Source: Lathyrus oleraceus (Eukaryota; Streptophyta; Magnoliopsida; Fabales; Fabaceae). Taken from it: a stretch of DNA of 64,000 nt. Shown here in pieces: positions 1-64,000 of this stretch; position 1 is the stretch's first letter; each line of letters begins with the position of its first letter. The DNA lies in assembly GCF_024323335.1 (NCBI RefSeq), contig NC_066579.1:355949400-356013399 (forward strand), read 5' to 3'. The notes below the pieces were generated by a model that was given only the letters and a program-made list of their open reading frames with translations, was not told where the DNA came from and did not search any database. The translations under genes and the position numbers were made by a program.

Positions 1-1284
1 CAGAGGGTGTGCTCTTGAAGACATGAAGATGCGTCTTGTGTTTTCCATTCATCAAGTGGTCTGGATTCTCTATGAATCAGGAAGTATGTGAAGGTCCAAC
101 TTTGGGATGTTGGATATGCCCATGTGTGATCTCCAATCTTCAAGAGGAGAGTGGGGTGTCCATGACAGGGGGAGTTCTGGCCTTGAAGCTGCAAGTAATC
201 ATCAAGCTTGTGGTCTATGTGTACTCAGATAACCAGGTATGGCACCTTGTCAGTTATCAGGATGCTGTGTCAAGGCTGAGTGAGCTGAAGAATGTCTGAC
301 CGAATGTCATGACATTGCCCTGGACAATGCTGCTAATTCCTTCTAAAACTTAAAGTCAGTAGGAATTATGAAGGTGATGTGTCAAATTCTGGTAAATCAG
401 AATAAGCCAGATGGCTACAGCTGTGTGGTACAGGGGGAGTAACCATCTGCTGAATTGTGGGAATTTGACTGTATCAGTGCCAGATGTCAAGTCTCTACTA
501 GAGGTATGACAGGAACCTTGGAAAATGTTGAATACTAGCAGAATGCAGGAAAAAGCCGCGTGAAATGTTAAGACATCGCGTGCAACGTGTCTGACTGCAT
601 ATATGGAATAGTCTCCATGCACTGGAACGACTGTTTTGGAAAAGAAACAGTCAAGAGCTATAAAAGGTATTCAAAGATAATCTGAGATTTTGTTGGTGAT
701 TCTCTGACTGTTTCTCAGCAAAAATAAATGCATCTTGACCAAGCATTTATTTCTACCGGAAATTCCTAAGCACGGGCTGGACTATTTAAAGGATGCAATA
801 GCCCTCTTCCTCTCACAAGAAAAACACTCCTTTCTCAGAATCATGGGGTATGTTAAGGTTTGGGCAAGCTGCGCCTGGATCTGGTTTTGTGAAGGGGGAG
901 AGAAATATAGTCCTGGGGTTGAGAATGTACCAGAAGCAAGCCAACTGTGGATGTGGCAGCAAACAGAAGTTGGCATCAGGCACAAAATCCACCTACTGGG
1001 TTTACCACTTGTGTCTTGTGATCTGAGTTAAGAAGACAGTTGTGCCTTGTGATCTGAGTTACATTGTCTATGTACTCAACATTACATATTCTTCAGGAAG
1101 CTCTCCGGTTGAGGGGAAGGGTTCCGGTACAACTGAGTCGTGTCCCTCTTCTTCCCCATGTACACCAACTTTGGTGTTTGTGGTGGTGGAGCCAATGACA
1201 GAGATGAAGAGCATTCCCAAATTGGGATGTTTTGTCCAGTGTATTATTTATTTGTTTTAGCTAAAATTTGCCAAAGGGGGAGAT
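1..1284 (+). mobile_element. 3' internal end of a Ty1/copia-like retrotransposon, non-coding part
   Basis: This stretch ends in a polypurine tract (AAAGGGGGAGAT, 1273-1284) directly followed by TGTTAATT. That is the usual 3' end of the internal region in plant Ty1/copia elements with a long region after pol. I recognise no gag or pol motif in any frame, and the short open frames have no family signature. The element's coding part must lie to the left of the window. Inverted repeats of the type AATGTC-AT-GACATT (303-316) also occur in the following LTR. The copia assignment rests on the polypurine tract and general layout only. Confidence 0.55.
1273..1284 (+). other. Polypurine tract of the copia-like element
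   Basis: AAAGGGGGAGAT lies immediately before the LTR 5' end TGTTAATT at 1285. It would prime plus-strand DNA synthesis in reverse transcription. Confidence 0.7.
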
Positions 1285-3050
1285 TGTTAATTCCTTAGGA
1301 TTGGCATTAATTTTAGAAAACAAATAATGTAATCATCTCTGTTGTTTTAATATGTTGGGTTGAAGAAATTCAACATCTGGACCAACATGTCATGTACGAT
1401 GTCACGACATCAGGTCTGTGACATCGCACATGTGTAGAAAACTGAATTAATTAATTCAGTATATATTCTGGGATCAGCAAGGATATCTGGTGAATATCCT
1501 AACTCCCATGTGGAGGTCTTGAAGACTCAATCAGAAGATATATAGGCTCAAAATATGGAGATATATATGGAGAGATTCTAGGATTGCAGACCTTCTTTGT
1601 AGCAAAATTTTTCTGCTGAAGTTGTAACAGCAAAGAACAAGTCTGCTGCGATTTCTGAAGGCCCAAATCCAGTTGGGTGATTAGGTTATAAATAGCTGAT
1701 TGTAACCTAGTATTTGTAAGCCTCCTAGAATGAAAATTTAGGGGTGTGTGTGAGGTAAACCTCCCAATCTGTGGGAAGGTTACCATGTGTTTCTCAGTGG
1801 TAAAAGCTGAGAGTATTTGTAACTCAAAGCCTGTAGGCAAGAGTGATTTTGTTCTTGAATGAAGCTGTGAAGCAAGTTCAAGGTGTGGTAACATTACATT
1901 GTATTTGTAGTGATAGGAATGGAAACTGGAGGTTTCTATCTAGGAGTTCCTAGGTATAGATTACATTGGGTAGGGATTAAGTGAAGAGTTGTAAACGGGT
2001 GAGTTTAACTCTGAATTAATACTGCTAATAGTGGATCTTCTTCCTGGCTTGGTAGCCCCCAAATGTAGGTCATGCTGGACTGAACTGGGTTAACAATTTC
2101 CTGTGTTTGTTTTCCTTCTGCATGTGTATTTATTACTGTCATAACTCAGTTGGTTTCCCAGTCAGGTTATCAAGATGATAACAGACCTGGTATATAACCT
2201 TCTGATTGAATGTCAATCAGAATGTTGTAACATTCATCAGTGACAACGTATACTGAATAATAAGCATGTTAGTTTCAGTTCAGTATTTATTTAAGTCTGT
2301 TCTTTTCGAGGATAACAGACCTGGCTGGAGGATCATGGTGAAACTGTCAAACTGGACGTTTTGACAGTTGATACTGAAGGTTGATACTGAAGTAGAGACT
2401 AGTTGGTCTTTTACAGTGCTGCAAACTTAGCACAGCAAGTTTCCAGGAACATAACAGAATCAGCATATGTTCTGGATGTCGAACTGAATGTTGTGACATT
2501 CATTCCCAATAGCAGGTGCTAAAGTGTAGGATGATTGGTTTTTCTGGTTCAGTATTTTTCTCAGGCTATTCTTCAGGGATTCAATAGCTTAGAGAAAAAC
2601 CAGGAAACCACCTACTAACCTACAATTAATGAACCTAACAAATAGCCTCGTTGTTAGCAATCTAATAAGTGGAAATTAGATTAACGTGTTCAACCTTTAA
2701 TTCAGGAAATACAAGTAAAAGATATACACACTGGAACAATGTAACAGATGATGTCCACAAACAACAGTAAGACATCATGCTGATAACTGTGGAAGAAAAC
2801 AACAGAAGTGAGTGCTAGGTTTGATTTCTGTTGAGTCTTTCTTCCTGATGCACAGAACCAGGTGTTCATACATTCTAGGGTGACATAGAATGAGATGTCG
2901 TGACATCTGTGAACTTGTGCATATTAGTACAGTGGTTAATAACTATCTTGCTGTATTAGTTACAATGTTAGATCAGATGTCATGACGTGGAGTAGAACAT
3001 CTGAATTCTGACTACACCAGAATTTCAATAAACAATCATCTAATACAACA
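1285..3050 (+). mobile_element. LTR (3' LTR) of the copia-like element
   Basis: It starts TGTTAATT right after the polypurine tract. The proposed end is ...TACAACA at 3050, giving TGTT...AACA termini and 1766 bp. A TATA-like sequence lies at 1687-1694. Several near-palindromes (1398-1411, 2220-2235, 2487-2502, 2893-2908) recur. The left end is well supported. The right end is inferred from the terminal inverted bases and from the change to an Ogre-type sequence at 3051. No second LTR copy is in the window to confirm it. Confidence 0.55.
1687..1694 (+). promoter_or_regulatory. Candidate TATA box in the copia-like LTR
   Basis: TATAAATA lies about 400 bp into the LTR, a reasonable place for the end of U3. 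Identified by motif only. Confidence 0.45.
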
Positions 3051-3257
3051 AGTTGTGAAAAGGGTTCCCTTAGAGTACTAAGGATGTTGTGGGTGCCTAA
3101 CACCTTCCCACAACATAATTACCCCTTACCCAGATCTCTGTACCTCTTTTATTAGTTTTCTTTGTAAAACTTCTTAGGCTTTTGTTCGCTTTCTAGCCAT
3201 TCCTTTGGATAAATAGAAGTGCGGTGGCGACTCTATCTTTGTATGCTTTGCTTTTGA
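3051..3257 (+). mobile_element. Fragment of an Ogre/Tat-type LTR end (R/U5)
   Basis: It carries, in order, the module seen at the ends of the LTRs of elements A and D. A hairpin CCTTAG-AGTA-CTAAGG (3068-3083) is followed by GGGTGCCTAACACCTTCCC, then GGATAAATA, then CGGTGGCGACTCT (3223-3234). No primer binding site follows, so the fragment stops before the LTR end. It abuts minus-strand LTR sequence of B at about 3257. It could alternatively be part of the copia-like LTR, but the shared module argues for a Tat/Ogre origin. Confidence 0.5.
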
Positions 3258-3865
3258 TTTAGTCAATAAATCATAAAGTGACGAATACACCGCTACAATC
3301 ATGACTAGTAAGCCAAGCTCCAAAAACTTGCCATGCCAAAAGAAAAGAGAAAGGCCTTGTATGGACTTTAGATTTTTTTGCTTGACCAAGAAGCAACCTA
3401 TCTTGGACACAAAACAACTCACTTAATCATGGATTAAGTTGAGTTTGATTTGGATCAAAGAAGGTTAAACCTCTCATATGTCAAGACCAACCATAAGACA
3501 TTAACTCATTGACCAAAATAAAAAGAAATGAGATGAAGATGAAATGAATGGAAAAAGAATTCAGGTGTCAAACACAATTGTGGCCGTGATCTGAGGGCTC
3601 AGAGGTGCGGGCATATCATGATCCTTGGTCAAGCGCGCAACATTTTGAATTAAAAGAAGTCAAACAAATGAAAGGCCAAAATTATAACATTTGAACCTCA
3701 TCCAAAGGCCATGAAGCTCCCACGTGGGGATGGTGGTGGAAACCACCATCTTCTCCGGCCAGACAACCAACTCCGGCCACCACACGTAGGGATTTCAACT
3801 TTAATGAAAATGAAAAAGCAAGGTATCAAAATGAAGCTGAGGTGATGTACATCACCCCTGTAACC
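3258..3865 (-). mobile_element. Element B LTR, distal part, separated from the rest by element A
   Basis: Read on the minus strand, this continues the LTR sequence of 24934-26908 across the insertion of element A. The last five bases, taacc (3861-3865), are the target duplication. The LTR is cut at about 3257, where plus-strand Ogre-type LTR sequence begins, so the R/U5 end expected for B is missing. No coding sequence is seen. Confidence 0.6.
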
Positions 3866-4036
3866 TGTAACACGGTGGGAGAACTGACCTTAGTTAAATG
3901 TTGCGGATAGCAAGAGTCGCCACCGACTTTTATTTTATCCAAAAGGAAAGGACATAAAAGAACAGGAAAGACCTTAAAAAGATTTTGAGTTCGGGGGGTA
4001 GGTTATACAAAGGGAAGGTATTAGCACCCTTTATAT

Positions 4037-4052
4037 CCATGGTTATCCATGG
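4037..4052 (-). other. R-region hairpin of the element A LTR (left copy)
   Basis: CCATGG-(ATAA)-CCATGG in element orientation gives a 6-bp stem with a 4-nt loop, just upstream of GGGTGCTAATACCTTCCC. The right LTR has the same hairpin at 22295-22310. Confidence 0.6.
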
Positions 4053-4387
4053 GCTCTTAGTTACTTAGCTCACTTTGTTTGTTTGCAAGAGTGTAGTGTG
4101 TGATTAGAAAAATTTCTTTAAGTACTTTGTAATGACCCTCGTATGGGTGTATACAAAGCCTAGTTTACAAATTGTGAGGTGTAAAAGTAATTTTGAAAAG
4201 TGTGAGCAAGTAACTATGAGATACCTACCCTAGATTAAGTCTTTCGTGTTCTCGTATATTCTTTCAATGGTAAGACTGTCCCTATTATTAAGGAATAGGT
4301 AGTCATTACCTTGGATGTGTTTAAGGGACGGGCGTAGGGTCATCGTATGGTCAGTGAAGGCAACGTAAGAGATGTCTTTAGCAACTC

Positions 4388-4545
4388 GTAGGGACTATCA
4401 TCATATTTACCGAAGGGACAAGATCATTATATCGTAGGCAACCTCGTAGGGACTTGATCTTTTAAGTTTATAGGGACTTGATGATTTTTCTGTTTGAATG
4501 GACTTTGCTTAAGACACCCCTATTTTCGAGGGACTTGACCATTTA
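4388..4545. repeat. Degenerate GGGACTTGAT repeats in the element A LTR
   Basis: About five copies of a (C/T)GTAGGGACTTGAT-like motif are spaced 25-50 bp apart on the plus strand. The same array is in the other LTR near 22648-22800. Function unknown. Confidence 0.5.
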
Positions 4546-6697
4546 AAGAAGGCAACCAAGAGGAATACCCTAGGAAGTACAGATGGCGATCAAAGATCGA
4601 CTTACGTGTGTGAGTGTTATTTTTTCAGATATTTGTCTTGAATTTAATTTTCTAAGTTCAATTATTTACAGTTAGTTTTTTTGCACTCCCTAAATTACTA
4701 ACCACGCAATAAATGTTTACAAAAATAAAAGCAAGAAAAATAAATTCCTAAACTATTACATGGCTATGGGACAGATACATAATAATCAGGCGAGAAAGAA
4801 TAAATTTACAACCTATACATTTGTTCCAAATATTATAAATAAAACAAAATTAAAATAAGGAAAATAATGAAGCAAAAATAGAATAGATAAAAGCAAAATA
4901 ATAATAAAATAATAAATAAACAATGGTTATAAAGCAATAATAAAATAACAATAATAATAAAGTGATAATAAAAAGGTTAGAATTTTAAAAGAAATTATTT
5001 TAAGTTAAACAAGTTAGATTTTTTTAGAAGTTATTAGAAAAATATGAGTTTAAAGTAAATTAGTAATAATAAAAGAATTTAAAATACATTAATGTACAAA
5101 TTATAAAATAAAAGAGTTATATGAAAAATATTAAGTTAGTTATTTACAAAATAAATAAAGATTATAGAAAATATCAAATTATTAGATTAATAGGTTTATT
5201 ATTATTATTCAATTAGAAAAAATGGTCAATTAGATTTTATTTACAAAATATATAAGGATTTATTATTATAAGTAAGTAATAAAAAAAAGTTATTAAAATA
5301 GTTAGTATTTATTATTTATTTACAAAAAATATAAAGGTTATAGAAAAATATTAAATAATTAATTTAGTAGGTTTTCACGCCCTACATTACTAAACCACGC
5401 AGTTAATATAGGATCAATGGCAGGAATTTAAATGGAAGAAAAATAAAATGGCAGAAAATCAATGGCAGAAAATAAAACCCTAATTATTACAACGCTTTGG
5501 TGCAGTTACATAATAAAGATGGCGAAAAGTAAAACTGAAAATATTACAAGTTAAAACTTAAAATATTACAAGGGCGAAGCAGTTACAGTGTATGAATAAC
5601 ATAAATATGAGCGAAAATAGGAAATAATAATAAGGTTTGTTAAGGTTTAAGAAAAGGTTTATGGTTTAGAGGAAACAACACGGTTAAAGTTTTAGGTTTG
5701 AAATTTAGAGTTTGTGGCAAAATTGTCAGGATTTAGGAAAAATCAGGGTAGTTAGTTATGAAAAAAAAATGTGCAGATCTAAAAATATGAATTAAAAAAA
5801 AACAACGGCGTTGCTAACGCAAAATTGCGATCATCGCAACTGGATCGGATAACACAAATATCACGCCTCATACACGTATATGTGAAAACGGCGTATTAAC
5901 ACGATCCGATCCGAAAACATAATCAAATTATAACATAAAATAGAAATATATATCAACAAAATAGATAAAGTATATATCATATATAAACTATTACCAAGCT
6001 GTGTGTACGATAGTATAGATCAGCCACTCTCAGTTTCTCTTTTTTGTTCTGTCTTTTTTGCCTCTCTCTATCAGTCATGCTAGTAAATATATATAGGAAC
6101 AAATTAGGTTAATGATAATGGGCCTAAGTTTATTTTGAAACCCAATATTAAATTAAAAACTGAATAAAGTTAAATAATTAAAATAGTTAAAATTAAAATA
6201 AAAACTAATTAACCTATTTATTTATTCTAGACCCAATATAAAAATAAATAGACTCAAAAAAAAAAAAAGTCGGGCACCAAAATGCTCGAAAATATAAAAT
6301 GAACACGTCAAAATAATCAGCGCGAAATAAATGACTCGGAAAAATACAGCGTTTGGTCGGATTTTGAAATAATAATTATATTCGTTTAAACTGCTCAGAC
6401 TGATCAACATATGACCAAAAATAGTCGTAAAAATATTTTTAGCATGTCAAATTAAACCACGTGAACCGCAGATTAATGTTACCGACATTTGCAAACTTAA
6501 ACTTGACATTTTTTGGTTGACTAATTTTAGGCACAGTTAAAAAGTTAATTTGACCAGTCTGTTTGTAAATTCCGAGAAATTATTCCGGCTAATATTAAGA
6601 CAGAAAAAAAAATGTTATGCTATGAAGATGATGCAAATGAATGTGAAACAAAAATTGGTTAGAGTTAAAAATAGAGGGCAAATTTTGGGGTGCAACA

Positions 6698-6710
6698 GCT
6701 GCCCCTGTTC
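6698..6710 (-). other. Element A polypurine tract
   Basis: On the minus strand GAACAGGGGCAGC directly precedes the 3' LTR start TGTTGCACC. It closely matches the tract GAATAGGGGCAGC of element D. Confidence 0.8.
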
Positions 6711-6957
6711 AATTTTCTGAAACCTGAGGAGTTAGATTGGCCTGTGTGCCATTCGTGACTTGGAAGGTTGAAGGGGATTGAACACAAAAGCCCAAAAATT
6801 TGCACTCGCCGGTGCGTAAAGTAACACTGATGACTAGTTGTATATGCTTAAGTGGGCTTGAAGATGCCACTTGGAAGAACTGGAGATGGACTTATAGATG
6901 CCATCCATAATATCAGGAGGTGATAATATCTTGATGTTGATACTGGATATCAGTACT

Positions 6958-7445
6958 AGGTCTTCGTATAGGCCGTCTCTGAATCGTATCTAAGAACATA
7001 CTTTTAATTTAAGTGTCAGAACCAAATCTTCGTGGCGATTTCTTTCTGAATTAAGTATCAGCACTAGACCTTCGTATAGATCGTCTCTGAACTGTTTTGA
7101 ATTGTTGAATAGACCAGTAGAAATAAATCTTCGTGATGATTATCTCTTCTGGAAATATCCTGGATTAGGGAATAGATCTTCGTATAGACCGTTTGCCTAA
7201 TATCCAAGAACAAAAGAGTGTCAGGATGAAATCTCCTGAAAATATCCTGGACTAGGGAATAGATCTTCGTATAGACCGTTTGCCTACTATCCAAGAACAA
7301 AAGAATATCAGGATGAAATCTCCTGAAAATATCATGGACTAGGGAATAGATCTTCGTATAGACCGTTTGCCTACTATCCAAGGACACCTTGAGTAATGAT
7401 TAAGTATCAGCACTAGATCTTCGTATAGATTGTTTCTGACCTGTT
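6958..7445 (-). repeat. Minisatellite in the element A 3' UTR, core period 87 bp
   Basis: Three nearly identical 87-bp units (core TCTTCGTATAGACCGTTTGCC near 7174, 7261 and 7348) are flanked by shorter degenerate copies of TCTTCGTATAGA. These lie near 6961, 7028, 7069, 7129 and 7420. The array happens to stay open on the minus strand and would give a 29-residue repeat. I regard this as an effect of a period divisible by three, not as a gene. Ogre 3' UTRs are known to carry family-specific tandem repeats. Confidence 0.85.
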
Positions 7446-8553
7446 GTGAATTGTTGATAGTATTTTATTTGTATATAACCATCCTGCAAGGAAAATGTTA
7501 GTTTATGCAATATGTATGCATGCATGGCATGGTGCATCTAAGTAAATGTATTATGCACTTATGGATATGCCATGGTATGATGTAAATGATGTATGTATGA
7601 ATCATGCGGCCTGAAGCGTCCGGATATCTTTGTATAACAACTGCTGGCTAGGGAAAATAAATCCCGATTCGTTGCTGAAGAATATGAGGAACTCGTTCCC
7701 GTCTTGTTTGATAGTATAGTATTTGTCACTTCCCGTATTCGTTCGTCGTACTTCTATTGAAGGAATAAGTTCCTGAGTATCCCGACTGAGGATAAAAGAG
7801 ATGGACATAAATTCAAGGGGAGACGTAATTTGAAGCATCTATAAAGATAGATTTGCTCTACTGGGGATTTGTAGTGGGGATGAACCGGCGAAGCTTCGTT
7901 GAACTACTACCCTCGTTTGTCCTTAGTAAATACTATTACTGCATTTTATGCATTTCTGGTAAACATCAATCGTATTCAAAAGCATACATACATTCAAACA
8001 CAACCAATGGACGTTTTCGCTTATGTAAATAGAGTAAAAGTAAATCTGGATTCAAAGATGAAATTTTATTTATATCACAAAGTGACCTATACATAGGCAA
8101 GTTTGTACAAGGAGACAGAAATCCTAGTAAGAGGAATTCGTCGTAAATTTTTTATAAAACAAAGAAAACAGCTATGTGAAAAATGATCCTATTGAGTTTC
8201 AATTCTACTATTGCCATTATCTTCAAATATCTCATCTTCTGCTGTTGAGACAGAAACGATTGGATTGATCTTTATCTGTTTGAACTTGATTTAGGTAGCA
8301 CCATCAGTTGAAGTTACATGAGTGATCCAAACGAGACATAGTCATACGCTTTAATCCCTAACTTTTGCCTGGATTGCCCTTTCAGGTTCTCAATCCACCA
8401 GGATACCCTTTTTTGCCCAAGCCGCCTTTTCGGGTTTTCGACTTGCCGGGTGTACATTTTTTTTATATATATCCCTAATTTTTGCCCGAACCCTTTTGGT
8501 TTGCCGGGATGCCCTTATTTTTGCCTAGGCCAGTCAACCTAGCGGGTCTCTTT
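7446..8553 (-). other. Element A 3' UTR, non-coding, with hairpin array next to pol
   Basis: No coding sequence recognised. At 7855-7867 the sense strand reads TCCCCAGTAGAGC, a partial complement of the element's own primer binding site. At 8371-8542 four hairpins follow the integrase stop: GGATTG/CAATCC (8371-8396), CAAGTCG/CGGCTTG (8418-8445), a weak AACC/GGTT (8489-8502), and CTAGG/CCTAG (8525-8542). The copies share GGCAAAAA(T)TAGGG spacers. Confidence 0.65.
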
Positions 8554-9186
8554 TTATGCGTAGTATTTTTTAACTATGCCTGCGTTTACAGGCTGTGGAA
8601 AGTCTTCACCATCCATAGTAGTAAGCATCATGGCACCTCCTGAGAATACTCTTTTGACCACAAATGGTCCTTCATATGTAGGAGTCCACTTGCCCCTAGG
8701 ATCACCCTGTGGTAGTATGATACGCTTGATTACCAAGTCACCAGCCTGATATACCTTTGGCTTAACCTTCTTATTGAAAGCTTTGATCATCCGTTTCTGG
8801 TACATCTGACCATGACAAACAGCTGCCAACCTCTTCTCATCAATCAAATTTATCTGGTCGAGTCGAGTCTGAATCCATTCATCCTCGTCTAAACCTGCCT
8901 CTTTCATGATTCTTAGAGAGGGAATCTGAACTTCCACTGGTAACACGGCTTCCATTCCGTAGACCAAAGAGAAAGGAGTTGCCCCTGTCAAAGTGTGCAC
9001 TGAAGTGCGATAACCATGAAGAGTAAAGGGTAACATCTCATGCCAGTCTTTGTATGTTACTGTCATCTTTTGTATGATCTTCTTAATATTCTTATTAGCA
9101 GCCTCCACGGCGCCATTCATCTGTGGCCGGTACGGAGAAGAGTTATGGTGTTTTATTTTGAACTGCGTGCAGAGTTCAGCAATCAT
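8554..9186 (-). pseudogene. Element A integrase, C-terminal remnant
   Basis: This 210-residue open frame holds the end of an Ogre-type integrase. It starts just after the second catalytic Asp region (MIAELCTQFKIKHH) and includes the glutamate context NGAVEAANK. It continues through the C-terminal part with TGATPFSLVYGMEAVLPVEV and KWTPTYEGPFVVKRVFSGGA, ending VKKYYA. The zinc-binding HHCC region and the first two catalytic acidic residues are absent. Just upstream (9187 onward on the plus strand) it is joined to RNase H sequence in another frame, so it marks a deletion junction. It cannot make an active integrase alone. Confidence 0.85.
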
Positions 9187-9560
9187 CTTGTTGTTCTTCC
9201 GGAGAGAGCAGGTTTCTCAGATGTATATTTGATAAGATCCATCTTAGAAATCAATAAAGTGGTATGATTCAACATATACTGTCTTAGTCGGCGAGCAGCC
9301 TAAGCCAAAGCATAGTAAGCTTTCTCGAGCTGGGAGTATCTTGTTTCACAGTCGGTACCTTTTGCTAAGGTAGTATATTGCATGCTCTTTTCGACCAGAC
9401 TCGTCATGTTGCCCCAACACACACCCTATTGAATTTTCTAACACGGTCAAATACATGATTAGAGGTCTTCCTTCAACTGGTGGCATCCGATTTATAGGTT
9501 CTTGGAGATACTTCTTGATTTTGTCAAAAGCTTCTTGACATTCATCATTCCATATCATCT
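9187..9560 (-). pseudogene. Element A RNase H, N-terminal remnant
   Basis: The minus-strand frames contain WNDECQEAFDKIKKYLQEP, then MYLTVLENSIGCVLGQHDESGRKEHAIYYLSK, the start of a Ty3/gypsy RNase H. A piece reading RRLRQYMLNHTT follows, before the joint to integrase. Frame breaks occur near 9346-9350 and an in-frame stop precedes RRLRQ. The second, archaeal-type RNase H and the integrase N-terminus seen in element B are missing. At about 9560 the sequence is joined directly to the pre-RT linker, so the whole RT is deleted. Confidence 0.75.
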
Positions 9561-9867
9561 CTTGATTTTTCCAGCGAAAACCTCTACATAGTCACGTAAC
9601 ATCCGACTCAATCTTTCTTTGACACTGTTTTCCAAGCCTGCTCCTATTTTGACTTCTTTCTTGTCTACTTCAGTACCCAGATTTACAACCTCAATTGATT
9701 CCTCATGCGGCTGTGTAACTTTCTCTTCTTGTTGTAATAACCTAGGAAGCTCTACAGGTACTTCACAATCTTCATCCTTTCCATCTTCAGCTTGATAGAT
9801 CGGATTCTCGAAATTATAATTGGCAATAGTAGAACTGTTATCAACAGGATCCAGAGTGGATGAGGAT
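9555..9867 (-). pseudogene. Element A pol exon 2 start (linker before RT)
   Basis: The frame reads DPVDNSSTIANYNFENPIY, then an acidic linker with LPRLLQQEEK, then VKERLSRMLRDYVEVFAG. This matches the region of element B between the intron and RT (FPVFEAEEDD...LREYVDVFAW). Immediately after VEVFAG the sequence jumps to RNase H, so no RT motif remains. The likely splice acceptor is TGCAG at 9868-9872. Confidence 0.7.
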
Positions 9868-10080
9868 CTGCATTTTAGTGATGTGGGTGTGTGTAAGAAC
9901 ACATAGCTGATGAAAATAAAATAAAAGAAAAACCAAGAGCCCAATATTTACGAAAACGAAACGTCCATTGATTTTTATTGAATGAAGTATGCAAATGAAA
10001 TGACATCCCGAAACAAGCATACCATTGTGCCCCGGGTAAGGCACAAGGCTTAAAAATAACAACGCAGTAATAGTATTTAC
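9868..10080 (-). other. Candidate intron of element A (213 bp)
   Basis: The minus strand has GTAAATAC at the donor (10080) and AAAATGCAG at the acceptor (9868). It lies between the end of the gag/protease frame and the pre-RT linker, where Ogre elements carry an intron. It aligns in position and style with the introns of B (33494-33765) and D (44638-44907). Not tested by RNA. Confidence 0.5.
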
Positions 10081-11174
10081 TCCTGACTAAAGGAGATAGG
10101 AATAACGTCTTCAGCCTTCCAATTATTGAGTTCGTCACCAATTGCTGGGAAAATCCAGCTATCCAAGTCACAGCCGTTATCAGCATCTTCTACAGCATTG
10201 ACAGTCTTGTCATGATTAGGCAGAGGAGCAGTGATGACATCAGGAGTCTCCGGAGGATCAGAGGTAGCCGCCTGTATCTTTCCACTTCGAATGCCGCTTT
10301 CAACATGTTCACCTGTTAATATCAGCTCAGTGAAACCAGATGATGAGCTTCCAATGAGGTGACTATAGAAAGGACTATTCAGCGTACTCATAAACATATC
10401 CACTAGCTCCCTGTCAGTCAGAGGAGGTTGAACTCTGCCAGCCAGGTCTCTCCATTTCTGGGCATACTCCTTGAAATTCTCCTTAGCACCCATTGACATG
10501 CTTTATAGCTGCATGCGAGTAGGTGCTAAATCAGCATTGTATTGGTATTGCCTGTAGAAGGCCTCAGCAAGATCATTCCAATCACGGATATTGACACTCT
10601 CCAATTGATAGTACCATTCCAATTGAGCTCCAGACAAGCTCTCTTGGAAGAAATGAATCCATAACTTCTTATCAGCAGTATGTGGTTGAATCCTCCGGAC
10701 ATAGGATCTTAAGTGCAGCTTGGGACATGAGACACCATCATACACCACAAAAGCAGGAACCTTGAAACCAATAGGTATAACCACTCCAGATATTAAACTC
10801 AGATCTTCAAAATCCAGCCCAGAAGATTTTTGTAACTCCATAGCATTCATTCTATCTACCAGCATCTTGTACTTATCTTCATTAGGATCATGATAATAAT
10901 TTGCTTCAGAATCAGAATCTCCTACAGTATCATGGAGACTACCTCCCTCTTTCTCAGAATTTTCAGACTCATAATCATCAACCTGTTCCTTTGTCTTGAT
11001 AGGGCCTCTGAATCTTCTTCCTAGATTGATAAGGCCTCCTGATCTTCTAGTCTTCTTCTTCTTCTTAGCCATCAATGTCTTCAACTCATCTTGCCCCTTG
11101 GACAAGTTCAGAATCAACTCTTGGAATTGTGCATTCTGAGCCTGGAGATCTTTGACAGTCTGTTCAAGAGCCAT
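10077..11174 (-). pseudogene. gag: Element A gag (with tail of the protease region), interrupted
   Basis: The likely ATG is at 11174 (MALEQTVKDLQAQNAQF). An N-terminal coiled-coil-like part and a basic Lys-rich patch come first. The capsid-like region follows, with GVSCPKLHLRSYVRRIQ, FFQESLSGAQLEWYYQLE and FKEYAQKWRDLAGRVQPPL, typical of retrotransposon Gag. A single in-frame TAA at 10503-10505 splits it. After the capsid end it passes directly to ...DLDSWIFPAIGDELNNW, the segment normally found at the end of the protease exon. The zinc knuckle and protease are therefore deleted. Gag would package element RNA in virus-like particles; this copy would be truncated. Confidence 0.8.
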
Positions 11175-11384
11175 TTCTGCTGAAATAAACAGCGAGAAGA
11201 TAAGATACCTGTTCATAAGAAACCTGTGATGCAATAATATGGTATGTAGATGCTTATGCAATGTTTTCAAGGACCGTAGGATTTAAATTTGTTTAAACCA
11301 CCAAAAAGTAAAGTTTTATTAGTAATAAACTTGTTTGCCCCTTGGGCTTACAATAAAAATGAAATGAATACAAAAAATGGGGTT

Positions 11385-12722
11385 TTAAGTCTCCCATGGA
11401 CGTTTCCTCTTTGTGTTGAGGTATGAGTTGAGATTCCGCTCCTCGTGAAGTTGTTTTTTTAGCTCCAGGATTCTTTCCTGACTTGCCTTGTAATGAGTCT
11501 CAAAAGTATCTCTTTGCTCCTTCAACTGGATCCAGGACCTCTGTAACTCTTCCATGTCAGTGGGCATGTCTGGATGAAGAATGATGTAAGAAGTATCTCC
11601 TTCAGCAACAGGCTCCATGGTAACTGGCAGGATAGCAGGATATGGCATCATAAGAGTCTGAGCACGAGATCGTACCCATCTGAGATATGGTTCCATAGGA
11701 ATAGTGTACTTGGGTTCCAGAGTCTTGCTGTCAACCTTGTTCACTTTACCCCATGCTCGTATGAACCTTTGACGGTAACCTTGAAGATCGTTGTCGTAGT
11801 CGAACACAATACCCTGAATAAGCATGTCATGAGGACCATCAGTCCGAGCGTAACCAAACTGACGTAGAGCTAAAGAAGGGTTGTAGGTAATGCCCCCTCT
11901 TATGCCAAGAAGTGGCACATTAGGGAACTCCCCACAACGGTCAATGATGGTAACATTCTCCATAGATATAGAGCACCAATGAATATCTGAATGAGAAAGT
12001 GACATAATCCTCTTGGACCACCTGAACCCTTGTTCATTCTTCATCACTGATCGAGGAAGGTGAGAAATAAACCACCTAGATAATAGAGGTATGCAACACA
12101 TCAGAGTTCCTCGTGCCTTCGTAGTACGGGTATGAAGAGAGTGTAAGATGTCTCCAAGTAATGTAGGCACAAGATTGCGAGTCAGAAATATGTTGATGGC
12201 GTGTACGTCTATGAACTGGTCTGGATTGGGGAACAATACTAAGCCATAAATCAATAGGGCTAAGATCTCCTCAAAAGCATCATAACTCATAGCCTTCAGG
12301 AATACTTGAGCTTTCTCCATCAATACCTTAGCAAGAATACCCTTAACTCCACTCCTTGTTTCTAGGACAATGTCTGATTTCTTTAAATGTAAGGCTGCAG
12401 CAATGACTTCAGGTTTAGGCTCTTTTTCCAAGCCTGTGAAGGGTTTCTGATCAAGAATAGGTATACCCAGAAGCTTGGAGAACTCTTCCATTGTAGGAAC
12501 CAGCTGATAGTCGGGAAATGTGAAGCAATGATGTTTAGGGTCAAAGAACTGAAACAGGACACTCATCATGTCTTCATTGAACCTTGAAGTGACTAGGTCC
12601 AGTAGGTGACCATGCCTCTTGATGAACTGGGAGTTTTCAGAAACTTGAGAGACCAATTCCTTAAGCTTAGGAGGTATTCCTACAAAGTTGATCCGGATAG
12701 TATTCCTACGAGCAGAAGCCAT
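11385..12722 (-). CDS. Ogre ORF1 protein of element A (function unknown)
   Basis: An uninterrupted frame of 445 residues starts at ATG 12722 (MASARRNTIRINFVG). I prefer this over the TTG four codons upstream. It lies upstream of gag, the position of the extra ORF1 that sets Ogre apart from other Tat elements. The protein resembles the plant-mobile-domain-like family of retroelement ORF1 and host proteins. Visible segments are FFDPKHHCFTFPDYQLVPTM and IDVHAINIFL in the first half, and a predicted coiled coil near the C-terminus (about 385-435, EELQRSWIQLKEQRDTFE). It ends in a basic KRKRPWET. It is the only gene of A without a visible break, although pol is gutted. The family function is not known to me. 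Confidence 0.75.
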   Translation of the reverse strand: MASARRNTIRINFVGIPPKLKELVSQVSENSQFIKRHGHLLDLVTSRFNEDMMSVLFQFFDPKHHCFTFPDYQLVPTMEEFSKLLGIPILDQKPFTGLEKEPKPEVIAAALHLKKSDIVLETRSGVKGILAKVLMEKAQVFLKAMSYDAFEEILALLIYGLVLFPNPDQFIDVHAINIFLTRNLVPTLLGDILHSLHTRTTKARGTLMCCIPLLSRWFISHLPRSVMKNEQGFRWSKRIMSLSHSDIHWCSISMENVTIIDRCGEFPNVPLLGIRGGITYNPSLALRQFGYARTDGPHDMLIQGIVFDYDNDLQGYRQRFIRAWGKVNKVDSKTLEPKYTIPMEPYLRWVRSRAQTLMMPYPAILPVTMEPVAEGDTSYIILHPDMPTDMEELQRSWIQLKEQRDTFETHYKASQERILELKKQLHEERNLNSYLNTKRKRPWET

Positions 12723-12734
12723 GACCTGCAACAA

Positions 12735-13319
12735 AGATAAATCCTTTGGTCCTTGAAATGGTTAGTGAAAATGCTATGCTTATGATGCATGATGATGCTA
12801 TGATGTTATGCTCAATCACAAACATGTGGCACACACAAACAAGTCACACAATAGCCCTAGGTTTGAAGGCTTGCATGAGGTTTAAAGGTAAGTACCCTCC
12901 CCTGAAGTTTAGTTGATTCATCATGTCCTACAAAAGTACCTAGGTTCTAAGGGATCTCAAAATCATTGATCCTTCACAAGGGTGGTTGTTCAGTAGGCAA
13001 CTTACTTGCCAACCAAAACCCTCCAAGTTTAGGATCTTAATGAGTGTAGTATCGAGTATCAACCAACTTCAGTCTTCACCAAAGCCGGTTATCTCACTAC
13101 TTTCTAAAGGCCAAGATGGGATGACTAGGGTTCTAAAAGTCAGTTAGTGTATTGACAACATATGGCAGTCTCATACTATCCTCAACTTGCTTAAGGAACA
13201 TAAGCACCAACCAAGAAGTCACACTAACTATGGCCACCAGATCAACCATATCGATATACGCCGTACAGTTTCCTTGGTCTATTGCCATTTACCTAAGGTA
13301 CACTAGATCCGGGTTAGGG
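12735..13319 (-). other. Element A 5' leader between primer site and ORF1, interrupted by the chromovirus
   Basis: Non-coding. It continues at 22003-22102 on the other side of the insertion. I see no conserved frame. Confidence 0.6.
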
Positions 13320-13324
13320 TCTTT
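13320..13324. repeat. Target site duplication of the chromovirus, left copy (tcttt)
   Basis: Identical to 22003-22007, immediately outside the two LTRs. It proves an integrase-mediated insertion into element A. Confidence 0.9.
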
Positions 13325-13957
13325 TGTAACACCCCAATTAAAATAAGCTAATTATTTAATTTAAATTAATATTTTATTTATTAATTTAATTGAATAATTG
13401 GAAGTTTGGATTAATATTATTATTTTGGAATAATAATTATTGGGATTATTATTATTGGATTATTATTTTATAATTGGAATAAAAGTGGAAAATCAGTAAA
13501 AAGGTCCCATTTGGTAAAAAGGTTATTGTTTTCACGTGAAAAGGAAAAAGAGACAGAACGTGGAAAAGGGCAAAAAGAGAACCAGAAAACGAAGGTTGAA
13601 GGAAGGAGAAGCTTGGAGCTCAGAGGCTGCCGGATTAACTCAGGTAAGGGGGGTTTATCGTTGATTGACGGGTATTATATGATAATATGTCATGGGTAGT
13701 GATAGACCTTTAATTTACCTTTGAATTGGATGATTATGATGAATTTGTGGAATTACTTGATGAACGAAAGTGGGTGATAATCGAAAGAAATTCGTAAGAA
13801 TTGTATGTGATAATGTTAGGAGTTGTGAAATCGAATGGAGAATGAATCGGGTCAGATGATATGAGTGATTTCTGTGTAAATATGGACTGTGGAAGGGTAG
13901 ATCGAATAGAACTCGTAGCAGAAAAGCCATTGTAGATCTGAGAATGCTGGTTTCTGG

Positions 13958-14189
13958 TCATACGCGTATGGCACTAGGCAATACGCGTATGGGATGGCTG
14001 GTACGCGTATGGCGCTAGGCAATACGCGTATGGATGAGGAAGATGAAGTTTTGAACGTAAAATGGTCTCTGGTGGTACGCGTATGGGGAAGTGATACGCG
14101 TAGCATACGCGTATGGAATTGGGCAATACGCGTATGGCTGGGTCAGGATTTGGGCAATACGCGTATGGGCATAGGCGATACGCGTATGG
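13958..14189 (+). repeat. Cluster of ten ACGCGT palindromes in the chromovirus LTR
   Basis: Ten occurrences of (A)TACGCGTA, most followed by TGG, lie in about 230 bp at irregular spacing. Each is a palindrome of 8-10 bp with two CpG sites, in an otherwise CpG-poor region. The 3' LTR has the same cluster near 20567-20798. An 81-codon frame runs through it, but its repeats simply reflect the DNA motif. Confidence 0.85.
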
Positions 14190-14532
14190 GCAGGATTGTG
14201 ATTTCCTGTGCTGTTGTCGTGCAGTTTTTGACTGTTTAGGCTGAGTAGTGAGACTTAGCTGAGGTATGATGAAATAGGGATCAATTCCCGTTGTTTTGAG
14301 TAGTATAGTTATTAGTAGAGTGTGCTAATACTGTATTTGATTTATAGCATGTTGTGATATGCTTTTGTGATAAATGTATTGACAATGTGTGTTGGTTGGT
14401 ATGCATTATACTGTAAATGTATCAGTTATGTATGCATCTGTGAATAGACTGTCATATGTTTATTCTTGAGTTGTTGTTGTTGTTGCATTGCTAGGTGATT
14501 AGCATGCATAGTCTAGCCTTTGGGGGCTGTAG

Positions 14533-14835
14533 CTAATTCCCATTGTGAGGAATTAGTGAGTTGTGGATTGTTGTTGATGCTTGCATACTAAATGAGTAGC
14601 GTGCATAGTCTAGCCTGTGGGGCTGTAGCTAATTCCCATGGTGAGGAATTAGTGAGTGAGTCATTAGATCTCAATGAGTGGGACTAGTGAGCTCAGTAGC
14701 CGTATCCAGAGGGATCGGTGAGCTTGGACTATATGTTCAAGAAGAGTCGGTACCGCATTTCATGGAGTCTCATTGCATAATGAATGCATGGCATAGCCTG
14801 TGGGGCTGTAGCTAATTCCCATTGTGAGGAATTAG
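14533..14835 (+). repeat. Three hairpin-containing repeats in the chromovirus LTR
   Basis: CTAATTCC and GGAATTAG flank an 8-nt loop (CATTGTGA or CATGGTGA) at 14533-14556, 14629-14652 and 14812-14835. Each is preceded by TAGCCT(G/T)TGGGG and GCTGTAG. The 8-bp stem is perfect in all copies. Copies recur in the 3' LTR. Confidence 0.75.
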
Positions 14836-15397
14836 TGAGTAAATCGTTGTGTTGTGTTGTTGGTGTTGAGCATGTTTTGATATATACATATGCTATTTGT
14901 TATTGTTGAGTATGAGGTTTGCGTTGATACTGCCGTTATGGAGTGGGTAGTCTGGTTAGGGTGATTTGATGCGTTATTTACTTAACATTACATGTTGTTG
15001 TATAATGCTTGTTATATTAAATGAGAAACTCACCCTTACACTATTTTTCAGGTAACCAGCTATGAGTGAATAGAAGTTAATGCTTGGAGTCTAGAGTAGT
15101 CTCCTAAGGGGTCATGCTCTGATAGATGTAACATCGGGATGGGATGTTTGAATATGTTTGATTTTGTTGTTGATCAACTTTACATGTAAAGTGGTACACG
15201 ATTTAAATGTTGATTTTTAGTATCCGCTGCGAATTATGCAAAGAACCTTATTTGGATTAAATAAATGAGCATGACGGGTTAATTTGATGAATGTTGTGAA
15301 ATAATTGTGTGACACCCTTCGGGGCATAATTACTCTGATTAATGTGTTATTATTTTTAATTAAATATTTTGGGGTATTTAGAAGGGTGTTACATTAG

Positions 15398-15410
15398 TGG
15401 TATCAGAGCA
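15398..15410 (+). other. Primer binding site of the chromovirus (tRNA-iMet type)
   Basis: TGGTATCAGAGCA starts four bases after the LTR end. It complements the 3' end of plant initiator tRNA-Met, the usual primer of chromoviruses. Confidence 0.9.
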
Positions 15411-15519
15411 TAGTCGGTCGTGTCGAGTCGTAATTATTCTGTTTCCCCTGTACGGGATAGGTGTTGTTTAACCCTATCAGTACTTATTGTTTTAGCTTGT
15501 TTGGGTTTTCGGAATAGAG

Positions 15520-18500
15520 ATGGCTGGAAGAGGTAGAGATGATGCTGCGATTGCTGAGGCTCTGGGTATGCTAGCTGGAGTCCTTGGAGGAAATCCTAAT
15601 GTTGTGGGAATGGGAGCTGCTCGTCAGTTGAGTGAGTTCCAGAAGAACAATCCTCCAATGTTCAAGGGAGCATACGATCCAGATGGCGCTCAGAAGTGGT
15701 TGAAGGAGATAGAGAGAATCTTCAGAGTAACTGAGTGTGCTGATAACCAGAAGGTCAGGTTCGGTACACATATGCTGTCCGAGGAGGCTGATGATTGGTG
15801 GGTTGCTACCCGCACTGAGTTGGAAACTGCTGGAAATGCTGATATTTCTTGGGCTGTGTTCAGAGAGAGATTTCTGAGGAAGTATTTTCCCGAGGATGTC
15901 AGAGGAAAGAAAGAGATAGAATTCTTGGAATTGAAGCAGGGTAACAGGTCTGTTACGGAGTATGCTGCGAAGTTCACAGAGCTGTCAAAGTACTATACTC
16001 CTTATAGTGAGGCTGCTGGAGAATTTTCGAAGTGTGTGAAGTTTGAGAACGGGTTGCGTCCCGAGATCAAGCAGGCAATTGGATATCAGCGAATCAGGGT
16101 GTTTTCTGATTTGGTTGACTGTTGCAGGATTTTTGAACAGGATTCCAAGGCCAGAGCTGAGAACTATCAGCAGAGAGTTGATAGGAAAGGTAAGAATCAG
16201 ATTGATCGTGGGAAACCGTATGCAGCTGGCAAAGGTTTCCAGAGGCAGAGTGGGATGAAAAGGCCTAGTGGGGGAGACTCTAGTGCTCCTGTTAAGTGTT
16301 ACAGATGTGGTCGGGCTGGACATCGTGTTCATGAGTGTACCAGTGCTGAGATGAAATGTTTCAAGTGTGGAAAAGGTGGTCATTTGGCTGCAGAGTGCCG
16401 GTTGAAGACTGTGACTTGTTTCAACTGTGGAGAGTTGGGTCATATCAGTCCACAGTGTCCAAAGCCAAAGAAAGAGAATCAGTCAGGAGGCAAGGTTTTT
16501 GCTTTATCGGGTTCTGAGACTTCTGCAGATGATCGTTTGATCCGAGGTACGTGTTATATTAATGGCTTTCCTCTTGTAGCTATTATTGACACAGGTGCGA
16601 CTCATTCTTTTATATCTTTGGATTGTGCTGTGAAACTTAAGTTAGAGATATCTGAGATGCTTGGTAGTATGGTGATTGATACTCCTGCGAAGGGTTCAGT
16701 GACTACTACTTCTGTTTGTCTGAGTTGTCCTTTGAGTATTTTTGGTAGAGATTTTGGGATAGACCTTGTGTGTCTTCCATTAGTGCAGATTGACGTTATT
16801 CTGGGTATGAACTGGTTGGTGTTCAACCGAGTTTCTATCAACTGTTTTGATAAGACTGTGATATTCCCTGAGATTGAAGAAGGAAAGAGTTTGTTTCTAT
16901 CAGCCAGGCAGGTGAATGAGGAAGTAGCAGATGGGGCAGAGTTGTTTATGCTGTTAGCAACCTTGGAGGCTAAAGATAAACTGGTGATTGGCGATCTGGC
17001 TGTGGTGTGTGATTTTCCCGATGTGTTTCCGGAAGAGGTGAACGAATTGCCACCAGAACGTGAAGTTGAGTTCTCGATTGATTTGGTACCTGGTACTAGA
17101 CCGATATCGATGGCTCCGTATCGTATGTCTGCTGTTGAGCTAGCTGAATTGAAGAGTCAGTTGGAAGATTTGTTGGATAAGAAATTTATTCGTCCGAGTG
17201 TGTCACCGTGGGGTGCACCAGTGTTGTTGGTTAAGAAGAAAGAAGGTACTATGAGGTTGTGTGTGGACTACAGGCAACTGAATAAAGTGACGATCAAGAA
17301 TCGGTATCCTTTACCGAGGATTGATGATTTGATGGACCAATTGGTCGGTGCTAGTGTGTTCAGCAAAATAGATTTGAGATCGGGATATCATCAGATACGT
17401 GTGAAAACTGAGGATATTCAGAAGACTGCTTTCAGAACAAGGTATGGACATTATGAGTATTCTGTAATGCCTTTTGGCGTGACTAATGCGCCTGGAGTAT
17501 TTATGGAGTATATGAATAGGATTTTCCATCCGTACCTGGACAAGTTTGTTGTGGTGTTTATTGACGATATTTTGGTGTATTCGAAATCTGAAGAAGAGCA
17601 TGCTGAGCATTTGAGAGTGGTTTTAGGAGTTCTACGAGAAAAGAAGTTGTTTGCTAAACTCTCTAAATGTGAAGTTTGGTTAGAAGAGGTTAGTTTTCTT
17701 GGTCATGTGATTTCAAGAGGTGGTGTCGCTGTTGATCCTTCTAAGATAGAAGCGGTATCTAAGTGGGAAGCTCCTAAGTCTGTTGCTGAGATTCGAAGTT
17801 TTCTTGGTTTGGCTGGTTATTATAGGAAGTTCATTGAGGGATTTTCTAAGTTGGCATTACCGTTGACGATGTTGACCAGAAAGGGGCAAGCGTTTGTGTG
17901 GGACTCAAAATGTGAAGGAGGTTTCCAAGAGTTAAAGAGAAGGTTAACTAGCGCTCCTATTCTGATATTACCGAGTTCGTCGGAACCATTTGAGGTTTAC
18001 TGTGATGCTTCGTTGTTGGGTTTGGGTGGTGTGTTGATGCAGAATAAGCAGGTTGTAGCTTATGCTTCGAGACAACTGAAGGTTCATGAAGGGAACTATC
18101 CGACACATGATTTAGAGTTGGCAGCTGTGGTATTTGTTCTGAAGTTGTGGAGGCATTATTTGTATGGATCAAGATTTGAAGTTTTCAGTGACCATAAGAG
18201 TTTAAAGTATTTGTTTGATCAGAAAGAGCTGAATATGAGACAGAGGAGATGGTTAGAATTTCTGAAGGATTATGATTTTGGTTTGAATTACCATCCGGGT
18301 AAAGCAAATGTAGTAGCTGATGCATTGAGCCGGAAGTCATTGCATATGTCTATGTTAATGGTTAAAGAATTGGATTTGATTGAGCAGTTTAGAGACTTGA
18401 GTTTGGTGTGTGAGAGTACTCACAATAGTGTTAAATTGGGAATGCTGAAGTTAACGAGTGGTATTCTGGATGAGATCAGAGGGGGTCAGAAATCCGATAT

Positions 18501-18783
18501 GCTTTTGGTTGATAAGTTGACTCTAGTGAATCAAGGGCAAGGTGGTGAATTCAGAGTTGATGAGAATGGTGTTTTGAGATTTGGTGATCGGGTGTGTATT
18601 CCGGATGTTACTGAGCTTAAGAAGAGCATTCTTGAGGAAGGACATCGTAGTGGTTTGAGTATTCATCCTGGAGCTACGAAGATGTATCATGATTTGAAAA
18701 GGTTATTTTGGTGGCCGGGAATGAAAAGAGAAATTTGCAAGTTTTGTGTATTCCTGTTTGACTTGTCAGAAGTCAAAGATTGA
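15520..18783 (+). CDS. gag-pol: Chromovirus Gag-Pol (Gag, protease, RT, RNase H, start of integrase)
   Basis: This frame of 1,087 residues starts at ATG 15520 ([15 protein letters not shown]). Gag capsid-like sequence ([20 protein letters not shown]) is followed by three CCHC zinc knuckles beginning at about residues 260, 280 and 300. The aspartic protease motif is [10 protein letters not shown] (about 355-364). RT spans roughly 520-700, with [32 protein letters not shown] and the catalytic FIDD (about 679-682). RNase H starts near VYCDAS (about 826) and ends [10 protein letters not shown]. The HH half of the integrase zinc site (about 1041-1050) follows. The frame then breaks near the TTTT run at 18742-18745 and ends in a foreign 13-residue tail. 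Codon usage and motifs are otherwise intact. Confidence 0.9.
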
Positions 18784-19891
18784 GCATCAGAAGCCGTCTG
18801 GGCTAATGCAACCGTTGGCTATTCCAGAGTGGAAGTGGGATAGTATCAGTATGGATTTTGTTTCTGGGTTGCCGAGGACGAGTAAGAATTTTGAGGCTAT
18901 TTGGGTGATTGTTGATAGATTGACGAAGTCGGCTCATTTCATTCCGATCAGAATGGATTACCCGTTAGAGAGACTAGCTGAGTTGTATATTAAGAAGATT
19001 GTGAGTTTGCATGGTATTCCGTCTAGTATTGTTTCGGACAGAGATCCTAGATTTACATCGAAGTTCTGGGAAGGTTTGCAGAGAGCTTTGGGAACTAAGC
19101 TGAGATTGAGTTCTGCATATCATCCGCAGACTGATGGTCAGACGGAGAGGACGATTCAGTCACTAGAGGATCTTTTGAGAGCTTGTGTTTTGGAAAAAGG
19201 AGGTGCTTGGGATTGTTATTTGCCTTTGATTGAGTTCACCTACAACAATAGTTTTCATTCGAGCATTGGTATGGCACCGTTTGAAGCTTTGTATGGTAGG
19301 AGATGTCGGACGCCTTTATGTTGGTATGAGTCCGGTGAGAGTGCTGTGGTTGGACCGGAGATTGTTCAGCAAACTACAGAAAAGATTAAGATGATTCAGG
19401 ATAAGATGAGAATTGCTCAAAGTCGTCAGAAGAGTTATCATGATAGGAGGAGGAAGTCACTTGAGTTCCAAGAGGGAGATCATGTGTTTCTTCGTGTTAC
19501 TCCGATAACTGGTGTTGGTCGAGCTTTGAAGTCGAAGAAGTTGACACCTCGATTTATTGGTCCTTATCAGATTTTGGAAAGGATAGGGGAGGTAGCCTAT
19601 CGTATCGCTTTACCGCCGTCACTTGCGAATTTGCATGAGGTTTTTCATGTGTCTCAGTTGAGGAGGTACATTCCTGATCCGTCGCATGTAGTCCAAATAG
19701 ATGATGTACAGGTGAGAGATAACCTGACTGTTGAAACATCACCTATGAGGATCGAGGATCGAGAGTTGAAGCAGTTGCGGGGTAAAGAGATTGCCTTGGT
19801 GAAGGTAGCTTGGGGAGGACCAGCAGGTGGTAATGTGACTTGGGAACTTGAGAGTCAGATGAAGGAGTCTTATCCGGAGTTGTTCGCTTGA
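18746..19891 (+). pseudogene. pol: Chromovirus integrase and chromodomain, frame-shifted continuation of Pol
   Basis: The frame lies +1 relative to the upstream Gag-Pol and overlaps its end by 38 bp. It starts with the CC half of the zinc site (CLTCQKSK). It contains the catalytic triad D37 (MDFVSGLPR), D98 (VSDRDPRF) and E134 (QTDGQTERT), with the DD35E spacing. The GPY/F-like part (KKLTPRFIGPYQILERIGEVAYRIALP) and a C-terminal chromodomain-like region (RELKQLRGKEIALVKVAWGG, NVTWELESQM) follow. Chromodomains target new copies to particular chromatin. No ATG is needed if it is the rest of Pol. The break is one base in a homopolymer, so a mutation or a sequencing error are both possible. Confidence 0.85.
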
Positions 19892-19919
19892 GGTATGTTT
19901 TCGAGGACGAAAACTCTTT

Positions 19920-19933
19920 TAGTGGGGGAGAGT
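19920..19933 (+). other. Chromovirus polypurine tract
   Basis: TAGTGGGGGAGAGT directly precedes the 3' LTR start TGTAACACC at 19934. Confidence 0.85.
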
Positions 19934-22002
19934 TGTAACACCCCAATTAAAATAAGCTAATTATTTAATTTAAATTAATATTTTATTTATTAATTTAATT
20001 GAATAATTGGAAGTTTGGATTAATATTATTATTTTGGAATAATAATTATTGGGATTATTATTATTGGATTATTATTTTATAATTGGAATAAAAGTGGAAA
20101 ATCAGTAAAAAGGTCCCATTTGGTAAAAAGGTTATTGTTTTCACGTGAAAAGGAAAAAGAGACAGAACGTGGAAAAGGGCAAAAAGAGAACCAGAAAACG
20201 AAGGTTGAAGGAAGGAGAAGCTTGGAGCTCAGAGGCTGCCGGATTAACTCAGGTAAGGGGGGTTTATCGTTGATTGACGGGTATTATATGATAATATGTC
20301 ATGGGTAGTGATAGACCTTTAATTTACCTTTGAATTGGATGATTATGATGAATTTGTGGAATTACTTGATGAACGAAAGTGGGTGATAATCGAAAGAAAT
20401 TCGTAAGAATTGTATGTGATAATGTTAGGAGTTGTGAAATCGAATGGAGAATGAATCGGGTCAGATGATATGAGTGATTTCTGTGTAAATATGGACTGTG
20501 GAAGGGTAGATCGAATAGAACTCGTAGCAGAAAAGCCATTGTAGATCTGAGAATGCTGGTTTCTGGTCATACGCGTATGGCACTAGGCAATACGCGTATG
20601 GGATGGCTGGTACGCGTATGGCGCTAGGCAATACGCGTATGGATGAGGAAGATGAAGTTTTGAACGTAAAATGGTCTCTGGTGGTACGCGTATGGGGAAG
20701 TGATACGCGTAGCATACGCGTATGGAATTGGGCAATACGCGTATGGCTGGGTCAGGATTTGGGCAATACGCGTATGGGCATAGGCGATACGCGTATGGGC
20801 AGGATTGTGATTTCCTGTGCTGTTGTCGTGCAGTTTTTGACTGTTTAGGCTGAGTAGTGAGACTTAGCTGAGGTATGATGAAATAGGGATCAATTCCCGT
20901 TGTTTTGAGTAGTATAGTTATTAGTAGAGTGTGCTAATACTGTATTTGATTTATAGCATGTTGTGATATGCTTTTGTGATAAATGTATTGACAATGTGTG
21001 TTGGTTGGTATGCATTATACTGTAAATGTATCAGTTATGTATGCATCTGTGAATAGACTGTCATATGTTTATTCTTGAGTTGTTGTTGTTGTTGCATTGC
21101 TAGGTGATTAGCATGCATAGTCTAGCCTTTGGGGGCTGTAGCTAATTCCCATTGTGAGGAATTAGTGAGTTGTGGATTGTTGTTGATGCTTGCATACTAA
21201 ATGAGTAGCGTGCATAGTCTAGCCTGTGGGGCTGTAGCTAATTCCCATGGTGAGGAATTAGTGAGTGAGTCATTAGATCTCAATGAGTGGGACTAGTGAG
21301 CTCAGTAGCCGTATCCAGAGGGATCGGTGAGCTTGGACTATATGTTCAAGAAGAGTCGGTACCGCATTTCATGGAGTCTCATTGCATAATGAATGCATGG
21401 CATAGCCTGTGGGGCTGTAGCTAATTCCCATTGTGAGGAATTAGTGAGTAAATCGTTGTGTTGTGTTGTTGGTGTTGAGCATGTTTTGATATATACATAT
21501 GCTATTTGTTATTGTTGAGTATGAGGTTTGCGTTGATACTGCCGTTATGGAGTGGGTAGTCTGGTTAGGGTGATTTGATGCGTTATTTACTTAACATTAC
21601 ATGTTGTTGTATAATGCTTGTTATATTAAATGAGAAACTCACCCTTACACTATTTTTCAGGTAACCAGCTATGAGTGAATAGAAGTTAATGCTTGGAGTC
21701 TAGAGTAGTCTCCTAAGGGGTCATGCTCTGATAGATGTAACATCGGGATGGGATGTTTGAATATGTTTGATTTTGTTGTTGATCAACTTTACATGTAAAG
21801 TGGTACACGATTTAAATGTTGATTTTTAGTATCCGCTGCGAATTATGCAAAGAACCTTATTTGGATTAAATAAATGAGCATGACGGGTTAATTTGATGAA
21901 TGTTGTGAAATAATTGTGTGACACCCTTCGGGGCATAATTACTCTGATTAATGTGTTATTATTTTTAATTAAATATTTTGGGGTATTTAGAAGGGTGTTA
22001 CA
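19934..22002 (+). mobile_element. Chromovirus 3' LTR
   Basis: It has the same length (2,069 bp) as the 5' LTR. I found no substitution when comparing the lines, and the TACGCGTA cluster and the three hairpins are conserved. Confidence 0.95.
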
Positions 22003-22007
22003 TCTTT
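22003..22007. repeat. Target site duplication of the chromovirus, right copy (tcttt)
   Basis: Matches 13320-13324. Confidence 0.9.
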
Positions 22008-22102
22008 CACACATAAGAGCACCCAACAGATAAGTATAAAGCAAACAAGGCAAACAATTTTAAAGTGATCTAATTCCTAAGGGTACCCCTCTTTTATTAA
22101 AT
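22008..22102 (-). other. Element A 5' leader, part next to the primer site
   Basis: Short non-coding segment between the chromovirus insertion and A's primer binding site. It continues the leader at 12735-13319. Confidence 0.6.
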
Positions 22103-22119
22103 CCCCAGCAGAGTCGCCA
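22103..22119 (-). other. Element A primer binding site (tRNA-Arg type)
   Basis: On the minus strand TGGCGACTCTGCTGGGG starts four bases after the LTR end. It is identical to the site in element D and to the tRNA-Arg site known for Ogre elements. Ten of its bases recur in the LTR at 22171-22180. Confidence 0.88.
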
Positions 22120-22123
22120 GTTC

Positions 22124-24933
22124 TGTAACACGGTGGGAGAACTGACTTTAGTTAAATGTTGCGGATAGCAAGAGTCGCCACCGACTTTTATTTTATCCAA
22201 AAGGAAAGGACATAAAAGAACAGGAAAGACCTTAAAAAGATTTTGAGTTCGGGGGGTAGGTTATACAAAGGGAAGGTATTAGCACCCTTTATATCCATGG
22301 TTATCCATGGGCTCTTAGTTACTTAGCTCACTTTGTTTGTTTGCAAGAGTGTAGTGTGTGATTAGAAAAATTTCTTTAAGTACTTTGTAATGACCCTCGT
22401 ATGGGTGTATACAAAGCCTAGTTTAGAAATTGTGAGGTGTAAAAGTAATTTTGAAAAGTGTGAGCAAGTAACTATGAGATACCTACCCTAGATTAAGTCT
22501 TTCGTGTTCTCGTATATTCTTTCAATGGTAAGACTGTCCCTATTATTAAGGAATAGGTAGTCATTACCTTGGATGTGTTTAAGGGACGGGCGTAGGGTCA
22601 TCGTATGGTCAGTGAAGGCAACGTAAGAGATGTCTTTAGCAACTCGTAGGGACTATCATCATATTTACCGAAGGGACAAGATCATTATATCGTAGGCAAC
22701 CTCGTAGGGACTTGATCTTTTAAGTTTATAGGGACTTGATGATTTTTCTGTTTGAAGGGACTTTGCTTAAGACACCCCTATTTTCGAGGGACTTGACCAT
22801 TTAAAGAAGGCAACCAAGAGAAATACCCTAGGAAGTACAGATGGCGATCAAAGATCGACTTACGTGTGTGAGTGTTATTTTTTCAGATATTTGTCTTGAA
22901 TTTAATTTTCTAAGTTCAATTATTTACAGTTAGTTTTTTTGCACTCCCTAAATTACTAACCACGCAATAAATATTTACAAAAATAAAAGCAAGAAAAATA
23001 AATTCCTAAACTATTACATGGCTATGGGACAGATACATAATAATCAGGCGAGAAAGAATAAATTTACAACCTATACATTTGTTCCTAATATTATAAATAA
23101 AACAAAATTAAAATAAGGAAAATAATGAAGCAAAAATAGAATAGATAAAAGCAAAATAATAATAAAATAATAAATAAACAATGGTAATAAAGCAATAATA
23201 AAATAACAATAATAATATAGTGATAATAAAAAGGTTAGAATTTTAAAAGAAATTATTTTAAGTTAAACAAGTTAGATTTTTTTAGAAGTTATTAGAAAAA
23301 TATGAGTTTAAAGTAAATTAGTAATAATAAAAGAATTTAAAATACATTAATGTACAAATTATAAAATAAAAGAGTTATATGAAAAATATTAAGTTAGTTA
23401 TTTACAAAATAAATAAAGATTATAGAAAATATCAAATTATTAGATTAATAGGTTTATTATTATTATTCAATTAGAAAAAATGGTCAATTAGATTTTATTT
23501 ACAAAATATATAAGGATTTATTATTATAAGTAAGTAATAAAAAAAAGTTATTAAAATAGTTAGTATTTATTATTTATTTACAAAAAAATATAAAGGTTAT
23601 AGAAAAATATTAAATAATTAATTTAGTAGGTTTTCACGCCCTACATTACTAAACCACGCAGTTAATATAGGATCAATGGCAGGAATTTAAATGGCAGAAA
23701 AATAAAATGGTAGAAAATCAATGGCAGAAAATAAAACCCTAATTATTACAACGCTTTGGTGCAGTTACATAATAAAAATGGCGAAAAGTAAAACTGAAAA
23801 TATTACAAGGGCGAAGCAGTTACAGTGTATGAATAACATAAATATGAGCGAAAATAGGAAATAATAATAAGGTTTGTTAAGGTTTAAGAAAAGGTTTATG
23901 GTTTAGAGGAAACAACACGGTTAAAGTTTTAGGTTTGAAATTTAGAGTTTGTGGCGAAATTGTCAGGATTTAGGAAAAATCAGGGTAGTTAGTTATGAAA
24001 AAAAAATGTGCAGATCTAAAAATATGAATTAAAAAAAAACAACGGCGTTGCTAGCGCAAAATTGCGATCATCGCAACTGGATCGGATCACACAAATGTCA
24101 CGCCTCATACACGTATATGTGAAAACGGCGTATTGACACGATCCGATCCGAAAACATAATCAAATTATAACATAAAATAGAAATATATATCAACAAAATA
24201 GATAAAGTATATATCATATATAAACTATTACCAAGTTGTGTGTACGATAGTATAGATCAGCCACTCTCAGTTTCTCTTTTTTGTTCTGTCTTTTTTGCCT
24301 CTCTCTATCAGTCATGCTAGTAAATATATATAGGAACAAATTAGGTTAATGATAATGGGCCTAAGTTTATTTTGAAACCCAATATTAAATTAAAAACTGA
24401 ATAAAGTTAAATAATTAAAATAGTTAAAATTAAAATAAAAACTAATTAACCTATTTATTTATTCTAGACCCAATATAAAAATAAATAGACTAAAAAAAAA
24501 AAAAAGTCGGGCACCAAAATGCTCGAAAAAATAAAATGAACACGTCAAAATAATCAGCGCGAAATAAATGACTCGAAAAAATACAGCGTTTGGTCGGATT
24601 TTGAAATAAAAATTATGACCGTTTAAACTGCTCAGACTGATCAACATATGACCAAAAATAGTCGTAAAAATATTTTTAGCATGCCAAATTAAACCACGTG
24701 AACCGCAGATTAATGTTACCGACATTTGCAAACTTAAACTTGACATTTTTTCGTTGACTAATTTTAGGCACAGTTAAAAAGTTAATTTGACCAATCTGTT
24801 TGTAAATTCCGAGAAATTATTCCGGCTAATATTAAGACAGAAAAAAAATGTTATGCTATGAAGATGATGCAAATGAATGTGAAACAAAAATTGGTTAGAG
24901 TTAAAAATAGAGGGCAAATTTTGGGGTGCAACA
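22124..24933 (-). mobile_element. Element A 5' LTR
   Basis: Same structure as the left LTR. Scattered substitutions (for example near 22147, 22426 and 22757 relative to the left copy) and one missing segment of about 22 bp show divergence since insertion. A TATA-like CTATATATATTTA lies at 24321-24333 on the minus strand. The R hairpin is at 22295-22310. Confidence 0.9.
24321..24333 (-). promoter_or_regulatory. Candidate TATA box of element A 5' LTR
   Basis: CTATATATATTTA on the minus strand, followed downstream by a pyrimidine/GA-rich stretch. Motif only. Confidence 0.4.
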
Positions 24934-26908
24934 TAACCATGGATTCTTCTCAACGTTCCTATTTAAAGAGAAACATGAGATTGAAGATCATGGTGCTTGA
25001 TCTGAAATGGCACGATTTGAAAAATTAAGACCACCACTGGCTTGCCTCTTGTTTGAGGACTTCAGAAAACAACTCAAACCAGAGAAATTCACATCATATA
25101 GCAAGATCTAGATCAAGAAAAATTGAGGTTCTACCTCTGAAATACAGCTTCAAACAACACGAATTCCCTTAGCTTTTGATCTAATCTTGCTCTGGAAGTT
25201 TGATGATGATGCAAGGTTAAGGAATTAAGACTTGAAGATCAACTAATGATGTTGAAATTCAAGCTTGAAATTGAAAATGAAAACTGAAATTCCTTTAGGT
25301 GAGGGTTTGGTTTCCAATCCAGCAGCGTTTCAGATCTCCTTCAGGTTGATTTTTGAATGAGCAAGCACTTCTATTTATAGCTGGAATGGATGCAAGGTGG
25401 TGTTTGGCTCGTGTGCATGAAACTTGGATCCTTCATGCATGGGCCTGTACAGGCGCGTGCAAAGCCAAGAATGAATGGAAATGCATGCTGAGATCATATT
25501 GAAGTGAATTGGACATGCACAAGGCCTGGCATTTGCTTGCATTCCAAGTTATGATGTGAATTGCAAAAATGAGCATAAACATTAAGCTCTTCGAAACTCC
25601 CATATGTAAAACCCAAAAATGGTCATGTCAGTAATGGTTAGAAAGCTCTTGAAATAAGGAACAAAAGTCATGTTGGGCAAAAATTCATTTGGAGTTTAGA
25701 AATTTATGAAAACTGGTTGTGAAATTTAGGGTACAAAACATGTTTAGGCTCCCCTTTGAAACATTTGCGAAAAACAAGTAACTTCAAGCCCTTATGTTTC
25801 AGTGATGCAAGCCTCAAATGAAAACATCTCCAACATCAAAGTTGTATATGTATTCAAGATGATAAATTTAGACTTAAATTTTGCATCATTTGGGTTTTTC
25901 ATGAGAAAGTTATGGGCACTTGAAGTTGGACATTTTTCAAATTCAATGGCTTAGGTCCAAAGTGACCTATAATGTTTTGTATTATCACATGTGTTTATTT
26001 TAGGATTATGAATTTTTGTACAATATAACAACTGAAGTAGACATATTATTGTTTCCAATGCATTTGGTCTCACCTCAAAATCATAAAAAATAAGGAAGTT
26101 AGGTCCTTGGGAAGTTGACCCAAAATTAGGGTTTCAGTCAAAATGACCTATAATGTTTTGAAATGAATTATGACCTTCCACGTTTCAAATTGATTTTTGA
26201 TGAACATGAAAGTTGTTCATATGGTTCTTAAGAAATTTGTTTCTCTTGGGTTTATCTTCATTTGACAAACACATTAAAAGTTATGTCTCAGTGGTCTTCA
26301 GTTTAGTCAGATGACTTGACTGGTCAACTTCTCAAGGCCAAACTTCAAATCTTGATGAATGAATGATTGAGGATACTCACATAGGCTCATATATGCATAA
26401 AATAATGAATGAAAGAACTTACCTTGATTAAATTTGATCATGGATTGAGGTTGCTTCAAGAGCAAGGCACAATCAATGCATAGTTGAATTAGGGTTTCCT
26501 TGGGAAACAATCCTCAAGTCCTTTGGGTTATCTTGATCAAATTGGCAAATTGAGATACTTGGGAGACATATATGATTATTAGGAGATTTGTGGACCATTG
26601 TCATGCTTGTTCTCATCCTCATCTAGCCACTTCCTTGAGCATAAGAGTCTCCTAGGAGCATTGGAGCACATGATCACTTGAGCTTCAAAACAAAAAGAGT
26701 TAGTGACATATTTTTGTGCTTTTGGTTAGTAATAAAAATAAGAAAAGAAATAATATACAATTCAAGCATGTTTGGTGGTCTCAAACCAACTCACACAAGT
26801 CCCAACCCTAGGGTTAAGGAGCTACACATGCTATGATCCTTGAGGCAATGCACTGAGCAAATGATATGATGCCATGAGGGATCTTAGGGTAAAAATTAGG
26901 ATCTTACA
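24934..26908 (-). mobile_element. Element B 3' LTR, proximal part
   Basis: On the minus strand it starts TGTAAGATCC right after the polypurine tract. It runs to the insertion point of A (taacc at 24934-24938), then continues at 3865-3258. Non-coding, with many short motifs repeated such as TTGAC and AACATTATAGGTCA. A clear TATA box lies at 25371-25380. B's other LTR is outside the window. Confidence 0.8.
25371..25380 (-). promoter_or_regulatory. TATA box in the element B LTR
   Basis: CTATAAATAG on the minus strand, about 1.5 kb into the LTR. Typical plant TATA consensus. Activity inferred. Confidence 0.6.
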
Positions 26909-26924
26909 GATGCCCCTATTTAAG
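26909..26924 (-). other. Element B polypurine tract
   Basis: On the minus strand TTAAATAGGGGCATC immediately precedes the LTR start TGTAAGATCC. It is related to AATAGGGGCAGC of A and D. Confidence 0.8.
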
Positions 26925-27377
26925 GTCATTCTAGCCGGAGATATGAAGGTTAAAATCTTTGTCTTGACGAGGTAGAATGGGCTTAAATAATAACAAAGAG
27001 ACGAATTTTGGTCCCTAAGAGACCTCATGATGCATATGTATGCATGCAAAAATAAAATCATCATGGTGAATAATTGCCACGAAGGAAAAGAAATCAGGAG
27101 AAACTGAAAAATCCATAGGAGTAACACACTCACTAGGGAGACAGAGACTCTGGGGGAAATAGGGTAAAAATGCGTGTACAGGTCACGACTTAAAAACTTG
27201 CTGGGAGACACGAGGGGATTCCATAAATCAATGGAAAGACTCGAGCTGACACAAAGATGCATGTATTAGGGAATATGCCAATACAGCAAAACTATCCACA
27301 AAGGATACTTCGAATAAAAATCCAGACTCAGACGGGGACATCCACAAAGGATTCAACTGAGAAAGAAACAATGAGAT

Positions 27378-28245
27378 ATTACCGGTTATTGGGGTAATAA
27401 ACTCAAAGAGAGACATGTTGTTAAAACACCGGTTACTGGGTGAGAGAACAACACGCTCAGGGAGAAAGAATATCTAAGACCGTTATAAGGGTGAGAGATA
27501 TCAATCATCCGAAACATCTAAGGAGGAACCCAAAAGGCACATCTCAACTCAGGAAAATCTGACTCCACAGGGGACAAAAGTCATAATAGGGAACAGAAGG
27601 AAGGAACACCATGGATACCGGTTACTGGGCATATAATAGGTGACCAACCAAGCGTGAATTAGGAACATATCCAAGATACTCATCATCCGAAAGAAGGGCT
27701 GAAAAAGCAAACTCGACATACAGGATGGACATTCGATTCCACAAGGAAATATGAATCTTACTCAACTGGGGAAGAAAAAGACTTCGACTGAAGAGCGCAT
27801 GAGATGTATTATCTATTACCGTCAGAACATAGATAACATACTCGCATGGAAGATTATCCATAAACAGCTATTGGGTTAATGAAGGATAAATCGACCGAAA
27901 AGAAAGGACATCGGGATACCGGTTACTGGGTATAAAATGATGACCAATTAGAAGGAGAAACAATCATTACCAAATAAAAGGGTAAATGAAATATGACCCG
28001 CGGGGGATAAATTGTTTAACAACAACAATTATCCAAGAGATATATCACCGGTTACTGGGTGGTATACTCAAAAGCGGAGGAATATCGATACCGAATATTG
28101 GATAAAGATAACCAACAAAGAGGGGATTACATCTACCGGCTACTGGGTAGAAAACCACAGAAATAAGACTTATAACTACCGGTTACTGGGTAGAAAGCGA
28201 CAAAGTTTGCTGGGGAAAAGGATGAACAATTACTGGTTACTGAGC
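27378..28245 (-). repeat. ACCCAGTAACCGGTA repeats in the element B 3' UTR
   Basis: On the plus strand TACCGGTTACTGGGT or close variants occur near 27380, 27431, 27616, 27919, 28047, 28136, 28179 and 28232. The spacing is irregular, so this is a dispersed motif array, not a clean satellite. Confidence 0.7.
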
Positions 28246-30087
28246 AATTGAACAACTAAACCACATGGAACTGCAGGGGATAACAAGAACGGAGTCAGTC
28301 TAGGAACAAACTAGAAAGACACAACTAAACAAGACTCAACCCAATGAGGATATAACTCAGGGGAGTAATTCCATCCCAATACACACTTGGGGAGGAAACT
28401 GAAACAATAATCATCCACGAGGACATAACTCAGTGGGAAATAAAGAAGGAAGGATAGACACTTTCTGCCTATGGGGCTGACTCTATATGGAGAGAACAGA
28501 CACAAACATCTGCTTGGGGAAGAACATTTCACCAATAGCAGGAGATATCAAGCAAATATATATGGCAAGGAATGCAACATGAATATCTGAATGCTATAAT
28601 TATGCATGTATATGCGTGGTTTATGTATGATTAATGCTGACAGACAGACATATCTAACACAAACAGGTCCAGGAAGAACGAACAGACATCCGGTATAACA
28701 TCTCAAAAGAGAAAGGCCAGGCCCACAGGAGAAATCAATCCTGGTGGGGGTGATCTAATACCAGGAGACACCAATCACCGTTGGGGATAGGCAAAGTCAC
28801 AATTGGGGAACATGTAGAGTCACAGCTGGGGATTTTCCAACAATTCTCGGGGACAGGTGACGGGATATCAATAAGATCCGTCGTAGAAGAAACTCTACTG
28901 GGGAACTTATCAAGGAAATGATGTGAAAACTCCGTAGGGAACAACCACCAAACAGATATCCATCAATCAAAATACTCCCTCTCTAACCGCTGAAGAGACA
29001 ACTCTGCTAAGGGGAGAGAGAACCAATTTGCTCCGCCGTGGGGAGGAAATAACACATCTTCCTCATCGCCGTCCAATACTGGAAGAAATCTTCAACCATG
29101 GAGGGGATATAAATTATCAAGCTCGAATTAGGAAAACCTACTGGGGATGAACTGTAGGCGACCATATTGGGGATAGTCTGCTGTAAGCAACCCTACAGGG
29201 GATGAGCTGTAGACAAACTCAAAGGAGACTTCCCTGGCTGAGGGAATCGGAAACGAATCCTTCATCAACACGTGCCATGCTGGGGATGAAAAGGGAAACA
29301 AGCCTTTCACCAACTGCTCTAGACAACTTCATGTTGAGGAAACAACTTATTTGGGAAAGGCAGCTATGTAGGGAACACATCCTTACTCCGCCGAGGACTT
29401 CTACTCATACTGGGGAAAGACAAACTTTCTCGTGAATAGATAGCATATAAACTTTTATCAGTCTATAAGGGATTTTAGGTCAGTCCACACAAGGGACGAG
29501 AACCATATAATTGATGAAACACAAATGCTAGTGTCAGACTTTTCGGGAAGCTGATGATGTATCACTCTTTTTGCGCTCGCTGGGGAGACAACTTGAAAGC
29601 TGATGAAGAGGATATAAGAATGCCAAAATATGAACAAATGTCTTACCCTTTGGAAATCATACTATCATTGGGAGAGCACTGAAGACGTTCCAACTATCCT
29701 TTTAGTCATTGTGAATGTTCACTTTGTTTAGAACAGTTCATAAAAACTTTATTCATTTAAAACAATGATATTTATCAAGTAAAACATGCAAATATTTGTT
29801 AAATAGAAACAAATAAGAGTGCAAAGAATTGGATAAAAGCTCAAATTTATTTGATAGAATGGTAGTCCGCAAATGGTGAGACTCCATGGATCTTTACAAA
29901 TTTGAAATTGGTGATATATATTGGAAAAAGGGCTACATTGAACATAATGACCGTTTCTCCACCAACTCTGAATCCAATGTATTTGAAACTTCAGTTGATG
30001 ATGACTGAGTGAGAACCTTTGACAGAAGACAGCTATAGAACAAAGTCTTGTCAGGATGCAGTTACTTGCCAAATCCCTAATTTTTGC

Positions 30088-30235
30088 CTAGATTGCCCCA
30101 GGGTGAGGTACTCAATCTAGCGGGATATGCTTTTTTTTTCATGTCTCTAACTTTTTCCTGGATCGCCCTTTCGGGTTTTCAATCCACCGAGATGCTCATT
30201 TTTGCCTAAGTCGCCCTTTCGGGTTTTCAACTTAG
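30088..30235 (-). other. Post-pol hairpin array of element B
   Basis: Three hairpins follow the integrase end. CTAAGTTG/CGACTTAG (30206-30235) and GGATTG/CGATCC (30160-30185) both enclose CCC-GAAA-GGG. CTAGATTG/CAATCTAG (30088-30120) encloses ACCTCACCCTGGGG. Stems differ between copies but pairing is kept, with some G-U pairs. Confidence 0.7.
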
Positions 30236-30239
30236 CGAG

Positions 30240-30806
30240 CTATTCTGTTTTTATTTTTAGGCGAAGTATTTCTTGACTGCATCTGAATTCACAGGACGAG
30301 TGAAATCCTCCCCATCCATAGTTGTGAGCAACAAAGCACCGCCTGAAAATACTTCGCCTCTGAACCCATTCAGCCTCAGTCAACTTGGCCTCCATCAAGA
30401 CTCTCATTGATGGGATCTCAACCTCTACAGGGAGCACAACTTCCATGCCATATACAAGAGAGAAAGGGGTTGCCCCTGTTAAAGTACATACAGATGTACG
30501 ATAGCCATGCAAAGCAAATGGCAGCATCTCATGCCAGTCTTTATACGTAACAACCATCTTCTGAATAATCTTCTTGATATTCTTGTTAGCAGCTTCAACA
30601 ACCCCATTCATCTTAGGTCTATAAGGAGAATAATTATGATGGGAAATCTTGAACTTGCTACATAGCTCATTCATCATCTTGTTGTTCAAGTTAGATCCAT
30701 TATCAGTAATGATCTTATCTGGAACACCATATCTGCATATAAGTTGATTCTTGATAAACTTCACAACCACCTGCCTGGTCACATTCGCATATGATGCTGC
30801 TTCAAC
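30240..30806 (-). pseudogene. pol: Element B integrase, catalytic core end and truncated C-terminus
   Basis: It continues the frame of 30810-31973 after an in-frame stop at 30807-30809. Visible are the second catalytic Asp (KIITDNGSN), the Glu context (NGVVEAANK), and TGATPFSLVYGMEVVLPVEV. After EWVQRR a deletion removes most of the C-terminal domain. The sequence resumes out of frame in the segment that gives the usual C-terminal end, about 30 codons from the stop. Confidence 0.85.
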
Positions 30807-31973
30807 CTATTTGGTGAAGTAATCAATAGCCACGAGAATAAAACGGTGACCGTTTGACGCCTTTGGTTCAATCATGCCAATCATGTCAATTCCCCACATG
30901 GAGAAAGGCCATGGTGAGGAAATAACATTCAGAAGTGTCGGGGGAATATGAATCTTATCTGCATAAATCTGGCACTTGTGGCATTTCTTCACATATTTGC
31001 AGCAATCAGACTCCATTGTCAGCCAATAGTAGCTTGCTCTCAACATCTTCTTTGCCATGGCATGCCCATTGGAATGAGTACCAAATGAACCCTCATGGAC
31101 CTCAGTCATCAATAGGTCTGCTTCATGTCTATCCACGCATCTGAGCAGAACCATATCAAAATTCCTCTTATAAAGCACATCACCATTAAGGTAGAAACTG
31201 CCAGATAATCTCCTTAAAGTCTTCCTATCTTTAACAGATGCCCCAGGTGGGTAAGTCTGACTTTGGAGAAAACACTTGATATCATAATACCATGGCTTAT
31301 CATCTTTCACTTCTTCCACTGTAAACACATGAGTTGGTCTATCCAAGCGCATCACAGTGATATTGGGAACTTCATTCCAATATTTCACCACAATCATTGA
31401 AGCAAGCGTAGCAAGAGCATCTGCCATCCGATTCTCATCTCGAGGAATATGATGGAAGTCGACCTCAGTAAATAAAGTTGAGATCCTCCTCGCATAATAT
31501 CTATATGGGATGAGGCCAGGCTGATTCGTCTCCCATTCACCCTTAATCTGATTAACAACAAGGGCCGAATCACCATAAACATCAAGATGCTTGATCCTAA
31601 GATCAATACACTCTTCCAAACCCATAATACAGGCCTCATACTCCGCCATATTATTCGTGCATTTGAAAGTTAGCCTTGCTGTAAATGGAAAATGTGTGCC
31701 CTGAGGAGCAATAATCACTGCCCCAATACCATTTCCATACTGATTAACAGCGCCATCGAACATCATACCCCATCGGGAACCAGGCTCTGGCCCTTCATCG
31801 AGCGTAGGCTCATCGCAATATTTCATCTTCAAATACAGAATCTCCTCATATGGGAAGTCGTATTGAACAGACTGATAATCTTCAATTGGTTGATGTGCCA
31901 AGTGGTCAGCCAAGATACTACCTTTAATAGCTTTTTGAGCTCGATACTCGATATCATACTCAAATAACAACAT
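30807..31973 (-). pseudogene. pol: Element B second (archaeal-type) RNase H and integrase N-terminal part
   Basis: An open frame of 388 residues. It includes a second RNase H domain beginning MMFDGAVNQYGNGIGAVI, with NNMAEYEACIMGL and ENRMADALATLAS, the archaeal-type RNase H known in Tat/Ogre elements. The integrase zinc site (HEGSFGTHSNGH...CHKCQIYADK) and the first catalytic Asp (WGIDMIGMIEP) follow. It ends at a TAG at 30807-30809, within otherwise continuous integrase. Another in-frame stop (31974-31976) separates it from the first RNase H. Confidence 0.88.
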
Positions 31974-32345
31974 CTACCAACGGGCAATCCTCCCAGTTAA
32001 AACAGGCTTCTCAAATATATACTTGATTGGATCCATCTTGGATATCAACCAAGTCGTATGATTCAACATATACTGGTGTAAGCGCTTAGCGGCCCAAGCC
32101 AAAGCACAACATGTCTTCTCAAGCATTGAGGACCGAGACTCACAATCGGTGAACTTCTTACTCAAGTAGTATATTACATACTCTTTTTTCCCTGATTCAT
32201 CTTGCTGACCCAGTACACAACCCATAGAGTCATCAAGCACGGTCAAGTACATAATAAATGGTCCCCCTTCAACAGGCGGAGACAGAATTGGAGGCTCAGA
32301 CAGATACTCTTTGATACTGTCAAAGGCCTTCTGGAAATCCTTGGT
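31974..32345 (-). pseudogene. pol: Element B first RNase H
   Basis: The frame has MYLTVLDDSMGCVLGQQDESGKKEYVIYYLSKKF and LAWAAKRLHQYMLNHTTWLISKMDPIKYIF, the Ty3/gypsy RNase H that follows RT. It lies in a different frame from RT, so a frameshift falls near 32345-32400. It ends with a TAG at 31974-31976. Confidence 0.82.
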
Positions 32346-33493
32346 CCAATCATGACGCTAATCTTTCCGAAGGAGCTTGAATATGGGCGCACATGTGGGA
32401 TATAAATCTCGAAATGTAATTCAAGCGGCCAAGAAAACCTCGGATTTGCTTCTCAGTTTTGGGCGCAGGCATCCCCTGTATTGCTTTGACCTTGGCAGGG
32501 TCAACCTCAATACCTATTTCGCTGATAATAAAGCCCAATAACTTGCCGGAACGGACTCCAAATGTGCACTTGTTCGGATTCAGGCGGAGTTTGTACTTCT
32601 TCAAACGCTGGAAAAGCTTCAACAAGTGCTCTACATGTTCAACTTTCGTTTTCGACTTCGCAATCATATCATCAACATACACCTCGATCTCCTTGTGCAT
32701 CATATTATGAAACAAGATAGTCATAACGCGTTGATACGTGGCTCCAGAGTTCTTCAAACCGAAGGGCATCACTCGATAACAGAATGTTCCCCAAGGTGTG
32801 ATGAATGTTGTCTTCTCCATATCCTCGAGTGCCATTTTAATATGATTATAACCGGAAAATACGTCCATAAATGAGAAGACATTGAATTTAGCTGTATTGC
32901 CTACCAACATATCAATGTGTGGTAGAGGAAAATCATCTTTCGGGCTAGCTTTATTCAAGTCTCGATAGTCCACACACATTCAAACTTTTCCATCTTTCTT
33001 AGGCACAGACACAATATTGGCCACCCATTGAGGATATGTAGAAGTCACCAGAAACCCCGCATCAATTTGCTTCTGAACTTCTTCTTTAATCTTCACTGCC
33101 ATATCAGGATGAGTTCTTCTGAGCTTTTTCTTCACAAGCACACACTCAGGCTTCAACGGCAAGAAATGTTGCACAATATCAGTATCTAGACCAGGCATGT
33201 CTTCATATGACCAGGCAAAGACGTCGACATATTCTCGTAGAAACTCAATCAACCCCTTCTTCACAGACTCTTCAAGGAGTGCCCTAATCTTCACTTCACG
33301 AATGCAGTCCTCAGACCCCAAGTTGACTGTTTCCAGATTCTCAAGATGCGGCTGAATGATCTTCTCCTCGTGCTCAAGCAGACGGGTAATCTCATTAGGA
33401 ATCTCTTCAACATCATCTTCTTCTGCTTCAAATACAGGGAACTCAAAGTTAGGAGATGGTGTTGGATCATTATGTTCAATGGGTTTGAATAAC
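32346..33493 (-). pseudogene. pol: Element B reverse transcriptase (pol exon 2)
   Basis: After the splice acceptor comes an acidic linker, then LREYVDVFAWSYEDMPGLD. The RT finger region (VQKQIDAGFL...WVANIVSVPKKDGKV) follows, then an in-frame TGA at 32980-32982. RT continues in the same frame with CVDYRDLNKA, FSFMDVFSGYNHI, VMPFGLKNSGATYQR, the catalytic YVDD, and LGFIISEIGIEVDPAKVKAI. The RT fold is complete in order, so B derives from an autonomous element. This copy is inactivated by stops and a frameshift near 32350. Confidence 0.88.
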
Positions 33494-33765
33494 CTGCATA
33501 ATGATTTTGAGTATAAAAGAGATTTCAGAATTCAAGCAAGGCAAATCATTATGCAGATGAAAAGATTGATTTTATTCTCTTTTTAAGGTTTTATGGTGAT
33601 CACCAATTTCATGCAAAAAGCAAAAAGCAAAAATAATTTGGAAAAACAAACATTTAACATGTTATTATTGGATGAATATCATTGTATTAATCAAATATGC
33701 CAACAATATCATCACTTCTCCTTTTGGCATGGGAGAAGGGTTTTCAAACAAAATGAACACATTAC
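33494..33765 (-). other. Intron of element B (272 bp)
   Basis: The minus strand has a GTAATGTG donor (33765) and an ATTATGCAG acceptor (33494). It sits between the protease exon and the RT exon, as known for Ogre elements. The sequence is homologous to the D introns (CCCATGCCAAAAGGAGAAGT is shared). Splicing is inferred. Confidence 0.7.
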
Positions 33766-36700
33766 GTGGACTTATGGATAACTGTTGGAACATCAACAAC
33801 GACCCAATTATTGCAGATTCCGCCAGGTATGACAAAGTTGCCAAGGTCTTCCTCTTCATCATCTTCAACAATGGCAGCAACTTCCTGATCTTCAACAGTG
33901 TGTATGAAACCACCACTCTGGAATAACCCACGCTCATTGGAAACACCAGAAGAATACCCTATGCCAGCCCGAGATTTATTATCTTCCAACTTGATCATTT
34001 GCCCTAAACCAATAGTAACACCATGATCAATGGCCAACTTCGTATCGTTGTAGGAGACAAATGAAGACAGTCCTTTCCTTGAAGGCTCAGCAATAGACAA
34101 GGCTTGGAACAGAGTCCCAACCTCACCCTCAGCATCAATATAGGAGAAGGAAGATAAATGACTGACCAGGAGAGCCTTCTCTCCCCCTATCACCACCAAC
34201 TTCTTATTCTTTACAAACTTCTGTTTTTGGTGTAGGCTGGATGTCACGACGCCTGCCTTGTGAATCCATGGTCTGCCAAGCAAACAACTGTAAGACGGAT
34301 GAATATCCATGACCTGAAAAGTGATATGGAAATCACTAGGTCTAATCTTGATTGGGAGTTCTAATTCACCGATCACCGTTTCTCGCGATCCGTCAAACGC
34401 CTTCACAACCACTCCACTCTGCCTCATGGGAGGCCCCTGGTAAGAAAGTTTAGCCAGAGTGGATTTTGGCAACACATTAAGTGATGATCATGTGTCCACC
34501 AACACATTGGACAAGGCATCATCCTTACAGTTCATTGAAATTAGTAAGGTCAAATTGTGGTCCTTTCCCTCCTTGGGAAGATCAGCATCACAGAAGCTCA
34601 AATTGTTGCAAGCGGTTATGTTTGCAACAATGCTATCAAACTGCTCAATCGTGACATTGTGGTCCACGTATGCCACGTCCAACACCCTCTGCAAAGCTTC
34701 GCGGTGTGGCTCAAAATTCATCAACAAAGATAAAACAAATATCTTTGATGGAGTTTGTAGCAGCTGATCAACAACATTGTATTCACTCCCCTTGATGAGC
34801 CTCAACATCTCATCACCATCCTCTTTCAAAATGCCAGGATGGCCAACTAGGACAGGAGTGTTGTTACTCTTCACAACAACAGGGTCAACACCCTTCACAA
34901 CAGGAGTGGAATGATTTGAAGAAGAAGTCCCCACGGGACCGGCATAATTAATAGCAGTTCTCTTCGCGACATCTTCATGGGGTTTCGGCTGCGCCGAGAA
35001 AATACGACCACTACGGGTCACACCACTGACGTCTGAAATTCTCACTACAGAAGTTGAGGGAAATGGCACCTCCTTTCCATCTTCTAGCATTACAGAGTTA
35101 TATCTGTAGGGAACAACCTTGTTTGATGAATACGGGACAGGACCCGCTGGCTTGATCACAAGAGTTGGCGATACCTTCTTCTTGCTGCCATCATATTTGG
35201 CGACAACAGGCTCAGGCATTCTGAATACAGAGGAGATAACATCAACTTCATCCTCATCACGATTCTGAAGTATTTCGATCATCCCTTGATCAAGCATCTC
35301 TTGGATGTCCTTTCTAACTTGTCGGCATCCTCTCTCGTTGATAGTGCACACCTGGCACCTATCGTGGTTGTGCTCGTAGTGGCTGTGTTCACACAACAAC
35401 TTATGCATCTCGACCAAATATTACCTTATGTCGTTAACATACAAGACTTTATACCAACCAGGGTATCCCTGGACCATGTTAACAACAGTCTTCCCATGCT
35501 CGGGCAATGTGTTCTTCTTAACATTAGGACCTACGTCCTTGAAAAACAATATACCGCTTCTGACAAGGTCTTGCACCTTGGTCTTCAAGGGGTAACAATT
35601 CTCTACGTCATGTCCGGGAGCACCAGAATGATATACATAGTGAAGCTCTGGCTTATACCACCACTGAGGGTTGGTCGGTACAACGGGAGGGTCTCTTGGA
35701 GTGATCAGCTTTCTATCGATCAAAGAAGGATAAAGCTCAGCGTAAGTCATCGGAATTGGGTCAAAAGTTACCCTCTTCCTCTCGTAGTTGCTGGTGCTGG
35801 TGTTATTGTTGTTTCGAGGCTGGTAGGCCTGTTGTTGTTGACGATGTTGTTATTGTTGTTGTTGATGATGAACTTCTCGAAAAGCAGGTGCTATATGAGC
35901 CACCTGGTGTTGGTTGACGACAGGGCACATGTCCTTCCTCCTCACAGAGGGTCTTCTTTTAATGTGAGAGGACACAACATGTGTCTCTCCCTCCTTCTTC
36001 TTAGCAAAGCCCCCATATCTCTTTGCTGAAGAGATGTCTTCTCTGGATAGTCATCCTTCACGGACCCCTTCTTCCAATCTCATCCCCATATTCACCATTT
36101 CGGTGAAGTCTGAGGGAGCACTGGCGATCATCCTTTCATAGTAGAAAGAGCTCAAAGTCTTCAAGAAGATCTTTGCCATCTCTTCCTCCTATAGGGGTGG
36201 CACTATCTAAGCTGCCAGTTCGCGCAATCTCTGGGCATACTCTTTGAAGGTCTCCTTGTCCTTCTGCGACACCGCCCTCAGTTGGTCCCTATTTGGAGCC
36301 ATATCCATATTATACTTATATTGTTTGACGAAGGCCTTGCCAAGATCATTGAAAGAGTAGATGTTCGCACTCTCCAAACCAATGTACCACCGGAGCGCAT
36401 CACCTGATAAGCTATCCTCGAAGTAATGGATAAGCAGTTGGTCATTGTCTGTCTGTGTTGACATCTTGCGAGCATACATCACAAGATGGCTGAGCGGGCA
36501 TGTGTTTCCCTTATATTTCTCAAAGTCAGGTACTTTGAATTTAATAGGGATCTTCACGTTGGGCACGAGGCACAACTCAGCAGCACTTTTACCGAAGAGG
36601 TCCTTACCCCTCAGAGTCTTCGGTTCCTTGCACAGCTCAAGGAATTAGTCTTTCATCTCGTCCATCTTTTCATACACATTCGGGCCCTCAGACGACTCAG

Positions 36701-37043
36701 AATGATAGATGGTGTCTTCAACTCGAGGTAAGGTGTGCACAAAGGGAGGTGGCATAGAAAGGACCGGGCTAGATGCTGACAAAGAAGCGAGAGTAGGAGC
36801 AAAACCCTCGGGCACAAAATTGGCGGGCATTCCCCACGGGAACCCGGCTGGCATAGAAGGAGAAAAATGGGCTGTTGTAGTAAGCACAGTCGAGGTAGCA
36901 ACATCAGAAATGACAGTCCTCTGGGGAGGAGTTGTAGGAGTTGGCGAAGCTTGGCTCTGGGCGGCTAGCACTGACTCCATCATGGCAGTCAGCCTAGCAA
37001 TCTCTTCTTTCAATTCCCGGTTCTCTTGCTCTAAATGCTCCAT
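33766..37043 (-). pseudogene. gag-pro: Element B gag and protease exon, one frame with several stops
   Basis: The likely start is ATG 37043 (MEHLEQENRELKEEIARL), opening a coiled-coil N-terminus. Capsid-like sequence follows at about 36575-36207 (CPLSHLVMYARKM, YFEDSLSGDALRWYIGLES, FKEYAQRLREL). A zinc-knuckle-like segment (YHSGAPGHDVENC, 35421-35750) has Tyr where D has the first Cys. The protease is at 34490-33766. One frame runs about 3.3 kb without a shift, but stops lie at 36645-36647, 36207-36209, 36189-36191, 35850-35852, 35421-35423 and 34488-34490. The last replaces the third residue of the protease catalytic DTG-type motif (LVDT-stop-SSLNVLP). Confidence 0.85.
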
Positions 37044-37217
37044 TGTCCTTGGATGATTAGCTCTGGTGTTATACCGGTGCGTCAGCTTGTCTTCAAAATA
37101 AATGAAGAGCAAAGAGTTAGACAACGGATCATGAGCTCAGAACAAAACCTACTTATGCATATGATGCATGCAATGTTTGTGCATATGATTTGTTTTTTTA
37201 TCAGAGGAACTTTTTAG

Positions 37218-37222
37218 ATATC
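37218..37222. repeat. Probable target site (atatc) of element D, left side
   Basis: The five bases before the first D LTR. The matching right copy would be beyond the window, so the duplication is unproven. Confidence 0.4.
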
Positions 37223-37346
37223 TGTAGCACCTCAAATTTGCACCTATCATTGTACATACCATCTCATATTAGGTCATAGCATATCATGATCCTTTGCATA
37301 GCATTTGCATTGTCCCCAATTGCCTCAAGAGCAAGCAAGTCAAGAA

Positions 37347-37709
37347 TTAGGTCAAACTGATCAGGAGATCAGTCAACCAATCAAGCAAGGGTGTTTCTCA
37401 AGGAGCAAAGGCCCTAGGGTTTGTCCAACAAGTTCACATGACTTGGAGGTCCATTTGAAGTGTTCAAGTCAAGGGTTGAAGGCTCAGAGGTCACCAGTTC
37501 ATGTACAGACAGTCAAAAACCCTAGAAAGTCAACAGTCAGTCAAAGCAGTGGATGGTGGCCATTCTTGCAGAATTTGGGCACCATGATCAATAATCAAGA
37601 GTCCATATAACTTGGGACATCATTTGAAGTCAAGGTCTCAAGGAATTAGGGTTTGGAATTCATCAGAAGTGCTTCAGTCATCCAAAACCCTAGAAAAGTC
37701 AAAGTTGGT
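37347..37709 (+). promoter_or_regulatory. W-box and telobox cluster in D LTR U3
   Basis: Nine (A/G)GTCAA sites (W-box TTGAC(C/T) on the other strand) lie within about 370 bp. Four teloboxes, AAACCCTA or its complement, lie at 37415-37422, 37517-37524, 37647-37654 and 37685-37692. Motif evidence only. The same cluster recurs in LTR 2 and LTR 3. Confidence 0.5.
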
Positions 37710-38561
37710 CAACTGTGGTTGATTCTTTGGTTTTGATGGATGGAAATGGTTTGAGAGAGCTTATTCATGTCCTAATAGGCCTCATATGTCATGGCAATCA
37801 ACATCATTGAAGAATTTGAAGCCAATCAGAAAATTTCCAAAAATGGAAAGTGGACCTGTAATTTTAACTGCCAAAAATGGAAACTTCTTGATCCTCAGCT
37901 TGCATCATGATACAAGCTTCAAATGAATTTTTGCCCAACATAAAAGTTGAAGATCTTGTTCTCCCATTTTCAAAAAGTCCAAGAACTCTCAATTCCCATG
38001 AATGGTTTGCAAGATATGGTCAAATCATTTTCACATTTTCTTGAACTTCAACAGGCCATATCTCTCAAACCATTTGGCCAAATTTGGTGGGGTTTTTTCC
38101 TACAAACCACATTTTTCCTCCTCTTTCCAAAAATATAAATTTCATCCTCCAAAACCTTGCCAATCAAAATGGCATTTTTGGCCTTGACTTTATTCATTTC
38201 AAGTTTGACCAACCATTGACTTTTTGAATTAAGGCTTTTCACACCATTTGGCCAATTGGGAAATGTTTGGTGTGTTATTTGAGACATGTTTTAAGGCCCA
38301 AATCATGCAGAACTTATACCTCCATGTGCATATTTTGGAAATTAGCAAATATGCATTTTGGTTCATTTAAGTAGAACAAGTTCAGCACTTCATGAGCAAA
38401 CAACAAACAGCAAATACAAGGGTCATTTGCAGCATGACTAAGGCCCAATTCGTGCAGCCTTCACACCTCCACTTCCACATGTGCAAAGTTAGCAAATATG
38501 CATTTTTGTTCATTTAAGTTAAACAAGATTACCATTCAATTAGCATGGCTTAAACAGCAAA

Positions 38562-38569
38562 TATAAAGG
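38562..38569 (+). promoter_or_regulatory. Candidate TATA box of D LTR 1
   Basis: TATAAAGG is followed 50-70 bp later by a CT-rich patch (TTCTCTCTTCTCTCTTTC), the layout of a plant core promoter. It recurs at 50523-50530 and 62488-62495. If right, U3 is about 1.35 kb and R/U5 about 4 kb. Confidence 0.55.
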
Positions 38570-41370
38570 CATTTTTCTGCCAATTCCAAGCCCTAGTAGC
38601 AGCTGCAGACCACAAAAATTCTCTCTTCTCTCTTTCTTGCATTTTGACACTTTGAGAAATTCTGTCAAAAACTTCAAGAGAACCACGAGTACCTTTGCTT
38701 CCTTCATCACCTGGACTTCATTTAGAGCTCATTACAAGCATCAAAACTCAGCTGGAAGTGGATTTGATTCAACTGTTTTCCTCAAGTATTCTTCCATGGC
38801 AGCATGCGTGTATCTTCATATCAAGTGTCCATGAGCTAGGATCCTTCACCATTCACCATTGGAAGCACAAATCATCATCTGTTCGAGCTTGTCTTGGCCA
38901 AACAGCAACTGCATCTCAGATTTCTTCAAGAATAATAGGTTTCCATGAAAATTAATGATAGATTTGTCTTTACCATGCTCTAATGCTTCTATTGGTATGA
39001 TCATTAGCCATTTCTGGAAAATCTCATTCATGAACAAAGTTTGATGTTCATAGTTCTTTTGGTCGATTCAATGTGTATGTGTTGTTTAAGTGGAAACTAA
39101 TGATAGATTCATGATGTCCATGCCATGCTGAACATTTGCATATATTTAGTTTTGATTTCTGGGATTTTTGTGGAAAATACGAATTTGGAGAAGATGAACA
39201 TACATGTGTTACTGTAGAAAACCCTAGAATTTCCAGAAACTGGGTATTTTGCTGCGTGCTACTGTTCCATTGAGGAACCGACCAATCACATTATTTGGTT
39301 TTGCTGGCTGAAACGCAGCGTTCTGTTTAGTGATGGCCAGAATTACAGCATTGCCACTCGGTCAACCATGTTTGACCTTCCCTTCATGTTATTTGTTCAT
39401 GTTTGGTTCCAATTGTACCTCAACTTCAACAATTCATTTCTCACTCGTTTCAAATCCAAATTTCATGAAACTTTTTCCATCATGATCACATGATTGTCTA
39501 GTTTTTTATCATTATTTTTAATAATTTTTTGGATCATTGGATTTTAAATGGCTCTAGGGTTTGTGAAATGTGACCAATTCTTGATACATGTTGCCAAGAC
39601 CATTGTGAAATAATGATGATGCATCCATTGGTTCTGAAATTTTTTGTGGAGAAACTAGACACATTCAACTTTGTTTTGATATAAAGTTTGTGGATTTCTC
39701 ATTTGTGGATTGTGTGATATGATTTTTTGAAGTAGGGTGTGACAACTTGTGTCACACCAATGATGTGCATTTTCATGAATTTTAATGACATACTTCCTGA
39801 CCTCCAAATGATCCAATTGTTTGCATAAGCCTTCTCTCACATGTCTAGTCCATGTATGAATTTTCTTGGAATTAATTGTGCTGTTTTCCATTTATTTAAG
39901 ATTTTTCTTCCCTGCCTAGTCAATGGTTGACTTTTTGTGCTACATGTTGCCAAATCCTTTGGGAAATTCTCATATCTTATTGTATGATCATGAAATTTCA
40001 TATGTGATAACTAGACATCTTGAGCTTTGCATTGGTGTTAATCTCATTCATTTCTCATCTGTTTTCAATTTGATATGATTTTTTGAAGTTGACCCATGTT
40101 TGTTGACCTTCATTGTGCATGCTTAAATTTGGTTTGACTTCTTGATTTTCATTAACTGCCTTCCTCTCATCCAAATGCCATGAAATTTGACATGCTTACC
40201 ATGTTAGATGTTAGGATTGAATGTGATTTATTTGATGATTTTTGAGATTGTTTGGGTTGACTTTTGATGCAAGTCATTCTGTTGACTTTTGTGTGCTTTC
40301 ATTTGCCATGCCTTGCCTTCTTTTGCTTATGAGTTGATGATGATGCATGATGTGATTGTGAGTCCAATTGAAATAGCTTCTTGAATGTTTGACCTTGACT
40401 TTGGTTGACTTTTCTTTGCTGTTTTGACTTTTTCTTTCATCCTTGACCCTAGGCTAGTCCTAGTGGTCTTTTGAGCTTACAATTGAGTTCCTGTTTCAGG
40501 TTAAGCACCAATGCCTCAAAGATCATTCAAACTTGTTTGAACTTGATTGTTTATCATATGCTAACCTTTGTTTTGTAGGTTTGACTCATGTGTTTGAGTC
40601 TTGTGCCTTGCACAGTTGACCATCTGTGTTGACTGTTTATCAATTCCTTTTGATTTAAACTTTTGAACTGTTTGCTGATTGTTTTGACTCTTTTCAGGTA
40701 CTTTAGTTGCTTAAGTTCTCTGAACTTGATTTGCTTTGCTTTTTAGCAACTTGCTTGAGGTATAATCTCTTTTACTTCATGTAGTCTGGAGACCCGGTCT
40801 GTTATTTGGCCGGGCAAACTGTCTGAAGTCCTCCTTAAGAGGCCATGCTTGTGTGTGTTTAAAATTGTACAGAGTCAAAGACCTCCTAAGTGAAGAGGCA
40901 ATTGGCAGAACCAAGGGATATGCAATCTATCCCCTGCTATTCAGTGTGTCTTCTGTCTTGCTCACACTACTGTGTTGATGCATTTCAGACAAAAACCCAA
41001 GATCTTGTGCAATTGCACAGTTGAGTCAGTATCAAATGTGTAGAAGGGTTCCCACTTTCTGAACCCACACATTCTTGTCAAATGCTCTCCCAGGCCAGGG
41101 ATAGAAGCAATGAGGCACACCCCTCATCTCCTTTCATCTGCTTCACCTTAGCCCCTCAATGGCAAGGTTAAGAGCAACACTTCACCCCATTCCAGAGGTT
41201 TGTTTGTTGAGGTTGATATGACCCCTCAACTAAAACCTAACCCTTGTGTGAGCCTTTTGTGTGTATATAGTGTGTGCTATCTGCGATTGTGATTGCTTTG
41301 CTTCTTAGGCTAGCTTAGACTTGCTTCCTGTGCAAGTTAGGTTTAGTTTAGACTAATCCTTGCTTGCTTT

Positions 41371-42330
41371 CGCCCTCGTTGCGATCCTTTCTCTCGCCCT
41401 CGTTGCGATCGAGCCGTTCCCTTTCTCTTGCCCTAGTTGCAATCGAGACCTTTGTCCCTCCGTAGCCGAACTACGGCAACTCTGATTCTCATGTCCAGAT
41501 GAGATACGTAGGCACGAGATGCGATGTCTTGTCGAGTTTGACTAACAACTAACACTAACCCTTTTCTCTCGCCCTCGTTGCGATTGAGACCTCCCCCTTC
41601 TCTTGCCCTAGTTGCAATCGAGACTCTTGCTTCCTGTGTAAGCCTTGTCTAGGATAGGTTGGCCCTTGTGCCATTTAGCTAGAAACCTTAACTTAGGGTT
41701 GACTTTGCATGACAACATCTAGGCTCGAGTCGTAGTCTCCCTAGAGTTGTGTCTCCCTCTGTTATCTGGTTAAGCTAGTCCTTTGTCCCTGCGTAGGGGA
41801 ACTACATCGCCCTGATCTTCACACCAGATGAAGTATGTAGGCAGGAGATTGAGCTGATCTCTCCGGGCGCCCTTTTTCTTTTTTGTGTGTGTTGTTTGAC
41901 ATTTGCTAAGCTCGAGTGCCTGACTCTTTAGCAATTCGTCGTCTGTTTGTTTGTGTGATTGCTTGACAGTTATAGGCTCGAGTCCCCGACTCCCTATCAA
42001 CTTGTTGTGTTGTTGTGTGCTTGGAAGCCGATGTAAGTCCATCGAGTGGCATTTGGGTTCCAGTGTGCGTGTGTTTAGGTTCGGATGCTGACATAAGTCC
42101 AGTGATTGGCAGTCGGGCTCCACGTTTGCCTTTGTCTTGTTTTGTTTGAGTGCGTGTCAGCCGAGCTACGAATGCTCTGATTCTTCTCTCGTCCGAGAAG
42201 ATACGTATGCATAGGATGCGACATCCTAGCGAGCATGTGTCGTTTCCCCAGTCCGAACTACTTCGACTCTGATGTCTATGTCTGATAGACTAAGTAGGCC
42301 CAGGATACGATGTCCTGCCGAGTCAGTTTC
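41371..42330 (+). repeat. Structured repeat modules near the end of D LTR 1
   Basis: Four copies of a module have GAACTAC or GAGCTAC, then CTCTGAT in most, a hairpin, (GA)TACGTAGGCA-like sequence, and in three copies a second hairpin with loop CGA. First-hairpin stems are TCTCAT/ATGAGA (41487-41504), CTTCA/TGAAG (41817-41833), CTTCTC/GAGAAG (42183-42200) and GTCTAT/ATAGAC (42274-42290). Second-hairpin stems include TAGGATG/CATCCTA (42212-42228) and CAGGATA/TGTCCTG (42301-42317). Five copies of CGCCCTCGTTGCGAT or TGCCCTAGTTGCAAT lie between 41371 and 41625. The LTR 2 copy is at 53332-54291. Confidence 0.75.
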
Positions 42331-42417
42331 AGTCAGTTTCTTTTGTCTCTTTTCAGCCAGTGTGTGTGTGTTTGAGCAGTGTTTAGCAACCATTTTCCTT
42401 CCTTTTGTGCGTGGATC

Positions 42418-42433
42418 CCGTAGAGTACTACGG
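42418..42433 (+). other. R-region hairpin of D LTR 1
   Basis: CCGTAG-AGTA-CTACGG, followed by GGGGTGCTAATACCTTCCC. The LTR 2 copy is at 54379-54394. Equivalent hairpins with different stems are at 3068-3083 and in A. Confidence 0.65.
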
Positions 42434-42567
42434 ATGCGTAGGGGTGCTAATACCTTCCCTTCGCATAACCGACTCCCGAACCCATTCTCTTTGGTCGCGA
42501 GACCATGTTCTTTCCCAGGTTTACTCTGAGCGTTTCCTTTCCCTCTTTTGGGATAAATAACGCACGG

Positions 42568-42577
42568 TGGCGGCTCT
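42568..42577 (+). other. Partial copy of the primer site inside D LTR 1
   Basis: TGGCGGCTCT differs by one base from the first ten bases of the true primer site 55 bp downstream. The LTR 2 copy is at 54529-54538. Confidence 0.6.
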
Positions 42578-42622
42578 GTTGTTTCTTTCTTTTCCCGCCG
42601 GTTTTTCGCGTAATGCGACAGC

Positions 42623-42640
42623 TGGCGACTCTGCTGGGGA
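42623..42640 (+). other. Primer binding site of D unit 1 (tRNA-Arg type)
   Basis: TGGCGACTCTGCTGGGGA lies two bases after the LTR end. Identical to the Ogre-type site of element A. Confidence 0.9.
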
Positions 42641-43643
42641 CTATAGAGAAGTTGACCTATGCTGGTCCATCTTCCCTGAGCGAGTCTCTCCTAGCGCTCT
42701 CTAGGTTAGGGCTTTGGTTGCTTTGCACTGTTTTATTGCATTCTTTGTATATATTTGCATTTACTGTTTGCATTTATTATTTGCATTAATGTTTGCATTC
42801 ATTCATATTCATCTGTTCATCTGGCTGTGTTTCTCTGTTTGGGGTGGGAGTTACTCGAGGTAAAAGGCCCAATACCCAGGCTATGAGTGAAATCTAGGAA
42901 ACCTAGGAATAGAGTGATTCATGGGAAGCGGGTGGTGTACGCCACTTAGCGGAACATTGACATCACGAGCAGTTCAGACCCTGGTGGGATATTATCGGTG
43001 CATACATCGGGTGTGCACAGGATGATATTCTGCGAAAGGTTATTTATGCTGCGTTTCTCTCGACCTTACCCTGGCCTAGATGACACCCGTGAGTGGGGGG
43101 GAATGATCATTTTAACAGGTACAGTTGGTGACTCCTGGTACTGATAGTGACTACGAGTTATATTTCTGGACGCCGGAGGTTTGACCCTGGTATTGATCAG
43201 AGGGTTCCGTTTATTTCGGATCCCTGGGCTGAATTTGAGGGTACTCGCTCAGATGGTGACTCAGTTCTCCAGACTTGGGTTCAGATGCCAGTTGATCAGG
43301 TTGACTTTGGGTTTCAGATGTTTGTGATCAGAATTCAAGCCGAAGCTTTGACCCTGTGCCTTGAGACGCACAGCTTGACCAGTCATGTTGCATCATTTGC
43401 ATCATAGCATGTTTATTTTCCAAAAATAGTAATGCATGAAAATGAAAAAAAAAGTTAACTCGCATACGCATATCCTTTTCAGGATCATTCATGACAAAAT
43501 AATACTCATATCATGCATATCATGCACATAGCATCCTTGCATTACAGACATGTTTGGGGAGAAACTTCTCACTTCAGTTCCTGACTGAGACAGGATTGTT
43601 GATCACCGTCCGCACCGCGACCAGACTCAATCATCAAAGAAGT
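42641..43643 (+). other. 5' leader of D unit 1; ORF1 absent
   Basis: Non-coding. The ORF1 seen in element A is missing. An 86-codon frame at 43147-43407 is preserved in both units but has no recognisable motif. I do not call it a gene. Confidence 0.6.
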
Positions 43644-44480
43644 ATGGATCAGGTTCAAGCTGAGCTAGCTGAGATGAGGGCGAACATGGCCCAGTTCATG
43701 AACATGATGCAAGGAGTCGTTCAGGGGCAAGAGGAGCTGCGTGCCTTAGCCCAGAGACTGGAAGCCGTGATTCTACCAGTCCACTGTGCTCCACCAGTGG
43801 ATGTACCCGTTCATGAGAATGCTGCTGTCACTATTCTCGTCGATGATTATGCTGTGGGTGATGAATTGAGGGGGATCAGAATCAGTGAACCGCCTCTTGC
43901 TGCAGAGACTGTTAATATCAGAGCAACCCGCACTCCGGTTCGCCATCCTGGCTCTTCAAGTTCTTCCGGTTCTAAGAAGACATACTCTGGGGCACCCAAA
44001 AGGGGAGAGATTGAAACAAATGCTGTGCACCGTCGGAGGAGTGCAAACAGAGGACAGAATCGTCAGGCTGCTGCTGTGACTATTCCAGCAACTCAACCTC
44101 AACAGCAACAGAGGAGACCAGCTCAGCAGCATCAGCGTCAGCAACATCGTCCTCAGCAGCAGGCTTCTCAACCTCACAATGGTAATCAAGCTGGTACAAG
44201 TAATGAGAGGAAGGAGATCATTTTTGATCCAATCCCCACGTCCTACGCCGAACTGTATCCCTCTCTGTTAGAGCGGAACTTGATTACGCCCAGAGACCCG
44301 CCGCCCATACCTGTCAACCCTCGGTGGTGGTATAGGCCTGAACAACATTGTGTGTATCATTCGGGTGCTCCCGATCATGATGTGGATAGTTGTTTCCAGC
44401 TGAAGATGAAGGTTCAAGACCTTGTGAGGTCAGGTATTCTGATCTTGGAGGATTTAGGTCCCCGTGTTAATCAAGCCTGA
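43644..44480 (+). pseudogene. gag: Truncated Gag of D unit 1 (coiled coil and zinc knuckle, no capsid core)
   Basis: 278 residues from ATG 43644 (MDQVQAELAEMRANMAQFM), a coiled-coil N-terminus to about residue 45. A Ser- and basic-rich stretch and a Gln-rich stretch (about 150-190) follow. The segment TSYAELYPSLLERNLITPRDPPPIPVNPRWWY comes next, then a zinc-knuckle-like CVYHSGAPDHDVDSC. The capsid core present in B (SLSGDALRWYIGLES region) is deleted, but the frame stays open. The protein could still fold a coiled coil and a nucleic-acid-binding knuckle, so a partial Gag function in trans is conceivable but unproven. The unit 2 copy differs by at most a silent-looking change. Confidence 0.75.
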
Positions 44481-44637
44481 AGATAACAAGTCCTGGGCTG
44501 GCGCCGACTTTTTCTTCAGAAGGGTTGTTCAGAAAACAGAAGCTGCTGATGCAAGAGATACTGACAGTTGTCATCCCCGGCGGGATCTATCACAATTGGG
44601 TCACTGTGGGCGTTCCTACAACTGTTCATAAGTCTTT
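44481..44637 (+). pseudogene. Tail of the protease exon, D unit 1
   Basis: After the Gag stop, sequence corresponding to the end of the protease exon remains (VIPGGIYHNWVTVGVPTTVHKSL), comparable to FVIPGGICNNWVVVDVPTVIHKS in B. The protease catalytic region is deleted. Confidence 0.65.
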
Positions 44638-44907
44638 GTAATAATCACTTTGTTTAAAAACCCTTCTCCCATGCCAAAAGGAGAAGTGATGACATTGTTG
44701 GCAATATTTTGTGCAATGATATTTTCATTCAAATAAATGCATGTTAAACATTTGTTTTTTCCATTTGTTTTCCCTTTTCGCTTTTTGCATGAAATTGGTG
44801 ATCACAAAAAAACCTTTAAAAAAAAGAATAAAAGCAATCTTTTCATCTGCATAACGATTGTCTTGTTTATTTTTCAAAAAGCTTTTCATCTCTAAATCAT
44901 TATGCAG
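44638..44907 (+). other. Intron of D unit 1 (270 bp)
   Basis: A GTAATAATC donor and an ATTATGCAG acceptor, in the same place as the intron of B. It is kept although the flanking enzyme domains are deleted. Confidence 0.7.
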
Positions 44908-45192
44908 GTTGTTTCTCAAACCCATTGAACATAATGATCGGACGTCATCTCCCAATTTTGAATTCCCTGTATTCGAAGCGGAAGAAGATGATGTTGAAGG
45001 GATTCCTGACGAGATCTCCCGACTTCTTGAGCAAGAAAAAAGATCACTCAGCTGCATCTCGAGAATCAGCAGAACAGCCAACTGGGGCATCAAAAAAAAA
45101 AGAGAAAGAAAAAAAATCAATAAAAAAAAAAACAAAGGAAGAGAGAAAGCAAAATCAAAAGCAAAATCAAAAAAAAAAAAAAAAAAAAGAAA
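44908..45192 (+). pseudogene. Pre-RT linker followed by a purine-rich tract, D unit 1
   Basis: The exon starts with LFLKPIEHNDRTSSPNFEFPVFEAEEDDVEGIPDEI, the acidic linker before RT. From about 45090 it turns into about 100 bp of nearly pure A/G sequence. RT, both RNases H and the integrase core that should follow are absent. Confidence 0.75.
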
Positions 45193-45519
45193 GATAGCAC
45201 CCTCAAAGTCCCAAGTTGGCTGATGCTGAATTCAATCAAAAAGAAAAGATCAACTGCCATGTGTCATGGTCGGTTATATCAGCAGGGAGTGAAGAAAGCA
45301 TTCAACAAGAAGGTCAAGCCTCGTGTGTTCCGAGGAACCTTGTGCTCAAGAAAGTCTTGTCTTTCGTGCCCGAGTCCAGGGGCAAGTGGACCCCAAGCTA
45401 TGAACGTCCATTTGTTGTCAAGAGAGCCTTTTCAGGCAATGTTTCGACACTTACAACAATGGATGGAGAAGTTCACTCGTCCTGTGAATTCCGATGCAGT
45501 CAAGAAATACTTCGCCTAA
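45193..45519 (+). pseudogene. Integrase C-terminal remnant, D unit 1
   Basis: The frame resumes with STAMCHGRLYQQGVKKAFNKKVKPRVF and ends FTRPVNSDAVKKYFA before TAA 45517-45519. Between about 45335 and 45467 the integrase-like reading (LVLKKVLSFVPESRGKWTPSYE) is in another frame. Two small indels therefore leave and regain the frame. No catalytic residues remain. Confidence 0.8.
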
Positions 45520-45540
45520 ACAAAAAAGCAGAATAGCTCG

Positions 45541-45691
45541 CTAAGTCGAACACCCCAAAGGGCGACTTAGGCAAAAAGGAGCGTCTCGGTGGATTGAAAA
45601 CCCGAAAGGGCGATCCAGGAAAAAGTTAGAGACATTGAAAAAAGGAATTTGCATCCCGCTAGATTGATCACCTCACACTGGGGCAATCTAG
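45541..45691 (+). other. Post-pol hairpin array, D unit 1
   Basis: Three hairpins start 22 bp after the pol stop. They are CTAAGTCG/CGACTTAG (45541-45570), GGATTG/CGATCC enclosing CCC-GAAA-GGG (45591-45616), and CTAGATTG/CAATCTAG (45659-45691). Spacers include GGCAAAAA and TTAG(A/G)GA. Confidence 0.75.
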
Positions 45692-46934
45692 GCAAAAATT
45701 AGGGATTTGGCAAGTAACTGCATCTTAACAAGACTGTGCTGTACATCTGTCATCCGTCAGGGATTCTCGATCCGTCGTCGACTGAAGCTTTGAATACATC
45801 GAAAATTCAGAGTGGTAGAGAAAAGGTCATTATGTTCAATGTAGCCCTCTCCAATGTATATCACCGATTTCAAACTTGTACAAATCTATGGAGTCTCGCC
45901 CTTTGCAGACTACCATTCCATCACATCAATTTGAGCTTTTATCCAATTATTTGCACTCTTATTTGTTTCAACTCGACAGATGTTTTGCATGTTTTAACTG
46001 ATAAAGTATCATTGTTTTCAAAATAAACACAAATTTTCAAAAAAATTGTTCTTAAACAAAGTGAACATTCACGATGATGGAAGGATACTTAGGAGACCCA
46101 CAGTGCTCTCCCGGGGGTGGTATGATTACCAACAGGTAAGACAACCGTTCGTATCTCGAGCATGACTGTATCTTTGTCCTGCAGAACCTCGTATGGTCTC
46201 TCCTCAGTGAAGGTGCCCGATGCAGTGTTGTTTGAAGTTGTTCATCTTCACGTTCCCGGCAGTACAGATTCTTACTCCAAATCCCACTTTCATCCCCCTG
46301 TTGGAATTAACCCTTTGTGCTCATCCCGATGATGACTGGTTACTTTTCCGTGGTTTTCTGCCTACAAACCGGTAGATGTAATCCCCTCTTTGTAGTTATC
46401 AGTATCCGCTTTGCGGTATTGATATTCTTTCCCCTTTGGATACTTGCCTTGATCAAGCAGTATTGTCCCCATTGGGTCTGCCCTTTCTTTTTGGATATTT
46501 GCTCCGAGTTAGCAACTTTTATCCTCTTTTGATTGGTCATCTTTTGCGTACCTAGTCCTGGTACCCTGATGCCTTTCTTTTCGGTCGATTATTCATTTAA
46601 CAACCTACAACCCGGTTATGGATAATCTTCCATGCGAGTGTATTATCTACGTTTTGACGGCTATAGATAATATGTCTTATGTTTTTCCGGTATTCATACC
46701 GAAGGAGTTTCCGACGATCAGGTCGATGTACTCATGGCACTCAGGCCAATTTTCCGATATTCAGACCGAAGAAGTTTCCGACGATCAGGTCGATGTACTT
46801 ATGGCATTCGAACCAATTCACGCTTTGGTCGGTCACCCGTTTCATACCTACAACCCGGTATCCTTGGTGTTCCTTCCTGTTTGCTCGCTGTTGTGACCTT
46901 GATCCCCGAGTGGAGCGGGTTTCACGAAATATTT
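45692..46934 (+). other. 3' UTR of D unit 1, proximal non-coding part
   Basis: The block to about 46080 is homologous to the B 3' UTR. Beyond it are irregular repeats with ACAACCCGGTAT-like and GACCGAAG(A/G)AGTTTCCGACGA sequences, the latter twice near 46700-46800. No coding sequence supported. Confidence 0.6.
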
Positions 46935-47372
46935 CTCCAGCAGAGTTTATCCTACCAGAGGATTGGACGAGTTATCATAGCAGATTGATATCCTGCATCC
47001 CCAGCTGAGTTGATTCTACTCGTGAACTGTGTGGGTCGTCCCCGGCGGAGTAACAGTTATTCCCCAAAGCAGAGTTTATCGTATCTGAGGTTTGTACAAG
47101 CCTTATCCCCAGAGAGTTGCCTGGTTTAGCTTCCCCCAGCGGAGCTTTTATTTTCCCCAAGCGGAATTTTTGTGGATTGATTGGGCTATTCCTCAGCAGT
47201 TTACCTTTGTTTTCCCCTAGCAGAGTTGCTTTTACTCCCCAGCAAGTTGCCTTGTCCTCCTCTAATGGATTCGTATGGTTGTTCCCCCAGCAGTTGTCTT
47301 GTTGTTCCCCCAGTGGATTTATCTTGAAGATTCCTCAACACAGTCGTCCTGTGTATTTCTCCCGCAGAGTTC
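46935..47372 (+). repeat. Array of TCCCCAGCAGAGTTGCC-like repeats, D unit 1
   Basis: About ten degenerate copies at 15-70 bp spacing, for example 46935-46947, 46998-47012, 47061-47076, 47106-47121, 47213-47229, 47236-47251 and 47358-47372. The consensus is the reverse complement of the element's primer binding site, with one C to T change that would still allow a G-U pair. Confidence 0.75.
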
Positions 47373-47748
47373 TTATCATATTGCATTGCATATAGTAATC
47401 ATTGCATCCTCAAAACTGCGTAGCATTTCCATCCCATATGGAGCATTACGCCATAGAAAAATTCAAACATATGCATTCATGTGCTCGAAACCACATCAGA
47501 CTGTATCCCCGGCAAAGGCAGGTTATTTTGTTCAACATCAGCACAGCAAGTCAGCTACAGTTGCTTCGACAGTATTCAGATTTGATTATCCCCACAGAGG
47601 TTTATTTCCTCACCCGATGGTGACAGAAAGTTTGTCTCTCCCCAGTGAGACCCCCAGCAAGTGTTCAGCCTTGCCTCGACATATCAGATACTATCCTTGT
47701 GATACCAGTAAGTGTCATGTCAACACCCGCGTGTGTCTTCTTTGTTTT

Positions 47749-49049
47749 GGTGTCGGTAAACGCCATTGTTTCGGTGTCGGTAAACATCGAGTTCCACCCA
47801 GTCATCGGTAGATGTCTGGTTATTTTTTTGGTGTCGGTAAACGCCATTGCTTCGGTGTCGGTAAACATCGAGTCTTTCTTTCAGTCATCGGTAAATGTCT
47901 GATAAATCCCCAGCTAGAAATCCCCAGTAGAGTCATCTGTAAATGTCCTATCTGGCTTCCAGTTGCAAATATTTGTTTGTCTCTCACCAATAAATTTCTC
48001 ATCCCCAGTCATCGGTAAATGTCTGGTCTTTCTTTTTGATGTCGGTAAACATCATCTTTCGATGTCGGTAAACATCGAGTCTCACCCAGTCATCGGTAAA
48101 TGTCTGGTCTTTCTTTTTGATGTCGGTAAACATCATCTTTTGATGTCGGTAAACATCATCTTTCGATGTCGGTAAACATCGAGTCTCACCCAGTCATCGG
48201 TAAATGTCTGGTTTTTTTTTTGGTGTCGGTAAACGCCATTGCTTCGGTGTCGGTAAACATCGAGTCTTTCTTTCAGTCATCGGTAAATGTCTGATAAATC
48301 CCCAGCTAGAAATCCCCAGTAGAGTCATCTGTAAATGTCCTATCTGGCTTCCAGTTGCAAATATTTGTTTGTCTCTCACCAATAAATTTCTCATCCCCAG
48401 TCATCGGTAAATGTCTGGTCTTTCTTTTTGATGTCGGTAAACATCATCTTTCGATGTCGGTAAACATCGAGTCTCACCCCAGTCATTGGTAAATGTCTGG
48501 TCATTCTTTTTGATGTCGGTAAACATCATCTTTCGATGTCGGTAAACATCGTGTCTCATCCCAGTCATCGGTAAATGTCTGGTCATTCTTTGTTCTCTCG
48601 TTAATAAAATCAAAATCCCCAGAAATCGTCGGTAAACGTCTTGTCTGGTATCACAACAAAGATTTTGTTCCTCCCCAAGCGGAGATGCCATCGGTAAATG
48701 GCCCAGTTTTCTTCGATATCGGTAAATATCGAATTCCCAGTTGCAGCAGCCATCGGTAAATGGCCTTGATATCGGTAAATATCAGGTTTGCTTTGAAGCC
48801 ACCATCGGTAAATGGTCTTGCTTCCTTCCTACATCAAATTATTTCCCAGCAGCCATCGGTAAATGGTCTGGCTGAAGTTGATATCGGTAAATATCAAAGC
48901 TTTAACCATCGAAGTTTGTTTTCCCCAGCCGCCATCGGTAAATGGTCGTGCTGAAGTTGATATCGGTAAATATCAAGGTCCCAGTTTTAACCATCGGTAA
49001 ATGGTTTTGCTGTTCTGAAGTTGTCATACAGTTGTCATCGGTAAATGAC
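47749..49049 (+). repeat. Array of about 35 CGGTAA-loop hairpins, D unit 1
   Basis: Each copy has a (mostly) CGGTAA loop flanked by complementary arms of 3-8 bp. Arm pairs include GGTGT/ACGCC, TCGATGT/ACATCGA, TGATGT/ACATCA, CAGTCAT/ATGTCTG, GCCAT/ATGGC, ACCAT/ATGGT, TTCGATAT/ATATCGAA, TTGATAT/ATATCAA, AACCAT/ATGGTT and GTCAT/ATGAC. A segment near 47830-48085 is duplicated with a 392-bp shift. The open frames here (repeating VGK) come from the DNA repeat. Confidence 0.85.
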
Positions 49050-49170
49050 GTGGTTTTTCTTGTATTATATCCAGTCGGTGCAAATTTCTACGGTTCTTTG
49101 GTATTCAATCCCTGTTTAACCTGAAAGTCTGACAGCCATTGCTATCATCCGTTCGGGTTCCCAGCTGATT

Positions 49171-49183
49171 GAATAGGGGCAGC
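49171..49183 (+). other. Polypurine tract of D unit 1
   Basis: GAATAGGGGCAGC directly precedes LTR 2. Confidence 0.85.
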
Positions 49184-52100
49184 TGTAGCACCTCAAATTT
49201 GCACCTATCATTGTACATACCATCTCATATTAGTTCATAGCATATCATGATCCTTTGCATAGCATTTGCATTGTCCCCAGTTGCTTCAAGAGCAAGTAAG
49301 TCAAGAATTAGGTCAAACTGATCAGGAGATCAGTCAACCAATCAAGCAAGGGTGTTTCTCAAGGAGCAAAGGCCCTAGGGTTTGTCCAACAAGTTCACAT
49401 GACTTGGAGGTCCATTTGAAGTGTTCAAGTCAAGGGTTGAAGGCTCAGAGGTCACCAGTTCATGTACAGACAGTCAAAAACCCTAGAAAGTCAACAGTCA
49501 GTCAAAGCAGTGGATGGTGGCCATTCTTGCAGAATTTGGGCACCATGATCAATAATCAAGAGTCCATACAACTTGGGACATCATTTGAAGTCAAGGTCTC
49601 AAGGAATTAGGGTTTGGAATTCATCAGAAGTGCTTCAGTCATCCAAAACCCTAGAAAAGTCAAAGTTGGTCAACTGTGGTTGATTCTTTGGTTTTGATGG
49701 ATGGAAATGGTTTGAGAGAGGTTATTCATGTCCTAATAGGCCTCATATGTCATGGCAATCAACATCATTGAAGAATTTGAAGCCAATCAGAAAATTTCCA
49801 AAAATGGAAAGTGGACCTGTAATTTTAACTGCCAAAAATGGAAACTTCTTGATCCTCAGCTTGCATCATGATACAAGCTTCAAATGAATTTTTGCCCAAC
49901 ATAAAAGTTGAAGATCTTGTTCTCCCATTTTCAAAAAGTCCAAGAACTCTCAATTCCCATGAATGGTTTGCAAGATATGGTCAAATCATTTTCACATTTT
50001 CTTGAACTTCAACAGGCCATATCTCTCAAACCATTTGGCCAAATTTGGTGGGGTTTTTTCCTACAAACCACATTTTTCCTCCTCTTTCCAAAAATATAAA
50101 TTTCATCCTCCAAAACCTTGCCAATCAAAATGGCATTTTTGGCCTTGACTTTATTCATTTCAAGTTTGACCAACCATTGACTTTTTGAATTAAGGCTTTT
50201 CACACCATTTGGCCAATTGGGAAATGTTTGGTGTGTTATTTGAGACATGTTTTAAGGCCCAAATCATGCAGAACTTATACCTCCATGTGCATATTTTGGA
50301 AATTAGCAAATATGCATTTTGGTTCATTTAAGTAGAACAAGTTCAGCACTTCATGAGCAAACAACAAACAGCAAATACAAGGGTCATTTGCAGCATGACT
50401 AAGGCCCAATTCGTGCAGCCTTCACACCTCCACTTCCACATGTGCAAAGTTAGCAAATATGCATTTTTGTTCATTTAAGTTAAACAAGATTACCATTCAA
50501 TTAGCATGGCTTAAACAGCAAATATAAAGGCATTTTTCTGCCAATTCCAAGCCCTAGTAGCAGCTGCAGACCACAAAAATTCTCTCTTCTCTCTTTCTTG
50601 CATTTTGACACTTTGAGAAATTCTGTCAAAAACTTCAAGAGAACCACGAGTACCTTTGCTTCCTTCATCACCTGGACTTCATTTAGAGCTCATTACAAGC
50701 ATCAAAACTCAGCTGGAAGTGGATTTGATTCAACTGTTTTCCTCAAGTATTCTTCCATGGCAGCATGCGTGTATCTTCATATCAAGTGTCCATGAGCTAG
50801 GATCCTTCACCATTCACCATTGGAAGCACAAATCATCATCTGTTCGAGCTTGTCTTGGCCAAACAGCAACTGCATCTCAGATTTCTTCAAGAATAATAGG
50901 TTTCCATGAAAATTAATGATAGATTTGTCTTTACCATGCTCTAATGCTTCTATTGGTATGATCATTAGCCATTTCTGGAAAATCTCATTCATGAACAAAG
51001 TTTGATGTTCATAGTTCTTTTGGTCGATTCAATGTGTATGTGTTGTTTAAGTGGAAACTAATGATAGATTCATGATGTCCATGCCATGCTGAACATTTGC
51101 ATATATTTAGTTTTGATTTCTGGGATTTTTGTGGAAAATACGAATTTGGAGAAGATGAACATACATGTGTTACTGTAGAAAACCCTAGAATTTCCAGAAA
51201 CTGGGTATTTTGCTGCGTGCTACTGTTCCATTGAGGAACCGACCAATCACATTATTTGGTTTTGGTGGCTGAAACGCAGCGTTCTGTTTAGTGATGGCCA
51301 GAATTACAGCATTGCCACTCGGTCAACCATGTTTGACCTTCCCTTCATGTTATTTGTTCATGTTTGGTTCCAATTGTACCTCAACTTCAACAATTCATTT
51401 CTCACTCGTTTCAAATCCAAATTTCATGAAACTTTTCCAATCATGATCACATGATTGTCTAGTTTTTTATCATTATTTTTAATAATTTTTTGGATCATTG
51501 GATTTTAAATGGCTCTAGGGTTTGTGAAATGTGACCAATTCTTGATACATGTTTCCAAGACCATTGTGAAATAATGATGATGCATCCATTGGTTCTGAAA
51601 TTTTTTGTGGAGAAACTAGACACATTCAACTTTGTTTTGATATAAAGTTTGTGGATTTCTCATTTGTGGATTGTGTGATATGATTTTTTGAAGTAGGGTG
51701 TGACAACTTGTGTCACACCAATGATGTGCATTTTCATGAATTTTAATGACATACTTCCTGACCTCCAAATGATCCAATTGTTTGCATAAGCCTTCTCTCA
51801 CATGTCTAGTCCATGTATGAATTTTCTTGGAATTAATTGTGCTGTTTTCCATTTATTTAAGATTTTTCTTCCCTGCCTAGTCAATGGTTGACTTTTTGTG
51901 CTACATGTTGCCAAATCCTTTGGGAAATTCTCATATCTTATTGTATGATCATGAAATTTCATATGTGATAACTAGACATCTTGAGCTTTGCATTGGTGTT
52001 AATCTCATTCATTTCTCATCTGTTTTCAATTTGATATGATTTTTTGAAGTTGACCCATGTTTGTTGACCTTCATTGTGCATGCTTAAATTTGGTTTGACT

Positions 52101-54581
52101 TCTTGATTTTCATTGACTGCCTTCCTCTCATCCAAATGCCATGAAATTTGACATGCTTACCATGTTAGATGTTAGGATTGAATGTGATTTATTTGATGAT
52201 TTTTGAGATTGTTTGGGTTGACTTTTGATGCAAGTCATTCTGTTGACTTTTGTGTGCTTTCATTTGCCATGCCTTGCCTTCTTTTGCTTATGAGTTGATG
52301 ATGATGCATGATGTGATTGTGAGTCCAATTGAAATAGCTTCTTGAATGTTTGACCTTGACTTTGGTTGACTTTTCTTTGCTGTTTTGACTTTTTCTTTCA
52401 TCCTTGACCCTAGGCTAGTCCTAGTGGTCTTTTGAGCTTACAATTGAGTTCCTGTTTCAGGTTAAGCACCAATGCCTCAAAGATCATTCAAACTTGTTTG
52501 AACTTGATTGTTTATCATATGCTAACCTTTGTTTTGTAGGTTTGACTCATGTGTTTGAGTCTTGTGCCTTGCACAGTTGACCATCTGTGTTGACTGTTTA
52601 CCAATTCCTTTTGATTTAAACTTTTGAACTGTTTGCTGATTGTTTTGACTCTTTTCAGGTACTTTAGTTGCTTAAGTTCTCTGAACTTGATTTGCTTTGC
52701 TTTTTAGCAACTTGCTTGAGGTATAATCTCTTTTACTTCATGTAGTCTGGAGACCCGGTCTGTTATTTGGCCGGGCAAACTGTCTGAAGTCCTCCTTAAG
52801 AGGCCATGCTTGTGTGTGTTTAAAATTGTACAGAGTCAAAGACCTCCTAAGTGAAGAGGCAATTGGCAGAACCAAGGGATATGCAATCTATCCCCTGCTA
52901 TTCAGTGTGTCTTCTGTCTTGCTCACACTACTGTGTTGATGCATTTCAGACAAAAACCCAAGATCTTGTGCAATTGCACAGTTGAGTCAGTATCAAATGT
53001 GTAGAAGGGTTCCCACTTTCTGAACCCACACATTCTTGTCAAATGCTCTCCCAGGCCAGGGATAGAAGCAATGAGGCACACCCCTCATCTCCTTTCATCT
53101 GCTTCACCTTAGCCCCTCAATGGCAAGGTTAAGAGCAACACTTCACCCCATTCCAGAGGTTTGTTTGTTGAGGTTGATATGACCCCTCAACTAAAACCTA
53201 ACCCTTGTGTGAGCCTTTTGTGTGTATATAGTGTGTGCTATCTGCGATTGTGATTGCTTTGCTTCTTAGGCTAGCTTAGACTTGCTTCCTGTGCAAGTTA
53301 GGTTTAGTTTAGACTAATCCTTGCTTGCTTTCGCCCTCGTTGCGATCCTTTCTCTCGCCCTCGTTGCGATCGAGCCGTTCCCTTTCTCTTGCCCTAGTTG
53401 CAATCGAGACCTTTGTCCCTCCGTAGCCGAACTACGGCAACTCTGATTCTCATGTCCAGATGAGATACGTAGGCACGAGATGCGATGTCTTGTCGAGTTT
53501 GACTAACAACTAACACTAACCCTTTTCTCTCGCCCTCGTTGCGATTGAGACCTCCCCCTTCTCTTGCCCTAGTTGCAATCGAGACTCTTGCTTCCTGTGT
53601 AAGCCTTGTCTAGGATAGGTTGGCCCTTGTGCCATTTAGCTAGAAACCTTAACTTAGGGTTGACTTTGCATGACAACATCTAGGCTCGAGTCGTAGTCTC
53701 CCTAGAGTTGTGTCTCCCTCTGTTATCTGGTTAAGCTAGTCCTTTGTCCCTGCGTAGGGGAACTACATCGCCCTGATCTTCACACCAGATGAAGTATGTA
53801 GGCAGGAGATTGAGCTGATCTCTCCGGGCGCCCTTTTTCTTTTTTGTGTGTGTTGTTTGACATTTGCTAAGCTCGAGTGCCTGACTCTTTAGCAATTCGT
53901 CGTCTGTTTGTTTGTGTGATTGCTTGACAGTTATAGGCTCGAGTCCCCGACTCCCTATCAACTTGTTGTGTTGTTGTGTGCTTGGAAGCCGATGTAAGTC
54001 CATCGAGTGGCATTTGGGTTCCAGTGTGCGTGTGTTTAGGTTCGGATGCTGACATAAGTCCAGTGATTGGCAGTCGGGCTCCACGTTTGCCTTTGTCTTG
54101 TTTTGTTTGAGTGCGTGTCAGCCGAGCTACGAATGCTCTGATTCTTCTCTCGTCCGAGAAGATACGTATGCATAGGATGCGACATCCTAGCGAGCATGTG
54201 TCGTTTCCCCAGTCCGAACTACTTCGACTCTGATGTCTATGTCTGATAGACTAAGTAGGCCCAGGATACGATGTCCTGCCGAGTCAGTTTCAGTCAGTTT
54301 CTTTTGTCTCTTTTCAGCCAGTGTGTGTGTGTTTGAGCAGTGTTTAGCAACCATTTTCCTTCCTTTTGTGCGTGGATCCCGTAGAGTACTACGGATGCGT
54401 AGGGGTGCTAATACCTTCCCTTCGCATAACCGACTCCCGAACCCATTCTCTTTGGTCGCGAGACCATGTTCTTTCCCAGGTTTACTCTGAGCGTTTCCTT
54501 TCCCTCTTTTGGGATAAATAACGCACGGTGGCGGCTCTGTTGTTTCTTTCTTTTCCCGCCGGTTTTTCGCGTAATGCGACA
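49184..54581 (+). mobile_element. Element D LTR 2 (shared middle LTR, 5,398 bp)
   Basis: It acts as 3' LTR of unit 1 and 5' LTR of unit 2. Private substitutions include T at 49234 (G at the matching 37273 and 61199) and changes near 49285, 51265 and 51550. It carries the same TATA box (50523-50530), hairpin modules (53332-54291) and R hairpin (54379-54394) as LTR 1. Confidence 0.92.
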
Positions 54582-54583
54582 GC

Positions 54584-54601
54584 TGGCGACTCTGCTGGGG
54601 A
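54584..54601 (+). other. Primer binding site of D unit 2 (tRNA-Arg type)
   Basis: Identical to 42623-42640. Confidence 0.9.
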
Positions 54602-55604
54602 CTATAGAGAAGTTGACCTATGCTGGTCCATCTTCCCTGAGCGAGTCTCTCCTAGCGCTCTCTAGGTTAGGGCTTTGGTTGCTTTGCACTGTTTTATTGC
54701 ATTCTTTGTATATATTTGCATTTACTGTTTGCATTTATTATTTGCATTAATGTTTGCATTCATTCATATTCATCTGTTCATCTGGCTGTGTTTCTCTGTT
54801 TGGGGTGGGAGTTACTCGAGGTAAAAGGCCCAATACCCAGGCTATGAGTGAAATCTAGGAAACCTAGGAATAGAGTGATTCATGGGAAGCGGGTGGTGTA
54901 CGCCACTTAGCGGAACATTGACATCACGAGCAGTTCAGACCCTGGTGGGATATTATCGGTGCATACATCGGGTGTGCACAGGATGATATTCTGCGAAAGG
55001 TTATTTATGCTGCGTTTCTCTCGACCTTACCCTGGCCTAGATGACACCCGTGAGTGGGGGGGAATGATCATTTTAACAGGTACAGTTGGTGACTCCTGGT
55101 ACTGATAGTGACTACGAGTTATATTTCTGGACGCCGGAGGTTTGACCCTGGTATTGATCAGAGGGTTCCGTTTATTTCGGATCCCTGGGCTGAATTTGAG
55201 GGTACTCGCTCAGATGGTGACTCAGTTCTCCAGACTTGGGTTCAGATGCCAGTTGATCAGGTTGACTTTGGGTTTCAGATGTTTGTGATCAGAATTCAAG
55301 CCGAAGCTTTGACCCTGTGCCTTGAGACGCACAGCTTGACCAGTCATGTTGCATCATTTGCATCATAGCATGTTTATTTTCCAAAAATAGTAATGCATGA
55401 AAATGAAAAAAAAAGTTAACTCGCATACGCATATCCTTTTCAGGATCATTCATGACAAAATAATACTCATATCATGCATATCATGCACATAGCATCCTTG
55501 CATTACAGACATGTTTGGGGAGAAACTTCTCACTTCAGTTCCTGACTGAGACAGGATTGTTGATCACCGTCCGCACCGCGACCAGACTCAATCATCAAAG
55601 AAGT
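54602..55604 (+). other. 5' leader of D unit 2; ORF1 absent
   Basis: Essentially identical to the unit 1 leader. Non-coding. Confidence 0.6.
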
Positions 55605-56441
55605 ATGGATCAGGTTCAAGCTGAGCTAGCTGAGATGAGGGCGAACATGGCCCAGTTCATGAACATGATGCAAGGAGTCGTTCAGGGGCAAGAGGAGCTG
55701 CGTGCCTTAGCCCAGAGACTGGAAGCCGTGATTCTACCAGTCCACTGTGCTCCACCAGTGGATGTACCCGTTCATGAGAATGCTGCTGTCACTATTCTCG
55801 TCGATGATTATGCTGTGGGTGATGAATTGAGGGGGATCAGAATCAGTGAACCGCCTCTTGCTGCAGAGACTGTTAATATCAGAGCAACCCGCACTCCGGT
55901 TCGCCATCCTGGCTCTTCAAGTTCTTCCGGTTCTAAGAAGACATACTCTGGGGCACCCAAAAGGGGAGAGATTGAAACAAATGCTGTGCACCGTCGGAGG
56001 AGTGCAAACAGAGGACAGAATCGTCAGGCTGCTGCTGTGACTATTCCAGCAACTCAACCTCAACAGCAACAGAGGAGACCAGCTCAGCAGCATCAGCGTC
56101 AGCAACATCGTCCTCAGCAGCAGGCTTCTCAACCTCACAATGGTAATCAAGCTGGTACAAGTAATGAGAGGAAGGAGATCATTTTTGATCCCATCCCCAC
56201 GTCCTACGCCGAACTGTATCCCTCTCTGTTAGAGCGGAACTTGATTACGCCCAGAGACCCGCCGCCCATACCTGTCAACCCTCGGTGGTGGTATAGGCCT
56301 GAACAACATTGTGTGTATCATTCGGGTGCTCCCGATCATGATGTGGATAGTTGTTTCCAGCTGAAGATGAAGGTTCAAGACCTTGTGAGGTCAGGTATTC
56401 TGATCTTGGAGGATTTAGGTCCCCGTGTTAATCAAGCCTGA
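55605..56441 (+). pseudogene. gag: Truncated Gag of D unit 2
   Basis: 278 residues with the same translation as the unit 1 copy, including the coiled coil, Gln-rich stretch and zinc knuckle, and lacking the capsid core. One visible nucleotide change (A to C near 56191) does not alter the protein. Confidence 0.75.
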
Positions 56442-56598
56442 AGATAACAAGTCCTGGGCTGGCGCCGACTTTTTCTTCAGAAGGGTTGTTCAGAAAACAG
56501 AAGCTGCTGATGCAAGAGATACTGACAGTTGTCATCCCCGGCGGGATCTATCACAATTGGGTCACTGTGGGCGTTCCTACAGCTGTTCATAAGTCTTT

Positions 56599-56869
56599 GT
56601 AATAATCACTTTGTTTAAAAACCCTTCTCCCATGCCAAAAGGAGAAGTGATGACATTGTTGGCAATATTTTGTGCAATGATATTTTCATTCAAATAAATG
56701 CATGTTAAACATTTGTTTTTTCCATTTGTTTTCCCTTTTCGCTTTTTGCATGAAATTGGTGATCACAAAAAAACCTTTAAAAAACAAGAATAAAAGCAAT
56801 CTTTTCATCTGCATAACGATTGTCTTGTTTATTTTTCAAAAAGCTTTTCATCTCTAAATCATTATGCAG
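56599..56869 (+). other. Intron of D unit 2 (271 bp)
   Basis: Same donor and acceptor as in unit 1, one base longer in an A-run. Confidence 0.7.
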
Positions 56870-57156
56870 GTTGTTTCTCAAACCCATTGAACATAATGAT
56901 CGGACGTCATCTCCCAATTTTGAATTCCCTGTATTCGAAGCGGAAGAAGATGATGTTGAAGGGATTCCTGACGAGATCTCCCGACTTCTTGAGCAAGAAA
57001 AAAGATCACTCAGCTGCATCTCGAGAATCAGCAGAACAGCCAACTGGGGCATCAAAAAAAAAAAGAGAAAGAAAAAAAATCAATAAAAAAAAAAACAAAG
57101 GAAGAGATAAAGCAAAATCAAAAGCAAAATCAAAAAAAAAAAAAAAAAAAAAGAAA
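56870..57156 (+). pseudogene. Pre-RT linker and purine-rich tract, D unit 2
   Basis: Same structure as in unit 1. Run-length differences in the A-rich tract and intron account for most of the 4-bp length difference between units. Confidence 0.75.
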
Positions 57157-57483
57157 GATAGCACCCTCAAAGTCCCAAGTTGGCTGATGCTGAATTCAAT
57201 CAAAAAGAAAAGATCAACTGCCATGTGTCATGGTCGGTTATATCAGCAGGGAGTGAAGAAAGCATTCAACAAGAAGGTCAAGCCTCGTGTGTTCCGAGGA
57301 ACCTTGTGCTCAAGAAAGTCTTGTCTTTCGTGCCCGAGTCCAGGGGCAAGTGGACCCCAAGCTATGAACGTCCATTTGTTGTCAAGAGAGCCTTTTCAGG
57401 CAATGTTTCGACACTTACAACAATGGATGGAGAAGTTCACTCGTCCTGTGAATTCCGATGCAGTCAAGAAATACTTCGCCTAA
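57157..57483 (+). pseudogene. Integrase C-terminal remnant, D unit 2
   Basis: Same remnant as in unit 1, with the same pair of compensating frame changes. Ends at TAA 57481-57483. Confidence 0.8.
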
Positions 57484-57504
57484 ACAAAAAAGCAGAATAG
57501 CTCG

Positions 57505-57655
57505 CTAAGTCGAACACCCCAAAGGGCGACTTAGGCAAAAAGGAGCGTCTCGGTGGATTGAAAACCCGAAAGGGCGATCCAGGAAAAAGTTAGAGACATT
57601 GAAAAAAGGAATTTGCATCCCGCTAGATTGATCACCTCACACTGGGGCAATCTAG
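57505..57655 (+). other. Post-pol hairpin array, D unit 2
   Basis: Identical three hairpins at 57505-57534, 57555-57580 and 57623-57655. Confidence 0.75.
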
Positions 57656-58898
57656 GCAAAAATTAGGGATTTGGCAAGTAACTGCATCTTAACAAGACTG
57701 TGCTGTACATCTGTCATCCGTCAGGGATTCTCGATCCGTCGTCGACTGAAGCTTTGAATACATCGAAAATTCAGAGTGGTAGAGGAAAGGTCATTATGTT
57801 CAATGTAGCCCTCTCCAATGTATATCACCGATTTCAAACTTGTACAAATCTATGGAGTCTCGCCCTTTGCAGACTACCATTCCATCACATCAATTTGAGC
57901 TTTTATCCAATTATTTGCACTCTTATTTGTTTCAACTCGACAGATGTTTTGCATGTTTTAACTGATAAAGTATCATTGTTTTCAAAATAAACACAAATTT
58001 TCAAAAAAATTGTTCTTAAACAAAGTGAACATTCACGATGATGGAAGGATACTTAGGAGACCCACAGTGCTCTCCCGGGGGTGGTATGATTACCAACAGG
58101 TAAGACAACCGTTCGTATCTCGAGCATGACTGTATCTTTGTCCTGCAGAACCTCGTATGGTCTCTCCTCAGTGAAGGTGCCCGATGCAGTGTTGTTTGAA
58201 GTTGTTCATCTTCACGTTCCCGGCAGTACAGATTCTTACTCCAAATCCCACTTTCATCCCCCTGTTGGAATTAACCCTTTGTGCTCATCCCGATGATGAC
58301 TGGTTACTTTTCCGTGGTTTTCTGCCTACAAACCGGTAGATGTAATCCCCTCTTTGTAGTTATCAGTATCCGCTTTGCGGTATTGATATTCTTTCCCCTT
58401 TGGATACTTGCCTTGATCAAGCAGTATTGTCCCCATTGGGTCTGCCCTTTCTTTTTGGATATTTGCTCCGAGTTAGCAACTTTTATCCTCTTTTGATTGG
58501 TCATCTTTTGCATACCTAGTCCTGGTACCCTGATGCCTTTCTTTTCGGTCGATTATTCATTTAACAACCTACAACCCGGTTATGGATAATCTTCCATGCG
58601 AGTGTATTATCTACGTTTTGACGGCTATAGATAATATGTCTTATGTTTTTCCGGTATTCAGACCGAAGGAGTTTCCGACGATCAGGTCGATGTACTCATG
58701 GCACTCAGGCCAATTTTCCGATATTCAGACCGAAGAAGTTTCCGACGATCAGGTCGATGTACTTATGGCATTCGAACCAATTCACGCTTTGGTCGGTCAC
58801 CCGTTTCATACCTACAACCCGGTATCCTTGGTGTTCCTTCCTGTTTGCTCGCTGTTGTGACCTTGATCCCCGAGTGGAGCGGGTTTCACGAAATATTT
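57656..58898 (+). other. 3' UTR of D unit 2, proximal non-coding part
   Basis: Near-identical to 45692-46934. Visible changes include one near 58511 and one near 58661. No gene. Confidence 0.6.
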
Positions 58899-59336
58899 CT
58901 CCAGCAGAGTTTATCCTACCAGAGGATTGGACGAGTTATCATAGCAGATTGATATCCTGCATCCCCAGCTGAGTTGATTCTACTCGTGAACTGTGTGGGT
59001 CGTCCCCGGCGGAGTAACAGTTATTCCCCAAAGCAGAGTTTATCGTATCTGAGGTTTGTACAAGCCTTATCCCCAGAGAGTTGCCTGGTTTAGCTTCCCC
59101 CAGCGGAGCTTTTATTTTCCCCAAGCGGAATTTTTGTGGATTGATTGGGCTATTCCTCAGCAGTTTACCTTTGTTTTCCCCTAGCAGAGTTGCTTTTACT
59201 CCCCAGCAAGTTGCCTTGTCCTCCTCTAATGGATTCGTATGGTTGTTCCCCCAGCAGTTGTCTTGTTGTTCCCCCAGTGGATTTATCTTGAAGATTCCTC
59301 AACACAGTCGTCCTGTGTATTTCTCCCGCAGAGTTC
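58899..59336 (+). repeat. Array of TCCCCAGCAGAGTTGCC-like repeats, D unit 2
   Basis: Same array as in unit 1, complementary to the primer site at 54584-54601. Confidence 0.75.
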
Positions 59337-59712
59337 TTATCATATTGCATTGCATATAGTAATCATTGCATCCTCAAAACTGCGTAGCATTTCCATCCCA
59401 TATGGAGCATTACGCCATAGAAAAATTCAAACATATGCATTCATGTGCTCGAAACCACATCAGACTGTATCCCCGGCAAAGGCAGGTTATTTTGTTCAAC
59501 ATCAGCACAGCAAGTCAGCTACAGTTGCTTCGACAGTATTCAGATTTGATTATCCCCACAGAGGTTTATTTCCTCACCCGATGGTGACAGAAAGTTTGTC
59601 TCTCCCCAGTGAGACCCCCAACAAGTGTTCAGCCTTGCCTCGACATATCAGATACTATCCTTGTGATACCAGTAAGTGTCATGTCAACACCCGCGTGTGT
59701 CTTCTTTGTTTT

Positions 59713-61014
59713 GGTGTCGGTAAACGCCATTGTTTCGGTGTCGGTAAACATCGAGTTCCACCCAGTCATCGGTAGATGTCTGGTTATTTTTTTGGTGTCG
59801 GTAAACGCCATTGCTTCGGTGTCGGTAAACATCGAGTCTTTCTTTCAGTCATCGGTAAATGTCTGATAAATCCCCAGCTAGAAATCCCCAGTAGAGTCAT
59901 CTGTAAATGTCCTATCTGGCTTCCAGTTGCAAATATTTGTTTGTCTCTCACCAATAAATTTCTCATCCCCAGTCATCGGTAAATGTCTGGTCTTTCTTTT
60001 TGATGTCGGTAAACATCATCTTTCGATGTCGGTAAACATCGAGTCTCACCCAGTCATCGGTAAATGTCTGGTCTTTCTTTTTGATGTCGGTAAACATCAT
60101 CTTTTGATGTCGGTAAACATCATCTTTCGATGTCGGTAAACATCGAGTCTCACCCAGTCATCGGTAAATGTCTGGTTTTTTTTTTTGGTGTCGGTAAACG
60201 CCATTGCTTCGGTGTCGGTAAACATCGAGTCTTTCTTTCAGTCATCGGTAAATGTCTGATAAATCCCCAGCTAGAAATCCCCAGTAGAGTCATCTGTAAA
60301 TGTCCTATCTGGCTTCCAGTTGCAAATATTTGTTTGTCTCTCACCAATAAATTTCTCATCCCCAGTCATCGGTAAATGTCTGGTCTTTCTTTTTGATGTC
60401 GGTAAACATCATCTTTCGATGTCGGTAAACATCGAGTCTCACCCCAGTCATTGGTAAATGTCTGGTCATTCTTTTTGATGTCGGTAAACATCATCTTTCG
60501 ATGTCGGTAAACATCGTGTCTCATCCCAGTCATCGGTAAATGTCTGGTCATTCTTTGTTCTCTCGTTAATAAAATCAAAATCCCCAGAAATCGTCGGTAA
60601 ACGTCTTGTCTGGTATCACAACAAAGATTTTGTTCCTCCCCAAGCGGAGATGCCATCGGTAAATGGCCCAGTTTTCTTCGATATCGGTAAATATCGAATT
60701 CCCAGTTGCAGCAGCCATCGGTAAATGGCCTTGATATCGGTAAATATCAGGTTTGCTTTGAAGCCACCATCGGTAAATGGTCTTGCTTCCTTCCTACATC
60801 AAATTATTTCCCAGCAGCCATCGGTAAATGGTCTGGCTGAAGTTGATATCGGTAAATATCAAAGATTTAACCATCGAAGTTTGTTTTCCCCAGCCGCCAT
60901 CGGTAAATGGTCGTGCTGAAGTTGATATCGGTAAATATCAAGGTCCCAGTTTTAACCATCGGTAAATGGTTTTGCTGTTCTGAAGTTGTCATACAGTTGT
61001 CATCGGTAAATGAC
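59713..61014 (+). repeat. Array of about 35 CGGTAA-loop hairpins, D unit 2
   Basis: Same array as unit 1 with a few substitutions (for example near 60865) and one base more in a T-run near 60180. Confidence 0.85.
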
Positions 61015-61135
61015 GTGGTTTTTCTTGTATTATATCCAGTCGGTGCAAATTTCTACGGTTCTTTGGTATTCAATCCCTGTTTAACCTGAAAGTCTGACAG
61101 CCATTGCTATCATCCGTTCGGGTTCCCAGCTGATT

Positions 61136-61148
61136 GAATAGGGGCAGC
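61136..61148 (+). other. Polypurine tract of D unit 2
   Basis: GAATAGGGGCAGC directly precedes LTR 3. Confidence 0.85.
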
Positions 61149-64000
61149 TGTAGCACCTCAAATTTGCACCTATCATTGTACATACCATCTCATATTAGGT
61201 CATAGCATATCATGATCCTTTGCATAGCATTTGCATTGTCCCCAGTTGCCTCAAGAGCAAGCAAGTCAAGAATTAGGTCAAACTGATCAGGAGATCAGTC
61301 AACCAATCAAGCAAGGGTGTTTCTCAAGGAGCAAAGGCCCTAGGGTTTGTCCAACAAGTTCACATGACTTGGAGGTCCATTTGAAGTGTTCAAGTCAAGG
61401 GTTGAAGGCTCAGAGGTCACCAGTTCATGTACAGACAGTCAAAAACCCTAGAAAGTCAACAGTCAGTCAAAGCAGTGGATGGTGGCCATTCTTGCAGAAT
61501 TTGGGCACCATGATCAATAATCAAGAGTCCATACAACTTGGGACATCATTTGAAGTCAAGGTCTCAAGGAATTAGGGTTTGGAATTCATCAGAAGTGCTT
61601 CAGTCATCCAAAACCCTAGAAAAGTCAAAGTTGGTCAACTGTGGTTGATTCTTTGGTTTTGATGGATGGAAATGGTTTGAGAGAGGTTATTCATGTCCTA
61701 ATAGGCCTCATATGTCATGGCAATCAACATCATTGAAGAATTTGAAGCCAATCAGAAAATTTCCAAAAATGGAAAGTGGACCTGTAATTTTAACTGCCAA
61801 AAATGGAAACTTCTTGATCCTCAGCTTGCATCATGATACAAGCTTCAAATGAATTTTTGCCCAACATAAAAGTTGAAGATCTTGTTCTCCCATTTTCAAA
61901 AAGTCCAAGAACTCTCAATTCCCATGAATGGTTTGCAAGATATGGTCAAATCATTTTCACATTTTCTTGAACTTCAACAGGCCATATCTCTCAAACCATT
62001 TGGCCAAATTTGGTGGGGTTTTTTCCTACAAACCACATTTTTCCTCCTCTTTCCAAAAATATAAATTTCATCCTCCAAAACCTTGCCAATCAAAATGGCA
62101 TTTTTGGCCTTGACTTTATTCATTTCAAGTTTGACCAACCATTGACTTTTTGAATTAAGGCTTTTCACACCATTTGGCCAATTGGGAAATGTTTGGTGTG
62201 TTATTTGAGACATGTTTTAAGGCCCAAATCATGCAGAACTTATACCTCCATGTGCATATTTTGGAAATTAGCAAATATGCATTTTGGTTCATTTAAGTAG
62301 AACAAGTTCAGCACTTCATGAGCAAACAACAAACAGCAAATACAAGGGTCATTTGCAGCATGACTAAGGCCCAATTCGTGCAACCTTCACACCTCCACTT
62401 CCACATGTGCAAAATTAGCAAATATGCATTTTTGTTCATTTAAGTTAAACAAGATTACCATTCAATTAGCATGGCTTAAACAGCAAATATAAAGGCATTT
62501 TTCTGCCAATTCCAAGCCCTAGTAGCAGCTGCAGACCACAAAAATTCTCTCTTCTCTCTTTCTTGCATTTTGACACTTTGAGAAATTCTGTCAAAAACTT
62601 CAAGAGAACCACGAGTACCTTTGCTTCCTTCATCACCTGGACTTCATTTAGAGCTCATTACAAGCATCAAAACTCAGCTGGAAGTGGATTTGATTCAACT
62701 GTTTTCCTCAAGTATTCTTCCATGGCAGCATGCGTGTATCTTCATATCAAGTGTCCATGAGCTAGGATCCTTCACCATTCACCATTGGAAGCACAAATCA
62801 TCATCTGTTCGAGCTTGTCTTGGCCAAACAGCAACTGCATCTCAGATTTCTTCAAGAATAATAGGTTTCCATGAAAATTAATGATAGATTTGTCTTTACC
62901 ATGCTCTAATGCTTCTATTGGTATGATCATTAGCCATTTCTGGAAAATCTCATTCATGAACAAAGTTTGATGTTCATAGTTCTTTTGGTCGATTCAATGT
63001 GTATGTGTTGTTTAAGTGGAAACTAATGATAGATTCATGATGTCCATGCCATGCTGAACATTTGCATATATTTAGTTTTGATTTCTGGGATTTTTGTGGA
63101 AAATACGAATTTGGAGAAGATGAACATACATGTGTTACTGTAGAAAACCCTAGAATTTCCAGAAACTGGGTATTTTGCTGCGTGCTACTGTTCCATTGAG
63201 GAACCGACCAATCACATTATTTGGTTTTGCTGGCTGAAACGCAGCGTTCTATTTAGTGATGGCCAGAATTACAGCATTGCCACTCGGTCAACCATGTTTG
63301 ACCTTCCCTTCATGTTATTTGTTCATGTTTGGTTCCAATTGTACCTCAACTTCAACAATTCATTTCTCACTCGTTTCAAATCCAAATTTCATGAAACTTT
63401 TTCCATCATGATCACATGATTGTCTAGTTTTTTATCATTATTTTTAATAATTTTTTGGATCATTGGATTTTAAATGGCTCTAGGGTTTGTGAAATGTGAC
63501 CAATTCTTGATACATGTTGCCAAGACCATTGTGAAATAATGATGATGCATCCATTGGTTCTGAAATTTTTTGTGGAGAAACTAGACACATTCAACTTTGT
63601 TTTGATATAAAGTTTGTGGATTTCTCATTTGTGGATTGTGTGATATGATTTTTTGAAGTAGGGTGTGACAACTTGTGTCACACCAATGATGTGCATTTTC
63701 ATGAATTTTAATGACATACTTCCTGACCTCCAAATGATCCAATTGTTTGCATAAGCCTTCTCTCACATGTCTAGTCCATGTATGAATTTTCTTGGAATTA
63801 ATTGTGCTGTTTTCCATTTATTTGAGATTTTTCTTCCCTGCCTAGTCAATGGTTGAATTTTTGTGCTACATGTTGCCAAATCCTTTGGGAAATTCTCATA
63901 TCTTATTGTATGATCATGAAATTTCATATGTGATAACTAGACATATTGAGCTTTGCATTGGTGTTAATCTCATTCATTTCTCATCTGTTTTCAATTTAAT
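61149..64000 (+). mobile_element. Element D LTR 3, partial (cut by window end)
   Basis: The first 2,852 bp of the LTR. It has its own private changes (for example near 62382, 62413, 63251, 63824, 63856, 63945 and 63999). The TATA box is at 62488-62495. Whether a third internal region follows cannot be seen. Confidence 0.9.

Follow-up and report, generated by a model that had tools for sequence, protein, structure and literature searches.

Retrotransposons of the Tat/Ogre group carry hypervariable tandem repeats in their 3'UTR, which can expand to satellites (Macas et al., 2009, as cited in the accessible part of PMC7004042). Ogre (Ty3/gypsy, Tat clade) has an additional RNase H (aRH) between the RNase H and integrase domains (PMC6317226, accessible part), and makes up much of legume genomes, accounting for 45% of that of Lathyrus sativus (PMC7004042, accessible part). 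Family-specific tandem repeats between POL and the 3' LTR are also described for Retand, of the related Tat lineage (PMC11963269, accessible part). Among RNA viruses, MS2, STNV and HBV have multiple dispersed packaging signals, many stem-loops with a common loop motif that is recognised by the coat or core protein (PMC6281560 and PMC7612645, accessible parts).

Here we describe an array of small hairpins in a 64,000-nt stretch of Lathyrus oleraceus DNA (hereafter, the window). Lathyrus oleraceus is a name for pea. The array shares with the described Tat/Ogre repeats a location between pol and the 3' LTR and short tandem units, and it seems to have been expanded into a satellite at C1:247.417-247.428 Mb; its paired arms and near-constant loop are what sets it apart from them. 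It differs from the Retand repeats in the same respect, since no stem-loop property is reported in the accessible part of PMC11963269. The word "hairpin" is absent from the accessible main text of PMC7004042 and PMC11963269, and that of the latter contains neither "stem" nor "loop", with "palindrom" appearing just in a reference title. Searches by words and by sequence found no description of hairpins or conserved loops at Ogre 3'UTR repeats in literature that was in part accessible only as excerpts. The initial annotation knew of no description of the element; these searches agree with it for the covarying hairpin property, but tandem repeats at this Ogre location were already known (PMC7004042, accessible part). 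As in the viral signals, several stem-loops present a common loop motif on different stems; unlike those signals, the pea hairpins are clustered in about 1.3 kb of a retrotransposon 3'UTR, and a protein that binds them is only hypothetical. A literature search on the candidate packaging signal yielded only a review on viral RNA probing.

The host element and its hairpin array

Legume Ogre LTRs are long, about 5 kb. The array lies in the 3'UTR, before the 3' LTR, of an element that is non-autonomous, chimeric and of Ogre type (Ty3/gypsy), with the following features:

37223..42620, + strand: LTR 1, 5,398 bp; two more LTRs begin at 49184 and 61149, the latter truncated by the window end
42623..42640, + strand: TGGCGACTCTGCTGGGGA, which we take to be the primer binding site
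43503..44480, + strand: gag-like open frame resembling gag proteins of pea and not followed by a complete pol
45429..46143, + strand: end of the integrase and proximal part of the 3'UTR, with 83% similarity to the minus-strand Ogre at 29639-30349
47749..49049, + strand: hairpin array, 34 units with an exact CGGTAA loop and 4 with one-base loop variants
47746..48591, + strand: upper part of the array, triple units of about 81 nt in tandem duplication
48622..49052, + strand: lower part of the array, more diverged, mainly GATAT/ATATC alternating with xCCAT/ATGGx, spacers dissimilar
49172..49183, + strand: presumed polypurine tract AATAGGGGCAGC, directly before the 3' LTR
59713..61014, + strand: second array copy, in the adjoining element copy, with 34 CGGTAA loops at 59718-61009

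Two Ogre traits were found in this element, the long LTR (5,398 bp) and a tandem-repeat 3'UTR between pol and the 3' LTR. The aRH was found only in L379, an array-bearing relative in which gag, protease, RT, RNase H and integrase domains precede the array (RVT_1, RT_RNaseH and RVT_3, then integrase in the next frame, so that the RT and integrase frames differ). The internal region of the window element holds pol fragments without a complete pol. The last 276 residues of its gag-like frame are 89% identical to a pea protein, and a knuckle-like motif (C-X2-H-X5-H-X4-C) can be read in it by eye; a Pfam search of the frame 43503..44480 gave no match. Similarity to the minus-strand Ogre of the same window (74-83%) is seen in pieces of 44205-46915. 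L379 is matched by pieces between 47170 and the LTR (78-95%) and by part of the gag start (78%), and has additional short matches at 45377-45625 (76-87%). By these similarities, the window element (42600-49300) is a chimera of two Ogre families, with the affinity switching at about 46915-47170.

The stretch 37223-64000 reads LTR-int-LTR-int-LTR, two near-identical non-autonomous Ogre copies with a common middle LTR. LTR 1 and LTR 2 show 12 differences over 4,998 sites compared, and the two internal regions differ at 8 of 6,562 sites, plus 4 gaps. The arrangement is possibly the product of a recent recombination.

Some further observations concern the composition and neighbourhood of the element. 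The region 46143-49186 is strongly one-stranded in its short words (26 CCCAG and 22 CCCCA, with 0 CTGGG and 0 TGGGG), and the minus-strand Ogre has 16 CCCAG and 18 CCCCA against 1 of each reverse complement. On the minus strand, 6970-7430 belongs to another Ogre-like 3'UTR, in which ATACGA repeats lie between partly pairing, wobble-bearing arms of weak statistics and which includes 87-bp repeats at 7145-7386. A Ty3/gypsy element at 13324-22003, with identical 2.07-kb LTRs, is nested in another element, whose LTR copies lie at 3865-6697 and 22123-24933.

The count of about 35 hairpins in the initial annotation agrees with the 34 exact loops, which span 47754 to 49044, and the four near-variants (CGGTAG at 47806, CTGTAA at 47937 and 48329, TGGTAA at 48487). 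It placed the array just 5' of the polypurine tract; the last loop ends 140 nt before the 3' LTR. Outside both arrays, CGGTAA occurs once on the same window strand. A unit consists of a stem of about 5-8 pairs capped by a six-base loop, which is CGGUAA in most cases and C-N-G-U-A-A in a looser definition. The triple units of the upper part each consist of two R-type hairpins (GATGT/ACATC or GGTGT/ACRYC) and one Y-type hairpin (GTCAT/ATGTC). A both-strand scan for stems of at least 5 pairs and loops of 4-8 bases gave CGGTAA as the commonest loop (n=36, 18 per copy), the second-commonest (n=8) being made by the arms of adjoining units; with stems of at least 4 pairs and unpaired loop ends, CGGTAA makes up 20 of the 26 hexaloops in the array.

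Pairing of the arms and constancy of the loop

Many units are duplicates, and redundancy was therefore reduced before pairing was scored. After deduplication, the 10 distinct 5+5 arm pairs had 44 of 50 positions in Watson-Crick pairs, compared with 29.8 when the right arms were shuffled (p ~5e-5). A set of 18 units whose outer flanks are mutually less than 60% alike, with identities mostly near 0.25, gave 82 of 90 against 56.4 (p ~2e-5). In this set TCGGTAAA is constant, the loop by the way the units were selected and the closing pair without such selection, and pairwise identity at arm positions 2-5 is 0.24-0.71. In 18 distinct rows, pairing is 85.7% and the covariation score 0.625 in the original register; once the register is slid by 1-3 columns, the two do not exceed 45.4% and 0.212, respectively. 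The claim of complementary, compensatory arms thus stands above shuffled-arm controls with redundancy removed, and the same pattern recurs in 51 sampled arrays.

The stems are less free than the initial annotation had supposed. All 34 exact-loop units close with T-A and have either A-T or G-C at pair 2. The initial annotation cited GTCAT/ATGAC as an example; 7 of the 34 units read GTCAT/ATGTC, with a T.T mismatch at pair 4, and the unit at 48630 has just 3 of 5 arm positions paired.

Mean hairpin stability is nearly equal on the two strands (sense -5.5, antisense -5.4 kcal/mol). Compared with shuffled sequence, the upper array folds better (z -5.98, 20 shuffles); taken as a whole, the lower array shows no such advantage (z -0.59). 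Among seven upper units, variable columns number 9 of 60 in hairpins against 11 of 19 in spacers (p 0.0005); for substitutions alone the hairpin-spacer difference has p 0.052, and loop against spacer p 0.12.

A covariance model built from 19 units gave 75 matches in the window at E up to 10, 74 of them inside the two arrays and one at 36581 on the minus strand (E 0.17). No Rfam family reached its gathering score anywhere in the window. A more distant Ogre in the window has eight CCCAGTAACCGGT-like motifs whose stems are not consistent, and the best match of the covariance model in its 3'UTR has E 3.5; loss of pairing in relatives that keep the loop had been named as grounds for rejecting the idea, and these unpaired motifs go part-way toward it. 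Other words of 4-8 bases were screened in seven other stretches of the window, and the strongest among the matches listed were GATG in 45520-47740 (2.91 of 5 pairs among 333 words, p at its floor of 0.0005), ATTAC within element 1 (p 0.001, 808 words), TCCT in the 3'UTR of the distant Ogre (p 0.002, 591 words) and, when ranked by pairing, ATACGA in the 3'UTR of element 1 (4.33 of 5 pairs, p 0.046, 254 words).

To follow the loop across the genome we used 51 arrays, 11 of them not chosen by an A.C unit and 40 picked for an A.C unit at pair 2. With the arms fixed to 12 known pairs and the loop left open, these yielded 1,129 hairpins, in which the loop is CGGTAA in 875, CAGTAA in 66, CTGTAA in 42, CGATAA in 29 and TGGTAA in 20, others being rarer; CNGTAA fits 990. 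Single changes at loop positions 1-6 number 20, 115, 34, 1, 9 and 4, so that position 2, with 115 of 183, is the most tolerant. The 11 unpicked arrays gave 270 hairpins, 196 with CGGTAA, and single changes of 4, 46, 3, 0, 1 and 1. A shared-versus-private test of position 2 against the others was not significant (p 0.83). The changes C1>T, G2>A and G3>A may reflect decay of methylated cytosines, which could not account for G2>T (42).

Among 169 six-base words in the 51 arrays, CGGTAA had 28 arm pairs present in at least three arrays, with 4.39 of 5 positions paired against 3.55 when shuffled (p 0.00025); within the best 14 of the 169 words by pairing, just CAGTAA and CGATAA besides it fell below p 0.018. 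Three related arrays, L371, L372 and L375, have amplified CGATAA and CGTT units beside 7-8 CGGTAA units. All CGTT words in them are paired at 108 of 160 positions against 90.7 shuffled (p 0.0002), and their CGATAA units have abundant sense G.U wobbles and pair no better than shuffled. Two of them, L371 and L375, carry other loops even though about 105 nt close to the polypurine tract match the window at 94-96% identity. The invariance that the initial annotation ascribed to the loop therefore needs qualifying: position 2 is tolerant and the rest change little, but the CGATAA and CGTT units of L371, L372 and L375 go against a single specific loop.

The Smaug/Vts1 recognition element has a CNGG loop, and the pea loop resembles it in that it begins C-N-G, varies at the second base and sits on stems that differ in sequence; the fourth base of the pea loop is U, in 1,117 of the 1,129 hairpins, and not G. 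The iron-responsive element has a CAGUGN hexaloop with a C1-G5 pair. The pea loop likewise presents C-N-G-U in a hexaloop on a variable stem, and CAGUAA variants exist; unlike the iron-responsive element, it has A as the fifth base in 1,071 of the 1,129 hairpins and thus lacks the C1-G5 pair. Readings as an iron-responsive element, a Pumilio-like site or a U1 site were given low weight or abandoned because of loop positions 2, 4 and 5.

Stem changes and spread through the genome

Genome-wide counts were taken over 3.795 Gb. The pattern RTCGGTAAAY followed by another within 5-35 bases occurs 92,922 times, compared with 13 for the backward-read pattern. With 4-57 exact loops per sampled array, the genome would therefore hold several thousand array-bearing elements. 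The opposite pair-2 class, YTCGGTAAAR, gives 6 adjacent pairs, which is chance level (backward control 31). Since this class occurs only at chance level, the stems look like a few ancestral ones altered mainly by paired transitions, rather than the freely varying stems first described. Seven perfect 5-bp arm pairs are present in at least three of the 51 arrays, and five pairings among the seven differ by one paired transition. Ten further arrays hold 202 exact-loop units with 54 distinct 6+6 arm pairs, the closing T-A being sometimes C-G.

We then compared the intermediates of these swaps by the number of the 51 arrays that have them. Sense G.U outnumbers A.C at pair 4 (41 against 1), at pair 5 (34 against 6), at pair 3 (8 against 2) and in a second pair-4 case (3 against 1). 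Pair 2 shows the opposite trend (3 against 42), an A.C count that is inflated because 40 arrays were picked for that unit. In the 11 unpicked arrays, G.U against A.C is 11 to 0 at pair 4, 0 to 0 in the second pair-4 case, 8 to 0 at pair 5, 2 to 0 at pair 3 and 0 to 2 at pair 2. Pair 4 also has two swaps by transversion, for one of which a T.T form is present in 46 of the 51 arrays. Genome-wide, A.C exceeds G.U at pair 2 (511 against 228), against the trend of the other swaps. Two further genome-wide counts are 4,139 for GATGTCGGTAAACGTC, the U.G form at pair 3, and 403 for ACCATCGGTAAATGGC, the A.C form at pair 5; these belong to different pairs and are not comparable with each other.

Types found in at least two of the 11 unpicked arrays fill 7 G.U cells against 1 A.C cell (p 0.035); when sharing is not required, all types fill 11 G.U and 8 A.C cells. 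Transitions among private one-step variants are roughly symmetric (A>G 12, T>C 11, C>T 11, G>A 14), and among variants common to 2-7 arrays G>A (19) exceeds C>T (10). The ratio of shared to private arm changes is 10:15 for those that keep pairing and 12:30 for those that break it, which is not significant (p 0.24).

At G000:C1:247417619-247428043, at least 13 matches of one hairpin variant lie within 10.4 kb, which suggests that an array was expanded there into satellite-like DNA. Predicted proteins from short JGI and ENA contigs (P0094-P0100) are apparently mere translations of related hairpin arrays. By their codon-determined bases, pairs 2 and 3 in P0094-P0099 are Watson-Crick or sense wobble except in one unit (P0099), and pair 4 is mismatched in several units; for P0100, inspection by eye points to GGTGT/ACACC. 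A gag protein search of viral contigs found no relative. Pattern scans of prokaryote and IMG/VR contigs returned, among the matches listed, only L320 and L328 with at least three CGGTAA hairpins having arms of at least 4 pairs, which we read as coincidence. These are bacterial tandem hairpins with a TCGGTAAA core (L328 2815-3030, L320 2970-3340); L328, from a Verrucomicrobiaceae MAG, has CGATGTCGGTAAACATCG with compensating arm changes, probably a coincidence.

Competing explanations and a putative RNA function

A near-constant loop on stems that change in matching pairs points to a working RNA structure. Because the swaps at pairs 3-5 run through sense G.U and the loop positions differ in tolerance, it is probable that pairing in the sense RNA was under selection while the elements replicated. 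The main rival, and a strong one, is template-switch mutation with tandem amplification. It is quite conceivable, if short of probable, that the array has no function, and that tandem amplification and strand transfer by reverse transcriptase spread the core, fold-back template switching copied the arms and concerted amplification homogenised the loops. The initial annotation held that ordinary tandem duplication makes no compensatory arms, which overlooks template switching, a process able to create and repair hairpin stems (PMC8794818, accessible part); the hypervariable tandem repeats of Ogre/Tat 3'UTRs are moreover thought to be born in replication (PMC7004042, accessible part). In the distant Ogre, CCGGT-type motifs stand unpaired, and the core may thus be older than the arms; the amplified units of L371 and L375 have differing loops, and rare variants look neutral. 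Template switching would nevertheless be expected to make double changes in one step and to leave no surplus of sense G.U, whereas G.U forms are frequent at pairs 4 and 5 and outnumber A.C at pair 3. Nor does it predict a variable loop position 2 with near-fixed positions 4-6, or spacers more variable than hairpins, although indels or slippage in the spacers may account for the latter.

It is improbable that the conserved property resides in DNA, as a repeated site for a DNA-binding protein or as hairpins of single-stranded cDNA during reverse transcription: the excess of A.C over G.U at pair 2 and folding energies that favour neither strand are in keeping with this, but a duplex protein site should not have variable yet complementary arms, and the G.U bias at pairs 3-5 favours sense RNA. 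Very improbable, in our estimate, is a role of the loop as a mimic of a 5' splice site (G-GUAA) that would bind U1 snRNP and affect splicing or polyadenylation of the element. We take GGUAA in the loop to match five bases of the U1-complementary consensus, and the region 46143-49186 has CCCAG on its sense strand (26 against 0 CTGGG). However, the tolerant loop position 2 would be splice position -1, the A at +5 presumably makes complementarity to the consensus weak, and the CGATAA and CGTT loops of related arrays break the match.

We tentatively favour the reading that the hairpins act in the element's own RNA and were kept by selection as a putative multivalent binding site, perhaps for Gag. 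In the sense (genomic) transcript, the array would form small hairpins of RNA towards the end of the 3'UTR. That its repeated loop is a cis-acting landing site for a trans factor, most likely Gag/nucleocapsid, aiding packaging or assembly, is a possible but doubtful extension. Gag is the first candidate because a non-autonomous element needs packaging in trans and this one kept the array; the relevant part of Gag/nucleocapsid would be supplied by coding relatives, allowing efficient RNA packaging or assembly. The window element has lost most of pol and kept the array, as might be expected of a cis signal. An unlikely, more specific version is that the lineage evolved a clustered, multivalent packaging or assembly platform under G.U-mediated selection, exploited by non-autonomous chimeras, with subfamilies changing the loop together with Gag; tens of hairpins per genomic RNA would then offer a C-N-G-U-A-A loop to the element's own Gag.

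We know of no established purpose for the long repetitive 3'UTR of Ogre. The covarying array makes this purpose testable, as its loops and arms are defined targets for mutation and it is a candidate packaging signal, and it provides a large natural set of hairpins for telling selection from template-switch mutation.
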